Source of the DNA: Polaribacter sp. IC066
GTDB lineage: Bacteria; Bacteroidota; Bacteroidia; Flavobacteriales; Flavobacteriaceae
Reading direction: 5' to 3'
NCBI RefSeq assembly: GCF_007997085.1
Contig: NZ_VORR01000004.1
Coordinates: 1-64,000 of the forward strand
DNA: 64,000 nucleotides
The position numbers and the translations under genes are program-made. Of the stretch, positions 1 through 64,000 are shown in pieces. Numbering within the stretch: the first letter of the stretch is position 1; every line of letters starts with the position of its first letter. Below the pieces are notes generated by a model. That model made no database searches. It saw nothing but the letters and a program-made list of their open reading frames with translations, and was not told the origin of the DNA.

Positions 1-31
1 TTGAGACCGCAAGATAACATCCATCAAAACA

Positions 32-60
32 AGAAAGGTAGGATTCCCTACTTTTCTGTT
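32..60 (+). terminator. Hairpin terminator of an upstream gene
   Basis: An 11-bp stem (32-42 with 47-57, one G-T pair) closes on a 4-base loop and is followed by T-rich sequence. It precedes the first gene in the window, so it most likely ends a transcript that enters from the left. Confidence 0.5.
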
Positions 61-92
61 TTGAAAAATTAATATCAAAACCTCAAATCTAA

Positions 93-458
93 ATGTTGCG
101 CTTATTACTTGAATTTAAGATTTTAAAAATTTTAACCGTACTATTTATTAGTTTATTTTTTACCTCATGCGGAGAGGAAGATGCTGATTTTAATACAAAC
201 ATTACAAATCAGGTAATATTTTGGTCAGATTTTCAAGGACCACCGATATCTATTACAATAAAAGACAGTAATGGAAGCGGAACGATTACTGCAATATCAG
301 ATAGTTCTCCAGACTGCGGGAGCTCTGGAAGTTTCACTAGAACGTTAAGCCCTGGTAGCTAAACATATACTGCGAGAGACGGTAATTTAGTCTGGAACAA
401 TGGAAAATTCACAATTAATGAGTCCTCTAGTTGCACAACCGTTCTCTTAACTGATTAA
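93..458 (+). pseudogene. Small lipoprotein gene interrupted by an in-frame stop
   Basis: The reading frame opens at 93 with a hydrophobic N-terminus ending in a lipobox-like FTSCG, so the product would be a lipoprotein. It runs 89 codons to a TAA at 360-362. The same frame then continues without interruption for 31 more codons to a TAA at 456-458, with sensible composition (Thr-Tyr-Thr, Trp-Asn-Asn-Gly). One base change in the TAA would give Gly-Ser-Tyr-Thr-Tyr-Thr, which reads as a continuous beta-strand-rich domain. I therefore read this as one gene of about 121 codons carrying a nonsense mutation. The truncated 89-aa product could still be made and exported. The family is not one I can name, and there is no link to the neighbouring channel gene on the other strand. 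Confidence 0.6.
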
Positions 459-484
459 ATATTTTACTAGTTTGTATGAATTAT

Positions 485-520
485 AAATGAGGTTTATTCA
501 GAAATTAAACCTCATTTTTT
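485..520 (+). terminator. Hairpin terminator between convergent genes
   Basis: A 12-bp perfect stem (485-496 with 506-517) is followed by a T run on the + strand. It lies after the disrupted lipoprotein gene and overlaps the stop codon of the convergent channel gene, so it probably serves both directions, more strongly on +. Confidence 0.7.
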
Positions 521-1428
521 TCTACTGCACTTAACGTTTCGTGATCTAAAACAGTATAACCTTCGGCATCAAAACTAGCTGTTTGTTTGTATTTTACATC
601 GGTAATTAAATCTGCGAAATTATAAGAATAAATCTGATACACTACTTGTGAAAAAGATTTTTCGTGATAGTGAAGCACAATATATAAATGTGCGTTTAAC
701 TTTTTTATAGCCTCTTTTGAATACTCAAATAAAGGACTTTCTGTATCAATGTTGTGCACAATGGTCCAAACAGTAGGCAAATACATAATATTACTTCTTT
801 CTAATTTTAGTTCATAAAAGTTCCTTTTAAACTCGCCTTCTTCATCCTTTTCTGTAATCGATAAAGTTACCTTAATCGCTGGCTCAATCATGACTGTTTT
901 TCGGCTATTCATTAAACGAAACATAATTGTTTTCTGATCTTTAAAGTCTCTTAAAATAAGATTTTTACTAAATGCTATATAGGCTTTAGGCTTTGAAAAA
1001 CGACCATACAACATTCCGGTAATAAATGAAAAACACAACAAACCTAGCATCGCCTCAAATACAGCAATAAAGTTTGCCGCAATTCCTTTTGGGACAATTC
1101 CGCCATAACCAACGGTTGTTAATGTTTGTGCACTAAAGAAAAATCCGTTTAAAAAATCCTCTAAAAAAGTACCTTTGGTGTTTGTAATTTGTTCAATACC
1201 AATCAGCACATATAACAAGCCAAACATCATATTTAAAAAGGTATACACCAGCACAATAAGCACAAAAAACTGTGACCAAGAAATACCCATAAAATAACCA
1301 TATAAGTCATTTAAATTTCTTTTTCTGTTGATGTGCTGCACATTGCTTGAGCCATCAGCATTAATTACACTTTTTGCATTTTCTCTAGAATTATGCCCAA
1401 TACCCGGATCTTTTGATTTTTTTGCCAT
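505..1428 (-). CDS. Inward-rectifier (Kir/KirBac-type) potassium channel
   Basis: The 307-aa protein is a two-helix K+ channel of the inner membrane. After a charged N-terminus (1-50) come an outer helix (about 52-78), a pore helix with the K+ selectivity filter TVGYG (about 105-109), and an inner helix (about 115-140). The inner helix ends in an ArgPheSerLysPro segment typical of bacterial Kir channels. The remaining 165 residues form the cytoplasmic IRK-type beta-sandwich that gates these channels by ligand. Its length and domain order match KirBac proteins. It is transcribed alone, toward the convergent terminator at 485-520, and separated from the upstream peptidase gene by another terminator. 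The gating ligand cannot be read from sequence. Confidence 0.9.
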   Translation of the reverse strand: MAKKSKDPGIGHNSRENAKSVINADGSSNVQHINRKRNLNDLYGYFMGISWSQFFVLIVLVYTFLNMMFGLLYVLIGIEQITNTKGTFLEDFLNGFFFSAQTLTTVGYGGIVPKGIAANFIAVFEAMLGLLCFSFITGMLYGRFSKPKAYIAFSKNLILRDFKDQKTIMFRLMNSRKTVMIEPAIKVTLSITEKDEEGEFKRNFYELKLERSNIMYLPTVWTIVHNIDTESPLFEYSKEAIKKLNAHLYIVLHYHEKSFSQVVYQIYSYNFADLITDVKYKQTASFDAEGYTVLDHETLSAVEKNEV

Positions 1429-1441
1429 TTGATAAAAATAA

Positions 1442-1471
1442 AAAAACCGGTTCTTTTCAGAATCGGTTTTT
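1442..1471 (-). terminator. Terminator of the peptidase/tag operon
   Basis: A 12-bp stem with one G-T pair (1442-1453 with 1460-1471) lies 20 bp past the stop of the M49 peptidase. On the minus strand it runs into a T-rich tract, consistent with an intrinsic terminator for the four-gene operon 6232-1492. Confidence 0.75.
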
Positions 1472-1491
1472 AAGCATGTAATTTTTAGTTT

Positions 1492-3522
1492 TTAATTCTC
1501 TGTTCCTAAAAAATTATAATTTTTTGCGTAAAACACCATCTGCTCTTCAAAACTTTTAGGCTGTTGCACAACAATCTCTAAAATAGTTTCATTTTCGTCT
1601 AAAGTTGGTGTTAAAACCGGATTTACAAAACCACTATACGCAGCTTCTGTAAATTGTTCATTTCGCTTTAAAACCTCTTTATGAATCTGCTGATTTACTT
1701 TTACGCCATATCCTTCTACTAGATTTTTAGCAGCTTCAAAATCTCCTTCAGATTTTATGCGTTGTGTTTCACGCAGCAGCCTACCAAAGATCTCTCTTAA
1801 TTTGGTGTAATCTGTAATATTAAAGTAAGTATTGCCATTTTCTTTTACGATTTTTTCGATCACATTTTCTTTTTCACCTTGCTCAAATGCCCAAGCAGAA
1901 ACCCATTGACGGTTTACCATATGGTCTTCTTCAATATCATCACCCAAATTAATTCGATTTAATTGCGTCATCAATCCATTTCTAATATAGCCATCATAAG
2001 CCGCCATGCCCAATTCTATAACATTATCGGTTAAGCCTAATTCTTGCAATTTTGAATCCATTAAATAATACAATCCTACTAAATCTGCACGTCCCTCTTC
2101 CATGGTAGAAGCATAATTTTGCAAGGTTTCTTTAGGTTGCCCAATACCTTTATTTATTCTACCAGATGCATGCCCAACAACCTCATGCAAAGCGGTGTGT
2201 AATTTATCGGCAATTTGACCATGTTTCTGTTCTAATCTAATTTCCTCTTCATCGTGTGCAAATTCTTTTAAACGACCCGTGCCACCTGCATTATTATAAG
2301 CGCCAATGATGTTGCCTAAAGAAACCGATTTAGAACCATGTTGTTGACGAATCCAATTATTATTGGGTAAATTTACGCCGATAGGTGTGCTTGGCGATGC
2401 ATCTCCTGCCTCACCAGCAACATTTACCGTTTTGTAAGAAACCCCTACAACATTCTCCTTTTTATGTGTTGGGTCTAAAGGAGCATTGTCTTCAAACCAT
2501 TGTGCATTCTCTGCTAAAACTTTCATTTTACGAGACATATCAAAATCTTTAATTTGCACAATCGTTTCATAAGAACCTCTATAGCCTTTAGGGTCGTTAT
2601 ACACCTCTATAAAACCGTTGATCCAATCTATATTCCCTTCAATAGAAGTTGCCCAAGCAATACAATAAGTGTCCCAAGTATCAAGGCTTCCTGTTTTATA
2701 ATACTCAATTAACAGACCTAAAGCATTTGCCTGTTTTTCGTTTTCTGCAACTCCTTTTGCTTTTTCTAACCAACCGATAATCGCATCGATTGCGGTACCA
2801 TACATTCCGCCAGATTTCCATACTTTTTCTACAAGCTGCCCATTTTCTCTCACCAATTTAGAGTTTAAACCTGCTTCTATTGGCATACCTTCCGGACCTT
2901 TATACGCTGTTTCATAAAAGTCAACCACCTCTTTATCTGTAATATCTGGTGCATAAAAATTAATTGCTGATGACAGAATAGTATCAACTCCAGATTTTTT
3001 ATTTACTTTTTTAGCATCTGCGTCATTAAAAATAACCTCGATAACTTCTGAAGGTATTTGCGTATTAGAGTTTTTTAATAAATCATTTATAAAATACTCT
3101 TTAGAGAATGCTGGTTTCATCTTATCATTTGAATAATGATGATGAATTCCGTTAGAAAACCAAACTCTTTTTAAATAGGTTTTAAATAGTTTAAAATCGG
3201 CGCTTTCTTTATCTCCCTTATAATTTTGGTTGATATTTTCTAACCCCTTTCTAACACTTAAATTATAACGGTAATTTTGATCCCACATAATATCTCTGCC
3301 AGACAAACCCGCTTGTGTTAAATAATAAACAAGCTTTTTTTCTTTTAAAGTAAGTTCTTCAAAACCGGGTATTTGGTAGCGCAGCACTTTAATATCTGCA
3401 AATTGCTCTACAAAATAATTAAATTCACTTACTTCTTTGGTTGTTTCTTTCTTGTTTTCAGCAGCACAAGAAGCTAATAATATAGCTACCGAAAACATGT
3501 AAAGTATCTGTTTAATTTTCAT
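1492..3522 (-). CDS. Dipeptidyl-peptidase III-like zinc metallopeptidase (M49), lipoprotein
   Basis: This is a 676-aa exopeptidase of family M49. Members remove dipeptides from the N-terminus of short peptides using one zinc ion. The zinc motif HEVVGH (HExxGH, the M49 hallmark) is at about 446-451, followed by EEGRAD at about 475-480, which supplies the third ligand. The N-terminus is a lipoprotein signal (hydrophobic stretch ending LLASCAAE), so the enzyme is probably anchored in the envelope facing the periplasm. A longer reading frame opens 14 codons upstream at 3564, but its added residues (a polar stretch rich in Ile, Lys and Asn) would spoil the lipoprotein signal, so I start at the MetLysIleLys at 3522. 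It is the last gene of an operon with a second peptidase-like lipoprotein. Confidence 0.88.
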   Translation of the reverse strand: MKIKQILYMFSVAILLASCAAENKKETTKEVSEFNYFVEQFADIKVLRYQIPGFEELTLKEKKLVYYLTQAGLSGRDIMWDQNYRYNLSVRKGLENINQNYKGDKESADFKLFKTYLKRVWFSNGIHHHYSNDKMKPAFSKEYFINDLLKNSNTQIPSEVIEVIFNDADAKKVNKKSGVDTILSSAINFYAPDITDKEVVDFYETAYKGPEGMPIEAGLNSKLVRENGQLVEKVWKSGGMYGTAIDAIIGWLEKAKGVAENEKQANALGLLIEYYKTGSLDTWDTYCIAWATSIEGNIDWINGFIEVYNDPKGYRGSYETIVQIKDFDMSRKMKVLAENAQWFEDNAPLDPTHKKENVVGVSYKTVNVAGEAGDASPSTPIGVNLPNNNWIRQQHGSKSVSLGNIIGAYNNAGGTGRLKEFAHDEEEIRLEQKHGQIADKLHTALHEVVGHASGRINKGIGQPKETLQNYASTMEEGRADLVGLYYLMDSKLQELGLTDNVIELGMAAYDGYIRNGLMTQLNRINLGDDIEEDHMVNRQWVSAWAFEQGEKENVIEKIVKENGNTYFNITDYTKLREIFGRLLRETQRIKSEGDFEAAKNLVEGYGVKVNQQIHKEVLKRNEQFTEAAYSGFVNPVLTPTLDENETILEIVVQQPKSFEEQMVFYAKNYNFLGTEN

Positions 3523-3566
3523 TTTATTTTTATTTTTAATTATGATAGATGTATAAATATACAATT

Positions 3567-4328
3567 TTACGATTGATTTTTACGAATATTTTTTAGGCGA
3601 AACCAAGCTAGTTTATGTCTTTGTGTGTAGATAAAAAAGCAACCAAGATCTAATAAAAAGTAAAACAAACTGATACCACTTGGCGGATTATTACTTGGCA
3701 AAAATTCAAAAACCTCAAAACCTATACTTGGCCATTTCCAGCAACCAAAGGCTGTTCCTCCTATTTCTAAAATAGCCACTAAAATGTACATCGAATAAAA
3801 AAACAATCTGTCTTTTGGTCTTTTTAATAGTAATAGAAATACACAAAAAGTCATTACAAAACCAAAGACATCAGTAAAAAAAACCAAATAAATAATAGCA
3901 AAAACTGCTATCGCAATGGCAAATAACTGTTCTATTGCCTTATTGTATTTTCTAACAATAGACGCTTTGCTAAACATAAAAATTCTGCCATATAGAGCTG
4001 CATGACCAATAGGCACGTACAACGGCACGTTTTCTAATCGATACGTGTACATGCTTAATCCTCTAGAAAACAAATACTCTCCGACAAAACCTAAAATAAC
4101 CGCGTAAATCATAAGTTCTTTTACTCTTGGTATCGACCTAAAATACATTTTAAAGAAGCCCGCTAGCATTAAAATATTAATCCATATTTGCGAATCAGAA
4201 ACGTGTTTAGAAAAATAGATGCTATCAAAAAATAACACAAAAACGAAGAATACAAATCGCCCAACTTCTCTATTAAATATAGATATAATCTGCTTTAAAT
4301 CTTCTTTAGGTACACTTAAAATTTTCAT
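3567..4328 (-). CDS. Polytopic membrane protein of unknown function
   Basis: The 253-aa product is hydrophobic through most of its length, with about seven predicted membrane spans and short polar loops, then a basic C-terminal tail (about 238-253). Visible features are a ProIleGlyHisAla segment mid-protein and a GlyThrAlaPheGlyCysTrpLysTrp segment near 200, but I do not recognise the family and assign no function. Its start overlaps the stop of tag by one base (ATGA-type), and its stop lies just upstream of the M49 peptidase, so it is co-transcribed and probably translationally coupled to tag. Confidence 0.75.
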   Translation of the reverse strand: MKILSVPKEDLKQIISIFNREVGRFVFFVFVLFFDSIYFSKHVSDSQIWINILMLAGFFKMYFRSIPRVKELMIYAVILGFVGEYLFSRGLSMYTYRLENVPLYVPIGHAALYGRIFMFSKASIVRKYNKAIEQLFAIAIAVFAIIYLVFFTDVFGFVMTFCVFLLLLKRPKDRLFFYSMYILVAILEIGGTAFGCWKWPSIGFEVFEFLPSNNPPSGISLFYFLLDLGCFFIYTQRHKLAWFRLKNIRKNQS

Positions 4329-4885
4329 TAATTTTTATGTTTAAAGCAATCTATTGTATGATCATTTACCATACCAACTGCCTGCATATACGCATACATC
4401 ACTGTAGAGCCCGTAAACTTAAAACCGCGTTTTTTTAAATCTTTAGACAGTTTATCAGAAATTTCTGTAGTTGCTGGCACTACTGCTTTTGTTTGAAATT
4501 CATTTACAATAGGCTTCTTATTTACATAACCCCAAACAAAATTAGAAAAGGAGCCAAACTCTTTCTGAATCTCAATAAATAATTGTGCGTTAGAAATGGC
4601 ACTTCTAATCTTTAATTTATTTCTGATAATACCCGCATCTTGCATCAATTCAGTAAACTTACTTTCTGGATAGGTTGCTATTTTCTGATAATCGAACGCA
4701 TCGAATGCTTTTCTAAAATTTTCTCTTTTATTCAGAATTGTACTCCAACTAACCCCTGCTTGAAAAGTTTCTAACACTAAAAACTCAAATAAAGTAGCAT
4801 CATCATAAACAGGAATTCCCCATTCGGTATCGTGATATTCTTGATATAATTTACTGTCAGTTACCCAAAAGCATCGCTGTTTCAT
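4328..4885 (-). CDS. tag: DNA-3-methyladenine glycosylase I
   Basis: This base-excision-repair enzyme removes N3-methyladenine (and 3-methylguanine) from alkylated DNA. The 185-aa length fits the Tag family. Zinc ligands characteristic of Tag are present: Cys5 and His18 at the N-terminus, and the pair His176/Cys180 in the C-terminal HTIDCFKH motif. The ValSerTrpSerThrIleLeuAsnLysArg segment near 45-55 is the family helix-hairpin-helix region. It starts directly after the stop of the M24-family gene and overlaps the following membrane-protein gene by one base, so it is an internal operon gene. No alkylation-response operator was seen. Confidence 0.95.
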   Translation of the reverse strand: MKQRCFWVTDSKLYQEYHDTEWGIPVYDDATLFEFLVLETFQAGVSWSTILNKRENFRKAFDAFDYQKIATYPESKFTELMQDAGIIRNKLKIRSAISNAQLFIEIQKEFGSFSNFVWGYVNKKPIVNEFQTKAVVPATTEISDKLSKDLKKRGFKFTGSTVMYAYMQAVGMVNDHTIDCFKHKN

Positions 4886-6232
4886 CTACCTTATTTTTAT
4901 AGGTTTAATGGCAGTTTGTCTTTCATTAACGTATTCAAAAGTGCCATCACCAAAAAAACCAGCTTCTTCTAACATAATTCTAATATCCTTGTTCCATTCT
5001 TTGATAAAAACAGTGGTATTTAACTCAATTGCGTACGCCGTATTTTTTTGCAACGGATAATCGCCATTAAAAGGAACACCCTCTTGAGAATCCCACATTC
5101 CGATAGTGGTACCTGCGCTATGACCGTATTTTCCTAAAGGATGTGTATAGATAGAAGGCAATAATCCTTCGTTTTTTCCTTCGGATAAAGATTTTGCTAG
5201 AATTTCATTTCCGGTTTTGCCCGCTTTCATATTGCTTGTTAAAATATCTTGTACTCTATTTCCCTTTTGAAAAGCATCTTTTAAAAAAACAGGAACTTCA
5301 TTTTCATCCTCCTTTAAAACATAGGCATGCTGCTGGCAGTCTGTATTTAAACCGATATATGTAATTCCGAAATCGCAATGCAATAAATCTCCTTTTAAAA
5401 TTGTTTTTTCATCTTTACCTTTCGAAAAAGATTCAATATGAGATTTTAAGGCTTCCTTATTTCTTTGTACATCTACCGTTGGATGAAACCAAGTTTCTAA
5501 TCCCAAATCGGTTACTTTTTGTCTTAAAGACCAAACCAGATCTTCTGTCGTTGTTTTACCCGGAATAATGCTATTTTCAGAAAACGTATCATCAATGATA
5601 TCATGTGTAATTTTTACTAAATCTTTAAACAAAGCAAGCTCTTTTTCGGTTCTTGTTTCAATCCAAGCAATCGCTAATTTTTCTGCAGAAACTAATTTAG
5701 AGCTCAGTGCTTCTGGCAAATTTTCTGTTAATTCGTCATAATCAGTTTTTACCAAACCATCTGCCAAAGCAAAATATTTAGAAAAATTGATGCCTATTTT
5801 ATCAGGATTTCTTTCTTTGATAATGTCTACTAACGCTTTCCATTGCTCTGGTTCTTTTTCTTTATCCCAAGCAGATTGTATATTTTTACCAATATCATAT
5901 CTAGCAACCGCCAATCTTTCTACTGTGTTTTTTTCTTTATTTCTATAAAAAACAATGATGGTTCTTCTTCTTGCATTTAACCAAGTTGCCGGCAACATCG
6001 TTTTTAAAACGGGGTCTTCGTTGTATTCTCTAGATATTAACAGCCACATATCAATATTTGATTGATCCATTAATTTTGGTAACAAATTTTTAAACCTATC
6101 TTCTAAAATTTCGTCTTTTAAAGAAGCTCTATCTTGCTCTTTTAAAATTGAATAGCTATTCTTTTCTATTCTTTTTTCGGTGCAAGAAAAAGAGATACAC
6201 AAAACCAGTAATGCAACTATTTTATACTTCAT
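4886..6232 (-). CDS. M24-family (Xaa-Pro dipeptidase-like) metallopeptidase, lipoprotein
   Basis: The 448-aa protein has a lipoprotein signal (SFSCTEKR), an N-terminal creatinase-like domain (about 40-200), and a C-terminal pita-bread fold. All five expected metal ligands of M24 enzymes are recognisable in the second half: Asp in HCDFG, Asp in NTDC, His in HPLGKYGH, Glu in YAIELN and Glu in MLEEAG. It is therefore probably catalytic, hydrolysing peptides with proline at the second position, in the envelope. It is the first gene of the operon M24 - tag - membrane protein - M49 peptidase. Pairing with the M49 enzyme suggests envelope peptide breakdown, while tag may simply share the transcript. 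The exact substrate is unknown. Confidence 0.85.
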   Translation of the reverse strand: MKYKIVALLVLCISFSCTEKRIEKNSYSILKEQDRASLKDEILEDRFKNLLPKLMDQSNIDMWLLISREYNEDPVLKTMLPATWLNARRRTIIVFYRNKEKNTVERLAVARYDIGKNIQSAWDKEKEPEQWKALVDIIKERNPDKIGINFSKYFALADGLVKTDYDELTENLPEALSSKLVSAEKLAIAWIETRTEKELALFKDLVKITHDIIDDTFSENSIIPGKTTTEDLVWSLRQKVTDLGLETWFHPTVDVQRNKEALKSHIESFSKGKDEKTILKGDLLHCDFGITYIGLNTDCQQHAYVLKEDENEVPVFLKDAFQKGNRVQDILTSNMKAGKTGNEILAKSLSEGKNEGLLPSIYTHPLGKYGHSAGTTIGMWDSQEGVPFNGDYPLQKNTAYAIELNTTVFIKEWNKDIRIMLEEAGFFGDGTFEYVNERQTAIKPIKIR

Positions 6233-6375
6233 CTAAAATATTTTAAGGTTTAAAATTAATATTAAAAGAATTAAAAAGCGCTGTATTTCAAAATAATTTA
6301 AGATTTTAAACATTCGTTTATTCACTCGGGCTATGTGTACCCTCATTTTAAGTTTTATACTCTTAATTACGGCCT

Positions 6376-6383
6376 TATTTTTG
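6376..6383 (+). promoter_or_regulatory. Candidate -7 element TATTTTTG
   Basis: The octamer matches the Bacteroidota -7 consensus TAnnTTTG and lies 77 bp upstream of the DUF6146 start. No convincing TTTG -33 element is present at the expected distance, so this is a partial promoter match. Confidence 0.35.
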
Positions 6384-6459
6384 TAGAATCTTAAATGAAA
6401 ATAAAATATTTATTCCTAAACAGGAAAAAACTTATATAAATTTTATACCTTTATATACT

Positions 6460-6894
6460 ATGAAACTTTTAAAACAAATACTTGTACTTTTAACTTTTGG
6501 CATCTTTTTTTGGGCATGTGGATCTACGTCTCTCATTAAAAAAAATGGCGACAAAGAAGAACCTGTTGTAATTGCCAATGATAGTCTAGCCTATGAAATT
6601 ACAATTATTGATATTGGCTTTACTGCTTTTTTAAACAGTATAGCGCAACCAGAAGGGTTTTATTCGCAAAACTATCTAGAAACTAGAAATAGGGTTTGGG
6701 TAACCACCTGGAATATGAGAGCCCTAAACCTTGGGCAATACAGCCCTATAATCTATGAAAATATCATCGATTACCAGCAAAATGTAGACTACGGATATGA
6801 AGTAAACTACAAACTATTTAATTATTTTTTGTTCGCACAAAATAAATATGAAATGAATTTAGGCGGCGGATTTCAGAGAAATAGAATTAATTAG
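6460..6894 (+). CDS. DUF6146 family lipoprotein
   Basis: The 144-aa product carries a lipoprotein signal (FFWACGSTS) and then the compact domain found in DUF6146 proteins of Flavobacteriia, with the conserved-looking motifs GFYSQNYLETRN and YEVNYKLFNYF near the C-terminus. Family function is not known. Its 3' end overlaps the convergent folA gene by 8 bases (6887-6894), so the two transcripts must terminate inside each other's genes or read through antisense. Confidence 0.75.
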   Translation: MKLLKQILVLLTFGIFFWACGSTSLIKKNGDKEEPVVIANDSLAYEITIIDIGFTAFLNSIAQPEGFYSQNYLETRNRVWVTTWNMRALNLGQYSPIIYENIIDYQQNVDYGYEVNYKLFNYFLFAQNKYEMNLGGGFQRNRIN

Positions 6895-7381
6895 CAATTT
6901 TTTCATAGCGAACAAAACTGTACGCCAATTTATTTTTTTCATCGGCTTCAAAATCTTCTCTAGCAACTTCTTTCCATACCTTTAAATTTATTTCAGGAAA
7001 AAAAACATCCGCATCAAACTCTTGATGCACTAAAGTAAGATCTAACACATCTGCCGCATCAATTTCTATAGCGTTTTTATACACCTGGGCACCACCAATG
7101 ATAAAAACGTGTGCTTCTTCTTTTGCTATTTCTAGCGCTTGCTCTAAACTATTGGCAATTAAACACCCGTCTTTAACATAGTTTTCATTTCTAGTAATAA
7201 TTACTGTGGTTCTGTTTGGCAGTGGCCTGCCGATAGATTCGAAAGTATTTCTACCCATTAAAATATAATGGCCTGTTGTTAGCTTTTTAAAACGTTTTAA
7301 ATCTGCAGGTATATGCCAAATTAAATCATTGTCTTTCCCTAATGCATTATTTTGTGCAATTGCTGCTATAATTGTAATCAT
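6887..7381 (-). CDS. folA: Dihydrofolate reductase
   Basis: This enzyme reduces 7,8-dihydrofolate to tetrahydrofolate with NADPH, regenerating the folate used by thymidylate synthase. The 164-aa length is normal. Diagnostic segments are AAIAQNNALGKDNDLIWHIP at the N-terminus (Met20-loop region and substrate site), the GRNTFESIGRPLPNRT cofactor motif, and FIIGGAQVYKNA in the second half. thyA lies 670 bp away on the same strand but is separated by another gene and a terminator, so they are neighbours rather than an operon. Confidence 0.96.
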   Translation of the reverse strand: MITIIAAIAQNNALGKDNDLIWHIPADLKRFKKLTTGHYILMGRNTFESIGRPLPNRTTVIITRNENYVKDGCLIANSLEQALEIAKEEAHVFIIGGAQVYKNAIEIDAADVLDLTLVHQEFDADVFFPEINLKVWKEVAREDFEADEKNKLAYSFVRYEKIAN

Positions 7382-7626
7382 CGTGCCTTCAATTTTATGT
7401 AAAATTACTATAAATGTTTTGAGATTTAACGTTTTTTGCCAATTTTGATAAAAATTTGATTGCTAACGAAACCGTTTTCGACCTAAAATTACTGAAAATC
7501 AGACAAAAAGAAAAGGTGCTTTTTTTAAAAATATAACAATTTAGGTCTGCTTTTATTTTGAATTATTAAAATTTGATAAGTTCAAATTGCAGAACTCATA
7601 ATTTTTTATCTCTTTATAAATTATTG
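7382..7626. other. Divergent intergenic region, no gene seen
   Basis: This is AT-rich DNA between folA and the glycogen-binding-domain gene that should hold the folA promoter. No conserved structure was recognised. Confidence 0.4.
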
Positions 7627-7657
7627 TTTGTAGAAACAATCTTCTTGTATACTTTTA
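7627..7657 (+). promoter_or_regulatory. Bacteroidota-type promoter (TTTG-N19-TACTTTTA)
   Basis: TTTG at 7627-7630 is followed after exactly 19 bases by TACTTTTA at 7650-7657, close to the TTTG-N19-TAnnTTTG consensus. It places the transcript start near 7663 and shows that translation must begin at the ATG at 7681, not at the upstream in-frame ATG at 7573. Confidence 0.6.
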
Positions 7658-7680
7658 CTACATCATTTAATTTGATACTT

Positions 7681-7977
7681 ATGGCGATTAAAAAACAATT
7701 TTTAAAAAGTAAACCAGTGTGTAAAGTAACTTTTATTTTACCAGCTGAAGAGGCAAGTAGTGTTTCCGTTATTGGGACTTTTAATGAATGGGATGATGCA
7801 GCGACACCGCTTAAAAAATTAAAAAACGGATCTTTTAAAGGCACTATTGATTTAGAATCTGGTGTTTCTCATGAATTCAGATATTTGGTTGATGGCGCAT
7901 ATATAAACGAAAAAGAAGCAGACGCTTTTAAATGGAGCGATTATGCTGGCGCTGAAAACAGCGTTTTAAGTTTATAA
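7681..7977 (+). CDS. Glycogen-binding (CBM48/isoamylase early set) domain protein
   Basis: The 98-aa protein is little more than one beta-sandwich domain of the isoamylase-N/AMPK glycogen-binding type. A basic N-terminus (MAIKKQFLKSK) is followed by strands including VTFILPAEEA, the VIGTFNEWDD motif with the conserved Trp, and HEFRYLVDGAY. Such stand-alone domains are common in Flavobacteriia. They probably bind glycogen or a related alpha-glucan in the cytoplasm, as no signal peptide is present. A longer frame exists from 7573, but the promoter at 7627-7657 sits inside it, so I chose 7681. The gene is monocistronic and ends at a strong hairpin. Confidence 0.8.
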   Translation: MAIKKQFLKSKPVCKVTFILPAEEASSVSVIGTFNEWDDAATPLKKLKNGSFKGTIDLESGVSHEFRYLVDGAYINEKEADAFKWSDYAGAENSVLSL

Positions 7978-7995
7978 TAAAAATAGTTACAGGAT

Positions 7996-8035
7996 ATGAA
8001 AAGAGCTTTCAAATGAATTTGAAAGCTCTTTTCAT
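7996..8035. terminator. Bidirectional hairpin terminator
   Basis: An 18-bp perfect stem (7996-8013 with 8018-8035) and 4-base loop lies between the convergent glycogen-binding-domain gene and thyA. The A and T runs on the two flanks allow it to work in both directions. Confidence 0.9.
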
Positions 8036-8051
8036 GTTATTTTAAAATTCG

Positions 8052-8876
8052 TTAAACGGCAACTGCCCCTTTTATATGAGGATGTGGATTGTAATCTAAT
8101 AACTCAAAATCATTAAAAGTAAACGCTTCGATGTCTTTTATAGCCGAATTTATTTTCATTTTTGGTAAGGGTCTAAAGTCTCTAGATAATTGTAATTCTA
8201 ATTGTTCTACATGATTGTTATAAATGTGAGCATCTCCAAAAGTATGAATAAACTCGCCTGCTTCATAACCACAAACTTGTGCAATCATCATGGTAAATAA
8301 TGCATAAGACGCAATATTAAAAGGAACGCCCAAAAATATATCTGCACTTCTTTGGTATAATTGACACGATAATTTGCCTTCTGAAACGTAAAACTGAAAA
8401 AATGCATGACAAGGAGGTAACGCTGCTTTTCCGTTTGCAACATTATCAGAAAAAGAAATACTAGTATCTGGCAATACAGAAGGATTCCAAGCAGAAACCA
8501 ACATTCTTCTCGAATTAGGATTTTTCTTTAAAGTATCAATAACTTCTTTTAATTGATCTACTTCATCGCTGTTCCAATTTCGCCATTGATGCCCATAAAC
8601 AGGCCCGAGGTCGCCATTTTCATCAGCCCAAGAATTCCATATTTTTACCCCGTTCTCTTGCAAATAGTTAATATTTGTGTCACCTTTTATAAACCAAAGT
8701 AGTTCATGCACAATAGACTTTAAATGCAATTTTTTAGTGGTAACCATCGGAAATCCGTCAGTTAAATCAAAACGCATTTGATAGCCAAAAACACTTTTTG
8801 TTCCGGTGCCGGTTCGGTCTCCTTTTTCATTTCCGTTTTCTAAAACGTGTTTTACTAAATCGTGGTATTGTTTCAT
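8052..8876 (-). CDS. thyA: Thymidylate synthase
   Basis: This enzyme methylates dUMP to dTMP with 5,10-methylene-tetrahydrofolate, yielding dihydrofolate for FolA. The 274-aa sequence carries the N-terminal [11 protein letters not shown] phosphate-binding loop, the conserved [20 protein letters not shown] segment, the catalytic Cys156 in [11 protein letters not shown], and the nucleotide site [18 protein letters not shown]. About 12 extra residues precede the catalytic cysteine (ProAspThrSerIleSer and following) compared with the short enzymes of other phyla; from memory this is usual in Flavobacteriia. Transcribed alone, with its terminator at 7996-8035. Confidence 0.97.
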
Positions 8877-9021
8877 ATAACCAAACTTACGCTTCCTAAA
8901 GGGAAGAAACTCTTGTGTTAATAATTGTTTGTAAAATTAAAGAATGATAAATTCTTTTTTATTATTAAAATATAAATGTTGTCCATAGGTTGTTAACTAT
9001 TGCTTTTAAATACTGAATAAA

Positions 9022-9059
9022 GCCGTTTAATTTCCCCCTTTTGGGGGGAATTAAACGGC
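9022..9059 (-). terminator. Terminator of the nupC operon
   Basis: A 17-bp stem with one G-T pair (9022-9038 with 9043-9059) and a TTTT loop sits 12 bp past the nucleoside transporter stop codon. The C/G-rich inner part makes it among the strongest hairpins in the window. Confidence 0.85.
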
Positions 9060-9070
9060 AAAAACTTCTT

Positions 9071-10474
9071 CTATCCTATAATCATTCCTGCAATTGTTGC
9101 CGACATTAAAGAAGCCAATGTTCCTCCTAATAATGCTTTCATTCCGAATTCTGATAAAACTTTTCTTTGTCCTGGCGCTAAAGAACCAATGCCACCAATT
9201 TGAATTCCTATAGATGCAAAATTTGCAAATCCGCATAACATATAAGTTGCCATAATAATCGATTTATTATAGGATAAATGTAGAGCACTCTCTACGTCTT
9301 TTAGTTCTGCTAATTGTATGTAACCAACAAATTCACTTGCAGCTAACTTTATGCCTAATAGCTGCCCCATTAAAGCCATATCTTCAGATGCAACACCAAT
9401 TAACCACATTAAAGGCGCAAAAATATATCCTAAAATTGCTTCTAAAGAAAATGCTTCATAGGCAGTATTTGCTGCCATCCAAGAGTTTAATGTTGTTACA
9501 TCACCAACCCAACCTAAAATACCGTTGATCATGGCAATTACCGCCACAAAAACTAATAGCATTGCGCCTACATTTACCGCCAAACGCAAACCTTCTGTTG
9601 TTCCGTTGGCAATAGCGTCTAAAATATTAGAGCCTATTTTTTCTTGAGAGACCTTAACATCTGTATTTACCTCTTCTGTTTGCGGATACAACATTTTAGA
9701 AATTACAATTGCACCAGGAGCTGCCATTACAGAAGCTGCTAATAAATGTTTTGCAAAAACGAGTTCTAACTCCTTATCTCCACCACCTAAAAAACCTATA
9801 TACGCTGCCAAAACTGCACCGGCTACAGTGGCCATTCCGCCAATCATCACCAATAACATTTCTGACTTATTCATTTTCTCTAAATACGCTTTGATTAGCA
9901 AAGGCGCTTCAGTTTGCCCCAAGAAAATATTTCCTGCAACAGATAAACTTTCCATTCCAGATATACCTAAAAATTTAGACAAACCAATGGCTAATATTTT
10001 TACAATTCTTTGAATAATGCCTAAGTAAAATAACAAAGATGTTAACGCAGAAAAGAAAATGATTGTAGGCAATACTTGAAACGCAAAAATGTATCCAAAT
10101 TTATTCATATCGCCAACCATACCGGCAAATAAAAACTCACTACCTGCCTTTGTATATTCTAGTATTTCGATAAAAATCTTGCCAATAAATTCAAAAATCT
10201 TTTGAATAAATTTTACTTTTAAAACACCAATTGCTATTAATAATTGCAACGCTAAACCAATTCCTACTTTTTTCCAATCAATAGCTTTTCGGTTGCTGCT
10301 AAATAAAAAAGCAATTAATAGCAATGCGAACATTCCTAAAACCCCTCTCCATAAACTAGTGAGAGAAAATCCTTGACTTGGTGTAATTTTTGTTAAAGTG
10401 GAAACTACTTCTGGGCTTTGAGAGAAAATTGAAATGGATAAAAAACAGAAAACGAGAACAAGTGTTTTTTTCAT
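9071..10474 (-). CDS. Concentrative nucleoside transporter (NupC/CNT family)
   Basis: The 467-aa inner-membrane protein imports nucleosides using an ion gradient. The CNT core starts near residue 40. Family signatures include the GQTEAPLLIKAYLEKMNKSEM segment (substrate site) and the MATYMLCGFANFASIGIQIGGIGSLAP motif near the C-terminus. Unlike the roughly 400-aa E. coli protein it has a cleavable-looking signal sequence (IFSQSPEV) before the first core helix. It follows the bifunctional-nuclease gene by 14 bp and is probably co-transcribed with it, ending at the 9022-9059 hairpin. The role would be nucleoside salvage; whether Na+ or H+ drives it cannot be told. Confidence 0.9.
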   Translation of the reverse strand: MKKTLVLVFCFLSISIFSQSPEVVSTLTKITPSQGFSLTSLWRGVLGMFALLLIAFLFSSNRKAIDWKKVGIGLALQLLIAIGVLKVKFIQKIFEFIGKIFIEILEYTKAGSEFLFAGMVGDMNKFGYIFAFQVLPTIIFFSALTSLLFYLGIIQRIVKILAIGLSKFLGISGMESLSVAGNIFLGQTEAPLLIKAYLEKMNKSEMLLVMIGGMATVAGAVLAAYIGFLGGGDKELELVFAKHLLAASVMAAPGAIVISKMLYPQTEEVNTDVKVSQEKIGSNILDAIANGTTEGLRLAVNVGAMLLVFVAVIAMINGILGWVGDVTTLNSWMAANTAYEAFSLEAILGYIFAPLMWLIGVASEDMALMGQLLGIKLAASEFVGYIQLAELKDVESALHLSYNKSIIMATYMLCGFANFASIGIQIGGIGSLAPGQRKVLSEFGMKALLGGTLASLMSATIAGMIIG

Positions 10475-10488
10475 GATAAAATGTAATT

Positions 10489-11100
10489 TTAAGAACGCTT
10501 ACTTATTTCGTCTCTTATTTTGGCTGCAAGTTCATAATTTTCATTATCCACAGCATTATTTAGTTGATTGTGCAGTTCTTTTAAAGAAAGACTAGAAAAA
10601 TTACTGCTGTCTTTTACCGCAGTATTTTTAACATCTACAGAAACTTCTTTAGACTCAAAATTAGTTTCTAATGCCATTTCTTCATCAACCTTTAGGTAAA
10701 TACCTGCTTTATCTAAAATATTTTCATAGGTATAAATAGGCGCATCAAAACGAACTGCTATCGCAATAGCGTCAGAAGTTCTTGTATCTAAAACTTCTTC
10801 TTTGCCTTCTCTTTCACAAATTAAGCTAGAAAAGAAAACACCATCTACTAATTTATGAATGATTACCTCTTTAACATTGATATCAAAAGCATCAGAAAAA
10901 GTCTTAAATAAATCGTGTGTTAGTGGTCTTGGAGGTCTTATTTCTGCTTCTAAAGCGATGGCGATAGATTGTGCTTCAAAAGCTCCGATAATAATAGGCA
11001 AGGTTCTTGATCCTTCTATCTCACTTAAAACCAATGCATAAGCACCGCTTTGAGTTTGACTGTAAGAAATACCTTTAATCGTTAATTTTATTAAACTCAT
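10489..11100 (-). CDS. Bifunctional nuclease (BFN/DUF151) domain protein with UVR motif
   Basis: The 203-aa protein has an N-terminal BFN domain (about 1-135; LPIIIGAFEAQSIAIALE and SDAIAIAVRFDAPIY are its typical motifs) and a C-terminal UvrB/UvrC-type coiled motif (about 165-203; LHNQLNNAVDNENYELAAKIRDEI). The combination is standard in Bacteroidota. BFN proteins of plants have RNase and DNase activity; the bacterial role is not settled. The gene precedes the nucleoside transporter by 14 bp, so release and uptake of nucleosides might be linked, but that is inference. Confidence 0.85.
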   Translation of the reverse strand: MSLIKLTIKGISYSQTQSGAYALVLSEIEGSRTLPIIIGAFEAQSIAIALEAEIRPPRPLTHDLFKTFSDAFDINVKEVIIHKLVDGVFFSSLICEREGKEEVLDTRTSDAIAIAVRFDAPIYTYENILDKAGIYLKVDEEMALETNFESKEVSVDVKNTAVKDSSNFSSLSLKELHNQLNNAVDNENYELAAKIRDEISKRS

Positions 11101-11319
11101 ATATTATGCTACAAAAAACGTAAATATTTATAATTGAATAAGATTCTTATGAACAATGTAAAATAACCTGTAATTGAAAAATTATTTCAATACTGAATCT
11201 AGTTCAGCAAACATTATTGCTCTGATAAACTCATCTATTTTTGTACTTCTTTTTAAAGGCACAATTTAATAAAAATAATAGATTGATAACTTTTATTTCA
11301 TCAGTTTTTACAAAAAGAA

Positions 11320-11351
11320 AAAACCTATTAGCAATTATACCAATAGGTTTT
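11320..11351 (-). terminator. Terminator of etfBA
   Basis: A 10-bp perfect stem (11320-11329 with 11342-11351) lies 30 bp after the etfA stop. On the minus strand it is followed by a T-rich stretch. Confidence 0.7.
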
Positions 11352-11380
11352 CATGTAAAAATCATGTTTGAATATTTGAA

Positions 11381-12337
11381 TTAAGCTTGCTTAAAAGCTT
11401 TTAGCTTCTCTATTAATTTTGGTACCACCTCAAAAGCATCACCCACAATACCATAATCTGCTGCTTTAAAGAAAGGTGCTTCTGGATCTGTATTGATGAC
11501 TACTTTTACTTTTGATGCATTAATACCTGCTAAATGTTGGATTGCTCCAGAAATTCCGATAGCGATATACAAGTTCGTCGCAACAGGCTTTCCTGTTTGC
11601 CCAACATGTTCTCCGTGAGGACGCCATCCTAAATCGGATACTGGTTTAGAACATGCCGTTGCAGCGCCTAAAACACCTGCTAACTCTTCAATCATTCCCC
11701 AGTTTTCTGGTCCTTTTAATCCTCTACCTGCAGAAACAACTACCTCTGCATCTGCAATAGTTACTTTACCCGTAATTCTTTCTAACTTTTCTGATTTTAC
11801 GCCAGATTCTGCAACTGTTGCATCAAAATTTTCTGTGGTTCCTGTTACCGGATTCTCAAAAACTCCGTAAGAGTTTTGAGCAACACCAATTATTTTGTTT
11901 TCCGTAGAAATTACTGTGTGGCTAAATGCTTTGTTAGAAAACGCCTTTCTTTTTACTGTAAAAGGACTTACAGATGTTGGCAACGCTACAACATTTGAAG
12001 CATAACCAGCATCTAATGCAACTGCTAATATGGGTGCAAGGTGCAAGGTATCGATACTAGAATCTAAAATTACTACCTTTGAAGCTTGAGCATCTGCTAC
12101 TTGCTTAAGAACAGAAGCCATTGCTTTTGCATTAAAAGTAGTAAATGCATCATTCTTTACTGCCAATACTCTGTCCGCTCCGTATGTATACAAAGCTTCT
12201 GTACTATCTGCATTTATTGTTAAAACAACTAGGTTACTATCGAGTTGCTCTGCTACTTTTTTTCCGTAAGAAACTACTTCAAAAGCATTTTTCTTAAATT
12301 TTCCGTTTGTTGAATTGGCAAAAACTAAAACTGACAT
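11381..12337 (-). CDS. etfA: Electron transfer flavoprotein, alpha subunit
   Basis: The 318-aa subunit binds FAD and, with EtfB, carries electrons from acyl-CoA and related dehydrogenases to the respiratory quinone pool. The N-terminal alpha/beta domain (1-190) is followed by the FAD-binding C-terminal domain, with GRGLKGPENWGMIEELA, the ArgProHisGlyGluHisValGlyGlnThrGly loop and AIGISGAIQHLAGI all typical. I start at MetSerValLeuValPhe (12337), since the nine codons before it do not resemble the family N-terminus. It lies 146 bp downstream of etfB in the same direction, a longer gap than usual for this pair. Confidence 0.95.
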   Translation of the reverse strand: MSVLVFANSTNGKFKKNAFEVVSYGKKVAEQLDSNLVVLTINADSTEALYTYGADRVLAVKNDAFTTFNAKAMASVLKQVADAQASKVVILDSSIDTLHLAPILAVALDAGYASNVVALPTSVSPFTVKRKAFSNKAFSHTVISTENKIIGVAQNSYGVFENPVTGTTENFDATVAESGVKSEKLERITGKVTIADAEVVVSAGRGLKGPENWGMIEELAGVLGAATACSKPVSDLGWRPHGEHVGQTGKPVATNLYIAIGISGAIQHLAGINASKVKVVINTDPEAPFFKAADYGIVGDAFEVVPKLIEKLKAFKQA

Positions 12338-12483
12338 ATATCTTAAGTTTTTAATTGTTAGCAATACTATACTAACAAAATTATTTTTTGTCCTAAACTT
12401 GATTCAGGATCTTATTATTATTTCTTTTTCTCTTTAAAAAAACACTGAACCAAGTTCTGCATGCTTTAATTTTTTATCAAAAA

Positions 12484-13230
12484 TTAAATGACCTTCGCTT
12501 CGTTGTGCAACAAGTTAATTAACTCATCTATATTATCTGCGTCTACTAACTTTACGGCTCCTTTTGGCGCAGGCTTTTCAAATGATTGTGTTGATGTTGC
12601 GTTTTCTAAAGCAACAGGCTCAACAACCTTTAATGGTTTTTTACGCGCCATCATAATTCCACGCATATTAGGTATGCGTAAATCTTTTTCTTCTACAATT
12701 CCTTTTTGACCCGCAACTACTAAAGGTAAAGAAGTCGTTAAAACTTCATTTCCACCATCAATTTCTCTTGATAATGAAACAGCTGTTCCATCAACCTCCA
12801 TAGCCACACAACCATTTACAAAGTTAAAATCTACCAAAGAAGCTAACATTCCAGGCACCATACCTCCGTTATAATCAATAGACTCTCTCCCTGCTAAAAC
12901 TAAATCGTATCCTCCGCTTTTTACAACTTCTGCTAATTGCTTTGCTACTGATAAACCATCAACAGCTTCCATATTTATGCGAATTGCGTCATCTGCGCCA
13001 ATTGCTAAAGCTTTTCGCAATGTTGGTTCAGAACTAGCCGTACCAACATTCACAACAGTTACACTAGCTCCTTGCTTTTCCTTAAACCACATTGCTCTGG
13101 TAAGGCTAAATTCGTCGTAAGGATTTATAACGAACTGTACGCCGTTTGTATCAAACTTTGTATCGTTCTCTGTAAAATTTATTTTTGAAGTGGTATCAGG
13201 CACATTACTAATACATACCAATATTTTCAT
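12484..13230 (-). CDS. etfB: Electron transfer flavoprotein, beta subunit
   Basis: The 248-aa partner of EtfA binds AMP structurally and forms the recognition loop for dehydrogenases. The N-terminus MKILVCISNVPDTTSKI and the GRESIDYNGGMVPGMLA and ArgIleProAsnMetArgGlyIleMetMetAlaArg motifs are diagnostic. It is the first gene of the minus-strand pair etfB-etfA and is divergent from pdhB. Its promoter (TAATTTTG at 13261-13268) lies next to a 30-bp perfect palindrome that could be a shared operator. Confidence 0.95.
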   Translation of the reverse strand: MKILVCISNVPDTTSKINFTENDTKFDTNGVQFVINPYDEFSLTRAMWFKEKQGASVTVVNVGTASSEPTLRKALAIGADDAIRINMEAVDGLSVAKQLAEVVKSGGYDLVLAGRESIDYNGGMVPGMLASLVDFNFVNGCVAMEVDGTAVSLSREIDGGNEVLTTSLPLVVAGQKGIVEEKDLRIPNMRGIMMARKKPLKVVEPVALENATSTQSFEKPAPKGAVKLVDADNIDELINLLHNEAKVI

Positions 13231-13260
13231 AATTCTAGTTTTTTAATCTATTATTGAATA

Positions 13261-13268
13261 CAAAATTA
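13261..13268 (-). promoter_or_regulatory. etfB -7 promoter element TAATTTTG
   Basis: On the minus strand the octamer matches TAnnTTTG and ends about 30 bp before the etfB start codon. The palindrome at 13281-13310 overlaps the place where the -33 element should lie. Confidence 0.5.
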
Positions 13269-13280
13269 CGTCTTTTTTTT

Positions 13281-13310
13281 AAAAAATACTATGCATGCAT
13301 AGTATTTTTT
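13281..13310. promoter_or_regulatory. 30-bp perfect palindrome, candidate operator for etfBA/pdhB
   Basis: Bases 13281-13295 are the exact reverse complement of 13296-13310, with core ACTATGCATGCATAGT. It sits between two divergent genes and so cannot be their terminator. A dimeric regulator binding here could control both etfBA and pdhB. Confidence 0.55.
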
Positions 13311-13406
13311 ATTTTATTTAACAATTTCGAAAACGATTGCGTACTAATTGTATCATAAAAGTGTTAGATTCTAAATTGGAACTAAAAAAATTGGCAAATA
13401 TTTCCT

Positions 13407-13414
13407 TACTTTTG
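13407..13414 (+). promoter_or_regulatory. pdhB -7 promoter element TACTTTTG
   Basis: A full match to TAnnTTTG, 29 bp upstream of the pdhB start codon. No TTTG is present at the standard -33 distance. Confidence 0.5.
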
Positions 13415-13443
13415 TGGTCAACAATTTTACAACGAAAATCTAG

Positions 13444-14424
13444 ATGAAAACAGTTCAATTCAGAGAAGCAATTTGCGAAGCAATGAGTGAAGAAATGCGC
13501 AGGGATGAAAGCGTGTATTTAATGGGTGAAGAAGTTGCCGAATATAATGGTGCTTACAAAGCTAGTAAAGGAATGCTAGAAGAATTTGGCGCTAAAAGAG
13601 TGATTGACACTCCTATTGCCGAATTAGGTTTTGCTGGTATTGCAATTGGTTCTGCCATGAATGGTAACAGACCAATTGTAGAATATATGACGTTTAACTT
13701 TTCTTTGGTTGGTATTGATCAAATCATAAACAACGCAGCAAAAATAAGACAAATGTCTGGAGGTCAGTTTAACTGTCCTATTGTGTTTAGAGGCCCAACG
13801 GCTTCTGCAGGTCAATTAGGCGCAACCCACTCACAAGCTTTTGAAAACTGGTTTGCAAACACTCCTGGTTTAAAAGTAATTGTACCATCAAATCCTTATG
13901 ATGCAAAAGGTCTTCTAAAGGCTGCTATTAGAGATGATGATCCCGTAATTTTTATGGAATCTGAACAGATGTATGGTGATAAAATGGAAATTCCTGAAGG
14001 GGAATATATCATACCAATTGGTGTTGCAGAAATTAAAAGAGAAGGTACAGATGTTACTGTGGTCTCTTTTGGTAAGATTATAAAAGAAGCGTACAAAGCG
14101 GCTGAAGAATTAGAAAAAGAAGGAATTTCTATTGAAATTATCGACTTAAGAACAGTACGCCCTATGGATCATGATGCCATTTTAAAATCTGTTAAAAAAA
14201 CAAATAGATTAGTAGTTTTAGAAGAGGCTTGGCCTTTTGCAAGTGTTGCTTCAGAAATTACCTATAGAATACAAGATCAGGCATTTGATTATTTAGATGC
14301 GCCTATAAAGAGAATTACAACCGCAGATACACCTGCTCCATATTCTCCAGTATTATTAGAAAAATGGATTCCGAATTATAAAGATGTTGTAAAAGCTGTA
14401 AAAGAAGTTTTATACATCAAATAA
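13444..14424 (+). CDS. pdhB: Pyruvate dehydrogenase complex E1 component, beta subunit
   Basis: The 326-aa subunit forms, with the alpha subunit, the thiamine-diphosphate-dependent E1 that decarboxylates pyruvate for acetyl-CoA synthesis. The TPP-side segment GEEVAEYNGAYKASKGM, the GGQFNCPIVFRGPTASAGQLGATHSQAFENWF stretch (given here only as a description of its position, about 98-129) and the C-terminal transketolase domain (about 200-326) match the E1-beta family at full length. No alpha or E2 gene is adjacent; in Flavobacteriaceae, as I recall, pdhA and the E2 gene lie elsewhere. The divergent etfBA pair shares the upstream region, suggesting joint regulation of central and fatty-acid-derived carbon flow. 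Confidence 0.93.
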   Translation: MKTVQFREAICEAMSEEMRRDESVYLMGEEVAEYNGAYKASKGMLEEFGAKRVIDTPIAELGFAGIAIGSAMNGNRPIVEYMTFNFSLVGIDQIINNAAKIRQMSGGQFNCPIVFRGPTASAGQLGATHSQAFENWFANTPGLKVIVPSNPYDAKGLLKAAIRDDDPVIFMESEQMYGDKMEIPEGEYIIPIGVAEIKREGTDVTVVSFGKIIKEAYKAAEELEKEGISIEIIDLRTVRPMDHDAILKSVKKTNRLVVLEEAWPFASVASEITYRIQDQAFDYLDAPIKRITTADTPAPYSPVLLEKWIPNYKDVVKAVKEVLYIK

Positions 14425-14444
14425 AAATAACATACTTTTATTAC

Positions 14445-14478
14445 AAAATCCTTTTTGATGAACTTCAAAAAGGATTTT
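14445..14478 (+). terminator. Terminator of pdhB
   Basis: A 14-bp perfect stem (14445-14458 with 14465-14478) with a 6-base loop begins 20 bp after the pdhB stop and ends in a T run. Confidence 0.9.
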
Positions 14479-14593
14479 ATAATTAAAAAAAGTTTTATAG
14501 CCAGTTAGATAAAAGGTTTGCGAAAATTAGTATCTGGAACACTCATTAATTTATTATTTTCGCGCTACAATATTGATTTAAAAAAATAGACAT

Positions 14594-15121
14594 ATGATAA
14601 CAAAAGACGAAACTACATTTGATGTTTTAATAGAAATACCCAAAGGCAGTAGAAATAAATACGAATACGATTTTGACCTGCATAAAATTCGTTTTGATAG
14701 AATGCTATTTTCTTCAATGATGTATCCTGCCGATTATGGCTTTGTTCCAGAAACGTTAGCACTAGACGATGATCCTTTAGATGTTTTAGTTTTAGGTCAT
14801 GAACCAACGTTTCCTATGTGTGTTATGGAAGTAAAACCAATTGGCGTTTTTCATATGACCGATGAAAAAGGACCTGACGAAAAAATTATTTGTGTGCCTG
14901 TTTCAGATCCTATCTGGAATGGTCATAAAGATATTTTTGATTTAAATCCTCACAGGCTAAAAGAAATTGAGCACTTTTTTAAAGTTTACAAAGATTTAGA
15001 AAAGAAAAAAGTTGATGTTGGCGGCTGGGGAGATGCGACAGAAGCTTTAGATATTTATCAAAAATCAGTGAAGAGATATCACGAAAGTGACTATAAAAAG
15101 ACGAATAAATTCAAGATTTAG
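14594..15121 (+). CDS. ppa: Soluble inorganic pyrophosphatase (family I)
   Basis: The 175-aa enzyme hydrolyses pyrophosphate to phosphate with Mg2+, pulling biosynthetic reactions forward. Diagnostic residues are the substrate Lys/Arg/Tyr of IPKGSRNKYEYD, the YPADYGFVPETLALDDDPLDVLVLG region (about 51-75) containing the metal-binding Asp residues of DDDPLD, and a C-terminal GGWGDATEA segment. It lies directly before the membrane-bound pyrophosphatase gene but has its own terminator, so the two may be separately controlled. Confidence 0.96.
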   Translation: MITKDETTFDVLIEIPKGSRNKYEYDFDLHKIRFDRMLFSSMMYPADYGFVPETLALDDDPLDVLVLGHEPTFPMCVMEVKPIGVFHMTDEKGPDEKIICVPVSDPIWNGHKDIFDLNPHRLKEIEHFFKVYKDLEKKKVDVGGWGDATEALDIYQKSVKRYHESDYKKTNKFKI

Positions 15122-15145
15122 CAAAATTCACACTCTTATACTATC

Positions 15146-15180
15146 AACCTCTTAAAATTAACTTTTTAAGGGGTTTTTTA
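15146..15180 (+). terminator. Terminator of ppa
   Basis: A 12-bp stem with one T-G pair (15146-15157 with 15164-15175) is followed by a T-rich tail, 60 bp before hppA. Confidence 0.7.
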
Positions 15181-15239
15181 TTTCTATTTGATTTTATTAC
15201 ATTTACCACCGTTTTAAACTAATCAAATCAATAATATTT

Positions 15240-17663
15240 ATGGAATCAATGATGATTTATATGCCAATAGTGATGGCAATTTTAGGCCTTATCTATATGG
15301 TAATTAAAAAGGGCTGGGTAATGAAACAAGATGCAGGTGACGGAAAAATGAAAGAAATTTCTGACCACATTTATGAAGGGGCTTTAGCTTTCTTAAAAGC
15401 TGAATATAGATTACTCGCATTTTTTGTAGTAGGAGCAAGTATTGTTTTAGCCTCAATTGCTTTTTATATGGATAGTACGTATTTAATAGTAGTTGCCTTT
15501 ATTATAGGGGCTATCTTTTCTGCTTATGCAGGAAACATGGGAATGAAAATTGCTACAAAAACAAATGTTAGAACTACACAAGCTGCAAAAACAAGTTTAC
15601 CAAATGCTTTAAAAGTTTCTTTTGGTGGTGGTACTGTTATGGGGCTTGGTGTTGCTGGTTTGGCAGTTTTAGGTTTAACCCTTTTCTTTATTATATTCTT
15701 TCATCTTTTTATGGGAAGTGAATGGACGAACACTACAGATATGACGATTGTTTTAGAAGCATTAGCCGGTTTCTCTTTAGGAGCAGAATCTATTGCATTA
15801 TTTGCCAGAGTTGGTGGTGGTATTTATACCAAAGCCGCTGATGTTGGTGCTGATTTAGCGGGTAAAGTACAAGCAGATATTCCGGAAGATGACCCAAGAA
15901 ACCCAGCAACAATTGCTGATAATGTAGGTGATAATGTGGGTGATGTTGCAGGTATGGGAGCCGATTTATTTGGTTCTTATGTAGCAACCGTTTTAGCTGC
16001 CATGGTTTTAGGAAACTATGTTATTAAAGATATGGGAGGATCAATTCAAGATGCTTTTGGCGGTATTGGCCCAATTTTACTACCAATGTCTATTGCAGGT
16101 GTAGGAATTATTATATCTTTAATCGGAACATTATTAGTGAAAATTTCATCGAACGACGCAAAAGAAGCAGACGTTCAAAAAGCATTAAATATCGGTAACT
16201 GGGCATCTATCGCAATGGTGGCTGCTGCATGTTATGGTTTAGTTATTTGGATGTTGCCAGAAACCATGCAAATGGATTTCTTTGGTGAAGGTCTTCAAGA
16301 TATTTCATCAATCAGAGTATTTTATGCTTGTTTGGTTGGTTTGGTTGTGGGTGCAGGAATTTCAGCATTTACTGAATACTATACAGGATTAGGTTCGAAA
16401 CCAATTTTAAAAATTGTACAACAATCTAGTACCGGAGCAGGAACCAACATTATTGCTGGTTTAGCAACAGGGATGATTTCTACATTTTCTTCTGTTTTAT
16501 TATTTGCTGCTGCAATCTGGTCTTCTTATGCTTTAGCAGGATTTTACGGAGTTGCTTTAGCGGCTTCTGCAATGATGGCAACAACTGCAATGCAGTTAGC
16601 AATTGATGCTTTTGGACCTATTGCTGATAATGCCGGTGGTATTGCTGAAATGAGTGAACAAGACCCAATTGTTAGAGAAAGAACAGATATTTTAGATGCT
16701 GTTGGTAACACAACAGCTGCAACAGGTAAAGGTTTTGCGATTGCATCTGCAGCCTTAACTTCTTTAGCTTTATTTGCTGCGTATGTAACTTTTACGGGAA
16801 TTGACGGAATTAATATTTTTAAAGCACCAGTTTTAGCCATGTTATTTGTGGGCGGTATGGTACCGGTTGTATTTTCTGCATTAGCAATGAATGCTGTTGG
16901 TAAAGCTGCCATGGAAATGGTGAATGAAGTCGTAAGACAGTTTAAAGAAATTCCGGGTATTATGGAAGGAACTGGCAAACCTGAATATGATAAATGTGTT
17001 GCTATTTCTACAAAAGCATCTTTAAAAGAAATGATGTTACCAGGACTTTTAACCATAGGTTTCCCGATACTCGTTGTATTAGTGGGTAAATTAGCGTATC
17101 AAGAAAATAATATGTTAGTTGCAGAAATGTTAGGTGGTTATATGGCCGGTGTTACTGTTTCTGGTGTACTTTGGGCAATTTTTCAAAACAACGCAGGTGG
17201 CGCTTGGGACAATGCTAAAAAATCTTTTGAAGCAGGTGTAGAAATTAACGGCGTTATGACCTACAAAGGTTCTGAAGCACATAAAGCTGCTGTAACTGGC
17301 GATACTGTTGGAGATCCTTTTAAAGATACTTCTGGTCCATCTATGAATATTTTAATTAAACTTACGTGTTTAATTGGTTTGGTTATTGCACCTATTTTGG
17401 GGGGGCATGCAGATGAGATTTCTTCTCATAATAACACTCAAAAAGAAGTAACCGTAACGATTCAAAAAACAACGGGTGCTTTAGCAATGGCAACAATTGT
17501 AACTTCAGAGAAATTAAACGGCTATGAAGTTAGCACAAATGTTGAAAAATTTAAAGGATCTATAAAAGAGATTGAAGCTAAAGCCGAAAAAGCTGGGAAA
17601 ATTGTTTCTGTACATATTGAAAACGATAAAAACGTTAAAGAAATTCTAGAAACACAAGAATAA
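15240..17663 (+). CDS. hppA: Membrane-bound ion-pumping pyrophosphatase, K+-dependent type
   Basis: The 807-aa inner-membrane enzyme couples pyrophosphate hydrolysis to export of H+ and/or Na+. The catalytic [18 protein letters not shown] motif (about 192-209) and [18 protein letters not shown] (about 228-245) are intact. [10 protein letters not shown] (about 488-497) has Ala where K+-independent enzymes have Lys, so it is the K+-dependent class. GAES (181-184) has the Glu found in Na+-transporting members, so Na+ or mixed Na+/H+ pumping is likely, but this is inferred from motifs. The core ends near 725. About 80 extra polar, Lys/Glu-rich residues follow and probably form a small soluble domain. 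Transcribed downstream of ppa. Confidence 0.95.
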
Positions 17664-17683
17664 CTACTTTTCAAAATATATTA

Positions 17684-17712
17684 AAAAAGCATCCAACATT
17701 TGGATGCTTTTT
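17684..17712 (+). terminator. Terminator of hppA
   Basis: A 12-bp perfect stem (17684-17695 with 17701-17712) and 5-base loop lie 20 bp past hppA and are followed by a T-rich run. Confidence 0.9.
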
Positions 17713-18011
17713 CTTTTTCACAAAATAATAATTCGCAATTTCTTTTTAGAAGTCTCTCTCTCTTCTTTTTTTTTAGAAACTTCTACAGAACTTCTAAATA
17801 ATCTCTCACATACCGAAACACTCTCCTCCAAATCCTGTACTCTTAAAAATTCGTTGTATTCTTTTGGTACTTTCCTTTTTTAAAAGTCATAAATTCTTTT
17901 GAAATCTTGAAATAGTTTCAAGGCATCAAACAAAAAATTAGAAAATTAATTTATCTTTATACTTTTTTATACTCACATATATAATTTTTTTTGTTGAAAT
18001 AGTGTTTTCTC
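17713..18011. other. AT-rich spacer, nothing recognised
   Basis: No reading frame, repeat or RNA structure that I can support was seen. The end of the segment presumably holds the promoter of the AraC-type regulator. Confidence 0.4.
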
Positions 18012-19037
18012 ATGATAGAATTTGAAATAATTGCTGATAGCCCAAACGACACTTTAGAACAAATTAAAGATGCTATAGGTGGCTCTATAGAAGAACATTG
18101 GGGCGAATGCACATTAGTTATTGATAATGAAAATGCCGCTGGAAAGATTAGATTTATCCCTTTTGATTGGGGTGTAAACTTATTAGATTTAGAGATTACC
18201 TTTCACAAAGAAACTATTATAAAAATTAAAGCACACGATGTATTTAACCCGATTCGGTTTATTTATCCTTCACTTGGCTCTTTAACACATCGATTTGGCG
18301 TTGATAATAAAGAAAAATTAGTAGAGCAATTTCAATCTTTAATTTTTACGAATAAAACTGGCGGTCATAATCATATTCACTTCTTTAAAGGTGAACCTTT
18401 AGAAATAAATATCATTCAAATAGTTAGAAAAAAGTTTCTAAAAAAAAGAACCACAAATGTATCTACCTTAAATGAAAAATTATATGAGGTTTTTGTAGAT
18501 ACAGATCACGATCATAGATTTGCTAATTACGGTACTCTAAATCTAAAAATGGCAGATCTAATTATAGGATTAAAAGCGATTAAAAGTAAAGGAATGTTGC
18601 GTATTCTAAAGATAGAAGCACGTGTGTACGAAATGTTATCATTACATATTCAACAACATAACCGGCTTTTAAAAGGTATTGCCCTGCCAACATCACTTGT
18701 AAAAAGTGAACTAAAAATTGTTCGTAAATTTGGTAATCAAATCTTAAAAAACCCAGCAAAAGACTATACACTGCATAAACTTTCTTTAAAGTCTGGCTTA
18801 ACGCAGGCAAAACTACAAGATGGTTTTAAGTTTTTATACAAAAGAACGGTTACAGAATACATACGTCATGTTCGTTTAGAATCTGCAAGAGATCTATTAA
18901 AAACTACAGATTTAAATGTATCTCAAGTTGTATATAGTATCGGCTTTAGTAGTAGAAGTTATTTTTCAAAGATTTTTAGAGAAAAATATGGAATTACTCC
19001 AAATCAGTTTAAGAAAAAAACGTTGGTATATTCTTAA
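18012..19037 (+). CDS. AraC/PchR-like transcriptional regulator
   Basis: The 341-aa protein ends in a standard AraC DNA-binding domain: a first helix-turn-helix at about 250-285 (YTLHKLSLKSGLTQAKLQDG) and a second at about 300-335 (NVSQVVYSIGFSSRSYFSKIF, then GITPNQF). The PheLysPheLeuTyrLysArgThrValThrGluTyr segment between them resembles the siderophore-responsive PchR group. The N-terminal 240 residues, with a His-rich stretch near 120 (GGHNHIHFF), are presumably the effector domain; its ligand is unknown. It stands alone, and the neighbouring genes offer no obvious target. Confidence 0.8.
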   Translation: MIEFEIIADSPNDTLEQIKDAIGGSIEEHWGECTLVIDNENAAGKIRFIPFDWGVNLLDLEITFHKETIIKIKAHDVFNPIRFIYPSLGSLTHRFGVDNKEKLVEQFQSLIFTNKTGGHNHIHFFKGEPLEINIIQIVRKKFLKKRTTNVSTLNEKLYEVFVDTDHDHRFANYGTLNLKMADLIIGLKAIKSKGMLRILKIEARVYEMLSLHIQQHNRLLKGIALPTSLVKSELKIVRKFGNQILKNPAKDYTLHKLSLKSGLTQAKLQDGFKFLYKRTVTEYIRHVRLESARDLLKTTDLNVSQVVYSIGFSSRSYFSKIFREKYGITPNQFKKKTLVYS

Positions 19038-19390
19038 AATATACAACGCTAAAACAGTACAATTTTAAATACTAAAATAAGGTGTATTAATAATATATGC
19101 GCAAATATCTGCTGCATTAAAAGTACTATTTTATTCTGTAATTTAGAATAGAGTAACTACCACCAATTTCACTTTATAAAGTCGTAAACATCAAAATGTA
19201 TTTCTGAACTCATCGAAAAACAATCGTATACTATTATAAAATATTCTACACGCTATAACTGCTAAACGTTAAGACCATTGTTATTAAAAAAAATGAGATC
19301 GAAAAGTATATTTATGAGACCCTATTTAAGAATCAAATTGATTCAATACTTTTAGTTTTACCCATTCACTATTTTTAAAACGGATTTTAC
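19038..19390. other. Intergenic DNA, no gene recognised
   Basis: AT-rich sequence after the AraC regulator, with frequent stops in all frames and no clear hairpin. It leads into a dispersed repeat at 19391. Confidence 0.4.
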
Positions 19391-19585
19391 GAATGAACAA
19401 TTTCAAAGCAGCGCTATCGAGATATCAAAAAGGAATGTCCTTTTAACATTTCGACGTAGAGCATAGAGGTATTCAGTCCAAAATTTCGCTAGATACTAAA
19501 ACAAGCCTACCTACTAGACAGCAGCTTCAACTTACAATTTTGAACTTATGACTTCACTATTTTTCAAAATTAAATTTTACAAATA
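19391..19585. repeat. Dispersed intergenic repeat, copy A
   Basis: This segment is clearly homologous to 52333-52570: both start GAATGAACAA, share the core CTATCGAG-A/G-TATCAAAAAGGAAT, then TCCTTTTAA-ATTTCGACG, and end in the same inverted repeat (AATTTTGAA ... TTCAAAATT). Copy A is shorter and lacks part of the middle hairpin. Neither copy encodes a protein. Confidence 0.75.
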
Positions 19586-19620
19586 AAAGCCCTAACATTC
19601 ATGATGAATATCAGGGCTTA
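19586..19620 (-). terminator. Terminator of the YtxH/holin-like/DUF6327 operon
   Basis: A compound hairpin has outer stem AAGCCCT/AGGGCTT (19587-19593 with 19613-19619) and inner ATTCATGATGAAT, placed 40 bp past the last gene of the minus-strand operon. Confidence 0.75.
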
Positions 19621-19658
19621 AAACCAACCATTATCAAGTTCATTTAGATATAATACGC

Positions 19659-19862
19659 TTATCTAAATAATTTTTTTATCAATAGTAAAATACCGTACTT
19701 GCTCACAAACTGAAAAGCACTCGTTAACATATTGATAGGTCGTAAGGTTTGTTCGAAATCGCTCTTAACACTTTTTAATTCTTCTAGAGCTATTTGTCTT
19801 TCTAATGATAATTTTTTTAAATCTCTATCTATCTCATCAAAACTGCGATATACTTTTGTCAT
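19659..19862 (-). CDS. DUF6327 family protein
   Basis: The 67-aa protein begins with a charged amphipathic, coiled-coil-like half (FDEIDRDLKKLSLERQIALEELK) and ends in a short hydrophobic and basic tail (GILLLIKKLFR) that could attach it to the membrane. It is the third gene of a conserved flavobacterial trio with a holin-like protein and a YtxH protein. I know no biochemical function for the family. Confidence 0.7.
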   Translation of the reverse strand: MTKVYRSFDEIDRDLKKLSLERQIALEELKSVKSDFEQTLRPINMLTSAFQFVSKYGILLLIKKLFR

Positions 19863-19883
19863 TTCTATTGTTCTTTAGGCTGG

Positions 19884-20231
19884 TTATTTAAAGAATATTT
19901 CTGATATTTTAGCAATAATTTTCTTATCAAAAGATTTTCTAAAAAGATATAGTAAAAATGCAAAGATGAGCGTACCTGAACCTACTGCTAAATATCCTAG
20001 AGCCATATTTTGAAGATGTGTACCTAGTGCAATTGCACCAGAAAAAGCAATAAAAATAAATCCTAGAGATAGGACAGTGCCTATTATCAATAATTTAGCA
20101 AGCATGCTAATAGATAGGGTAGTTATTTGAAACGCTTTTAACTTTGAATACTCATAAGATTTAGAAACAAGCTCTTTACTTGCTTCTGTACCTTTATCTG
20201 CAGAATTACTTAAATTTTCAAATATGCTCAT
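19884..20231 (-). CDS. Phage-holin-like (holin-X type) membrane protein
   Basis: The 115-aa protein has an amphipathic N-terminus, two membrane spans (about 42-68 and 75-97) and a basic tail. This is the layout of the holin-family proteins that accompany YtxH proteins in Bacteroidota chromosomes; despite the family name there is no phage here. It starts 3 bp after the YtxH stop and is followed by the DUF6327 gene, so the three are one operon, probably acting at the envelope under stress. Confidence 0.7.
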   Translation of the reverse strand: MSIFENLSNSADKGTEASKELVSKSYEYSKLKAFQITTLSISMLAKLLIIGTVLSLGFIFIAFSGAIALGTHLQNMALGYLAVGSGTLIFAFLLYLFRKSFDKKIIAKISEIFFK

Positions 20232-20234
20232 GTA

Positions 20235-20567
20235 TTAAGCTTTTGTTTGTAAGTGCTTATTTTTCTCTTTTAATTCTTTTAATTTTCTTTCTAATGTTGT
20301 AATCACATCGTCTGCTTTATGACTTACATTAGCTACTACATTTTCTATTTGTGTATCTAAACTCTCTTTGCTACCAGATACGGATGTTGATACCTGCTCT
20401 CTAAATTCTGAAGCTTTTTCTACAAACTGATCTCTTGCAGACAAGGTTTCATCAGAAATTCTTTGTCTTGTAATCACTCCTTTTTCTGGGGCAAATAAAA
20501 TCCCTAAAGTTGCTCCTATTACTGTACCTGCTAATAATCCTACTACTGTGTTACTACTATTACTCAT
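20235..20567 (-). CDS. YtxH domain-containing protein
   Basis: The 110-aa protein starts with a Gly-rich membrane span (VVGLLAGTVIGATLGILFAP followed by GluLysGly), the signature of the YtxH/gas-vesicle-GvpP-like family. A long charged helical region then runs to the end, rich in Lys and Glu. Homologues are general-stress proteins in Firmicutes; the Bacteroidota members have no settled role. First gene of the trio, preceded by a perfect TATCTTTG promoter element and two inverted repeats. Confidence 0.75.
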   Translation of the reverse strand: MSNSSNTVVGLLAGTVIGATLGILFAPEKGVITRQRISDETLSARDQFVEKASEFREQVSTSVSGSKESLDTQIENVVANVSHKADDVITTLERKLKELKEKNKHLQTKA

Positions 20568-20600
20568 CTGTTATGTTTTAATGGTTCTACTTAAATTCTT

Positions 20601-20643
20601 TGTACTTGGTTTGTACACTACAAAGATAGACGGATAGTCGTCT
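20601..20643 (-). promoter_or_regulatory. Promoter and inverted repeats of the YtxH operon
   Basis: On the minus strand TATCTTTG (20621-20628) matches TAnnTTTG exactly. Overlapping its upstream edge is AGACG-N6-CGTCT (20628-20643), and downstream in the leader is TGTAC-N7-GTACA (20601-20617). Either could be an operator; both are short. Confidence 0.45.
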
Positions 20644-20684
20644 TCTCGTTAACTCTATAAAAATAATTCTTAACTCAAATAGAA

Positions 20685-21527
20685 TTAGAGCCTAAAACGT
20701 ATAAATTGATTTGTAGTTTTTTGTGCCAATTTGTAGATGGCATTTTCTGTTAGCTGCAGAATTCTTGGGTATCCGCCAGTAACTTGGCAATCTTTCATTA
20801 AAATAATTAATTTGCCAGAAGGGGTTAATTGCACAGTGCCGGGCAAAACTGCAGATGTTAAAATAGAGGGCAAACTATTTTTAATAATTTCTGTAAGTCG
20901 ATACCCCATTCTATTATTGTCATTTGAAATTGTAAAAGATTCCTGTAACAGTCTTTTATGTTGATGCTTATTTAGCAGCTCAAATTCAGGGCCTTTAAAA
21001 CAGTTTATTTCATTTGAATCGAAATGAGATTTTACAGTTTTCACCGAAGTATTTGAACTTTCTAAATCCGATTTAAAAGTAGTTATGGGTAACAAATCAT
21101 TTTTTCTGATTATAAAATCATTCGTAATCTGTGGATAAAAACTCCTACTCCTCCATATTTTATCTGATTTAAATCCGTCTTTTACCGCTAAATAGGTTCT
21201 TACACCAAAGTTAATCTTACCAAAAGATAACACATCATTTTCTTGAACCTGAATTCTTGAATTTAAAATAATTGCTTCGTTATTTATTTTTGCTGAAAAA
21301 TCTGCACCAGAAATGCAAATAATTGTTGCCGCTAAAAATTGTAATTTACATCCGCCAAAGGTAATTTCTAAAACAGCAGCATTATCTGAATTATTTAAAA
21401 TACTATTGGCCATGGCAGATGAATACTGATCCATAGCACCAGAAACAGGAATCCCTTTAGCTGCAAAACCGACTCTACCCCTATCTTGAATAGTCGCGTA
21501 AAAACCCGAATTTAAAACTTTAATCAT
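20685..21527 (-). CDS. pxpC: 5-oxoprolinase subunit C (biotin-dependent carboxyltransferase-like family)
   Basis: The 280-aa subunit is related to urea amidolyase domain 2 and KipA. With PxpA and PxpB it hydrolyses 5-oxoproline (pyroglutamate) to glutamate using ATP. Family landmarks are the N-terminal VLNSGFYATIQDRGRVGFAAKGIPVSGAMD segment (about 4-33) and the C-terminal LPGTVQLTPSGKLIILMKDCQVTGGYPRI region. Its start overlaps the pxpB stop by 8 bases, the pattern of translational coupling. Last gene of the operon ycsG-like - pxpA - pxpB - pxpC. Confidence 0.88.
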   Translation of the reverse strand: MIKVLNSGFYATIQDRGRVGFAAKGIPVSGAMDQYSSAMANSILNNSDNAAVLEITFGGCKLQFLAATIICISGADFSAKINNEAIILNSRIQVQENDVLSFGKINFGVRTYLAVKDGFKSDKIWRSRSFYPQITNDFIIRKNDLLPITTFKSDLESSNTSVKTVKSHFDSNEINCFKGPEFELLNKHQHKRLLQESFTISNDNNRMGYRLTEIIKNSLPSILTSAVLPGTVQLTPSGKLIILMKDCQVTGGYPRILQLTENAIYKLAQKTTNQFIRFRL

Positions 21528-22251
21528 GTTGTAAAGTTTTAGAAATTATAAATGTATTTGCTGTTACTTCTTTTTCTAGTTGATAAAAAGCATCCACAGA
21601 AATAGGCTTAAATTGTATTTGATCTCCCGCTTTTGCAAAACATGGGTTTTCTTTTTGAACATCAAAAAAATTGAGCGGTGTTTTGCCAATAATATTCCAA
21701 CCACCCGCAGAATTTGATGGATAAATTCCTGTTTGTTTTCCGCCAATCGCCACAGCTCCTTTATCGACCTGTAACCTCGGATTTTCTTTTCTGTCAAAAA
21801 TTATTTTTTCATCTAATCCTCCTAAATAAAGGAAACCCGGTAAAAATCCTATAAAAAAAACAGTGTATATTTTTTCTGAATGCAGTTGTATTATTTCTTC
21901 AATTGACACCTTTAATACTTCCGATATTTCTTGTAAATCGATTCCGAATTTTACATCATAACAAACAGGAATTTCCCAGATATGAGCCTCCTGCTGTTCA
22001 CTAATAACATTTGATTTATAAATCGATTGTAGTTTTTCTACCTCTTTTTTAAAATCGAGAACTTCTTCCTTGTAAATAATTGTTAACGAATTATAGGCGA
22101 TCATAAAATCTGTGTAATCCTCTTTTTGTTGAGCACTGATATTTTCTTTGAACTGAATAATATCATTCAAAATCTCTTGATCAATAATAGCTTTCCATTC
22201 TATTAAAATGGCTTTAGTTCCGAATGGTTTGTATGTTATCTGCTTATTCAA
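21520..22251 (-). CDS. pxpB: 5-oxoprolinase subunit B
   Basis: The 243-aa subunit belongs to the KipI/urea-amidolyase domain 1 family. Visible motifs are IPVCYDVKFGIDLQEISE, the VFFIGFLPGFLYLGGLD loop and GAVAIGGKQTGIYPSNSAGGWNIIGKTP (about 173-200), all characteristic. It acts in the cytoplasm with PxpA and PxpC to open the pyroglutamate ring at the expense of ATP. It overlaps both neighbours by 8 bases, so the three subunits are made from one tightly coupled message. Confidence 0.88.
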   Translation of the reverse strand: MNKQITYKPFGTKAILIEWKAIIDQEILNDIIQFKENISAQQKEDYTDFMIAYNSLTIIYKEEVLDFKKEVEKLQSIYKSNVISEQQEAHIWEIPVCYDVKFGIDLQEISEVLKVSIEEIIQLHSEKIYTVFFIGFLPGFLYLGGLDEKIIFDRKENPRLQVDKGAVAIGGKQTGIYPSNSAGGWNIIGKTPLNFFDVQKENPCFAKAGDQIQFKPISVDAFYQLEKEVTANTFIISKTLQHD

Positions 22252-22975
22252 ATATAAATCCTTCTTTTTTTAAATTTTCTGATACGTATTTTACAATCTC
22301 AATAGCGTTTTCTGTATCGCCATGAAAACAAAAAGTATCTGCTTTTAGTACTTTTTTTGATGTTGAAACTGTTGTTACTTTTCCGGTTTTAATCATATTT
22401 AAAACGTGATAAAACACCTGTTTTTTATCCGTTATTAAAGCATTTTCATTTTTTCTTGACACCAATGTTAAATCGTCATGATAGTTTCTATCTGCAAAAG
22501 CTTCATATTTTATATTGATCTTATTTTTAAGCGCTACTAACTCAATAACCGAGTTATAAGGAACATATAAATAAACATCTTTCATATATTTTTTGATGAT
22601 CTGAATAAATAAATTTGCTAATTTCTCATCTACAGCAATGGCATTATACAAAGCTCCGTGTGGTTTTATATGATGCAATTTTTCATCAAAAAAAAACAAA
22701 CGTTTTAGAAATAAATCTAACTGATTTTGAATGCTATTGCTTAAATCATCATCTGAAATATCCATCAATTTTCGACCAAAGTTCTCTTTGTCTGGAAAAG
22801 ATGGATGCGCACCAATTTTTAGTTGATGTTCTTTCGCTAGTTGAATCGTTTTGTCAATGGTTATTGCTGTTCCAAAATGACCTCCACAGGCTATGCTGCA
22901 AGAAGAAATATGTGGCATTAACAAATGCTCATTTTCTATACCTTCGCCAACATCACAATTTATATCGATTTTCAT
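22244..22975 (-). CDS. pxpA: 5-oxoprolinase subunit A (LamB/YcsF family)
   Basis: The 243-aa subunit carries the LamB/YcsF signatures: DINCDVGEGIENE at the N-terminus, SCSIACGGHFG, IGAHPSFPDKENFGR, HHIKPHGALYN and the C-terminal CFHGD, which contain the presumed catalytic Asp and His residues. It starts immediately after the stop of the transporter gene and overlaps pxpB by 8 bases. The operon implies scavenging or detoxification of pyroglutamate, which forms spontaneously from glutamine and glutamate. Confidence 0.9.
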   Translation of the reverse strand: MKIDINCDVGEGIENEHLLMPHISSCSIACGGHFGTAITIDKTIQLAKEHQLKIGAHPSFPDKENFGRKLMDISDDDLSNSIQNQLDLFLKRLFFFDEKLHHIKPHGALYNAIAVDEKLANLFIQIIKKYMKDVYLYVPYNSVIELVALKNKINIKYEAFADRNYHDDLTLVSRKNENALITDKKQVFYHVLNMIKTGKVTTVSTSKKVLKADTFCFHGDTENAIEIVKYVSENLKKEGFIFE

Positions 22976-24202
22976 TTATACAAAGTTACATACTTTTAAA
23001 ATACCTTTTGCGCCTAAAAAAATAGTGATTGCTAAAATAACAAACCCTAAAATATTTTGTGTTTTTGTATTTACAAAACTACCTAAAACTTTCTTTTTGT
23101 TCATAATCCATAATAAAACTCCTGCAACTATGGGCAATAACATGCCGTTTGCAACTTGTGCAAATTTTATAATTTCGATGGGTTTTATACCGATGGATGA
23201 AAAGAAAACACCTAAACATAGCACAAGCATCCAAATAACTCTAAACGATTTAGATTGCATATTCCCTTGCCAACCCAAACATCCTTTAGCAACATAAGCG
23301 GCAGCTAAAGGCGCGGTAATGGCAGATGTTATTCCAGCTGCAAACAAACCTAACGCTAAAAAATATTTAGCAAATTCGCCATACAAAGGCGCCAATCCTC
23401 TTGCCAAATCTGCCGCATTTGTAATGTCTTTAAACGGAATCGCAGCAGCAGAAATAATAATCGCCATAGAAACCAATCCGCCTAAAATTATCGAAATAAT
23501 GGTATCTTTTTTAGCAAACGCCAAATCTTCTTTTGTTTTCCACCTTTCTTTTACCAAAGAAGCATGTAAAAATAAATTATACGGAACTACGGTTGTACCA
23601 ATCAATCCGATTACTGTGAGCAAGCTTTTCTCTGGAAATTTAGGAATAAATAGTCCTTTAAAAATATCAAAAATAGCTGGTTTCGTTAAAATGGCAGTAA
23701 CTACAAAAGAGAAACTCATCAATAAAACCAAAGAAATTAACGCCTTTTCTAAAAACTTATAATTCCCTATATATAATAAAATGAAAGCAATAACCCCAAT
23801 AACAAGACTCATAAAATTAATGGAATATGCACCAATATTGAAGGTAAAGGTACCAAATACTGTTTCTAATCCTAAAATACCTCCACTAATATTACCCGCT
23901 TCGTAGGCCGCATTACCCACAACGATGGCTGCTAAAATTAAAATAGTAACAAACTGTTTTAAAAACGGAATTTTAATTTCTTCTCTAATAACCTCGGATA
24001 ACCCTTTTTGAGAAATAATACCCAACCTTGCCGCCATTTCTTGTAAAACAATGGTGGCAATAATTGAGAGTAACATTGCCCACAACAAATTGAAGCCAAA
24101 GTTTACACCAGCAAGTGTGCAAAGTGTTACCGTACCCGGACCAATAAAAGCAGCGGCTATTAAAGTTCCTGGACCAATATTTTGAAGCCATTTTTTTATC
24201 AT
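22976..24202 (-). CDS. NRAMP-fold transporter of the YcsG type, lacking the metal-binding motifs
   Basis: The 408-aa protein has the NRAMP fold (about 11 membrane spans) but differs at both metal-coordinating sites. The helix 1 motif DPGN is GPGT (21-24), losing Asp and Asn, and the helix 6 motif MPHN is VPYN (206-209), losing the Met that selects transition metals. It is therefore unlikely to be a manganese/iron transporter. It is the first gene of the pxp operon and abuts pxpA, like ycsG next to ycsF in Bacillus subtilis. I infer it imports pyroglutamate or a related acid; automatic annotation would probably call it a divalent metal transporter. No biochemical evidence is known to me. Confidence 0.82.
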   Translation of the reverse strand: MIKKWLQNIGPGTLIAAAFIGPGTVTLCTLAGVNFGFNLLWAMLLSIIATIVLQEMAARLGIISQKGLSEVIREEIKIPFLKQFVTILILAAIVVGNAAYEAGNISGGILGLETVFGTFTFNIGAYSINFMSLVIGVIAFILLYIGNYKFLEKALISLVLLMSFSFVVTAILTKPAIFDIFKGLFIPKFPEKSLLTVIGLIGTTVVPYNLFLHASLVKERWKTKEDLAFAKKDTIISIILGGLVSMAIIISAAAIPFKDITNAADLARGLAPLYGEFAKYFLALGLFAAGITSAITAPLAAAYVAKGCLGWQGNMQSKSFRVIWMLVLCLGVFFSSIGIKPIEIIKFAQVANGMLLPIVAGVLLWIMNKKKVLGSFVNTKTQNILGFVILAITIFLGAKGILKVCNFV

Positions 24203-24226
24203 AAAAACCCTCTAACGTTAAAATAC

Positions 24227-24251
24227 CAATAAGGTTTTTAAAACCTTATTG
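24227..24251. promoter_or_regulatory. 25-bp palindrome upstream of the ycsG-like/pxp operon
   Basis: CAATAAGGTTTT (24227-24238) and its exact complement (24240-24251) are separated by one base. It is centred 37 bp upstream of the transporter start, where an operator would overlap the promoter. It could also act as a second terminator for pckA, since T-rich DNA follows on the minus strand. Confidence 0.4.
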
Positions 24252-24273
24252 AATAAAGATACTTTTAAAAAAG

Positions 24274-24302
24274 AAAAACACCTCAAAATTGAGGTGTTTT
24301 CT
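24274..24302 (-). terminator. Terminator of pckA
   Basis: An 11-bp perfect stem (24275-24285 with 24290-24300) lies 22 bp past the pckA stop, with A and T runs on both sides. Confidence 0.85.
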
Positions 24303-24323
24303 AAAATATGATATCAAATTTAA

Positions 24324-25934
24324 TTAATGAGCATAGCGTTGAGGACCTCCTCTGCGGATTTCTTCGGTTGCATTTTCTTCAAATTGCTTAAAGTTATTTC
24401 TAAAAGCATTCGATAACTTAAAAGCTGTATCGTAATACGCTTTATCATTATTCCAAGTAGATCTCGGACTCAATAACTCTGCTGGCACTCCAGGACACTT
24501 TCTAGGCTGTGCTACACCGAAAACAGAATGAATATGATAATTCTCGTAGGTATAATCACTTAAATCGCCATTTAACACAGCGGTAATCATAGCGCGTGTA
24601 TATTTTAAAGGCATTCTTCTGCCAACTCCGTATTTACCGCCAGACCAACCTGTATTTACCAACCAAACATTTACACCCGATTCTTGCATTTTAGTGCTTA
24701 ACATTTCTGCATATTTTGTAGGATGTAATGGCATAAATGGCGCACCAAAACATGCTGAAAAACTTGGTACAGGTTCTGTAACACCTGTTTCGGTTCCGGC
24801 CACTTTTGCTGTATACCCAGAGATAAAATGGTAAGCTGCCTGCGCTGGTGTTAATTTTGATATTGGAGGTAAAACTCCAAAAGCATCCGCAGTTAAAAAG
24901 AAAATATTTTTTGGATTTTTACCAATTGATGGTTGCTGAATATTATCGATATGATAAATAGGATAACTAACCCGTGTGTTTTGAGTGATGCTAGTATCTG
25001 CAAAATCGACAACCCCTTTATCATCCATGACAACATTTTCTAGAATTGCTCCTTTTTTAATTGCTGCAAAAATTTCTGGTTCTTGTTCTTGTGATAAATT
25101 AATGACTTTTGCATAACAACCACCTTCGAAGTTAAAAACGGTGTTTTCTGCCGTCCAACCATGTTCGTCATCACCAATTAAACTTCTATTTGGATCTGTA
25201 GATAATGTTGTCTTACCAGTACCCGATAATCCGAAGAAAATAGCCGTATCGCCATCTTTACCAACGTTTGCAGAACAATGCATTGGCAATGTATTTTTAT
25301 AAACCGGCAAGATAAAATTTAAAGCAGAAAAAATTCCTTTTTTAATTTCACCAGTATACCCAGTGCCACCAATTAAGGCAATTTTTTTTGTAAAATTTAA
25401 AATAGCAAAATTGTGCTGACGCGTTCCGTCTGCTTCGGCATCTGCCATAAAACCTGGTGCATTAATTACCGTCCATTCAGGAGAAAAATCTTTTAATGCT
25501 TCTTCTGTTGGTCTTAAAAACATGTTATAGGCAAACATGTTACTCCAAGGATACTCGTTTACAATTCTAATATTTAATTTGTAATTCTCATCTGCACAAG
25601 CATAACAATCTCTAACAAAAATTTCTTTTTCAGATAAATAGTCAACTACTTTATCGTATAACTTGTCAAATTTATCTGCGTTAAAAGGGATGTTAATATT
25701 GCTCCACCACACTTTGTCTTCAGTAATACTGTCTTTTACTATAAAACGATCCATTGGAGAGCGTCCTGTAAATTCTCCAGTATTTACTGCAATTGCTCCT
25801 AAAGAAGATGCTACTCCTTGCTCTTTTTTCAACGTTTCTTCATGTAACTCACTAGAGGTTAACTGATAACGCACTGTTGCATTTTTGATTCCTAGACTAT
25901 TTAACGAAATCGATTTCGTATTTGTATCTACCAT
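24324..25934 (-). CDS. pckA: Phosphoenolpyruvate carboxykinase (ATP)
   Basis: The 536-aa enzyme converts oxaloacetate and ATP to phosphoenolpyruvate and CO2, the first committed step of gluconeogenesis. The kinase P-loop GLSGTGKTTLSTDP, the metal-binding GDDEHGW, the GRSPMDRFIVKD segment and the C-terminal NTGWSGGKYGVGRRMPL substrate site are all intact. The frame opens earlier at 25976, but a TAATTTTG promoter element sits inside that extension (25964-25971), so translation must start at MetValAspThrAsn (25934). Monocistronic, ending at the 24274-24302 hairpin. Confidence 0.96.
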   Translation of the reverse strand: MVDTNTKSISLNSLGIKNATVRYQLTSSELHEETLKKEQGVASSLGAIAVNTGEFTGRSPMDRFIVKDSITEDKVWWSNINIPFNADKFDKLYDKVVDYLSEKEIFVRDCYACADENYKLNIRIVNEYPWSNMFAYNMFLRPTEEALKDFSPEWTVINAPGFMADAEADGTRQHNFAILNFTKKIALIGGTGYTGEIKKGIFSALNFILPVYKNTLPMHCSANVGKDGDTAIFFGLSGTGKTTLSTDPNRSLIGDDEHGWTAENTVFNFEGGCYAKVINLSQEQEPEIFAAIKKGAILENVVMDDKGVVDFADTSITQNTRVSYPIYHIDNIQQPSIGKNPKNIFFLTADAFGVLPPISKLTPAQAAYHFISGYTAKVAGTETGVTEPVPSFSACFGAPFMPLHPTKYAEMLSTKMQESGVNVWLVNTGWSGGKYGVGRRMPLKYTRAMITAVLNGDLSDYTYENYHIHSVFGVAQPRKCPGVPAELLSPRSTWNNDKAYYDTAFKLSNAFRNNFKQFEENATEEIRRGGPQRYAH

Positions 25935-25963
25935 ATCAATATTTTTTTTGTTTTTATGAGTTG

Positions 25964-25971
25964 CAAAATTA
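25964..25971 (-). promoter_or_regulatory. pckA -7 promoter element TAATTTTG
   Basis: Matches TAnnTTTG on the minus strand, 30 bp upstream of the chosen pckA start, and rules out the longer N-terminus. No clear -33 TTTG is seen. Confidence 0.5.
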
Positions 25972-26008
25972 AGCAATATTTTAAAACAGGATAATTTTTG
26001 AGCAATAA

Positions 26009-26401
26009 TTATCCTATTTTTTCCTTTTTATTTATTTTTTTTAAGAAAATTGCCATCATTAAAACCCAACCTATTATAAAAAACAATCCTCCTAATGGCG
26101 TTATAAACCAAATAGATTTAGCGGTAACAAATGTTAACTGTATCAAATAAATAGATCCTGAAAAAAAGATAATTCCTGCAAAGAAAAGATAGCTTATTAC
26201 TTTTTTCTGTTTGATAGAAAAGCCAGCATACGTATTTAAAAAAAGCAACACTACCACATGATACATTTGATAGCGCACTGCAGTTTCAAAACTTTGTAAT
26301 TGATCAATCGTTAAAATTTCTTTTAAAGCATGGGCTCCAAAAGCGCCAAGCGTGATGGCAAGAACTCCAAAAAAACATGTAATAACTAAATTTTTAAACA
26401 T
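26009..26401 (-). CDS. DUF423 family membrane protein
   Basis: The 130-aa protein has four predicted membrane helices and the family motif LGAFGAHALKEIL followed by ValArgTyrGlnMetTyrHis near residues 20-48. DUF423 (YgdD-like) proteins are widespread small inner-membrane proteins without an assigned function. A short basic tail (KKINKKEKIG) ends it. Single gene, divergent from the saccharopine dehydrogenase-like gene. Confidence 0.85.
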   Translation of the reverse strand: MFKNLVITCFFGVLAITLGAFGAHALKEILTIDQLQSFETAVRYQMYHVVVLLFLNTYAGFSIKQKKVISYLFFAGIIFFSGSIYLIQLTFVTAKSIWFITPLGGLFFIIGWVLMMAIFLKKINKKEKIG

Positions 26402-26412
26402 TTTTGCTAGTT

Positions 26413-26445
26413 TTTGTTAAATTTTAAACAATTGCCGTACCTTCG
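26413..26445 (+). promoter_or_regulatory. Candidate promoter of the saccharopine dehydrogenase-like gene
   Basis: TTTG at 26413-26416 is followed after 21 bases by TACCTTCG (26438-26445), one mismatch from TAnnTTTG, about 33 bp before the start codon. Confidence 0.4.
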
Positions 26446-26478
26446 TATGAACACAACACAAAAATACAGCTTTCTTTT

Positions 26479-27849
26479 ATGAAAAACATATTGATCATTG
26501 GTGCAGGAAAATCGAGTTCTTCTTTAATTAAATATTTATTAGATAAATCTGATGAAGAAAATTTACAGATACTAATTGCTGACATCTCCACAAATAACGC
26601 AGAAAAACTAATCAATAACCATCCAAATGGCAGAGCGATTATTCTCGATGTTTTTGATAAAAATCAGCGTGAAAACTTAATAGAAAATTCTGATATCGTA
26701 ATTTCTATGTTGCCGGCTCGTTTTCATACCGAAGTAGCCAAAGATTGTATCACTTTTGGCAAACATATGGTTACAGCCTCTTACATATCCGAAGAAATGA
26801 AAGCGCTAGACCAAGCCGCTAAAGAAAAAGGTTTGGTGTTGATGAATGAAATTGGTTTAGACCCCGGTTTAGATCATATGAGTGCGATGAAAATATTGGA
26901 TAGGGTTAAAGAAAAGGGCGCGAAAATGCTGCTTTTTGAATCTTTTTGTGGTGGTTTAGTGGCCCCAGAGAGCGATACTAATTTATGGAATTATAAGTTT
27001 ACCTGGAATCCTAGAAATGTTGTTTTAGCGGGTCAAGGTGGTGCTGCCATGTTTATTCAAGAAAATACGTACAAATACATACCGTATCAAAAATTATTTA
27101 GAAGAACAGAATTTTTAAATATTAGTGGTGCTGGTAAATTTGAAGCGTATGCCAATAGAGATTCTCTAAAATATAGAAGTATTTATAGTTTAGAAAACAT
27201 TCCTACCATGTACCGAGGTACCATTAGAAAAGTAGGTTTTTCTAGAGCTTGGAACATTTTTGTGCAATTAGGCATGACAGACGATTCGTATACGATTGAA
27301 GATTCTGAAAACATGAGTTACCGTGGTTTTGTGAATTTATTTTTAGCCTATTCTCCGTCAGATTCTGTGGAATTAAAATTACGTTCTTATCTAAAAATAG
27401 ATCAAGATGATATTATGTGGGATAAATTATTGGAATTAGATATTTTTAATCCGAATAAAAAAATTGGATTAAAAAATGCAACTCCGGCTCAAATGCTTCA
27501 AAAAATATTGGAAGACCATTGGACTTTACAGGAAGATGATAAAGATATGATTGTAATGCAACACCTTTTTGGCTATGAAATTGATGGAGAAAAGAAACAA
27601 ATAGAAAGTAGTTTGACTGTTATCGGAGAAAATCAAACCTATACGGCTATGGCAAAAACGGTTGGTTTACCGGTTGGAATTGCTACTTTAAAAATTTTAA
27701 AAGGTGAAATAAAAACGCCTGGGGTACAAATACCAATTTCAAAAGAAGTGTACGAACCTATTTTAAAAGAATTAGAAAACTACGGAATTACATTTGATGA
27801 AAAAGAAGTTCCTTATTTAGGGTACAATCCTAATAATGTAATGGGATAA
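26479..27849 (+). CDS. Saccharopine dehydrogenase family oxidoreductase
   Basis: The 456-aa protein starts with a Rossmann NAD(P) site (ILIIGAGKSSSSLIKYL), contains the DIVISMLPARFHTEVAKDCI stretch typical of the LYS9/LysJ-like group (about 75-94) and the NEIGLDPGLDHMSAMKIL segment, and ends in a saccharopine-dehydrogenase C-terminal domain. Members make or cleave saccharopine in lysine metabolism, or act on carboxynorspermidine. With no lysine gene nearby I cannot say which reaction applies. Cytoplasmic and monocistronic, ending at a palindromic repeat. Confidence 0.85.
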   Translation: MKNILIIGAGKSSSSLIKYLLDKSDEENLQILIADISTNNAEKLINNHPNGRAIILDVFDKNQRENLIENSDIVISMLPARFHTEVAKDCITFGKHMVTASYISEEMKALDQAAKEKGLVLMNEIGLDPGLDHMSAMKILDRVKEKGAKMLLFESFCGGLVAPESDTNLWNYKFTWNPRNVVLAGQGGAAMFIQENTYKYIPYQKLFRRTEFLNISGAGKFEAYANRDSLKYRSIYSLENIPTMYRGTIRKVGFSRAWNIFVQLGMTDDSYTIEDSENMSYRGFVNLFLAYSPSDSVELKLRSYLKIDQDDIMWDKLLELDIFNPNKKIGLKNATPAQMLQKILEDHWTLQEDDKDMIVMQHLFGYEIDGEKKQIESSLTVIGENQTYTAMAKTVGLPVGIATLKILKGEIKTPGVQIPISKEVYEPILKELENYGITFDEKEVPYLGYNPNNVMG

Positions 27850-27856
27850 AGCTTTT

Positions 27857-27919
27857 GTTGTTGCGAGGGACGAAGCAATCTGTAAGATTAAAATTACAGT
27901 TTGCTACGCCCCAACAATG
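27857..27919. repeat. Palindromic intergenic repeat between convergent genes
   Basis: The left arm TTGTTGCGAGGGACGAAGCA and following bases (27857-27884) is complementary, with a few mismatches, to 27894-27917. Elements of this GAGGGACGAAGCAATCTG type are scattered through many flavobacterial genomes, to my recollection. It sits between two convergent genes and may serve as a bidirectional terminator. Confidence 0.65.
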
Positions 27920-27930
27920 ACTGTTTAAAA

Positions 27931-28650
27931 TTACATTTTCAAATAAAAATCTTTCGTTAAGTTGATATAGTCTTCTGTGTATTGATGACGCGCTATTTCA
28001 ATAATTAAGTGTTCTTTTTTTATTTCTGATGTATCAAAAGAAAACTGCAGTAAACTCCTTTTTATTTCTGATGACGGATTGCCTTGAACATGACAAACCC
28101 TATTTAAAAATAAATTATTATTTTTTGCCAAACTGATAAAATTTTCTTCTTCTTTAAACGGAATGATTACTGAAAACGTTCCGTTTTCTGATAAAATTTT
28201 TGAAACTCCAAGCAATAAGTTTTCAAATGAAAGCGAACTCGTAAAGCGTGCTTTATTTCTTGCTGTATCATCCGTTTCAAAATCATCTGTATAAAAAGGC
28301 GGATTGGAAAGAATCAAATCATAGGTTTCTTCTTCTTCAGCAATTTCATCTGCAAACTCCTGAAAAGTTGCATTGTAACAATACAAGCGATCTCCCCAAT
28401 CCGATTTTTCAAAATTTTCTACGGTTTGTTCGTATGCATCTTCATCAACTTCTACAGCATCAATAGTCATGGCATCTGAGCGCTGCGCTATCATTAAAGA
28501 AACAACCCCTGCTCCTGCTCCAATATCTAAAATAGTATCTGGATAATTAGCTACAGAACACCAAGCGCCTAACAAAACGCCATCAGTTCCAATTTTCATG
28601 GCAGTTTTATCTTGATGTACTGTGAATTCTTTAAATTTGAATGGTTTCAT
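27931..28650 (-). CDS. trmN6: tRNA1(Val) (adenine(37)-N6)-methyltransferase
   Basis: The 239-aa enzyme adds a methyl group to A37 of tRNA-Val from S-adenosylmethionine. Visible are the TrmN6-type N-terminus MKPFKFKEFTVHQDKTAMKI with GTDGVLLGAW, the SAM-binding ILDIGAGAGVVSLMIAQR, and the catalytic NPPF motif in LILSNPPFYTDD, expected of N6-adenine methylases. Full length for the family. Transcribed alone on the minus strand. Confidence 0.88.
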   Translation of the reverse strand: MKPFKFKEFTVHQDKTAMKIGTDGVLLGAWCSVANYPDTILDIGAGAGVVSLMIAQRSDAMTIDAVEVDEDAYEQTVENFEKSDWGDRLYCYNATFQEFADEIAEEEETYDLILSNPPFYTDDFETDDTARNKARFTSSLSFENLLLGVSKILSENGTFSVIIPFKEEENFISLAKNNNLFLNRVCHVQGNPSSEIKRSLLQFSFDTSEIKKEHLIIEIARHQYTEDYINLTKDFYLKM

Positions 28651-28744
28651 AAAAATTGTGTTTCAATTAATTTTTTTTCAAAAAAAATAAACCCATCTTT
28701 TTTAAGTAACTTTGTTTTGAATTTTCTAAAACAAATGTAAGCTT

Positions 28745-29170
28745 ATGAAAAAAATAATACCAGTATTACTTCTATTTCTTTCTTTTTCTTGCGCTAACAG
28801 CGACGGTATTGCAGTAGAGCCCATAATAATTGATCTTGTGCCTAAAGACATCGATATTATTATTACAACAGGCGAGCCAATATTCGACGAAATTGTACTT
28901 TCTTACAAAGATTTTGATACAGAAGAAGAATGGAATTATGGACCAAGACAATTTGACTATGATAGCAATGGAAACGCAATACCCATTGTAATCTCATTTA
29001 AAGACTATCAGTATTCTTCTATAATTGGCAATGCTTATAGAAATAATGATATTCCTTCTAGCTTAAAAGCGCAAATTTTCATTAATGACTCGCTCGTTTT
29101 AGAGGATGAAAGTATCGGTTCCCCTGGTATTTATGCTACTATAAATTTCGATTATGAAATATCAAATTAG
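28745..29170 (+). CDS. Lipoprotein of unknown function, tandem paralogue 1
   Basis: The 141-aa product has a lipoprotein signal (FLSFSCANS) and a small beta-rich domain. It shares its layout and several motifs with the next gene: PheAspGluIle(Val/Met)-x-SerTyr near 50-60, AspTyrAspSerAsnGlyAsn near 75, a GlyAsnAlaTyrArg/GlyGluAlaPheArg segment near 100, and a C-terminal AlaThrIleAsnPheAspTyr. The two are therefore a tandem duplication. No family name is recognised. Surface or periplasmic localisation is likely. Confidence 0.7.
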   Translation: MKKIIPVLLLFLSFSCANSDGIAVEPIIIDLVPKDIDIIITTGEPIFDEIVLSYKDFDTEEEWNYGPRQFDYDSNGNAIPIVISFKDYQYSSIIGNAYRNNDIPSSLKAQIFINDSLVLEDESIGSPGIYATINFDYEISN

Positions 29171-29281
29171 TCTTCAATTGTCTATTAAAACCAATAATCG
29201 TGGTTTAACTTACAAAGACGGTATACAAAGATAAACACTAGTACACCTCCAACTTTAATTTCGCAACATAATTTTATTGTT

Positions 29282-29689
29282 TTGAAAAAAATAACTTTCT
29301 TTTTTAGTCTATTATGTATCTATGCTTGCTCAAATGATGTGCAAGAAAATAATAAATTAACTAATAATCTTGTTGAATTAGAGTTTATTACTACCGAACC
29401 TAATTTTGATGAAATTATGGTTAGTTATTCTAAAGATAAATTGAAAACCACTTTTTTAAATTCGTATACATTCTCATACGATTTAGATGGAAATCCGTTA
29501 CCTCTTAAAATTACTTTAGAAAATTACGACTCTACATTTATCAGCGGTGAAGCTTTTAGAGAAAATCACAGCCCTGCAGAATTATCTGTAAAACTATACG
29601 TAAATGGTCAATTAATCATAGAAGATTCTAGCAAAGGCACCGCTGAAACAATTGCAACGGTGTACTTTAACCATACCATCTCTAATTAA
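29282..29689 (+). CDS. Lipoprotein of unknown function, tandem paralogue 2 (TTG start)
   Basis: The 135-aa product starts at a TTG codon. The signal (CIYACSND) and the domain motifs match the preceding gene: ThrThrGluProAsnPheAspGluIleMet, TyrAspLeuAspGlyAsnProLeuPro, GlyGluAlaPheArgGluAsn and the final ThrValTyrPheAsnHisThr. The 111-bp gap lacks an obvious terminator, so the pair may share a transcript. The function is not known; divergence between the copies suggests an old duplication. Confidence 0.65.
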   Translation: MKKITFFFSLLCIYACSNDVQENNKLTNNLVELEFITTEPNFDEIMVSYSKDKLKTTFLNSYTFSYDLDGNPLPLKITLENYDSTFISGEAFRENHSPAELSVKLYVNGQLIIEDSSKGTAETIATVYFNHTISN

Positions 29690-29865
29690 TATTTTACAAG
29701 TAATAATCTTACAAACAACTATATACTTTTTTACAAATTATAGTAAAAGAGAACAAATTCTTTTTACTTGATAAAATTGTACTATTTATTTGAGATTATT
29801 CATCAGTAGTAATTTACTTTAACCCTTTAGTTTGAATACAAGTATAAGGATCTGATTTAAATGAA

Positions 29866-31038
29866 TTAGCTTTTAAGTTTTCTTCTTTCCTTCTCTTTCT
29901 TCAAAATATACAGTTCCCTCGTTGTTTGTCCGGCTACCGATGAGTTTTCTTCTGCTCTTCTAATGAGGTAAGGCATCACATCTTTTACAGGACCATAAGG
30001 CAGATATTTGGCAACATTATAATTGTCATTAGATAAATTAAAACTAATATGATCGCTCATGCCAAATAATTGCCCAAACCAAATTCTATGATCGTTTGTA
30101 GCAATATTATTTTTTTCAAGTAAACTCATTAGTAGATAAGAACTTTCTTCGTTATGTGTGCCAGCAAATATTTCTATATCATTTACATTTTCTACCATAT
30201 ATTTTAGTGTATCGTTGTATAAATTATCGGTAGCTATTTTGTTTATACAAATTGGATCTTTGTAACCGTTTTCTTGTGCACGTTTTCGTTCCTTTTCCAT
30301 ATACGCACCTCTCACTAGTTTCATTCCTATTTTAAACCCACACTGTTTTGCTCTTTCATGAAGCTCCTTTAAGTATATTAATCGGTCCCATCTATAAACT
30401 TGTAGCGTATTAAAAACGATAGCTCTTTGTTTATTGTATTTTTCCATCATTTTTTCAATAAGATTGTCTGCTGCATCTTGCATCCAACTCTCTTCCGCAT
30501 CTATTAAAACAGGTATATTATATGCACTTGCTCTTGCACAAATGGTGTCAAATCTTTTTACAATGGTTTCCCATTCTTGTTTTTCTAACGTTGTTAATAA
30601 AATATTTTCGGTTTGTTTTTGGAAAATTTTAAACCTGCCTAAACCTGTTGGTTTAAAAACTACAAAGGGCACACAGCTATTGCTTTTAGCGTATTCAAGC
30701 GTGTTTAATATTTTGTTTTGAACAGCACCAAATTGTACCTCCTCTTCTTTACCCTCTGCCGAATAATCTAAAACGGCATACACTTTTTTGCTAAACAATT
30801 TATTCACCGTGTTGGTACAATCTTCTTCGCTGATACCTCCACAAAAATGATTAAAAACAGTAATTCTTATTAATTTTTCTACGGGAAGATTTGCCTTTAA
30901 GACAAATTTTGCAACGGTTGAACCAATTTTAACGAGTCTATCTCTAGTGATCATCTTAAATAGAAGCTGAGCTCTATCAATTTCATAGTTCGATTTTAAA
31001 GCGAGTGCAATTTCTGTATTATCAAATATTTGCTTCAT
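29866..31038 (-). CDS. Proline dehydrogenase family protein (flavobacterial PRODH)
   Basis: The 390-aa FAD enzyme fits the monofunctional flavobacterial PRODH type that oxidises proline to pyrroline-5-carboxylate. The characteristic LDYSAEGKEEE lysine, IDAEESWMQDAAD, KLVRGAYMEKER with its substrate-side Arg, and the C-terminal PYLIRRAEENSSVAGQ motif (double Arg that binds the carboxylate) are all intact. Its start overlaps the stop of the NCS1 permease gene by 4 bases, so it is translationally coupled to a transporter and lies downstream of HyuAB. That suggests the locus yields proline or an analogue. It may also be the organism's ordinary PRODH. Confidence 0.85.
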   Translation of the reverse strand: MKQIFDNTEIALALKSNYEIDRAQLLFKMITRDRLVKIGSTVAKFVLKANLPVEKLIRITVFNHFCGGISEEDCTNTVNKLFSKKVYAVLDYSAEGKEEEVQFGAVQNKILNTLEYAKSNSCVPFVVFKPTGLGRFKIFQKQTENILLTTLEKQEWETIVKRFDTICARASAYNIPVLIDAEESWMQDAADNLIEKMMEKYNKQRAIVFNTLQVYRWDRLIYLKELHERAKQCGFKIGMKLVRGAYMEKERKRAQENGYKDPICINKIATDNLYNDTLKYMVENVNDIEIFAGTHNEESSYLLMSLLEKNNIATNDHRIWFGQLFGMSDHISFNLSNDNYNVAKYLPYGPVKDVMPYLIRRAEENSSVAGQTTRELYILKKEKERRKLKS

Positions 31039-32321
31039 TTTTTTTCACTTTTTAGCCAATTATTTAAAAGAACATAAACAGTTCCTGAAATTATTAATGA
31101 TTGGACCGCAGGAATCCCGAAGGGATACTGATATTGAGTTAAATACCCCACTAAAAGACCAACGAGTACACTTATTGTTGCCAACCAATTCCATGATTGT
31201 TCCGTTGTAACATCAGTTTTGTTCACAAAAAAGTAGTGACTCATAATTACTCCTGCAATTACCGGAATCACAAGCGCTAGTGCGTACAGAAAATTAATAA
31301 ATTGGTCCATGATGCCTATCAGTGCCAATATAATTCCCAACACAGCAAATAGCAAGGTCATTATTTTTCTACTTTTATCATCTTTTAGGTTAAACATATT
31401 ACAAAGTACCAGACCTCCTGTGTAATTGCTCACCAATTGACTTGTCCAAGTTGCCACCCATAAAACCACGAATCCCCAAGCTGGAAAACCTAATTCTTGC
31501 ATTACTTGTACAATATCGGCATTCCCTGATCCCATAGACATAATACCACCCACTAAAAACAGCGGAAAACCAACGATTATGATGCCTAACGGAATCAAAA
31601 TATTATCTTTCCATTTTGGCTTTGCAAATCGAGTGTAATCTGGAGCGATGAGCCATTGGGCAACGTTAATACCAATAACTAGGTTGATAGCTTCTGTAAA
31701 AGACATGCCTCCTTTTGGATTCCATGTCGCTATTTTTTCCCATCCTAAATTGTTAATAGATAAATAAAGCGCTACAGTAACCAATAGTAAGCCGGCAGGA
31801 ATCGCTATATAATCTACCCATTTTATAGAGCCGTAACCCAATATGGAAGGAATCGCAAAAAGGAAACCAATGAGCGCAGTACTTAAAATACATAAAAACA
31901 AATCTTCCTGTTTGTTGATTCCTAATAAAGCAATAAAAGCATCTGCTGCAACAGAGGTCTGAATAGCCCACCAACCTAAAGTTAACATCAAAATTACAAG
32001 ACCTACAAAGATCCTGGCCTGTTCTTTTCCAAAACTCAAAGCAGCCAAAGCTGATGAAGTTAAGCCCGTTTTTGCTCCGATATACCCTTGTATTGCATTC
32101 CCAATCCATTGAAAAAACACAAGACCTATTATTAAAATTCCAATGATTTCTAGTAAACTAAAGTTTGCAATTAAAATGCCTCCTATTAAAAGCACGGGAA
32201 TACAAAACTCGAGGCCGCCAAAAATAATAGCAGGAACATACCAAGGTTGACGTTCGCTTAGTGGTACCGCTGCAAAAGCTGAATCTTTATTTTTTTGTGA
32301 ATTTTTAGAAATGTTTTCCAT
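31035..32321 (-). CDS. NCS1-family permease (hydantoin/allantoin/cytosine type)
   Basis: The 428-aa inner-membrane symporter has about 12 membrane spans in the LeuT fold used by Mhp1 (hydantoin), PucI (allantoin) and CodB (cytosine). Characteristic segments are GNAIQGYIGAKTGL in helix 1-2, TLGWWAIQTSVAADAF in helix 3 and the helix 6 NVAQWLIAPDYTRF region (about 214-228). It lies between HyuAB/cupin and PRODH in one direction, so its substrate is probably the ring compound opened by HyuAB. The exact ligand cannot be read from sequence. Confidence 0.85.
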   Translation of the reverse strand: MENISKNSQKNKDSAFAAVPLSERQPWYVPAIIFGGLEFCIPVLLIGGILIANFSLLEIIGILIIGLVFFQWIGNAIQGYIGAKTGLTSSALAALSFGKEQARIFVGLVILMLTLGWWAIQTSVAADAFIALLGINKQEDLFLCILSTALIGFLFAIPSILGYGSIKWVDYIAIPAGLLLVTVALYLSINNLGWEKIATWNPKGGMSFTEAINLVIGINVAQWLIAPDYTRFAKPKWKDNILIPLGIIIVGFPLFLVGGIMSMGSGNADIVQVMQELGFPAWGFVVLWVATWTSQLVSNYTGGLVLCNMFNLKDDKSRKIMTLLFAVLGIILALIGIMDQFINFLYALALVIPVIAGVIMSHYFFVNKTDVTTEQSWNWLATISVLVGLLVGYLTQYQYPFGIPAVQSLIISGTVYVLLNNWLKSEKK

Positions 32322-32340
32322 TTTTTTTTATAGTTTAATG

Positions 32341-32564
32341 CATTAATGTCCGAATAAAGACAGAAAATCGCCTAGCTGATAGAAATAAAAGCAAAGACTT
32401 AATTGTAACTACTTGATACATCGTAATTTTTCAATTTTATATTTTCAATTATAATATGCAAAAGCACATTGATAAAAGTAAATTGACTCTTTAGCTTATA
32501 ACTTCAAATGTGATGATAACATCACTGTTAGAGCAAATCAATACACTTTTATCGGACATTAATG
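32341..32564. mobile_element. MITE-like element M1 with 13-bp terminal inverted repeats
   Basis: The left end CATTAATGTCCGAATAAA and the complement of the right end CATTAATGTCCGATAAAA share their first 13 bases exactly. The 224-bp interior has no reading frame but contains GTGATG-ATAA-CATCAC (32510-32525). The ends match those of the elements at 43748, 49552 and 60099. It lies between the cupin and permease genes of the hyu locus and may split the transcript or supply a promoter. Confidence 0.65.
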
Positions 32565-32589
32565 AATTTCATAAATACTGAATTATACT

Positions 32590-32901
32590 TTAGTCTTCCT
32601 TAAACAAAAAGAATAGAATTTTACTCATCTCTAACGTTTCTGTTTTGCGGATTTCATCTTTATTTAAATAGATAAGATCTCCCGCATTCATAACTTTCTC
32701 ATTTCCATCTTTTGTAAACACTTTCAGTTTACCAGAAATCAGATAACTTATCTCATGCGAATCAAGTGCCTTAAAAGGAAGTATTTGTCCTTTTTGCAAA
32801 ACTACGGAACCACAATCAATAGCCATTCCTTTTTCTTGCTTTTGAATAATGTATTTTAAATAGGCATCCTCTTCTGGGTAACTTAATTTTATAACTTCCA
32901 T
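32590..32901 (-). CDS. Small cupin-domain protein
   Basis: The 103-aa protein is a single cupin barrel. The first motif is partly preserved (SerHisGluIleSerTyrLeuIleSerGly, then a Gly), while the second lacks the usual His (LNKDEIRKTE), so metal binding and catalysis are doubtful. It lies 15 bp after HyuB. Cupins next to HyuAB could be sensors, or isomerases/racemases of hydantoin-like substrates; neither can be shown here. Confidence 0.7.
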   Translation of the reverse strand: MEVIKLSYPEEDAYLKYIIQKQEKGMAIDCGSVVLQKGQILPFKALDSHEISYLISGKLKVFTKDGNEKVMNAGDLIYLNKDEIRKTETLEMSKILFFLFKED

Positions 32902-32916
32902 ATCTTTTGAGTTTTG

Positions 32917-34596
32917 TTATGCTTTACCAATTTTAGGATAATGCTCTAAAGCTTGCGCTGTTGTAATAAAGCCATTTTTAATATCTTTTTCTATTTTCTC
33001 AATCGGACGGTTTTTAGGGTCTCCATAGCCTCCACCTGTTGCGGTTACTAGCTTTACTCTGTCACCTTTATTGAGCTTTACATTTGTAACAACATTATAG
33101 GTTTCTTCAGTACCATCTGTGCGTATTACGGTAAAGTAATTATAACTTCCTTCTTTTCCATCAAAAAGTCCCCAAGTAGGAATTGAATATCCTAAAAAAG
33201 CACCCGTTAAAAAGGCTTCATCAGATAAAATTTTAAAGGTTAAATATTGCCCATTTCCACCTTGAAATTCTCCGTAACCACCACCTTCATTATGAAAAGC
33301 GTATTCTTCTACAACAACTCCATATTTTCTTTCTCGAGTTTCTGCAGGAATATTATAAGATTCTCCATGTGCATACGAAAATTGTCCACGATTTCCATCG
33401 TGCGTAGCACAACCTCCCCAACCTCCAGAAAGTGGTTCTGCCTGAACGTAAAATTCATTAGTTACTGGATGAATTCCAGAAATATACGTGACACATACCG
33501 ATCTAAAATGACCTGCTGGTAATTTATCTGGAACTACAGGGCCTAATGTTTTTAGTAACAAATCTATTGCTGCTAAAAAAACTTCATAATAAACAGATAT
33601 TGGCGCGGGTGCTTCTGCACTCACAATTGTCTTTTCTGGACAAATTAATTTTACGTGCTTAAAAGAGCCGTTATTTGCGGGTAATGTTGGTGTAGTTATC
33701 GATTTAAAAGCCGCTCTAACGGCGGTCTCTAATCCTGTTCTTGATAAATTTAAAGGACCTTTTAATTGTTGATGAGATCCTGTAAAATCGCAAATCATGT
33801 TTTCATCTGAAATTGTTATTTTTAATTTCAGAGGAAAAGGACCGTTTCCAAAACCGTCATTCTCTATCCAACCTGTGTTTTCATACTCACCATTCGGAAT
33901 TTTTTTCAACTCTTGCAAACTAATACGCTCGCCATAATCCATAAATTCTTCAGCAGCTTGTTTATAAGCTTCTAAACCGTATTTATCAATCAATTTTACA
34001 ATTCTTTCGGCTCCTACATCATTAGCAGCAATGCCCGAAAATAAATCACCTAGTGTACTTTTTGGCAATCTTACATTGACTTCAATCATTTTAATAAGGG
34101 CTGAATTTAATTTGTCTTCCTCTTTAATTTTAATAAAAGGAAAATGCAAACCTTCTTGATAAATTTCAGTGGACACTGTTGATACAGAACCTGGATTTGT
34201 TCCGCCAATATCTGTCCAATGTGCTTTATTTACTGTAAAAGCAACACGCTCCCCTTTATAAAAAACAGGTGTAATTAAAGCAATGTCTGATAAATGTGTT
34301 CCACCACCGGCATACGGCGTGTTTGCAATAATAACATCTCCTTCTTTTATCGGGTTGTCTTTGTCAAACCGTTCTAATGTTTCTTCTACCACAAGACTCA
34401 TTGCTGCTAAAAAGGTAATTACTCCGTTACCTTGCGCTAACAATCGTCCTTCGCCGTCTGTAATACCCACTGCATAATCTAATGCCTCGTATATTATAGG
34501 ACTCATGCTCGTTCTCTGAATGGTTTCAAACATAGCTTCACCAATGGATATTAATGAATCTTGAATGATATCTGATGTGAATTTATTTAAGCTCAT
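32917..34596 (-). CDS. Hydantoinase B/oxoprolinase family subunit (HyuB)
   Basis: The 559-aa subunit carries the family segments ISIGEAMFETIQRTSMSPII at the N-terminus, IIANTPYAGGGTHLSDIALI, FDFTGS-like CDFTGSHQQLKGPLNLS, and the Gly-rich C-terminal TATGGGYGDPKNRP with GGGYGEFQGGNGQY. With HyuA (2 bp upstream) it forms an ATP-dependent amidohydrolase of the N-methylhydantoinase/5-oxoprolinase/acetone carboxylase group. Full length. The substrate could be 5-oxoproline, an N-methylhydantoin or a related imide. Confidence 0.88.
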   Translation of the reverse strand: MSLNKFTSDIIQDSLISIGEAMFETIQRTSMSPIIYEALDYAVGITDGEGRLLAQGNGVITFLAAMSLVVEETLERFDKDNPIKEGDVIIANTPYAGGGTHLSDIALITPVFYKGERVAFTVNKAHWTDIGGTNPGSVSTVSTEIYQEGLHFPFIKIKEEDKLNSALIKMIEVNVRLPKSTLGDLFSGIAANDVGAERIVKLIDKYGLEAYKQAAEEFMDYGERISLQELKKIPNGEYENTGWIENDGFGNGPFPLKLKITISDENMICDFTGSHQQLKGPLNLSRTGLETAVRAAFKSITTPTLPANNGSFKHVKLICPEKTIVSAEAPAPISVYYEVFLAAIDLLLKTLGPVVPDKLPAGHFRSVCVTYISGIHPVTNEFYVQAEPLSGGWGGCATHDGNRGQFSYAHGESYNIPAETRERKYGVVVEEYAFHNEGGGYGEFQGGNGQYLTFKILSDEAFLTGAFLGYSIPTWGLFDGKEGSYNYFTVIRTDGTEETYNVVTNVKLNKGDRVKLVTATGGGYGDPKNRPIEKIEKDIKNGFITTAQALEHYPKIGKA

Positions 34597-34598
34597 AG

Positions 34599-36659
34599 TT
34601 ATTGTATTTTGCTAATGATAATGTTTGCATACTCATCAATTGAAAATTGATGTTTGGGCGGCACAACTGTTGAAGTAGATTGTTCTACAATGATTGCCGG
34701 ACCTTCAATGGTCATTTCAGGATCTAATTTAGTCCGATCATAAAAATTAGCCTGATGAATGCCTGCCTCATCAAAATCTACGGCTTCTGTAACAATTAAA
34801 GCATTTGCTATTGTGTTGCCTTTTGCTATAACTTTGGCAATAATTGGTTTGTTTACGATAACCTCTGCAACCAAGTGATAATTCACAATTTCAATTGTTG
34901 TATCTTTTAAATTAAAGGCGTATCGCTTTGTATGTAGTTGATGAAAATTATTTTCGATTTCATCCATTTTTAAATGGTCTAAATTAGGAATACCCAATTT
35001 TACCGAGTGTTCTTGACCATTATAACGCAGGTCTAAATAATATTCAAATTTGATATCTTCTTTTAAATAAGAATCTCTTTCGTAGGCTTTCACAGCCTCA
35101 TCCTTCATTTCTTGAAAAACAGCTTTCAACGTAGAAAATTTATCCTCATTCAAATCCATCACATCGGTACGAATGTAATCTCTTCTTAAATCTGACATTA
35201 ACATTCCGAAAGCAGAAAATACACCTGCATTTAAAGGTATAATTACTTCTGGCATTTGTAGTTCTTGCGCTAAATAAGCGCCATGCATGGGTCCGCCACC
35301 TCCAATAACAACTAATGTGAAATCTCTTGGATCGTAGCCTTTATTTACAGAAACACTTTTTAAGGCATTAACCATATTAGAATTCGCAACGCGAATTACA
35401 CCACGTGCAACCTCTTGCATCGTCATGTTTAATGTTTCACAAAGTGGTTTTACTGCTTTTTCTATACTGTTGAAATCTGGTTTTAATTCACCTCCTAAAA
35501 AGTAGTCTTTGTGTATGCGGTTGCAAACAACATTTGCATCTGTTGTTGTAAAATGAGTACCTCCTTGACCATAAGACGACGGCCCTGGATTTGCAGCTGC
35601 ACTTTTTGGTCCAACACGCATTTTACCTCCATCATCTAACCAAGCAATACTGCCACCGCCATTTCCTATTTCTACAATATCAATAACTGGGGTAAGTATC
35701 GGGAATCCGGCTTGGGTTTTTGTTTTTTCAATATTGTAAGTTGTTACAATTTTCGGTATTCCGTTTTCAATCAAAGAACATTTTGCGGTGGTACCTCCAA
35801 TATCTAAAACTAATAAATTTTCTTTACCAATTGTTTTTCCTAACACTACTGCACCGAGCATACCACTTGCGGGTCCAGATTCAATAAGCGTAATCGGATT
35901 TGCCTTTACATCGTCTACCGTGGTAATGCCGCCATTAGATTGCATAATATAAAGATCATTTTTATACCCTAACTTTTGCAAATGATGTGTTAGATTGTTT
36001 AAGTATTTTGTGGCTAATGGTTTTACATAAGCAGAAAGCACTGTAGAACTCGTACGCTCATATTCTCTCCATTCTCTAGTAACTTCGTATGACGAAATAA
36101 CTTCGAATTGTGGATATTTAGCACGAATATAGTTCGCTAATTTTTCTTCATGAATAGGGTTTTTATAGCCGTGCAAGAAACAGATTGCAATTGCTTCTAC
36201 CCCTTCTTTTAAAAATTCTACAATATGTTTATCTACGGTAGTTTCATCAATTGGTGTAATAATTTCCCCTAAATAATTGATACGTTCTTTAACTTCTTGT
36301 CTCAAATATCGCTCTACAAAGGGTGCTTCCTTTTTAAAGTTAAAGTTATATAAATCGGGTCTTGTTCCTCTTGCAATTTCTAAAACATCTCGAAAACCTT
36401 CTGTTGTAATTAACGCTGTTTTTGCTCCTTTTCTTTCTGTTATTGCGTTGATTACAACGGTAGTACCGTGTGCAAAAAAATCAATAGTACTAAGATCTAG
36501 TTTTATTTTATCGATGGCGTTGAGAATTCCTTTCTCAAATTCGCCTGGAGTGGTACTTGCCTTTGATACCTCTACATTTTTAACCTCTTTGTTTTTTTGA
36601 TCGTAATCGAAAAACACAAGATCTGTAAAAGTTCCTCCAATATCTGTTGCTACTCTCAT
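34599..36659 (-). CDS. Hydantoinase A/oxoprolinase family subunit (HyuA)
   Basis: The 686-aa ATP-binding subunit begins MRVATDIGGTFTDLVFFDYD, the phosphate-1 loop of the actin-like ATPase fold, and has the second loop VLDIGGTTAKCSLIENG mid-protein plus VVIGGGGPMHGAYLAQEL near 430-450. This is the classical HyuA/oxoprolinase alpha layout, which phosphorylates the ring carbonyl before hydrolysis in HyuB. The ~685-aa length is normal. It is upstream of hyuB in the same operon and downstream of the MDR gene. Confidence 0.88.
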   Translation of the reverse strand: MRVATDIGGTFTDLVFFDYDQKNKEVKNVEVSKASTTPGEFEKGILNAIDKIKLDLSTIDFFAHGTTVVINAITERKGAKTALITTEGFRDVLEIARGTRPDLYNFNFKKEAPFVERYLRQEVKERINYLGEIITPIDETTVDKHIVEFLKEGVEAIAICFLHGYKNPIHEEKLANYIRAKYPQFEVISSYEVTREWREYERTSSTVLSAYVKPLATKYLNNLTHHLQKLGYKNDLYIMQSNGGITTVDDVKANPITLIESGPASGMLGAVVLGKTIGKENLLVLDIGGTTAKCSLIENGIPKIVTTYNIEKTKTQAGFPILTPVIDIVEIGNGGGSIAWLDDGGKMRVGPKSAAANPGPSSYGQGGTHFTTTDANVVCNRIHKDYFLGGELKPDFNSIEKAVKPLCETLNMTMQEVARGVIRVANSNMVNALKSVSVNKGYDPRDFTLVVIGGGGPMHGAYLAQELQMPEVIIPLNAGVFSAFGMLMSDLRRDYIRTDVMDLNEDKFSTLKAVFQEMKDEAVKAYERDSYLKEDIKFEYYLDLRYNGQEHSVKLGIPNLDHLKMDEIENNFHQLHTKRYAFNLKDTTIEIVNYHLVAEVIVNKPIIAKVIAKGNTIANALIVTEAVDFDEAGIHQANFYDRTKLDPEMTIEGPAIIVEQSTSTVVPPKHQFSIDEYANIIISKIQ

Positions 36660-36753
36660 ATCTTTTTATTGTTTTTTTTTGAAACTCCATTTTGAAAAAT
36701 AGTGAAGCTGTAAATTTAAAAATTTATCTAAACCTGTCTGTTTAAGGCAAATT

Positions 36754-36802
36754 AATCCCGCTAGATGCTGAAACAAGTTCAGTATTATAAGCGGGATTTT
36801 TG
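36754..36802 (-). terminator. Cruciform hairpin between the MDR gene and hyuA
   Basis: An outer stem AATCCCGCT (36754-36762) with AGCGGGATT (36790-36798) encloses an inner CTGAA-ACAAG-TTCAG. It follows the MDR gene stop by 80 bp. A near copy lies inside the dispersed repeat at 52423-52468, so it is part of a repeat family that may double as a terminator. Confidence 0.6.
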
Positions 36803-36883
36803 ATTTAACACCTCTAACACTCTTCGTCAAAATATTAAAAAAGTATTCTTATTTGATACTACAATGAGTACACCTCGCGGTAT

Positions 36884-37885
36884 TTATTTACTTACGCGAA
36901 CTACAATTTTTCCTATCTGCTGATTAGAAAGCATATATTCATACGCTTTTTTGTAATCTTTGAAATCAAAAACTTTGTTCACAACAGGCTTAATTGCTCC
37001 TGTTTTAATTCTTTCTAAAATATAAGCTTTACACTCATTCAATTTATTGATGTCTTCTACATGATTGAATTGAGAATATGCATCCATAATTGCTTTTTTA
37101 CGAATTAAAGGAACCAAAGGATATAGTGTTGGATTCGGATCTAATAATCCGTAAATAATAATCACCGCTCCCATAGATAAAGAGTCTAAATACTCGTTAC
37201 AAAAGTTTCCTGCTACCGGGTCATAGACAAAGCTAACGCCTTTTCCACCCGTTATTTCTGATAACCTACTCTCAACAGACTCCTCGTTTGTGATGACAAG
37301 ATTATGGATCCCTAATTTTTTTAACTCCTCTTTTTTAGCACTTGATCTTGTAGACCCAATGGCATTGGCTCCAGCATCTCTTGCCAATTCAAAACAACCA
37401 TAGCCAGCTGAACTAGAAATAGCAGGAATAAAAACAAAATCATCTTTTTTTACGCTACCTACATGGAATAAAGCAAAATAAGCGGTAGAATATTGCATCC
37501 AAATAGAACAAGCTTCTTCTGTTGTTAAATTTTCTGGCGCTTTTGATAAATAATCTTGCGGTACCGTGGCATATTCGCCTTGCACTCCATATTTATCTGT
37601 GTTTAAAGGTATGGAAGTAACCCTATCACCAACCTTGAAATCAGTTACTTTAGCCCCTATTTTAACAACTTCACCTGTTGCTTCTGAACCAATACGTGCA
37701 GGAAAAGTTGGCAACGTAGTATGAGCACCTTGGTAATGAAGCACATCTGCTCTATTTATCGCAAATGCATCTACTTTAAATAGTACTTCGTCGTTTACTG
37801 GATCTTCCAGCGTTACATTGTCCATTTTTAAAACGTCTAATTGTCCTGTTTGATGAAACTGTAAAATGTTGCAATTGATTTTCAT
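36884..37885 (-). CDS. Zinc-independent MDR oxidoreductase (quinone reductase-like)
   Basis: The 333-aa protein belongs to the medium-chain dehydrogenase/reductase superfamily. The N-terminal GroES-like half has EVLFKVDAFAINRADVLHYQG and IGSEATGEVVKIG, and lacks the Cys/His residues of catalytic-zinc alcohol dehydrogenases. The Rossmann half shows a degraded glycine motif (SerSerSerAlaGlyTyrGlyCys) and the NADPH-quinone-reductase-like GGKGVSFVYDPVAG. It probably reduces quinones or enals with NADPH. It lies between a TonB receptor and hyuA in one direction. Confidence 0.8.
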   Translation of the reverse strand: MKINCNILQFHQTGQLDVLKMDNVTLEDPVNDEVLFKVDAFAINRADVLHYQGAHTTLPTFPARIGSEATGEVVKIGAKVTDFKVGDRVTSIPLNTDKYGVQGEYATVPQDYLSKAPENLTTEEACSIWMQYSTAYFALFHVGSVKKDDFVFIPAISSSAGYGCFELARDAGANAIGSTRSSAKKEELKKLGIHNLVITNEESVESRLSEITGGKGVSFVYDPVAGNFCNEYLDSLSMGAVIIIYGLLDPNPTLYPLVPLIRKKAIMDAYSQFNHVEDINKLNECKAYILERIKTGAIKPVVNKVFDFKDYKKAYEYMLSNQQIGKIVVRVSK

Positions 37886-37938
37886 AATTTGTTATTTTAA
37901 GTATTTATTTTTTTAAAATTTTGCATCAATAATCTACC

Positions 37939-37964
37939 CTTCCTATCTAATTATTGATAGGAAG
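37939..37964. terminator. Hairpin between the TonB receptor and MDR genes
   Basis: CTTCCTATC (37939-37947) pairs with GATAGGAAG (37956-37964) across an 8-base loop, 40 bp past the TonB receptor stop. No T run follows on the minus strand, so termination would be weak. Confidence 0.4.
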
Positions 37965-38003
37965 AAAAATTTATTATTAAAGTTTATAGTTTATTTTCTA
38001 AAT

Positions 38004-40403
38004 TTAGAAAGTATAAGCGAGGTCTATTCCTACTGTTGTTGGTGTATTCGGAAACCTTAAGTTATTAAAACCAAATTCTGCTGTTGGGAAAAACTCGGTA
38101 TTAAATTTCGTGTTTAAAATATTATTTGCCCAAAGGTTGATTCCTATTTTATCAAATTTTAGATTTATTCTTGCATTTACCAGCGTGTACGGATCTTGTT
38201 TGTATTCCTCTAAAGGATCCCAATATTGTGTTCCTCTACTATCAACATTTAAATGAAATCCTAATTTTGATTTTTCTCCTAATTCAAAATTAGCATTTGC
38301 ACCCAACTGAATGGTACTTTTTATGGTAAACGGCGATGTATTTCCGCTAACATCAACATCTTCATGAGTTTCATAATCAAATGCTGCCGCATTCGTTAAT
38401 CTGTTGTACGTCCCTTTTTTTATCTCACCGTCATTAAAGCCTACACTTGCAAAGAAATCTAGGTTGTTGGTTGCTCTAAACTTTAATTCTGATTCAAATC
38501 CTGAAATTTTAGATTCATCAAAGTTATAAATACCTAGTACTGCGGGTGTTACAGGGATAAACGTGTACTGTTGCTGATTTTCAAAATCTATATAATAGTA
38601 AGAGTTATTAAAAATAATTCTATTATTTAAGAAGCTTGTTTTTAAACCTACTTCGTAATTATTTGTAAACTCTGCTTTATATGTTTTATCAAATTTTACG
38701 GTAGTATCTGCATTAAATCCTCCACTTCTATACCCACGTCCGTAATTTGCATACCCCATGGTGTTTTCTGAAAATTGATAAGATACTGAAAATTTAGGTT
38801 GCCAAACGGTGATATCGTTTTCTTGAGAAGTATTGAAGATACGAGATTCATTTGTTAGTTTGTCATAATCTACCCGAACACCTGCAGATACTGTAAATTT
38901 GGAAGTTACTTTAAAATCTAAAAAACCAAAACCTGCCAAAGTCTCTATGGTATTATCGTCATCATTCCCTACCAATGGATCATTACTATAATTCGCGTTT
39001 TCAGCAGAAGCATCTACAAAACCACCCTCATAATACGTTTTATTTAAAAAAGTAGAAGTATTTAAGTAGCGTTTACTATTTTGATACAGTGTACCAAAAG
39101 TATAGTTAATTTTAGAATTTTCATCGCTTTTTGATGTTACTCTAATTTCTTGACTAAAAGTATCAGAATTTACTTGTTGTGATACTTTGCTAAAAGCATA
39201 CTGTGAATAATCATTTTCACCTATGTAATATCTTTTGGTCGCATTATAAGAAGTAACCGACTGTATTTTCATTTTATCTAAAGAACCTTCCAATTTAAAA
39301 CTACTCAATGAATTCGAGAGATCTGAATCTCCTAATACATCACCAAATGGTTCGCTAGAGTAATCATCATCTGCCAGTGGAGGTCCTTCAACAAAAATAT
39401 CTGTTTTAGTTACATAATAATTACCACCTGCATCTATATTAAAATTATCTTGAACATACGTTGCAGACCATCTTGGGTTAAATTTGTATTTCAATTTTGC
39501 CCTTACATTGTATTCCTTTGAAAAATCGACCTTTTGATTTAAAAAAGTATTGTTAATCAATCCATCAAAAGAATTATAATGACCGGTAACACTGTAGAAA
39601 AATTTACTTTTTACCAAAGCACCAGAAGAAGATACCCCTGCTCCAAACATTCCGCCATTCCCTGAAGAAAGCATTACTTTAGTTTTATTCTTATTTGTAG
39701 GCTCTTTTGTCGTAATATTAATAGCGCCTGCAATAGCATTTTTGCCATAAAGCGTTCCTTGCGGTCCTTTTACAAACTCTAATAATTCGATATCATATAA
39801 AGACATATTCATAGCACTTGCATCTGGCAAGGTCATTCCGTCTATTACAACGGCCACAGGTGATTCTGCATTTCTAATTTGCGAAATACCTCTTACCGTT
39901 AAAAAATTAACCCCAGGTTGTTGCGCTTCGTTAAAAGTTACATTTGATATTTGAGAAGTAAATGATTGAATATTATTAATACCACTTAACTCAATTGTTT
40001 CGGCATTCACCGCTACTGTGGTCTCTGGGAGACTTTGAATAGCTTGCGCCCTTACCCGTGCTTTACTTGCTACTGAAGAAAAACCTTTAATAGTAATAGC
40101 GCCTAATTGATTTGGTTGTTCTATTAATGTGATAAACAAATTATTGCTTGTTATCTGTACTGTTTTGCTCTCAAAACCTAAATAAGAAACGACTAACTCT
40201 TTCGTCTCTTTACGTACCGAAATAATAAAATCCCCATTAAAATCAGAAGTAACCCCATTATTTGAGTTATTTTTTTCGATGATAGTGGCCCCGGGTAATG
40301 GGTTTCCTGTTTTGTCTATAATTTTACCCCCAATATCTTTATTTGTTTGTCCAAAAATGAACAGGGATGTACTGCATAAAATGCAAAGAAATAAATGTTT
40401 CAT
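38004..40403 (-). CDS. TonB-dependent receptor (FecA-like, carboxypeptidase-like N-domain)
   Basis: The outer-membrane protein of about 799 aa has a signal peptide, a CarboxypepD_reg-like domain (about 20-105; GGKIIDKTGNPLPGATI), a plug domain (about 115-230; VVIDGMTLPDASAMNMSLYDIE and GPQGTLYGKNAIAGAINI) and a 22-strand barrel ending in Phe. It takes up a ligand using TonB energy. It lies at the head of the MDR/hyu locus and is probably its uptake port. No SusD partner is present, arguing against a polysaccharide ligand. A frame starts two codons earlier; Met3 gives the better signal peptide. Confidence 0.9.
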   Translation of the reverse strand: MKHLFLCILCSTSLFIFGQTNKDIGGKIIDKTGNPLPGATIIEKNNSNNGVTSDFNGDFIISVRKETKELVVSYLGFESKTVQITSNNLFITLIEQPNQLGAITIKGFSSVASKARVRAQAIQSLPETTVAVNAETIELSGINNIQSFTSQISNVTFNEAQQPGVNFLTVRGISQIRNAESPVAVVIDGMTLPDASAMNMSLYDIELLEFVKGPQGTLYGKNAIAGAINITTKEPTNKNKTKVMLSSGNGGMFGAGVSSSGALVKSKFFYSVTGHYNSFDGLINNTFLNQKVDFSKEYNVRAKLKYKFNPRWSATYVQDNFNIDAGGNYYVTKTDIFVEGPPLADDDYSSEPFGDVLGDSDLSNSLSSFKLEGSLDKMKIQSVTSYNATKRYYIGENDYSQYAFSKVSQQVNSDTFSQEIRVTSKSDENSKINYTFGTLYQNSKRYLNTSTFLNKTYYEGGFVDASAENANYSNDPLVGNDDDNTIETLAGFGFLDFKVTSKFTVSAGVRVDYDKLTNESRIFNTSQENDITVWQPKFSVSYQFSENTMGYANYGRGYRSGGFNADTTVKFDKTYKAEFTNNYEVGLKTSFLNNRIIFNNSYYYIDFENQQQYTFIPVTPAVLGIYNFDESKISGFESELKFRATNNLDFFASVGFNDGEIKKGTYNRLTNAAAFDYETHEDVDVSGNTSPFTIKSTIQLGANANFELGEKSKLGFHLNVDSRGTQYWDPLEEYKQDPYTLVNARINLKFDKIGINLWANNILNTKFNTEFFPTAEFGFNNLRFPNTPTTVGIDLAYTF

Positions 40404-40453
40404 TATCAAGTATTTAAAATTGGTTAAACAAATCTAAAAATATATTATTATTA

Positions 40454-40524
40454 ATTCCATCATTCCTGTTAATTTAATATTATTCATTCCAAATAGGAAT
40501 TTCACTGGAATATCTTTATTTTTG
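40454..40524. promoter_or_regulatory. ATTCC/GGAAT site cluster and promoter in the divergent region
   Basis: Five copies of ATTCC or GGAAT lie at 40454, 40462, 40486, 40496 and 40507; the third and fourth form ATTCC-N5-GGAAT. TATTTTTG (40517-40524), a match to TAnnTTTG, lies 23 bp before the 40547 gene, so the inverted pair covers its -33 region. This looks like an operator for one or both divergent genes. Confidence 0.5.
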
Positions 40525-40546
40525 AGAATATTAAAAACAGATATCA

Positions 40547-41851
40547 ATGAATGTAAGAGGAATTCAACTATCAAATGGTTTTATAGAAAGCCTTCATAAT
40601 GAGTTATTAATGACTTTTTCAAAACATTATGAGATCGAATTAAAAACGTTGACGGTATTTCAGCTGTATGGCTTTGGGAATTATAATGATCAACAACCCA
40701 ACCTAAAAGGATTTATAATCGAAAAAACTACTAAATGGATTAACGGTAAATATATTTATAATAAAGTTAGAGAAGTAGAAAAAGGGAATAGAAAGAACGT
40801 AAAAATGAGAAGGGATTACTTATCGCTGCTAATAATAGCTGTAGGATATGATAACTACAAACAATATTTAAAGGAATCCTTATATATTAGTGATGCCACT
40901 AGAGAAATAGAAGGAGAAAATATTGAGGATAATTCGACCAATGAAAATACGCTTTACTATGTTGGATATTATGTTGAAAACGAGCAATATTTTATAAAGA
41001 GTAAGTTTACCATTCATAAAATGAAAACAGTTTCTTGGGAACTATTGTATTGGGAACGGAATTCGAAACCTATTTTCTATACTTATTTCGGAAAATGTGT
41101 ACCAACAGGTGAAAGTGCACTGTCTTTTTACTTTAACAAAGAAAATTCGAGTTTAAACAAAGAGTGTTTTGTGAATTTATTTTATGGCAATAATATGCAA
41201 TCTAAACCAATTTTATTAGGCGCTTATTGCGGTTTTAATAGAAACAACAGCCCTGTTATAGGTAAATTAATTTTAGAGCAAGTTAATGACAAAGAGACAC
41301 AAGATATAAAAGTAAGATCTCCCGATATAAATCCTATTTTTCACCATCACTTATATTCACAGCGGATGGAGGTAGAAAGTATATTACCACATAAAGACTC
41401 TGATCTTTCTGTTTCTATTAACCGTTTAGAGATTGTAAACTTTTTAATCGGAGAATATTTTGGCTTTTATCTTGATGAAAATAATTACTTAATCCCAATC
41501 AAATTTACAGTACACAATGACCTTGGGGAATTAACCTTAAAAATTAATAACAAAAGTTTTGAAGGAATTGGCCGAATTAATAAAACAGAAAATTATTTAA
41601 TTTCTGAATTTAAAGAAAAAAGTAATTCTTACTCTCAATTTTCTATTCAAGTAAAACCTCTAGAAAAAGATTTATTTAAAAGTTATATTTTAGTCTATTC
41701 TGGAGCAGATGTATTAAGCGGAAAAGTATTATTATGGAAAAATAATCTTACTTTAGAGGCTTTATTAAAAGATAATAAAGGGTTTTATTTAAATATTAGC
41801 GATGTAGATACATTGACTGAAGAAAAAATTAAAAGATACCTTAAGCCTTGA
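40547..41851 (+). CDS. Unknown 434-aa cytoplasmic protein divergent from the TonB receptor
   Basis: I do not recognise this protein. It has no signal peptide or membrane span. Residues 1-125 are basic and helical, with a pattern (AsnLysValArgGluValGluLysGly ... LeuIleIleAlaValGlyTyrAspAsnTyr) reminiscent of short N-terminal adaptor or HTH-like modules in other Bacteroidota proteins. Residues 140-430 look beta-rich, with two similar-looking halves (TyrValGlyTyrTyrValGlu near 145 and LeuIleGlyGluTyrPheGlyPheTyr near 300). Position suggests a regulator or sensor for the TonB/hyu locus, but no DNA-binding motif can be claimed. Confidence 0.7.
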   Translation: MNVRGIQLSNGFIESLHNELLMTFSKHYEIELKTLTVFQLYGFGNYNDQQPNLKGFIIEKTTKWINGKYIYNKVREVEKGNRKNVKMRRDYLSLLIIAVGYDNYKQYLKESLYISDATREIEGENIEDNSTNENTLYYVGYYVENEQYFIKSKFTIHKMKTVSWELLYWERNSKPIFYTYFGKCVPTGESALSFYFNKENSSLNKECFVNLFYGNNMQSKPILLGAYCGFNRNNSPVIGKLILEQVNDKETQDIKVRSPDINPIFHHHLYSQRMEVESILPHKDSDLSVSINRLEIVNFLIGEYFGFYLDENNYLIPIKFTVHNDLGELTLKINNKSFEGIGRINKTENYLISEFKEKSNSYSQFSIQVKPLEKDLFKSYILVYSGADVLSGKVLLWKNNLTLEALLKDNKGFYLNISDVDTLTEEKIKRYLKP

Positions 41852-42064
41852 TTTTATTAGAATTGAATCGTTTTTATCACCATTTATCAACCATTAAAGC
41901 GGTTTAAATATACTTAAATACAAACCCTAAAAAGTATTCTTAAAAAAACCAATAACAGCTAAATTTAAAATTAATCTAACATCATTTTCACCCTATAAAA
42001 CAGACATAAAACTGTCTGCTACCCGTTATAATTTGATACTTTTATTGATATTCCTAAAAACATA
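41852..42064. other. Intergenic DNA, nothing recognised
   Basis: AT-rich spacer after the 434-aa protein. A short AGACA-loop-TGTCT hairpin near 42003-42018 was the only structure seen. Confidence 0.35.
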
Positions 42065-42097
42065 AAAAACCTGTAAAATATTGATTTACAGGTTTTT
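42065..42097 (-). terminator. Terminator of the tRNA-Ser transcript
   Basis: A 13-bp perfect stem (42065-42077 with 42085-42097) lies 20 bp past the tRNA 3' end and is flanked by A and T runs. Confidence 0.85.
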
Positions 42098-42116
42098 ACT
42101 CGTCTTGTTGTTTTCG

Positions 42117-42201
42117 CAGAGAGGAAGGGATTCGAACCCTCGATACGTTGCCGTATACACACTTTCCAGGCGTGCGCCTTCGACCACTCGGCCACCTCTC
42201 T
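42117..42201 (-). tRNA. tRNA-Ser (anticodon GGA)
   Basis: On the minus strand an 85-base cloverleaf folds with acceptor stem AGAGAGG/CCTCTCT, discriminator G, D arm GCCGAGTGGTCGAAGGC, anticodon loop CTGGAAA (anticodon GGA, reading UCC and UCU), a long variable arm and T-loop TTCGAAT. The long variable arm and discriminator G are serine identity marks. CCA is not encoded. It is downstream of rimM in the same direction. Confidence 0.95.
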
Positions 42202-42294
42202 AATTTTTGAAGAACTCTCTTCAGTATTTCTGAAATGATTTCAACACTTTACTATTTAAACTCAAAATAATGAAACTAAAATCCTGAACTAAAT

Positions 42295-42822
42295 TTAGGA
42301 TAAATACAATTCAATTAACCCGGCAGGCGTTTCTACTTGTATTGTTTTATTTGCTCTATCTACTTTTTTGATAAAATCATCAACCATAGGAATAAAAATC
42401 TCTGTACCTTCTCTATCAATCTCAAAAAGTGGCTGCGCAGCTTTATCGTTGATATGAACAATTTGCCCTACTTCACCAAAATTCACATCAACAACCGTAA
42501 AACCAAGAACCTCATGATAATAAAATTTATCACCAGATAATTTAGGCAACATGGTTGATGGTAAATAGATTCCGCATTTTAAAATAGCATCTGCTTCTTC
42601 ATCAGAATATACATCTTCAAACTGAACACGCAATTGATTCCCTTTGTGAAGTGAACTTTTTTCAATAAAAAATGGAACCAGATTACTGCCAAATTCGACG
42701 TAAACTGATTCCATTTCTGTGTACAACTCGGGCTCGTCGGTATCTAATTTGATCACAACTTCGCCCTTAAAACTATATTTTGTAACGATTTTGCCCAAAT
42801 AAAAACAATCTTCTTTACGCAT
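42295..42822 (-). CDS. rimM: 16S rRNA processing/ribosome maturation factor RimM
   Basis: The 175-aa protein helps the 30S head mature and binds S19. The N-terminal RimM barrel (about 5-90; FYLGKIVTKYSFKGEVVIKLDTDEP) and C-terminal PRC-barrel (about 95-175; YYHEVLGFTVVD and FEIDREGTEIFIPMVDDFI) are both complete. It starts 19 bp after rpsP, the usual pairing. trmD and rplS, which follow in Proteobacteria, are absent here. Confidence 0.93.
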   Translation of the reverse strand: MRKEDCFYLGKIVTKYSFKGEVVIKLDTDEPELYTEMESVYVEFGSNLVPFFIEKSSLHKGNQLRVQFEDVYSDEEADAILKCGIYLPSTMLPKLSGDKFYYHEVLGFTVVDVNFGEVGQIVHINDKAAQPLFEIDREGTEIFIPMVDDFIKKVDRANKTIQVETPAGLIELYLS

Positions 42823-42841
42823 CTTCGTATAAATTTATAAT

Positions 42842-43384
42842 TTATTCTGCTGCTTTTGCTGCTGCTTCATCAATTGTTTCAGGAGCTGCTTCTGCCGCTT
42901 CTTCAACTGTAACTTCAGCAACAACCTCTTCAACAACTGGTTTAGCTGCTTCAATTCTTGCTTCGTTTACTGCTTTTTCTGCTGCAAATGCTTTCGCTTT
43001 TGCTTCAGATTCAGCTTTAGATAAGCCTGCTTCTTTATCAGCAACTTTAGTAGCTTTTACTTCTAACCAAGCTGCAAATTTAACATCTGCTTGCTCTTGT
43101 GTTAAAGCACCTTTTCTAATACCACCAACTAGATGATTTTTTAACATTGCACCTTTATAAGATAAAATGTTTTTAGCGGTATCTGTTGGTTGTGCACCAT
43201 TTTGTAACCATTCTACAGCTTTATCGATATCTAAATCGATAATTGCAGGGTTCAAATTAGGATTGTAAGTACCTATTTTCTCTAAGTATTTACCATCTCT
43301 TTTTGCACGGGCATCAGCGGCAACGATCCAATAGAATGGTTTCCCTTTTTTACCGTGTCTTTGTAATCTAATTTTTACAGACAT
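42842..43384 (-). CDS. rpsP: 30S ribosomal protein S16 with long acidic tail
   Basis: The first 80 residues are canonical S16 (VKIRLQRHGKKGKPFYWIVAADARAKRDG and LSYKGAMLKNHL). The 100-residue extension, rich in Ala, Glu, Lys and Val, is typical of Flavobacteriia, where S16 is about 150-190 aa instead of 80-90. Its role in the ribosome is unknown to me. The gene heads the rpsP-rimM pair and has a structured leader upstream. Confidence 0.95.
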   Translation of the reverse strand: MSVKIRLQRHGKKGKPFYWIVAADARAKRDGKYLEKIGTYNPNLNPAIIDLDIDKAVEWLQNGAQPTDTAKNILSYKGAMLKNHLVGGIRKGALTQEQADVKFAAWLEVKATKVADKEAGLSKAESEAKAKAFAAEKAVNEARIEAAKPVVEEVVAEVTVEEAAEAAPETIDEAAAKAAE

Positions 43385-43400
43385 AATTTGTTAATTTTTT

Positions 43401-43461
43401 AAGGTTCTCGACCTTGATTATTAAAAATCCTACCATCGCGTGGTAAGTGGGCGCAAAAATA
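43401..43461 (-). promoter_or_regulatory. rpsP promoter and hairpin leader
   Basis: On the minus strand TATTTTTG (43454-43461) matches the -7 consensus. The leader then contains two hairpins: TACCA-CGCGA-TGGTA (43431-43445) and AAGGT-CGAGA-ACCTT (43401-43415), the latter 16 bases before the start codon. This is a candidate S16 autoregulatory leader. Confidence 0.5.
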
Positions 43462-43747
43462 CAAAACCTTTTGAACATAAAACTAGATTTATTAATAATT
43501 TTTAGGTCTTTTGAGCGGGCTTTCATTCCTCGCTTCTCGCAAAAAACACCAGAACTAAAACAAAATACTGTCTTCAGCAGATTCGAAAGATTCAGCCCCT
43601 AAAGCATTTCACTCAAAAGCTAGTAAACTTTCAATAAAAAAAATTAACAACATACAATAAGATCTCTCTTATGACTCAGACCCAAAGTACCAGCAAAAAT
43701 TAATATTAAAATTGGCAATCAACAATTTAAACACTTATACTCAAATT
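43462..43747. other. Intergenic DNA, nothing recognised
   Basis: Spacer upstream of rpsP leading into the M2 element. No reading frame or structure that I can support. Confidence 0.35.
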
Positions 43748-43922
43748 CATTAGTGTCCGATTAAAAATAGTATTCGTTAATAAAGTACTTTAAAATAAAA
43801 AGATTGCACTTGCTTTTTACAATTACACCTTGTTTTTAGAATTAATTCTGAAATTAAAAATGTATCCTTTTTTTTTATCAAATTTTAAGTTAGTTATAAT
43901 CTAATCTTGTTTCCCTACCGGA

Positions 43923-44856
43923 AGCTACAGTGTACCCTCATCTTTTACAAGTTTAGCTCCTTCTATTATGTATGACAACCTGTCCAATCCTTTTTTTAGT
44001 ATGATTACTCCAGGTGGTCCTTGAGAATCATAGCCTTTCCAACCTCCAATTCGTCCTATAATCCAAGCAGCCCATTTTGTTGTTTTAGGATTGTTATGGT
44101 TTTGAAGTTTGATGGTTTTTCCTTGTAATTTTTTGTTCATAAGCTCAAGGATTTCTATTTGATCAGCGTTAAAAACCTCTATTATTGGCCGACCTCCTTC
44201 TGGATCTGCATAGGCAATGTTTATTTGTAATATTTTAAAAGAGCTGTCATTTGAAGTGCTACTAACTTTCTAATAGCCCATCCATTTTCTAATTCTGTCT
44301 CTTCAACCTGCCTGCCTTTAGATTTGTAAAGTTACTTTTAAGAAAATAATAGAAGAGATGATTATGATGATGAGATTTCTTTTTGTGCTACTTTTTTTCT
44401 TTGTTGATAAGTGTAACTTTGTTAATAACTTAAAAAAGAATGGGGTGAAGTTTAAAACAGTGAGCTGTGTCGGATTTATCTGAACGTCCCAAACCACTAT
44501 CAGTATTGAACCGTCCTTTATGTTTTGATAAATTTACTTCGCAGGTATCTTGTATGCATAATAAATTCCTTCCTTTAGCAAGGCTACTCATTCGATTGAA
44601 AGACTCTTTAATCAGTATTTCTTCTTTTACCTTATCATTATTTAATAAACGATAATAACTTTTTTGTTCTGCTTTTGTTGTAGCAAGCTGTCGAATAGTA
44701 GAACTTGGATGAAAAGAAAGTTTACTCTATAGTTCTTTTGCTCTTCTTTCAAGTCGTACATCCCCAATCAATCCAATATAATCAGGAAAAAAGAAGGAAG
44801 GGTTAATGTCTGTTATCATAATGTAAAGTTAGTATATTTGTGGGTACACTTTAGCT
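43923..44856 (-). mobile_element. Degenerate IS4-family insertion sequence with TIRs and target duplication
   Basis: The ends AGCTACAGTGTACCCTCA (43923-43940) and, on the other strand, AGCTAAAGTGTACCCACA (44839-44856) match in 16 of 18 positions. ACCGGA flanks both sides (43917-43922 and 44857-44862), a 6-bp target duplication. The 934-bp length is well short of an intact IS4 element (about 1.4-1.6 kb), owing to internal deletion of the transposase gene. Confidence 0.75.
43925..44819 (-). pseudogene. IS4-family (Tn5-dimerisation type) transposase remnant
   Basis: The N-terminal part starts at 44819 (MITDINPSFF, then GDVRLERRAKEL), hits an in-frame TAG after about 31 codons, and continues with AEQKSYYRLLNNDKV, LLCIQDTCEVNLSKHKGR and GLGRSDKSD, typical of the catalytic N-half. 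The central catalytic region is deleted. The C-terminal part (frameshifted near 44236) reads GWAIRKLVALQMTALLK and then PEGGRPIIEVF, NHNNPKTTKWAAWIIGRIGGWKG and SQGPPGVIILKKGLDRL to the stop at 43925. The product cannot be active. It lies inside the MITE-like element M2. Confidence 0.85.
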
Positions 44857-44917
44857 ACCGGACAGGCAGGTTGGCTCTAAAAGCAAAGCGATCTTGTTTC
44901 TTTTATCCGACAACAAT

Positions 44918-45027
44918 GTTATGTTATTAAAAGTGAACAGCAAGTGTGCCATCTCCTCCTAAAATTACTTACGTTTAAATTAAGAACAAAACTGTCTAAC
45001 TTTTTTCAGGATTATTTTTTACTAAAA
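44918..45027. other. Short spacer between M2 and the response regulator gene
   Basis: No gene or hairpin recognised. It contains an AAAACTGTCTA stretch also found in the M3 and M4 elements. Confidence 0.3.
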
Positions 45028-45660
45028 TCAAATCTCATTATTATAAGACTTTTTGATAAGTTCTGCTTTACTATTAATTTCTAAAACTTTATAAATATTT
45101 TTTATATGACTACGAACAGTATCTAGAGATATAAACAAATTGTCAGCAATCATTTTGTAGCTTTTCCCGTCAACTATTTCCGTTACAATTTCTTTTTGCC
45201 TTGTAGTAAGCAATCCTTTTTTTGAGGCATTTGGTGCAAAATGATTTGCAATTTTTCTAGCTATTGAAGGTGACATATAAGAACCACCTTTATAAACAAC
45301 CTCTACCGCTTCAAGTATTTTTTTTAAAGGTGTTCTTTTAGATAAATAAGAACAAGCTCCTGCACATAATGCCTTAAAAATGCTATCACTGTCTTCAAAA
45401 GTTGTGAGCATTATAATATCAATATCTGGTAACTTTTTTGTGATTAAAGGAATTCCTTTAATCCCAGACATTCCTAATAAATTAATGTCTAACAGCAAAA
45501 TAGCTGGCTGTAGTATTTGTAAATCTACATTTTTAAGAAAATCTTCTACACAAGAAGTAATTAGCACACAATCTATATGCGGCTGTGTATTAAAAAATGC
45601 CTGTAAGCTTTCTTGCACTAAAATATCATCTTCTATAATTGCAAGTCTTAAATCATTCAT
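45028..45660 (-). CDS. LuxR/NarL-type response regulator
   Basis: The 210-aa protein has a receiver domain (about 5-125) with acidic residues near the N-terminus (GluAspAsp), the phosphoacceptor Asp in LLLDINLLGMSG, and the conserved Thr and Lys positions (MLTTFED, LSKRTPLK). A LuxR helix-turn-helix follows (about 148-205; LTTRQKEIVTEIVDGKSYKMIADNLFISLDTVRSHIKNIY). It lies 84 bp downstream of the cognate-looking propeller kinase. An ATCACAT-N4-ATGTGGT site precedes it at 45725-45742, so it may regulate its own synthesis. Confidence 0.9.
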   Translation of the reverse strand: MNDLRLAIIEDDILVQESLQAFFNTQPHIDCVLITSCVEDFLKNVDLQILQPAILLLDINLLGMSGIKGIPLITKKLPDIDIIMLTTFEDSDSIFKALCAGACSYLSKRTPLKKILEAVEVVYKGGSYMSPSIARKIANHFAPNASKKGLLTTRQKEIVTEIVDGKSYKMIADNLFISLDTVRSHIKNIYKVLEINSKAELIKKSYNNEI

Positions 45661-45724
45661 TTTTTAATAATTTGTAGCACAAATACTTATTAAGTAAAGT
45701 TATAAAAATAACTATGTAAAAAAA

Positions 45725-45742
45725 ATCACATATTCATGTGGT
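45725..45742 (-). promoter_or_regulatory. Candidate response-regulator site 2 (ATCACAT-ATTC-ATGTGGT)
   Basis: An inverted repeat CACAT-N4-ATGTG with shared flanks (A/T outer bases), 65-82 bp upstream of the response regulator start. The same 18-bp pattern occurs at 48843 and, reversed, at 51289. Confidence 0.55.
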
Positions 45743-45743
45743 A

Positions 45744-48700
45744 TTATAAATTAAATGGTAGGTATACTTGAATACAAAAACCAGCATCTTTTGTAATTTT
45801 AAGTTTGCCTTTTATCTGCTTCGCCCGCATTTCCATATTTAATAACCCTAATCCTGTAGAAGTACAATTTCCGATATTCTTTCCATTATCTTTTATTGTA
45901 AAGTGACTTCCTTTTTTTTGATTCACAATACTAATCGTTACTTGATTTGCATCTGAATGACGAATTATATTGGTAATAGCCTCTTTACATATTAAAAATA
46001 AATTTTGTTTTATCTGTGGAGATAATTTTCGATTTGGATGTTTTATGGAGCTTGTTTCCAGTTGAAATGTAATATCTAAAGGTAATAAAGTATCTTCTGC
46101 AAGTTCTTGCATTCGCTCTACTAAATCATTTGTAGTCTGTCTTCTGCTATCAATACTCCAAACTAAATCTCGCATTTGAGAAATAGCATTTCTACTAATT
46201 ACTGCAATTTTTTGTAATTTCCATTTATCTGCATCATTTGCATTCGTTTCTAAAAGTTCGGTTTGCATCGCCAAACCAGATAACATAGAACCTACATCAT
46301 CATGTAAATCGCTTGCAATTTTGGTTCGCAACCTTTCCATTGCTAAAATCTGATGCAATCTATATTTAAAAATAGCATAGAGCACCAAGAATACAGCCAA
46401 AATTATCAAGCTAATAAACCCCCATTTTTTATAAAATACTTGCTGTACAATAATAGGAATTGATAATGAAATAACACTTGCGTTTCCGCTAGAATCTGTA
46501 CCTTTTACCTTTAACGTATAGTGGCCAGCTGGCAATTGGTTGTAACGAATGGATGCCTTATTACCTTGATTGAACCAACGATCTTCAAAGCCTTCTAATT
46601 TTGTGCTATAGGTATTTTTTGTATTCTGAAAATAGCTTGTCATCATCCAGCTAACTTCAAAATATTGATCATAAGGTGAAATTTTTAAAGTTATAGGTTT
46701 AGTTTGACTATAATCTGTATTAAAATTCTTTTTCTCCTTGCTATTATAACCAGAAACGGCTAAAAAACGTAGTTTTGGGGAATTAGATTTTTTTAAGATT
46801 TCACTAGGTTTAAAAACGGTTAAACCGTTCATACCACCGAAATAAAAATCACCAGCAATAGATTTATAAAATGATGAGTAGTTGAATTCGTTATTTGACA
46901 AACCATCTTCATCATAAAAATTTTGAAAAATTTCAGTATTTTTATTGAATTTAGAAATTCCATTATAGGTACTAATCCAAAGATTTTGTTCTTCGTCTGT
47001 TAAGATTCCTACAATGGTGTCATCAGGCAAACCTTGATTTTTGGTATAGTTTGTTACGGTATTTCCATCTGCAGAAATATGGTTAAGTCCACCAGCATAA
47101 GTGCCCACCCAGAGACCCCCATCTGCATCTTCTTCCATAACAAGAATAAAATTTCTTGAGATACTTGGTTTAGAATCTGTTTTATATTGTTTTTCTAAAC
47201 GTCCGTTAAGATGTATTTTTAATACACCATCGTTTTGCGTTCCTATCCATACAATACTATCTGTTTTGCTTTCTTTAAAATATCTAAAATCAGCAATATC
47301 GGTTTCAGTTTTTGGATTTTTAAAAATAAATTCACTAGTTTCTGTTTCAGGATCAAAAAGTAGTAACCTGTTTAAACTTTGTCCTAAAAGTATTTTACCA
47401 CTCTTAAGTTTAATCAATGTATTTTCTCCTTTAAGTGAAATATTATAATTAAATTGAGGGTAACTTTTAGTAGTTCCGTCCTTCAAATTTATTTTCAGTA
47501 AATTATCTCCTATTGTAAATACGTGCTGCTTTTTGTCATCTAAAACATAAAAATTGCTTCTGTATTTTGATGCATCTTTTGATACACTATCTAATTTAAT
47601 TTGTAAAGTAGCAATAGTGCCATTTTTTGTTTTGTAGAGAAGTTTGTTTTCACTCTCACATTTTGCAAAAACAGTTCCATTTTCATCTTCAAAAAGACCA
47701 CGCATTGTGTTAGCCCAACCTTTATTTTTAGATGTAAAAAGAGTTTTAAAAAGCTCTTCAATTATTTGAATTTTAAACAAACCGTTGTCGGTTGCGACCC
47801 AAAGTAATTTATTTGCATCTATAAAAAGATAATTAATTTTAGAGTATTCAAATCGCGCTATTAATTGCGCTGTATAATCAACAAATTCTCCTTTAAGATT
47901 CATGCGATATAACTTTTTACTACTCGCAAACCATAGTTGTTTTTGATGATCTTCTATCGCATAGTAAAATTGGTTTTTATCATTAAATACGTGTTTTTTT
48001 ATTATTTTTTTTTCATCAAAAGTAAAAATACCAAGTTCTTTTCTTGGAAAAAAATAGTGGATATTATCACTATTATAAAAAGACACCGTAAAATTTAAAT
48101 CGGCAGAATGCCACGTATAATTGGATAACTGAAACGTGTTTAATAAATTTCCTTCAGAATCAAATTTTAAATTTCCATGAGATGCACTCCACAAAATATT
48201 ACCATGTGTATCATTAATTAATCTACTATAAGCATATTTAGGTCTTTTTATAAAAGCTCTAACTTCAAATTTTTCATTTGTTAGTTTTTGCAGGTACTGT
48301 TTTGCTTTTCCGTTTTCTACTGATAAAAAATCGTCAGACATAATCCAAATGCTGCCATCTATAGCTTTCAATATTCGTAAAACGTTGCCTTTAATATTGT
48401 GTGTATGATTGTAAGCAATTACTTTATCTGTAGATAATTGTAGTTTAAAGAGCTTTTCATTTGCTAAATACCAAAGTTCGTTGGTCTTATTATCAAAGAC
48501 CAACTCTCCTGTAATTAATTCCTCTTCAATATAATAAGGATTACTTTGATCAGAATTATAAACCTTAAAATTGTAACCATTGTAACGTATCAAACCAATA
48601 TCTGTACCAAACCACATCGCACCTGTAGCATCTTGTGTTATCGATGTAATATCTCTAAAGGGTAGACCTTGTTCTGTAGTAAGCACATCTATTTGAGATG

Positions 48701-48782
48701 GATTTTGTGCATTCACAAAACTGCAAACAAGTGCCAATATAAAACACGTAATTATTCGAGCAATTTTTTTAATGATTTTCAA
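45744..48782 (-). CDS. Two-component propeller sensor histidine kinase (non-hybrid)
   Basis: The 1012-aa protein has a signal peptide (CSFVNAQNPSQ), a periplasmic beta-propeller with Reg_prop repeats (about 30-640; TSITQDATGAMWFGTDIGLIRY is the first), a Y_Y_Y domain (about 680-745), one membrane helix (about 765-790), a HisKA_3 dimerisation domain with the phosphoacceptor His in SDLHDDVGSMLSGLA (about 824) and a HATPase_c domain ending in GlyLeuLeuAsnMetGluMetArgAla. It is not fused to a regulator; the LuxR-type gene downstream is the obvious partner. Propeller kinases of this group often sense carbohydrate or peptide breakdown products. Its promoter holds an inverted repeat at the activator position. 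Confidence 0.9.
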   Translation of the reverse strand: MKIIKKIARIITCFILALVCSFVNAQNPSQIDVLTTEQGLPFRDITSITQDATGAMWFGTDIGLIRYNGYNFKVYNSDQSNPYYIEEELITGELVFDNKTNELWYLANEKLFKLQLSTDKVIAYNHTHNIKGNVLRILKAIDGSIWIMSDDFLSVENGKAKQYLQKLTNEKFEVRAFIKRPKYAYSRLINDTHGNILWSASHGNLKFDSEGNLLNTFQLSNYTWHSADLNFTVSFYNSDNIHYFFPRKELGIFTFDEKKIIKKHVFNDKNQFYYAIEDHQKQLWFASSKKLYRMNLKGEFVDYTAQLIARFEYSKINYLFIDANKLLWVATDNGLFKIQIIEELFKTLFTSKNKGWANTMRGLFEDENGTVFAKCESENKLLYKTKNGTIATLQIKLDSVSKDASKYRSNFYVLDDKKQHVFTIGDNLLKINLKDGTTKSYPQFNYNISLKGENTLIKLKSGKILLGQSLNRLLLFDPETETSEFIFKNPKTETDIADFRYFKESKTDSIVWIGTQNDGVLKIHLNGRLEKQYKTDSKPSISRNFILVMEEDADGGLWVGTYAGGLNHISADGNTVTNYTKNQGLPDDTIVGILTDEEQNLWISTYNGISKFNKNTEIFQNFYDEDGLSNNEFNYSSFYKSIAGDFYFGGMNGLTVFKPSEILKKSNSPKLRFLAVSGYNSKEKKNFNTDYSQTKPITLKISPYDQYFEVSWMMTSYFQNTKNTYSTKLEGFEDRWFNQGNKASIRYNQLPAGHYTLKVKGTDSSGNASVISLSIPIIVQQVFYKKWGFISLIILAVFLVLYAIFKYRLHQILAMERLRTKIASDLHDDVGSMLSGLAMQTELLETNANDADKWKLQKIAVISRNAISQMRDLVWSIDSRRQTTNDLVERMQELAEDTLLPLDITFQLETSSIKHPNRKLSPQIKQNLFLICKEAITNIIRHSDANQVTISIVNQKKGSHFTIKDNGKNIGNCTSTGLGLLNMEMRAKQIKGKLKITKDAGFCIQVYLPFNL

Positions 48783-48815
48783 AAGTAATAATTAAATAAG
48801 TAATTAGCTGATTTT

Positions 48816-48823
48816 CAAATATA
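48816..48823 (-). promoter_or_regulatory. -7 promoter element of the kinase gene (TATATTTG)
   Basis: An exact TAnnTTTG match on the minus strand, 34 bp before the kinase start. The inverted repeat at 48843-48860 is centred about 42 bp upstream of the predicted transcript start, replacing the -33 element. Confidence 0.5.
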
Positions 48824-48842
48824 CGAAATAAAGAAGCTAAAT

Positions 48843-48860
48843 ATCACATTAAGATGTGGT
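48843..48860. promoter_or_regulatory. Candidate response-regulator site 1 (ATCACAT-TAAG-ATGTGGT)
   Basis: The inverted repeat lies between the kinase gene (61 bp upstream of its start) and the divergent NTF2-like pseudogene (78 bp upstream of its ATG), so it could have controlled both. Same pattern as sites at 45725 and 51289. Confidence 0.55.
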
Positions 48861-48937
48861 TGACAAGATCCTAAACATCCTTTAATTTAGTTTTTGTTAA
48901 CAACGAACCTTAAAACTATTTATTTAAAACCAAATTT

Positions 48938-49449
48938 ATGAAAACATAAAAACAAGTGCAATTGTATTATTTCTACTTATTGGGCAAATCAGTTTTGCGC
49001 AAAACAAAAGTTATAAAGAAACAGTCACAGAAAATCATACTGCAGAAGAAGATTTAAAAGTAGTTGCAGACTATTTTGATGCACTTTTAAATAATAAAAT
49101 GGATAAAGCTGCTAGCTTACTCGCTGAAAACCTTGTACACAATGGGCCAAACTTCGGTAAAACAGAAACAAAAGTTGAGTTCATTGCCAATTAGAAAGAA
49201 TCGCATAAAGTACGTACAGAACAAAAAAACAACTTTGTTAGTCAGACATTTAGAGTTATTGATGGCGACTTAATAGGTGATTGGGTTGCTGTTTGGGGAA
49301 ACTACATTTTTACACAAGATGGTATTGAAGTGAATATGCCTTACCAATCAACGGCAATGGTAACAGACGGTAAAATTGCTAGCCTTACCACCTATTATGA
49401 CGTGTTAGCTATTTCTCTAGCTATGGGTTATGCGCTAACAAAGAATTAG
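48938..49449 (+). pseudogene. Secreted NTF2/SnoaL-like protein, broken by a frameshift and a stop
   Basis: Starting at the ATG at 48938, the frame meets TAA at 48947. A coherent secreted protein continues in another frame from about 48952 (signal LFLLIGQISFAQ, then AEEDLKVVADYFDALLNNKMDKAASLLA, VTDGKIASLTTYYDV near the end), and is interrupted again by a TAG at 49192-49194, a Trp codon in the likely original (AlaAsn-stop-LysGluSerHis). It ends at TAG 49447. Two independent lesions make this a clear pseudogene. The intact protein (about 165 aa) would have been a small NTF2-fold protein. Confidence 0.8.
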
Positions 49450-49551
49450 AGAAAGAAGAATTAGAAGTAATAGTCAAAAACCTGAAAGGCATCGCTAAAA
49501 AATTGCTAAAGATTCTTAATGGTGTCTATTAAGTGTAACTTCATGAAATAA

Positions 49552-49767
49552 CATTATTGTATCATAAAAGACTCAAGATTGCTTGGCTTTTAGAACCAAG
49601 ACTTGATTCTAGCTATCTGACAAACCGATATAACTTAAAATAAAATTGTCTACTTTATATTGATAAAACCATTTTTAATAAAGCAAGGTGCATTTAAAAA
49701 ATTCGTTGAACCCTATATTTTAAATGGGTTTATGAAACTAAATAATACGTTTAATAGGGAACTAGTG
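49552..49767. mobile_element. MITE-like element M4 (degenerate, inverted orientation)
   Basis: Relative to M3 (60099-60325) this 216-bp stretch aligns in reverse: CATTATTGTATCATAAAAG at its left corresponds to the M3 right end, the CAAGATTGCTT, CTTTTAGAA and AATTGTCTACTTTAT blocks follow in order, and the right end approximates the complement of the M3 left TIR. Decay is advanced, so the boundaries are approximate. Confidence 0.55.
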
Positions 49768-49805
49768 ATAAAATAAATATATTAATAACTAAAAATCAAT
49801 TAATT

Positions 49806-50744
49806 ATGAAAACAGTAGGTATTATTGGAGGTTCTGGCTTTATAGGAAGTTATGTTACCAAAAACTTTTTAGAGCAAGGCTTTAAAGTTAAAGTTTCTTC
49901 GACAGACATTACAAAAAGTGAAAAATATGCGCATTTAAAAGAATTAGGCAATGCTAAAAATTTAAGTATTGTTCCGCTAAATGTAGAAAATAAAGAACAA
50001 TTAGAAAATTTTGTATCGGACTGTGATATTGTAGTGCATGGAGGTACACCTTTTCAGTTAGATTTTAAAGATGCAAAAACCGAATTATTTGATCCAACCT
50101 TAAAAGGCACAGAAAATTTTTTAGCGGCAATTAACAACGCAGCTAAAGTAAAAAAGGCGGTTTTAATTGCTTCGGTTGCTGCTTATAACACGAACTTCCC
50201 ATTGCCTGCTGGCAATAAATCATCAAATGATACATTTAGCGAAAAAGATACGCCTTTTATGAGCGAAGAAAGTCATCCGTATGCACAAGCAAAATTTATT
50301 GCCAATACAACCGTGAATGACTTTATAAAAAAACATCCTACTTTAGATGTAGAAATAACCACTGTATCACCCGTTGGTGTTTTTGGAAAATCGATGTCGC
50401 AAAGACAAGACTCTACCTCTACTGGTTTACAATATTTAATACAAAATAATATTGCGCCTAATCCATTTGTACAAATGTTGTTTGATACGGATGCAGAAAT
50501 GGCAATGGTAAATGTAAAGGATGTTGCAAAAGGTATTTACAATGCTGCAACAAAAAAAGGGTTACATGGTAAAAACTATTTATTGACTAGTGAGTCATAT
50601 CCAATATCAGATATTTCTTTGATGCTGAATAAAAAAGAACCAAAACATGCCGCTAAAGTAATTTATCAAAATGGTTTAGCAGAAAAAGAATTAGATTTAC
50701 CGTTCGTTTCTGCACAACAAACGTTAAATGAGTATGCTAGTTAA
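49806..50744 (+). CDS. NAD(P)-dependent epimerase/reductase of the extended SDR family
   Basis: The 312-aa protein opens with the Rossmann motif VGIIGGSGFIGSYV (GxxGxxG), has a NADP-compatible region (SSTDITKSEK), the catalytic-type Ser and the Tyr-x-x-x-Lys pair (TyrAlaGlnAlaLys, about 163-167), and ends with a variable substrate domain. It resembles dihydroflavonol-reductase-like and NmrA-like proteins. The substrate is unknown. It is preceded by the decayed element M4 and followed by a strong terminator, so it forms its own unit. Confidence 0.82.
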   Translation: MKTVGIIGGSGFIGSYVTKNFLEQGFKVKVSSTDITKSEKYAHLKELGNAKNLSIVPLNVENKEQLENFVSDCDIVVHGGTPFQLDFKDAKTELFDPTLKGTENFLAAINNAAKVKKAVLIASVAAYNTNFPLPAGNKSSNDTFSEKDTPFMSEESHPYAQAKFIANTTVNDFIKKHPTLDVEITTVSPVGVFGKSMSQRQDSTSTGLQYLIQNNIAPNPFVQMLFDTDAEMAMVNVKDVAKGIYNAATKKGLHGKNYLLTSESYPISDISLMLNKKEPKHAAKVIYQNGLAEKELDLPFVSAQQTLNEYAS

Positions 50745-50782
50745 TATTTTTTTAAAATAGTACTTATCAATTTTAGCTTATC

Positions 50783-50812
50783 AAAATCCCGAAGTAAAAC
50801 TTCGGGATTTTT
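50783..50812 (+). terminator. Terminator of the SDR gene
   Basis: A 13-bp perfect stem (50783-50795 with 50799-50811) with a 3-base loop ends in T residues, 40 bp past the stop codon. Confidence 0.9.
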
Positions 50813-51130
50813 ATTGAAATTAACATTTCTCAAAAAGTAAGAATCTATATCATAAATGAGTATAAAATAAGAATTACGAAAAAAAAATATTAAAATTAAG
50901 ATTCGTATTGTGCACGCTAACTTCATTTATTTTATGCAATAACGAGTAGACAAAAGAGGATTCGGAAGCTGCAATTATTAAAAAATAAAATCAATGACTA
51001 TTTCCAAGAAACTTTTGATCAGAATATTCCTAATTCTCCAGAGTTTCAAACAAGGATCGCAATAAAAAAAGACTGCGAAAAGCTGATGATAATTCACCTA
51101 CTATCGAAAAAAAATCTGTAAAAATTTAAC
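50813..51130 (+). other. Decayed coding remnant, family not recognised
   Basis: A 58-codon stretch without a start (about 50948-51121) reads ArgGlnLysArgIleArgLysLeuGlnLeu and then LysIleAsnAspTyrPheGlnGluThrPheAsp to a TAA. Its composition looks coding (helical, Lys/Gln-rich) but it lacks an initiation codon, and I cannot name a family. It is immediately followed by the hairpin at 51131. Confidence 0.35.
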
Positions 51131-51162
51131 AAAGAAGATCTGGCTAGGTTCAGATCTTCTTT
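51131..51162 (+). terminator. Orphan terminator hairpin
   Basis: A 12-bp perfect stem (51131-51142 with 51151-51162) with an 8-base loop. It follows the decayed remnant at 50948-51121 and presumably ended its transcript before the gene decayed. Confidence 0.75.
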
Positions 51163-51185
51163 AATCGTATTTACGCTTTCAAAAG

Positions 51186-51305
51186 ACGAATTTAGGAGAA
51201 GAATATAATATTCGAGAATTTCACGAAGTAGTTATTTCTCACGCTACAATCCCATTAAATATTTTAGAAGATTTTTTGCAACAACAAAACCACATCAATA
51301 TGTGA
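51186..51305 (+). pseudogene. C-terminal remnant of a DUF885 family protein
   Basis: The 39 codons read AsnLeuGlyGluGluTyrAsnIleArgGluPheHisGluValValIle followed by AlaThrIleProLeuAsnIleLeuGlu and end at TGA 51303. This matches the conserved C-terminus of DUF885 lipoproteins (GlyxxPheAspIleArgxPheHis ... ValProLeuSerIleLeu). No upstream part of the gene survives. The last bases overlap the inverted repeat at 51289-51306. Confidence 0.6.
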
Positions 51306-51306
51306 T
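51289..51306 (+). promoter_or_regulatory. Candidate response-regulator site 3 (ACCACAT-CAAT-ATGTGAT)
   Basis: The exact reverse orientation of the 18-bp pattern at 45725 and 48843, placed 75-92 bp upstream of the secreted-protein gene at 51381. A TACTTTG element, one base short of TAnnTTTG, follows 22 bp later (51329-51335). Confidence 0.55.
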
Positions 51307-51380
51307 TGATTGTTAAAGAAATCTTAAATACTTTGCAAGTGTAAAAATAACAAACACATTATTAATTTAAAAACACACGT

Positions 51381-52106
51381 ATGAAAAAAGTATTTATTAT
51401 TTTATTGATGTTCCCGCTCTTGACAATGGCACAAATGACCGAGGGACTTCTTACCTTATCAGAAATTACAGTAAAGCAAGGACATAATGCTCAATTTATG
51501 GAAGGTGTTAAAAAATGGAAAGAATGTTATAATAAGGAAGAAGGCACAAATTCTTGGGCTTTTTGGTCAAGGCTTCAGGGTGAAGGAAACGTATATGTCA
51601 TTTCTGGTAATATGCCAAATTGGGCTGAAATGGACAAAGAAGATATGGCTAGTAAGTCATGTAGCATCATCGCAATGAATTTTATTACGCCACATGTTGA
51701 AAAAATTAATTATAATATTACCAAAACGCTGCCAGAATGGAGTAAAAAGAGCGAAAATACCGATACAAAGCTCGCTTGGGTTACTTCTTTTAGAGTTAAA
51801 AATAATGTTTTATTTGCTGAAATTATTAAAGAAATAACGGAAGCTATTATTTCTGAAGAAGGTGAACCAAGAGGGAATTGGTATCGTTTTATGGGTGGCA
51901 GTGAAGATGCCCCTGATTATATGGTATCTGATTTCTTTAAAAGTTATGCAGGCATAGATGAAGATGAGAAAAGAAATGGCCCATTTGAAATTTATAAAAA
52001 AGTGAATGGCGACAAAAAAGCGAATCAGATGATGGATCGATGGATGAGCGCTGTTGATGGTTCTTGGTCTTATCTCTATGAGCTTAATGCAGCGTTATCT
52101 AACTAA
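51381..52106 (+). CDS. Secreted protein of unknown function (possibly two alpha/beta-barrel halves)
   Basis: The 241-aa protein has a Sec signal peptide (FPLLTMAQMTEG, cleavage after about 18). Two parts of similar style follow. The first (about 22-110) has LeuSerGluIleThrValLysGlnGlyHis and Trp-rich helices; the second (about 125-235) has TrpValThrSerPheArgValLys and ends MetAspArgTrpMetSerAlaValAspGlySer. The arrangement recalls dimeric alpha/beta-barrel (ABM-like) proteins but I assign no family. It is preceded by inverted repeat site 3, suggesting control by the nearby two-component system. Confidence 0.7.
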   Translation: MKKVFIILLMFPLLTMAQMTEGLLTLSEITVKQGHNAQFMEGVKKWKECYNKEEGTNSWAFWSRLQGEGNVYVISGNMPNWAEMDKEDMASKSCSIIAMNFITPHVEKINYNITKTLPEWSKKSENTDTKLAWVTSFRVKNNVLFAEIIKEITEAIISEEGEPRGNWYRFMGGSEDAPDYMVSDFFKSYAGIDEDEKRNGPFEIYKKVNGDKKANQMMDRWMSAVDGSWSYLYELNAALSN

Positions 52107-52332
52107 TATAATATACCCTTTTAATGCGATTGCAATAGATCGAACAATAATTTTTACGTTGTTCGGTTTATTTTATGGTTATAAATAACTAAAATAAATT
52201 TAGTTGTAAAAAGTGTTTTTGTGAAGTCTTTTGGCAAAACGTTTTTATGCCTTTTATCAAGGCACTACTAGTAAGTTGTGTTCAATTATAAATAGTATTT
52301 GGGTTTTTTAACCAAAAAATCTAACCAAATAT
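52107..52332. other. Intergenic DNA, nothing recognised
   Basis: Noncoding stretch after the secreted-protein gene. An imperfect hairpin built on GATCGAACAA / TTGTTCGG (52138-52165) may be its terminator. Confidence 0.35.
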
Positions 52333-52570
52333 GAATGAACAACCTCGAAGCGGAGCTATCGAGGTATCAAAAAGGAATATCCTTTTAATATTTCGACGCA
52401 GAGCGCCAGGATATTTAACTCAAGATTCCGCTAAATACTGAAACAAGTTCAGCACATAAAGCGGGATTATCCTGCCTACCGGACAGTTAGACCCGCCTAA
52501 CAGCAAGCAGATTCAACTTACAATTTTGAATTTATAGCTTCGCTATTTTTCAAAATTGAGTTTCACTAAT
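52333..52570. repeat. Dispersed intergenic repeat, copy B
   Basis: Homologous to 19391-19585. It holds three nested hairpins: GATTCCGCT ... AGCGGGATT with inner CTGAA-ACAAG-TTCAG (52423-52468, as at 36754), a CCTGCCTACCGGACAG block (the sequence into which the IS inserted at 43917), and the terminal CAATTTTGAA ... TTCAAAATTG with inner ATAGC-TTC-GCTAT. Confidence 0.75.
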
Positions 52571-52579
52571 AAAAACAAT

Positions 52580-52681
52580 ATGAAAAGAAAAATAATATGT
52601 TTAGCAAGTTTTCAATTATTCACTTGCTCATTAGTAAGTGAAAATATGACGGGTAAATGGTATGAAATTAAAGAGAAATGA
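52580..52681 (+). pseudogene. N-terminal fragment of a lipocalin-like lipoprotein
   Basis: A 33-codon frame reads MetLysArgLysIleIleCysLeuAla, a Cys at a lipobox-like position (PheThrCysSer), then AsnMetThrGlyLysTrpTyrGluIleLys, the GxW motif region of lipocalin-type domains, and stops at TGA 52679. Scattered coding-like pieces (LeuIleGluGlnAspLeuLysMetLysAlaGlu near 52755) follow in other frames. Read as a truncated, decayed gene. Confidence 0.45.
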
Positions 52682-53148
52682 CAAAACAGGTTCTTTTAGA
52701 GGTTTTGCTTATTGAAAATATTGCCCACTAGGCGCTATAACTTTAGTCGAAACCTTATTGAACAAGATTTGAAAATGAAAGCCGAAACCCTAAAATCAGA
52801 TACAAGTCAAAACACTTTAAGAGATAAAATAACTTCTGAAAGCGCACGGTAAAATTTAACGCATTTTAAATTATATTTTGATTAGATGTAAAAAATCATT
52901 TGAAAGGATTTCATATGACAGCATGCAAATTGATTTACAACCTCTTTTAAAGAGCACTGAAGTTTAATATTATAGACCGTCTTTAACTTTTAAGCAGGAA
53001 GTGTATGCCTATTTATTAAAGTAATTAAAAATCAGTTAAAAGGATCAGAAAAAGAATATGGCACTTAATTTCTGATAAAATTTCAATTTAAGTACATCAA
53101 CATAAAAAACACAACACCTCATTTTATAAAACTAAAACCAACTGCAAT
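52682..53148. other. Decayed intergenic stretch
   Basis: Stops in every frame with short coding-like islands left over from the preceding fragment. No promoter of consensus type was seen for the oligopeptidase gene that follows. Confidence 0.4.
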
Positions 53149-55221
53149 ATGAAAAAGTACATTTTATTACTCTTAGCACTTATTGGAACAAATCAAATTT
53201 TGCAGGCCCAAGATGATAAATATATATGGCTAGAAGAAGTTGATGGCAAAAAAGCTTTAGAATTTGTAAAAACTCAAAATAAAGCTACGGTAGATAAATT
53301 AAGTTCTGAAAAAGACTATCAAGAAATTTATGATCAAAGTTTAGAAATTTTTAATTCTAAGGAAAAAATAGCGTATCCAAATGTTTATGGAAACTACGTA
53401 TTTAATTTTTGGAAAGATAAAGACCATATAAGAGGTATTTGGAGAAGATGCTCATTAGAAAGCTATACGAACGGAAATCCGAAGTGGGAAACCTTATTAG
53501 ATATTGATGAACTTTCAAAAAAAGATGACATTAAATGGGTGTATAAAGGAGCTAGTGGTTTGTACCCTGATTTCAATCGTTTTTTAGTTAAACTTTCTAA
53601 AGGTGGCGGCGATGCGGTTGTTACCAAAGAGTTTGATATTAACAAAAAACAGTTTGTAGAAAACGGGTTTTTTATAGCGGAGTCAAAAGGTAGTGCCAAC
53701 TATATTGATGATAAAACTTTAATTGTTACTTCCGATTTTGGCGAAGGTACTATGACAACATCTGGGTATCCAAGACAAGTAAAAGTATGGAAACGAGGTA
53801 CGCTTCTAAAAGATGCACAACTTATTTTTGAAGGCGATTCTACAGATGTAAGTGTACAAGGCTACGTTACACGCGATGGTTCAAAACAATATACTCTTGT
53901 TAGAAAAGGTGTAACATTTTATGCACGCAACACCTTTATTTGGAAAAATGACAAACTAATACAACTAGATATTCCTGAAGATGCTGAAACAAATGGTATT
54001 TTAAAGAATCAAATGCTTGTTCAATTAAAATCTGATTGGACAGTAAATTCTAAAACCTATAAAACAGGAACGCTTTTAAGCATCAATTTCACCGAATTAT
54101 TAAAAGGGAATAAAGAAATCGAAGTAGTTTTAGTGCCAGATGAGTTTTCAAGTATTTTAGGTATTCGAAAAACCAAAAACAAACTTCTTGTCAACGTTTT
54201 AAAAAATGTAGTTGGTCAATTATACATCTATTCATTTAGCAACGGAAAATGGTCAAATCAAAAAGTAGATACACTCAATTTAGGCGCTATTTATATTAAA
54301 GATACAAACTCATTTACAGATCAATTTTTCTTTAGTTTCGAAAATTTTATTACGCCAAGCACCTTATACACTGCAGATGCAAGTAATAATACGTTTAATG
54401 CATACAAATCTTTACCTGCTTACTTTGATGCTAGTAAATATGAAGTGCACCAATACAAAGCAACCTCAAAAGACGGTACCATGATTCCTTATTTTATGGT
54501 CTCTGCTAAAGGCATTAAAAAAGATGGTTCTAACCCGACTTTAGTCTATGCATACGGTGGTTTTGAAGTTTCTTTAACCCCTTTTTATGCGCCAACTTTT
54601 GGCGTATCATGGTTAGAGAAAGGCGGTGTTTTTGTAATGGCAAATCTTCGTGGCGGTGGCGAATTTGGCCCTAAATGGCATCAAGATGGTATCAAAGAAA
54701 AGCGACAAAATGTGTACGACGATTTATATGCGGTCTCTGAAGATTTAATCGCTAAAAAAGTAACCTCACCGAAACATTTAGGCCTTTTAGGCGGCAGCAA
54801 TGGCGGTTTGCTGGTTGGTGTTGCTTTTACACAACGACCAGATTTATACAATGCTATTGTTTGTGAAGTGCCTTTACTAGACATGAAACGCTATCATAAA
54901 TTGTTAGCAGGCGCAAGTTGGATGGGCGAGTTTGGGAATCCTGATATTCCTGAAGAATGGGAGTACATCAAAAAATATTCTCCTTATCAAAACCTTAAAG
55001 AAGGAATGAAGTACCCAGAAGTCTACTTCGGAACTTCTACTCGTGATGATAGAGTGCATCCTGGTCATGCGCGTAAAATGGTTGCTAAAATGAATGCTAT
55101 GGGTTACAAAACCTATTATTATGAAAATACAGAAGGCGGTCATGCAGGTTCATCAACCAATGAACAAAGAGCAAAATCAAATGCTTTGATGTTTTCTTAT
55201 TTACTAATGAAGTTGAAGTAA
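53149..55221 (+). CDS. Prolyl oligopeptidase family serine peptidase (S9)
   Basis: The 690-aa enzyme has a Sec signal (GTNQILQAQ), an N-terminal beta-propeller (about 60-410) and a C-terminal alpha/beta-hydrolase domain. The catalytic Ser lies in LGLLGGSNGGLLVG (about 549), the Asp in TSTRDDRVHPGHARKM (about 633) and the His in NTEGGHAGSS (about 667). It cleaves short proline-containing peptides and is exported to the periplasm or beyond. It follows a decayed region and is probably monocistronic. With two other peptidases near 2-6 kb, it adds to peptide-scavenging capacity. Confidence 0.9.
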   Translation: MKKYILLLLALIGTNQILQAQDDKYIWLEEVDGKKALEFVKTQNKATVDKLSSEKDYQEIYDQSLEIFNSKEKIAYPNVYGNYVFNFWKDKDHIRGIWRRCSLESYTNGNPKWETLLDIDELSKKDDIKWVYKGASGLYPDFNRFLVKLSKGGGDAVVTKEFDINKKQFVENGFFIAESKGSANYIDDKTLIVTSDFGEGTMTTSGYPRQVKVWKRGTLLKDAQLIFEGDSTDVSVQGYVTRDGSKQYTLVRKGVTFYARNTFIWKNDKLIQLDIPEDAETNGILKNQMLVQLKSDWTVNSKTYKTGTLLSINFTELLKGNKEIEVVLVPDEFSSILGIRKTKNKLLVNVLKNVVGQLYIYSFSNGKWSNQKVDTLNLGAIYIKDTNSFTDQFFFSFENFITPSTLYTADASNNTFNAYKSLPAYFDASKYEVHQYKATSKDGTMIPYFMVSAKGIKKDGSNPTLVYAYGGFEVSLTPFYAPTFGVSWLEKGGVFVMANLRGGGEFGPKWHQDGIKEKRQNVYDDLYAVSEDLIAKKVTSPKHLGLLGGSNGGLLVGVAFTQRPDLYNAIVCEVPLLDMKRYHKLLAGASWMGEFGNPDIPEEWEYIKKYSPYQNLKEGMKYPEVYFGTSTRDDRVHPGHARKMVAKMNAMGYKTYYYENTEGGHAGSSTNEQRAKSNALMFSYLLMKLK

Positions 55222-55578
55222 TTTATAGGCCAATTATAAATGTATCATTTAAAAAATAAATATATGGTTATGAAAAAATGCATAGGTTTATTTAATAAGG
55301 CAATCTTACTCGTATTCTTCTCAAGATTAATTTTTAGAATTTGCTGGTTATAGAACATAAATTTATAAAAAACAATTCCCAACAGTCTCTTGTCTTAAAG
55401 TTAAAGAATTAGCCTTAACAGAATTTTGACTAGATATTAAATTAGAAGCCCATACAACTCAATAAAACTAAAGTGTATAATTTTTTGTGATACGTTTGGG
55501 TTCAAGTTTTTTTAATTTCTAAATCACATTAAAATTTAGTTAGTATCAATTTTAATCATTAACCCAACCAACAAAAAA
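55222..55578. other. Intergenic DNA with a weak inverted-repeat match
   Basis: No gene recognised. At 55523-55540 ATCACAT-TAAA-ATTTAGT matches the response-regulator site in 12 of the 14 non-spacer bases, but only the left arm is intact; it lies 38 bp from the DUF418 start. Confidence 0.35.
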
Positions 55579-56889
55579 ATGCTAATAACCCAAACATCAT
55601 TGACCCCATTAAAAGCACTCGATCGTATTCAATCTATCGACGTGATGCGAGGCATCGTTCTTTTCGGTATTTTATTGATGAATATCAATGGAATGGCTTT
55701 GGCAGATGCCTATGCTGACCCAACTGTATCAGGCGGCTCCACAGGATGGGATCTATACACATGGATTACCACAAATATGCTTTTTGAAGGGACGATGAGA
55801 GCTTTATTTTCACTGTTATTTGGAGCAGGTATGTTTATTCTTTTAGACCGTATGGAAAAGAAAGGTGCTGGCATCAAGGCCGCAGATATTTATTTTAGAA
55901 GGCTAACTTGGCTTTTAGTTTTTGGTATCATACATGGTTATCTTTTAGTTTGGACTGGAGAGATTTTATTCAATTATGCGCTTATGGGTTTTTTGGTGTA
56001 TTCCTTTAGAAATATGACACCTAAAAAGTTAATTATTATTGCTCTAGTTTTATTTTCTACAGGTACTGTTTGGAATTATGCCGATTATAAAGCTAATGTC
56101 AAATTGATGGAAAACGTCGCTATGGCGGAACAATTTAAAACGGATGGAAAAGAACTTACCGAAGACCTCAAAACAGCTCAAGTGAAATGGGAAGAATTAC
56201 AAAAAAAACGTTCACCAGAAGCCATTGCTGAATACAATTCAAATATGCAAAAAAATTATTTTGGGGTGGTTGCTTTTTTGGCACCTATTAATATGCATTT
56301 TGAAACGTATTATTTATATCGGTATGATGTTTGGGATATTTTAAGCATGATGCTCTTAGGTATTGCCTTTTTTAAACTGAAAATATTGTCGGCGGTAAAA
56401 TCCTATCGCTTTTATGGGATTATGCTGGGAGTGGGTTATGGCATAGGATTGATTGTTAATTATTATGAAGTTCTAATGATAATGGACAACAACTTTTCGT
56501 TTTTGAGTTTTTCAAAATCTAACCTCACTTATGATTTAGGTCGTGTATTCGTTGCCATGGGTCATATAGGTGCGATAATGCTATTCTGTAAATCACCTAT
56601 TTTATCACAACTAAAAAAAGCACTCGGAGCAGTTGGTAAAATGGCTTTAACTAATTATGTAATGCATTCGGTAATTGCGATGTTTGTTTTTACTGGTGCT
56701 GGTTTTGGGCTATTTGGAACTTTCCAAAGACATGAACTCTTGTACATTGTATTTGCAATTTGGATTTTTCAGTTAATTGCAAGTCCTATTTGGCTTAAGC
56801 ATTATTATTTCGGCCCATTAGAATGGCTTTGGAGAAATTTGAGCTATCAAAAAAGACATGCTTTGAGAAAGAAAAGTTCGAAACCATAA
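55579..56889 (+). CDS. DUF418 family membrane protein
   Basis: The 436-aa polytopic protein has the family N-terminus (IQSIDVMRGIVLFGILLMNINGM), about ten membrane spans, a charged loop mid-protein (about 180-225) and the C-terminal DUF418 signature (PLEWLWRNLSYQKR, about 413-426). Family members resemble acyltransferase-3-like membrane proteins, but their substrate is not known. It is flanked by noncoding or decayed DNA on both sides. Confidence 0.88.
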   Translation: MLITQTSLTPLKALDRIQSIDVMRGIVLFGILLMNINGMALADAYADPTVSGGSTGWDLYTWITTNMLFEGTMRALFSLLFGAGMFILLDRMEKKGAGIKAADIYFRRLTWLLVFGIIHGYLLVWTGEILFNYALMGFLVYSFRNMTPKKLIIIALVLFSTGTVWNYADYKANVKLMENVAMAEQFKTDGKELTEDLKTAQVKWEELQKKRSPEAIAEYNSNMQKNYFGVVAFLAPINMHFETYYLYRYDVWDILSMMLLGIAFFKLKILSAVKSYRFYGIMLGVGYGIGLIVNYYEVLMIMDNNFSFLSFSKSNLTYDLGRVFVAMGHIGAIMLFCKSPILSQLKKALGAVGKMALTNYVMHSVIAMFVFTGAGFGLFGTFQRHELLYIVFAIWIFQLIASPIWLKHYYFGPLEWLWRNLSYQKRHALRKKSSKP

Positions 56890-57447
56890 AAATAATTAAT
56901 TCATGTTACACTAAAGAAATGAAAACCAAAAGCAACACATCAAATTTTAAAAACACTTTAAACGCTTTATCGCTTTTTATTATAACGTTTTTACGACTGT
57001 TGGTTTCCCTAAACTAAAGACCAAAGCGTGGCTGTCAGTTAAAACTGAATCAAATCACTTCTATTAAAAATAGAAAATTTGCAGATTTTATTGCTATTGA
57101 TTATGATCCATGAAACCATATAAGCGTGTTGAAAAATATTCATTATGAGATGAAATATAGTGTGGTTAACAAAAAGTAAACAGGAATATTCAGATATGAA
57201 TTCTACTGCTTTTATGATGTTCAATTTTGATTAAAAAAGTAAAGTACATCGCATAAAAATGAAAGGTATTTCGCTACATACGAATGTCAGTTTTAACTTT
57301 TAAGATTTGAAATTGAACCAACTTAAATAACTAACTAAAACAGTGCATAAAATGCAACAAATTTAACCTGTAGTTTTAAATAAAGGTAAGGGCAATCTAT
57401 TACTATTACGAAATTAGCCTATTAACGTACATAATGAAATTAATAAA
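56890..57447. other. Decayed intergenic region
   Basis: A 32-codon frame at 56919-57017 (MetLysThrLysSerAsnThrSer, then a hydrophobic stretch) looks like the start of a lost membrane protein. Other frames are full of stops, and no RNA structure was seen. Confidence 0.35.
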
Positions 57448-57615
57448 ATGAAAATATTTCTAAAACGGTTCTTTCTAATTTTAATAAGCCTTATCGCTAT
57501 TACAGTGATTTCAATATACATAATTCAGCTAGTACATGAACTGCTTGTCAGTATCCATAATGTGTACCAAATGGTAGCGAATAAAATGCTTGTAAGTATC
57601 AATACTGTAAAATAG
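57448..57615 (+). pseudogene. N-terminal fragment of a membrane-anchored protein
   Basis: A 55-aa frame starts MetLysIlePheLeuLysArgPhePheLeuIle with a single long hydrophobic anchor, then ValTyrGlnMetValAlaAsnLysMetLeu, and stops at TAG. Coding-like sequence continues in other frames to about 57760. It resembles the start of serine-hydrolase-type membrane proteins, but the match is too short to name. Probably a decayed gene. Confidence 0.35.
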
Positions 57616-58003
57616 ATGCTAGTAGAGACAAACTTTGGACAATCGGTGTCTTTAATCATATTGCTCTTTTAACACAAAAAACAACAGAAAAACAGCAGCA
57701 AAATATTCAAACGACCATCACTGCACTAATGATAAAAAAAATATATACAGCTATGTTAAATTAATGGGTATCATAAATAGTAATCATACGTTCGTTTTTA
57801 AAGTCAATCCTTAATTTTTTAGCTTTTTTTTGTTCATAAGTAAAAGAAACTTATATTAGATAACTATTTAATTTCAGAGGAAAACAGAGAAAACAAAGTA
57901 ATAATTATCATAAAGTGTTTACAAGAACTTAACTTGTTAAATAATGATTGCTTAACATAAACTTTTACCGAATCATCTATTTTTATGAGCTAAACTAGTT
58001 ATC
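57616..58003. other. Intergenic region upstream of the Crp/Fnr gene
   Basis: The first 150 bp hold residual coding-like pieces of the preceding fragment. The rest is AT-rich and should contain the promoter. Nothing else was recognised. Confidence 0.35.
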
Positions 58004-58624
58004 ATGAATAACACTATTCGACCTGTTAATAAAGGTTTTGAGAAGTTCGATCTTTTTTTATCACTAAAAACTTCAGAAACACCTTATGAAAAACAACAGA
58101 TTCTAGAAATCGAGGTTAAAAAAAATGAGTATATTTATTTACCTCTAAATAAAAAAAACTACATTTATGAAGTTATCTGTGGCGCTGTAAAGCTCGGCGG
58201 TTATGCAGATGATGGAGAAAGTTTTGTTTACGAAGTTTTACCAGCTACTGAATTCTTTGGCAACTTTAAATACCTAAATGGTCAATTTCAAGAATATGCG
58301 AAAGCATTGGTCAATAGTAAAATTAGGTTGTACGATTTAGATTTTTTTAAAACAACCATCGTGACAAATCCAATTATTACAAATTGGTTTATTTCTTATC
58401 TTGTAAAAAGATGGTGCTCTGCTGAACTAAAACTCAAAAATAGTAAAGAAAAACAAATAGAAGAGCGAATAGCCGCTCTTCAAAAATACTATGATATTCC
58501 CATTACAGACACAAAAGGGTGTTCTTATATTCTTTTTGATGTATTATCAAAAAAAGATATGGGTGACCTTATTGGGGTCACCCGTCAAACTGTGTCTTCT
58601 GTATTACAAAAAAGAAATAGTTAG
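58004..58624 (+). CDS. Crp/Fnr family transcriptional regulator
   Basis: The 206-aa regulator has an N-terminal cyclic-nucleotide-binding-type barrel (about 20-120; YIYLPLNKKNYIYEVICGAVKLGGY), a long dimerisation helix (about 125-160) and a Crp-type winged helix whose recognition helix is in DLIGVTRQTVSSVLQKRN near the C-terminus. No Fe-S cysteine cluster of Fnr type is visible. Its last 4 bases overlap the 3' end of the convergent phosphodiesterase gene. The effector and targets are unknown. Confidence 0.85.
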   Translation: MNNTIRPVNKGFEKFDLFLSLKTSETPYEKQQILEIEVKKNEYIYLPLNKKNYIYEVICGAVKLGGYADDGESFVYEVLPATEFFGNFKYLNGQFQEYAKALVNSKIRLYDLDFFKTTIVTNPIITNWFISYLVKRWCSAELKLKNSKEKQIEERIAALQKYYDIPITDTKGCSYILFDVLSKKDMGDLIGVTRQTVSSVLQKRNS

Positions 58625-59970
58625 TCTTTTAAAATTCCGGGATATAAAATACCATCTTTAGTCTTAAAATTAAGATGAAGAAGTGCACTTATAATTGGTG
58701 CTATATCTTCTATGCCCATTTTTGAAATTATCTTACCTTCAGAAATTCCGGCTCCCCAAGCAACAAAACCGGTTTCTATTTGATGAAAATCTGGAAAATA
58801 ACCATGTGTACCGCCTGTTCTTTTTGTTACAACTGCTCCTGAAACAGCCCCAGACATTGCAACTCCCGGTATCGGATTTAAAGCCAATACAACAGTAGGA
58901 TCTGCACCAATGCTATCTAACTCGTTTTTTTCTACTACACGAAAAAGTTTTTTAACAGAATTTGGAAGATTCTTTAGTTTTTCTCTAATTTTGGTAAGTG
59001 TTTTTAAATCATTTTGATCTTTTAAATGTAAAAAAGCGGATGCTCCTTGGGTATGAAATGTTGCTTTCCAATTTCCTCTATTCTCTTTTGCTTCCATTAA
59101 ACCTTCTTCTACTAACCAAATATTTGGGTTTAAAGCAGAATGTATGTCTACAAAACCATGATCTCCTGTAATTATAAAAGTAGTTTTATCTAATATATTA
59201 GATTGTTCTGCAGCTTCCATAATTTTTCCGATTGCCCGATCTACTGCTGCAATTGCCGTATGTACTTTTTTACCGTTTCTACCTTGTTCATGTTGAAAAT
59301 GATCTGTAGCTATTAAGTGTATTGTCATTAAATTCGGTTTATACTTTCCTAAAATATACCCTGCCATTTCTCCTGTACGATCTTCTCTACTTAAATTATC
59401 TCCATTAAAAGTAGCGATATTCATCTTACCTAAAACTTCAGTTTCCATTTCTTCTAAAAGTCCTTTTGGTGTTTGATGCTCTCGCATCGGAGCTATTCTA
59501 CCATAACTTTTATCTAAAGTCCAAACTTCTGGAATATTATAATCTACCGGCGCTCCAACAGAAACAGGCCAAATAAGACTCGCACTTTTTTTACCCGCTT
59601 TTCTAACTGCACCCCAAAGAGTTTCGGTCTGTATTAAATTACTTTCCCAATACCATTTTCCTGTTTGCCCTTTTGTTTCAAATGGACTATTATAATAAAT
59701 TCCGTGAGTTGCAGGAAAAGCTCCAGTAATAAGCGTGGTATGTGAAGGATACGTTACAGAAGGAAAAACTCCTCTTACACCATTTGCACTTACACCCTCT
59801 TTTGTCATATTTTTCAGATTTGGTACTGGCCATTTTGCTTCTTGATAAAAATCAGGACGAAAACCATCCACAGAAATTAAGATAACATGTTTTGAGACTG
59901 ATTTTTCTTGAGCTTTCATCTTTTGAAAACCAATAAATATAAATACTACCCATAAATATGTTTTTTTCAT
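58621..59970 (-). CDS. Secreted nucleotide pyrophosphatase/phosphodiesterase-type (alkaline phosphatase superfamily)
   Basis: The 449-aa protein has a Sec signal (GFQKMKAQEKS) and the ectonucleotide pyrophosphatase/phosphodiesterase fold. The first metal Asp lies in SVDGFRPDFY, the catalytic Thr in FPSVTYPSHTTLITG, the TDHFQHEQG segment and the ThrGlyAspHisGlyPhe motif supply further metal ligands, and a C-terminal His is in TGGTHGYFPD. It should hydrolyse phosphodiesters or nucleotide pyrophosphates in the periplasm. It is transcribed alone and converges on the Crp/Fnr gene with a 4-bp overlap. Confidence 0.88.
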   Translation of the reverse strand: MKKTYLWVVFIFIGFQKMKAQEKSVSKHVILISVDGFRPDFYQEAKWPVPNLKNMTKEGVSANGVRGVFPSVTYPSHTTLITGAFPATHGIYYNSPFETKGQTGKWYWESNLIQTETLWGAVRKAGKKSASLIWPVSVGAPVDYNIPEVWTLDKSYGRIAPMREHQTPKGLLEEMETEVLGKMNIATFNGDNLSREDRTGEMAGYILGKYKPNLMTIHLIATDHFQHEQGRNGKKVHTAIAAVDRAIGKIMEAAEQSNILDKTTFIITGDHGFVDIHSALNPNIWLVEEGLMEAKENRGNWKATFHTQGASAFLHLKDQNDLKTLTKIREKLKNLPNSVKKLFRVVEKNELDSIGADPTVVLALNPIPGVAMSGAVSGAVVTKRTGGTHGYFPDFHQIETGFVAWGAGISEGKIISKMGIEDIAPIISALLHLNFKTKDGILYPGILKD

Positions 59971-60098
59971 TTGTATTCCTTTTTTAATTTTTGATATTAA
60001 TATTTGTAAATGATTACTTTTTTTTTGAAAGAAAACTTTTATCCGAAGGACTTGATACTTGATAAAGGAATATCAAACCTCAAACAATTAAAAAAATT
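59971..60098. other. Short spacer upstream of the phosphodiesterase gene
   Basis: AT-rich sequence that should contain the phosphodiesterase promoter; M3 begins at 60099. Confidence 0.3.
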
Positions 60099-60325
60099 CA
60101 TTAGTGTCCGATTAAAAATAGTATAGGTTCATAAAACACCTTAAAATAAAAGGATTACACTTGTTTTTTTTTAAAGTTACACCTTACTTTTTTGAAAATA
60201 ATTTCATAGAGATAAAGTAGACAGTTTTATTTCAAGTTATGTGCATTTTTCCAATAGTTAGGATCAAATCTTGGTTCTTGCTTCTAAAAGGAAAGCAATC
60301 TTGCGTCTTTTATCAAACAAGAATA
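60099..60325. mobile_element. MITE-like element M3 (best preserved long copy)
   Basis: The left TIR CATTAGTGTCCGATTAAAA is shared over 31 identical bases (60094-60124) with M2. The right end TTTTATCAAACAAGAATA is its degenerate partner. The 227-bp interior has no reading frame. The block GATAAAGTAGACAG (near 60212) and the CTTCTAAAAGG...CAATCTTG block recur in M4 and M2. It separates the phosphodiesterase gene from the TonB receptor gene. Confidence 0.6.
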
Positions 60326-60332
60326 AATAAAA

Positions 60333-63300
60333 TTAATTAAACGAATACCTTACTCCAACTTGCAATCTCCAAGGAGTGCCGTTTATAGGTTCTGTACCTG
60401 CCCCTTTTTGCACATTATATTGATAACTATTTGTAGCTTGGTCGAAACCATCAATATTCATAAAATCTCTATTTCCAAAGTTGTAGCTGCGTCCCCATTC
60501 TTTATTTAATAAATTCATAAAATTAAAAACATCTACAGAAAGCGCTAAAGCATGTGCATCTTTAGATACATTAAAACTCTTCTGAATACGAAGATCTACT
60601 ATTGCATTAAAAGGATTTTTACCTCCATTTCTCTCTGCAAATCCTCCATAACTTTCTTTTAAATACTCTTTAAAACCCTGTGAAGTTTCTGGATCATTTA
60701 AGACTTCTTGATAACCATCTTTAATATATTCTGGTGTGTTTGCCTCACTTGGATCAAAAATATAAGCAATTTCATTGCTCAAGTTATAATCTCCGTTTGC
60801 ACTTTTATTCCCGCCAGATTTTAGAGAATACCTTGTACCACCTGTGCCTATAATTGTTGCTCCTAAAGTAAATCCTCTCCAAGTTGGACTTGCTCCGTTC
60901 ACTACAATTTTAGTATCAAAATGATTATCTGAATACCCATAATTTAAATCTCTAGGATCTCCGCTAACCGGCAGAAATGTAGACGTATTAGCAACACAAC
61001 AATTATAAGACGAATTATCTTTTGATTGGTTTACCGTAAAACTAGCATTTACATAACCATCTTCTCCTATTTTGGCAGAACCCTCTAAAACCAAAGCTAG
61101 GTTGTCTAAAATACCGTCAGAATTTAAAACCAAAGTTCTACCCACTAAATTTGAAACTCTAGACGCCCTCCAATCTGTGCGACCATTTGCTGCAATAGTA
61201 TTCGCAGGCACAAAAACTTCTCTGCCTTGTGGTGTAACAAAATAGGGTTCTGCAACTAAATTAGTTTCTTGGTACACGTAGTTATTTTTAGTGTGACTAA
61301 AAACAGCATTCAAGCCTAAACTATATCTATTTCCAAAAAAATGTGTATAATTAATATTTGCTTTATAAATTGTAGGTACTTCAAAATCTGGACTCACAGC
61401 ATTTATTGTAGAAAAAGGCGTAACACCCGCTGGTACTCCAGGCACCGTGCTTGGGTCGTTTCTATATCCTATAAAATCTGGTGTAGGAACATCGGCTCCT
61501 GTAACATCAATAGCACCTAACAGGGTTCCACTATTCTGAATATTATTTACTTGTGCATAATAATGTGGCTGTGAACTAAACACACCTCCACCAATTTTCA
61601 AAATATCAGTATCGTTACCTTTAATATTCCATGTTAATTGAAACCTAGGTTGAATATTATCAAAATCTTCTGGTTTTTCATCTGTACGAATTCCTAATTC
61701 TTGATACACTAAAGGATTAAATTCTGCTGCATCCAAAAACGCTGTTGCGTCATAGCGTATGCCTGCTACAAAATTTAAATTTGGATGTATATCAAACTCT
61801 ACTTGACCAAAAAGCGATAGATCTAAAACAGTTTGTTTCACCAAAGTAGAACCCTGTAACGGCACTTCACGAGCATATCTAGCAGCATTCAAATTGTCAA
61901 AATCATCCAAAGAATCAAAGAAAAAACGGCCATTTTGTTCATTAGATAATTGTGTTTCTAAAGTCGTTATTAAATTATCTGTTCCGAAAGTAAAATTGAA
62001 TTTACCAGAAGTAAGATATAATGTATTTGAAATCTGTATTTGATTTTCTAAATTAGTTTCTGGCGTATAACGCTGTCCTCCTAATTGCACACTTCTATTG
62101 CTATTGTTACCATTAGGCAAAATAGATTCTACTTGCACAATTGCCCTTGAAATGTTTTGTGACGGCAATTCTGAGTTAGGACTAAAAAGACGATCGGCTC
62201 GCTGATACTGTAGTTTAAATTCATTCGTAATATTAGATGAAAAGACAGAACGCAAAGAAAGAAACATACTATTTTCATAAGATTCAAAATCTGAATACGA
62301 TTCTGCTATTTCAATGTTAGAATTATCACTAACACTAAAAGGGTTTTCCCATTTATTATACAAGTTTCTAAATGTTAATCTGTGTTTATCGTTAATTTGC
62401 CAGTCTACTCTTAAAAAAAGATTATTAGCTTCGGTAACTCTATCAAACTGACCGATTTGTTGCGAATTACTTACACCATATTTATCTCTCCCTATTTGTA
62501 AAAAACGACTTAAACTTTCTTCCGAAATCCGTAAGCGATTCGCATCATTATCATTCTGAATATTTGCAATGAATTGAGGATCTCCTGCATCTTGCCTTTC
62601 ATACACTAAGAAAAAATGTAATTTATCTTTAATTATGGGACCTCCTAAACTTAAACCATATTGCGAATTATAGAAATCTGCTTCTCTATCTTCTCCTTGA
62701 ATTGTAAATTGACTTTGAAGATCATCTGCTCTATGGTAAAAAAAGGTACTTCCTTCAAATTCATTCGTTCCAGATTTTGTCACGGAAGTAATAGACCCAC
62801 CTCCTTGGCGTCCTTGTGTTACATCGTAATCATTTGTAGAAACCTCAAACTCTCGAATAGCTTCTTGAGAAATCGTATAAGGTCCTCTTCCAATTTCTCC
62901 TGCTGTAAGTGTATTTCTAAAGTTAACACCATCAATAGTTACATTTGTAGAAGTTCTTCTTTGGCCTCCTAAATTAAGACTTCCCGCTCCTTGTAATGGA
63001 GATAAACTTGTAAGTCTTGTAAAGTTTCTTCCCTCTGTTGGTAAGTTTTTAATTTGACCTTCTCCAATTTTTGTAGAAGCTCCTAATTGCTGAATACGTT
63101 TTGAAATACTATTCGTCGAAATAATAACTTCACTTAAAGAAGTTGCGGATTCTCGTAAAATATAATCAACCGTTATAATATCACTTAAATTTAACGAAAA
63201 TCCTTTTTGAACCACCTCTTTAAATCCTAAATATTTAGCAGTTACAATGTAAGGACCTCCTAGAGGTAATTGCTGAATTTTGTAACTGCCCGTTTCATTG

Positions 63301-63506
63301 GTTATAGATCCCGAAGTAAATCCTGTCGAAGTATTTTTAACAATAATCGTTGCCCCCATTAAAGGAACCCCACTACTATCTGTTATGGTTCCTTTTATAG
63401 AAGCATTTGTTGCTTGCCCAAAAGATTGATGAGTACTTAAAAATAAGAAACCAAAGGTTATCATCATACTAAAGGTTACACGAATTTTTACTACTGATAA
63501 TTTCAT
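60333..63506 (-). CDS. Oar-like TonB-dependent receptor
   Basis: The 1057-aa outer-membrane protein has a signal peptide (THQSFGQATN), a CarboxypepD_reg-like domain (about 33-115; SIKGTITDSSGVPLMGATIIV), a plug with NVTIDGVNFRNTL, and a long barrel. GlyGlyGlySerIleThrSerValThrLysSerGlyThrAsnGluPhe (about 232-247) and GGPIIKDKLHFF are typical of Oar proteins. Oar-type receptors are linked to export or uptake of large protein ligands in Myxococcus and Bacteroidota; the ligand here is unknown. Transcribed alone; a 7-3-7 inverted repeat (63561-63577) precedes its start. Confidence 0.88.
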   Translation of the reverse strand: MKLSVVKIRVTFSMMITFGFLFLSTHQSFGQATNASIKGTITDSSGVPLMGATIIVKNTSTGFTSGSITNETGSYKIQQLPLGGPYIVTAKYLGFKEVVQKGFSLNLSDIITVDYILRESATSLSEVIISTNSISKRIQQLGASTKIGEGQIKNLPTEGRNFTRLTSLSPLQGAGSLNLGGQRRTSTNVTIDGVNFRNTLTAGEIGRGPYTISQEAIREFEVSTNDYDVTQGRQGGGSITSVTKSGTNEFEGSTFFYHRADDLQSQFTIQGEDREADFYNSQYGLSLGGPIIKDKLHFFLVYERQDAGDPQFIANIQNDNDANRLRISEESLSRFLQIGRDKYGVSNSQQIGQFDRVTEANNLFLRVDWQINDKHRLTFRNLYNKWENPFSVSDNSNIEIAESYSDFESYENSMFLSLRSVFSSNITNEFKLQYQRADRLFSPNSELPSQNISRAIVQVESILPNGNNSNRSVQLGGQRYTPETNLENQIQISNTLYLTSGKFNFTFGTDNLITTLETQLSNEQNGRFFFDSLDDFDNLNAARYAREVPLQGSTLVKQTVLDLSLFGQVEFDIHPNLNFVAGIRYDATAFLDAAEFNPLVYQELGIRTDEKPEDFDNIQPRFQLTWNIKGNDTDILKIGGGVFSSQPHYYAQVNNIQNSGTLLGAIDVTGADVPTPDFIGYRNDPSTVPGVPAGVTPFSTINAVSPDFEVPTIYKANINYTHFFGNRYSLGLNAVFSHTKNNYVYQETNLVAEPYFVTPQGREVFVPANTIAANGRTDWRASRVSNLVGRTLVLNSDGILDNLALVLEGSAKIGEDGYVNASFTVNQSKDNSSYNCCVANTSTFLPVSGDPRDLNYGYSDNHFDTKIVVNGASPTWRGFTLGATIIGTGGTRYSLKSGGNKSANGDYNLSNEIAYIFDPSEANTPEYIKDGYQEVLNDPETSQGFKEYLKESYGGFAERNGGKNPFNAIVDLRIQKSFNVSKDAHALALSVDVFNFMNLLNKEWGRSYNFGNRDFMNIDGFDQATNSYQYNVQKGAGTEPINGTPWRLQVGVRYSFN

Positions 63507-63820
63507 AAGATACGTTCGTTTATATAAGCACCAAAACTAGACCTAGAGGCTCCTTTGCCTATGTTAAATATTAACATTGATACAGATTTAATCTTAATTT
63601 AAAAGTTTATTAATATTAAAAAACTGATTAACATCTCCAAAATTAAAAGCAAAAATCTAAATAGAACCAAGAAGAACGAAGAAAAAAAACAACTAGTAAT
63701 CTTATTATTTCCATTAAAAAAATTCTTTTATGTTGATAAAAGATGCCAATATTCCGTTCTGTTTCGATAGCAAATCTTTAAATTTACATTCGATTTAAAC
63801 ACATCCAAAAAACGCCAAGA
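63507..63820. other. Divergent intergenic region of the Oar-like receptor and dnaE
   Basis: The region holds both promoters. ATGTTAA-ATA-TTAACAT (63561-63577) is the only symmetric element seen; nothing else is recognisable. Confidence 0.4.
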
Positions 63821-64000
63821 ATGTACTTAATTTTTGATACAGAAACCACAGGTTTACCTAAAAGCTGGAACGCCCCTATAACAAATACAGATAACTGGCC
63901 AAGATGTGTGCAAATTGCTTGGCAATTGCATGATGATATGGGAAATGTTTTAGAGCACAACGATTTCCTTATCAAACCAGAGGGTTATAATATTCCGTAT
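63821..64000 (+). CDS. dnaE: DNA polymerase III alpha subunit with N-terminal exonuclease (partial, 5' end)
   Basis: Only the first 60 codons are in the window. They open MYLIFDTETTGLPKSW, the ExoI motif (Asp-x-Glu) of DnaQ-type 3'-5' exonucleases, followed by NTDNWPRCVQIAWQLHDDMG. This N-terminus is, as I recall, that of the flavobacterial DnaE in which a proofreading exonuclease is fused ahead of the PHP and polymerase domains (about 1500 aa). A stand-alone exonuclease is possible; the rest of the gene lies beyond the window edge. Confidence 0.75.
   Translation, partial: MYLIFDTETTGLPKSWNAPITNTDNWPRCVQIAWQLHDDMGNVLEHNDFLIKPEGYNIPY

Follow-up and report, generated by a model that had tools for sequence, protein, structure and literature searches.

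NarL heptamers are separated by a spacing of 2 bp. The HTCS of Bacteroides carry a Reg_prop/Y_Y_Y sensor together with an AraC-type DNA-binding domain, and class-II activation, in which the activator sits beside sigma region 4, is exemplified by lambda cI at PRM. A study on HTCS describes the kinase and the regulator as a single protein (PMC11253607). The promoters of F. psychrophilum have been assigned the motifs TAnnTTTG (sigma-A) and TAnnTTGY (SM5), and the accessible parts of the same papers name no operator of a LuxR-type regulator (PMC9723704; PMC6847099). As far as the text of the literature was accessible, our search found no report on the operator of a LuxR-type regulator that has a propeller kinase as its partner in these bacteria.

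Here, such a pair is described from the window, i.e., the whole 64,000-nucleotide stretch of Polaribacter sp. IC066 DNA that was analysed. Comparison with related loci strongly supports the reading that a palindrome recurring at this locus would serve as operator for the propeller kinase and LuxR-type regulator encoded next to it.

Organization of the locus

The putative binder of the palindrome is a response regulator of 210 aa (45028..45660, minus strand), in which the receiver domain (Response_reg, 1.4e-15) and the C-terminal GerE/LuxR helix-turn-helix (GerE, 1.9e-14) both scored above the Pfam curated cut-offs; the nearest solved chains were VraR, followed by DesR and NarL. The sensor kinase of 1012 aa (45744..48782, minus strand, TTG start) comprises, according to Pfam, a Reg_prop propeller, Y_Y_Y, HisKA_3, and HATPase. 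The initial annotation had called the pair orphan; this does not hold, since the kinase and the regulator are separate genes that are adjacent on one strand. In the same genome, open frames 1365 and 1384 residues long also contain Reg_prop.

Divergent from the kinase lies a SnoaL/NTF2-like gene with a signal-peptide-like start (48938..49449, plus strand). It is a pseudogene, as had been proposed, with an in-frame stop and a reading-frame lesion near the start, past the third codon, and it is 83% identical over 167 residues to an intact 170-aa protein of Polaribacter glomeratus that matches SnoaL_2. The gene of an NAD-dependent epimerase/SDR (49806..50744, plus strand; Pfam Epimerase, 5.5e-20) possibly belongs to the divergent transcript; in P. 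glomeratus, G395, and G244, relatives of this gene follow the same operator and have the same orientation. Further along the plus strand, a 241-aa protein with a signal-peptide-like start (51381..52106) is a candidate target. This protein had no match in Pfam or NCBIfam, and its family profile had none in PDB; 1/15 family members matched ABM at E 0.06, which was not counted as evidence, and the single-sequence structure prediction (mean pLDDT 36) was not usable.

Copies and rarity of the palindrome

Exact matches to ATCACAT-N4-ATGTGGT were confirmed at 45725-45742 and 48843-48860 on the plus strand and at 51289-51306 on the minus strand. As candidate operators, these are operator 1 (45725..45742, oriented minus), between the kinase stop codon and the regulator gene; operator 2 (48843..48860, plus), in the intergenic region between the kinase and the divergent SnoaL-like gene; and operator 3 (51289..51306, oriented plus), upstream of the gene of the secreted 241-aa protein. 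The gaps to the start codons were 64 nt for the regulator, 60 nt for the kinase (TTG), and 74 nt for the gene at 51381.

The three exact copies are the only ones in the whole assembly (4,276,588 bases, ~4.28 Mb), and all fall inside one 5.6 kb span. One mismatch added 2 places; the proposed scan with up to two mismatches gave 22 forward and 16 reverse matches, against 8 in either direction for the reversed pattern used as control. The expected number of exact copies was 0.055 with independent bases or 0.027 with a first-order Markov model, both using the base composition of the 64-kb window, and the corresponding probabilities of at least three copies were 2.6e-5 and 3.2e-6. A value of ~1e-5 for this genome speaks against chance, even though the copies were met in one of many windows that could have been chosen and the bare palindrome is not more frequent across the family than the control, matching 37/397 genomes vs 39 for the reversed pattern (hand count). 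The bare palindrome is not enriched family-wide; what distinguishes it is solely where it stands at the kinase loci.

In the 14 kinase genomes, 59 places with at most one mismatch were found vs 30 for the control (hand-summed); 18/21 of the off-locus sites lay inside ORFs (20 stretches; the one-mismatch places G296:C66, G395:C6, G069:C1, G284:C14, and G491:C2 were left out). Exact sites occurred in 25 genomes without this kinase, 20 of which were opened (G031, G133, G198, G307, and G392 were left out): 12/20 sites were inside ORFs and 8/20 intergenic. Three of these eight, picked for having a −7-like box, adjoin more distant propeller kinase/LuxR-regulator pairs, and those in G078, G019, G003, G142, and G222 were viewed to 3 kb only. 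The suggestion that the shared repeat marks a regulon is supported by the comparison in the form of a local regulon; the strong-site regulon in this genome would be limited to this one place.

Promoter geometry and conservation across kinase loci

Putative −7 boxes of the TANNTT type were located next to each operator. For the regulator, the box TAACTTTA (45695..45702, minus strand) lies 22 nt from operator 1. Operator 2 is flanked by TATATTTG (48816..48823, minus strand), 19 nt away on the kinase side, and by TAATTTAG (48883..48890, plus strand), 22 nt away in the divergent promoter. Operator 3, in its extended form ATGTGATTGA, has TANNTT 22 nt beyond, namely the TAnnTTGY-type box TACTTTGC (51329..51336, plus strand). 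The −33 element had been reported missing; no −33-like element is indeed evident in the kinase promoter of the window, whereas the divergent side has TTGACA (48860..48865, plus strand), which overlaps operator 2 by the last base of the latter.

The comparison set comprised 14 loci: 13 kinase-bearing genomes of the family (13/397 at E<=1e-100, the window's own counted) and P. glomeratus, with a kinase 85% identical to that of the window. The regulator orthologues were 59–94% identical to the window's regulator (13/14 aligned; G395 was omitted because its automatically called ORF is short). DTVR[ST]HIKN was present in 13/13 aligned orthologues, and E10, D11, D12, and D58, presumably the conserved acidic and phosphoacceptor residues judging by position, were invariant. 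The comparison of orthologous upstream regions that had been called for showed the palindrome upstream of the kinase in 14/14 loci and again between the kinase and the regulator in 14/14 (at most one core mismatch). The core CACAT-N4-ATGTG was exact in 14/14 loci at the place of operator 2 and in 12/14 at that of operator 1, with one mismatch in G088 and G063. The consensus of the candidate operator is [A/T]YCACAT-N4-ATGTGR[A/T].

In all 14 divergent promoters, TTGA abuts the palindrome and TANNTT stands at offset 22, the only offset used among those scanned from 11 to 26. The same offset was found in 6/6 further (non-divergent) target promoters and in 10/14 regulator promoters, with 21 in another 3/14. 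On the kinase side, TANNTT lies 15–21 nt from the palindrome in 13/14 loci, and no such box was found in G063. These spacing sets were defined post hoc, once the first alignments were known. The composite pattern (core, TTG, 20 nt, TANNTT) had 4 exact matches in 3/295 class genomes and 0 in the control: 2 in this genome, 1 at the orthologous locus of G174, and 1 chance-like in G638.

Several alternatives can be weighed on these data. Loci with 40–85% kinase identity retain the palindrome and the 22-nt spacing while the intervening letters vary, which argues against residual shared ancestry of intergenic sequence; such an origin, or chance, is practically negligible. The palindrome might instead act as a hairpin in RNA or be a short repeat element, given that its two imperfectly matching arms enclose a 4-nt loop and that operator 1 follows directly behind the kinase stop codon. 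However, positions 2 and 17 lack covariation (6 Watson-Crick, 5 T-G, and 3 C-A pairs in the 14 kinase-upstream sites, by eye), operator 3 and, on its divergent side, operator 2 precede the inferred start sites, and a repeat element is at odds with only three exact copies in the assembly, which makes this explanation highly implausible.

An unlinked transcription factor, e.g., of the CRP type, could also bind the palindrome and control the pair: the letters resemble a CRP site, and the cognate binder is a putative one. Nevertheless, the arms CACAT-N4-ATGTG run in the reverse order of the CRP consensus, TGTGA-N6-TCACA. A global factor would be expected to have sites elsewhere, yet the assembly contains no other exact one, and among the families near the site the kinase and the regulator alone occur in all 14 loci; the family ranking next was present in 8/17 fetched stretches (6 genomes). 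We therefore regard an unlinked factor as improbable. The comparison of the 14 loci supports the original proposal of the LuxR-type regulator as the most likely, though putative, binder. The palindrome is read as the probable docking site of this regulator because relatives carry the same site at their corresponding genes, at a set distance from sequences that resemble promoters.

The effect of binding is a separate question. A class-II position had been claimed for the kinase gene, where the case proved weakest (15–21 nt); the 22-nt arrangement was found at the divergent, 51381, and regulator genes. A kinase-side spacing that spans 6 nt is unusual for a class-II activator and counts against the class-II reading. 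At the targets and the regulator, the operator stands at a fixed 22-nt spacing (relative to predicted start sites), and a class-II-like position is proposed for the divergent, 241-aa, and regulator promoters and, more tentatively, for that of the kinase. The regulator might instead repress, blocking RNA polymerase at −33 and thereby autorepressing the kinase, the regulator, and the targets. The palindrome overlaps or abuts the −33 region, TTGACA is present at the divergent promoter, the best −7 boxes are at the kinase, and the loose spacing there would fit; but repression requires no fixed spacing, in spite of which offset 22 recurs in 14/14 divergent and 6/6 other promoters. General repression is thus rather unlikely, while a mixed model is conceivable, in which the targets and the regulator are activated and the kinase promoter is either repressed or unaffected.

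Candidate target genes

The candidate target genes differ from species to species. The secreted 241-aa protein, named as a target from the beginning, is a likely one because its relatives have the operator upstream in 3 other kinase genomes vs 0/25 copies elsewhere. A degraded fourth site at 55523, before a DUF418 gene, had also been suggested and was rejected: both of its 2 mismatches are in the decayed right arm, and no TANNTT follows 22 nt on. It is indistinguishable from chance, because 12 matches with up to three mismatches occur in the window vs 6.35 in shuffles. Relatives of the DUF418 gene are found near the kinase/regulator pair in G088, G069, and G042, where the locus maps showed no operator directly before them.

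More distant kinase/regulator pairs

Among 18 more distant loci (20 fetched; L179 and L187, which have no same-strand regulator beside the kinase, were left out), ACAT-N4-ATGT was found near the kinase/regulator genes in 6/7 with DTVRxHIK and 0/11 others, L185 and L186 being non-independent members of one genus. The seventh DTVRxHIK locus, L191, had one-mismatch forms only and a regulator-kinase distance of 1.7 kb, and the palindrome of L189 is the centre of a longer terminator-like inverted repeat. TACAT went together with F or K at position x, and CACAT with S or H. The geometry was weaker, with exact TANNTT at 22 in 5/14 promoters, and G195 had no site between the kinase and the regulator. 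A further 57 regulator loci (from 59 matches, excluding the window's own and the already-used G501) failed to reproduce the link between helix and operator: 1/3 vs 4/54, P = 0.24. One of them, L303, is not independent, as it belongs to L190. The one-residue recognition-helix operator code was accordingly retained only as part of the more speculative reading given below. The second set contained 7 palindromes vs 1.2 expected in shuffles, mostly beside other helix types, and L292 combines H with TACAT.

It is conceivable, though doubtful, that a broad Bacteroidota clade of propeller kinase/LuxR-regulator pairs shares the ACAT-N4-ATGT scaffold, that the recognition helix (DTVRxHIK and close variants) sets the outer base (CACAT/TACAT), and that one module drives different cargo in each species as an exchangeable sensor-driven expression cassette. 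The probability of the helix-code reading was slightly lowered because of the negative recheck; if the link were true, operators of other such regulators could be assigned from sequence. The cargo named for such a cassette includes SnoaL-like, SDR, RidA-like, esterase, and 241-aa family proteins and giant, apparently secreted proteins.

Proposed mechanism and comparison with known systems

The sites, their conservation and spacing, and their rarity elsewhere in the genome are apparent at the sequence level, and it is very probable that the palindrome is the operator of the adjacent LuxR-type regulator, activating from near −43 under the control of the kinase. The propeller kinase would sense a signal outside the cytoplasm and phosphorylate the regulator, a dimer of which would bind the palindrome beside the −33 region; we infer the binder, the phosphorylation, the activation, the start sites, and the signal. 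With the palindrome centred at about −43 from the inferred starts of the divergent, 241-aa, and regulator genes, the bound regulator may contact RNA polymerase and activate transcription. The regulator would thereby also activate its own gene, providing positive feedback. At the kinase promoter, where the −7 boxes are best and the spacing is loose, transcription is probably for the most part basal or under different control. An operator with base-pair promoter geometry would make target genes predictable and a short reporter construct possible.

Like VraR, DesR, and NarL of the NarL/FixJ type, the regulator combines a receiver with a GerE helix-turn-helix and has a (putative) palindromic operator near −40; however, the operator sequence, the 4 bp between its arms, and the propeller sensor of the kinase differ. 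The Reg_prop/Y_Y_Y sensor is shared with the Bacteroides HTCS, whereas the kinase and the LuxR-type regulator of the window are encoded by two genes and are not fused into one polypeptide as in an HTCS. In comparison with flavobacterial promoters, the −7 boxes of the kinase promoters fit TAnnTTTG, and some target boxes fit TAnnTTGY in full (6/14 divergent and 3/6 other). Finally, the putative activator centre at about −43.5 at the targets, adjoining the −33 element, would resemble that of lambda cI at PRM.

The palindrome and its conservation

The three copies of the palindrome ATCACAT-N4-ATGTGGT that the initial annotation had placed at 45725-45742, 48843-48860 and 51289-51306 (operators 1, 2 and 3) were confirmed, and the assembly (4.28 Mb, 169 contigs) held no further exact copy; 0.055 or 0.027 exact copies were expected under two base models. 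One-mismatch forms occurred at two places in the assembly, and allowing up to two mismatches gave 22 forward and 16 reverse matches, whereas the reversed control gave 8 in each orientation.

Operators 1 and 2 lie at the genes of a LuxR-type response regulator (45028-45660, reverse strand), with a receiver domain and a LuxR-type helix-turn-helix, and of a propeller sensor kinase (45744-48782, reverse strand), with Reg_prop, Y_Y_Y, HisKA_3 and HATPase domains. The pair had been described as orphan, a label that must be dropped because the two genes adjoin on one strand. The kinase start codon is TTG (48782), and by eye a TTG is found near the same place in several other orthologues; such a start may keep kinase levels low. 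The rpsP-rimM genes are close to the pair in the window (42116-45028), where tRNA-Ser (42116-42201) adjoins rimM, and also in genome G195 (6145-9518 of fetched stretch L141); this neighbourhood is possibly an insertion hot spot.

Close relatives of the kinase (E <= 1e-100) were found in 13 of the 397 genomes of the window's family, presumably Flavobacteriaceae, the window's own included, and a collection scan added Polaribacter glomeratus (85% identity). Since only the window's own genome carried the kinase among 97 sampled from the genus, and matches outside the family in a class sample of 295 genomes reached at most 34% identity, the module is patchily distributed. All 14 loci have the palindrome 5' of the kinase and a second time in the kinase-regulator gap, 1 to 37 nt past the kinase stop codon. 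Its core, CACAT-N4-ATGTG, is exact at all 14 sites 5' of the kinase and at 12 of the 14 in the gap (one mismatch each in G088 and G063). The form AYCACAT-N4-ATGTGRT was present in 37 of the 397 family genomes versus 39 (hand count) with the control, and thus showed no family-wide enrichment; it was found at the kinase locus in 11 of the 13 kinase genomes, the variants in G284 and G350 having one outer base different. Placement at kinase loci is what sets the palindrome apart. The site is real and conserved, and very probably regulatory.

Association with kinase/regulator pairs

The only protein families common to all 14 loci were the kinase and the regulator; the next most widespread, DUF6090-like proteins, occurred in 8 of the 17 fetched stretches, from six genomes. 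Exact sites were also present in 25 genomes lacking this kinase, and in the 20 of these that were opened, 12 were inside ORFs and 8 were intergenic. The surroundings of three of these 8 intergenic sites, picked for having a -7-like box, were opened, and all three (G195, G212, G129) adjoin a more distant propeller kinase/LuxR-regulator pair. In G212 and G129, sites with at most one mismatch precede both the kinase and the next gene and also occur in the gap between kinase and regulator; in G195 a single site precedes the gene of a 1616-aa protein situated before kinase and regulator, with none between these two. Further sites (at most one mismatch) in 20 off-locus stretches of the kinase genomes were inside ORFs in 18 of 21 cases. 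Beyond the two standard places, five exact intergenic sites showed the 22-nt spacing described below (operator 3, three in G069, one in G284). Two of the G069 operators (8209 and 9199 of stretch L082) are flanked on one side by a nearly identical stretch of about 45 nt, which suggests a duplicated regulated promoter. The palindrome most likely serves as operator for the neighbouring two-component system.

More distant kinase loci were compared in the class, and 18 of 20 carry a regulator close to the kinase and on the same strand. ACAT-N4-ATGT was found near the genes in 6 of the 7 loci whose regulator has the recognition helix DTVRxHIK versus 0 of the 11 others; in L191, the remaining locus with this helix, one-mismatch forms occur. 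Over the 20 loci there were 9 such palindromes versus 0.43 in shuffles, a count including L142 and L143, which had been found via the site. A follow-up set comprised 57 regulator loci, one of them not fresh; the association between helix and palindrome was not reproduced there (1/3 vs 4/54, P = 0.24), although 7 palindromes were found versus 1.2 expected. A putative helix/operator code is a lead only.

Promoter geometry

On the divergent side, TTGA overlaps the last base of the palindrome and TANNTT begins exactly 22 nt from it at all 14 loci, giving the consensus CACATnAAnATGTGrTTGAca-N17-TAnnTT. The 22-nt spacing also holds in all six other promoters (the window gene at 51381, three in G069, one each in G284 and G195). 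Regulator promoters have TANNTT at 22 nt in 10 and at 21 nt in 3 of 14 loci, and the more distant pairs of G212, G129, G709, G675 and G599 have it at 22 nt in only 5 of 14 promoters. Kinase-side boxes were 15-21 nt from the palindrome in 13 of 14 loci (19 nt in six), and none was found in G063.

The fixed distance on the divergent side and in the six other promoters points to contact with RNA polymerase, and so to activation. The class II arrangement proposed earlier for the kinase promoter thus fits better at the targets; it is weaker at the kinase itself, where spacing is loose. PMC6847099 places the T of the Flavobacterium johnsoniae box at -12; in this register the predicted palindrome centre is near -43.5 at the targets, and for the kinase of the window it is near -40. 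According to PMC9723704, TAnnTTGY boxes at -12 to -5 make up the SM5 class of F. psychrophilum; full boxes of this form were present in 6 of the 14 divergent promoters and in 3 of the 6 others.

Predicted targets and proposed exchangeable cargo

The composite pattern (core, TTG, 20 nt, TANNTT) has two exact places in the window genome, before the divergent SnoaL-like gene (48938-49449, forward strand) and the gene of a 241-aa protein with a signal-peptide-like start (51381-52106, forward strand). The regulator site deviates from it by one mismatch, and operator 3 read in the opposite direction by two. The stretch before operator 3 (50745-51380) contains no ORF of at least 100 aa and by eye resembles decayed coding sequence.

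The SnoaL-like gene is a pseudogene in the window and intact in P. glomeratus; P. glomeratus, G395 and G244 carry relatives of the SDR that follows it, again located behind this operator. The 241-aa protein gave 30 matches in 28 of the 397 genomes. Four kinase genomes hold five copies, and the other nine gave no match. The palindrome starts 74-92 nt 5' of the start codon in the window, G174 and G042; it is 489 nt away in G069, and one G042 paralogue has none. Of the 25 copies from kinase-less genomes, none had a site (at most one mismatch) in its locus; one of these loci, L115, is truncated at a contig end.

The first divergent gene varies by species, encoding a SnoaL-like protein, two kinds of SDR, a RidA-like protein, an esterase, a member of a family lacking any Pfam match, an HYR protein of 2224 aa or one of the 241-aa family, some of these types being assigned by clustering only. 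From these neighbourhoods we infer a single module of sensor and operator whose cargo would be exchangeable.

In three genomes the genes next to the operator encode very large, apparently secreted proteins: the 2224-aa protein with HYR domains (L079 909-7583), one of at least 3072 aa that runs off the stretch (L075 1-9217) and the 1616-aa protein of G195 (L141 9605-14455). Tandem arrays of related 240-280-aa proteins were also seen near the pair (31 copies, 8 fetched stretches, six genomes), e.g., at L077 13378-19572, L082 13760-19839 and L074 15507-18607; in L077, eight consecutive copies follow the operator and a RidA-like gene. The one array member scanned matched DUF6090, and a literature search for that name found no paper.

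Comparison with known systems

In the literature searched, neither this operator nor its geometry nor the turnover of targets from species to species was described, and no paper dealt with an operator for any LuxR-type regulator that is coupled to a propeller kinase in this group, an absence that is weakly supported as most subscription journals were outside coverage. The kind of system, a two-component system with a LuxR-type regulator, is already known.
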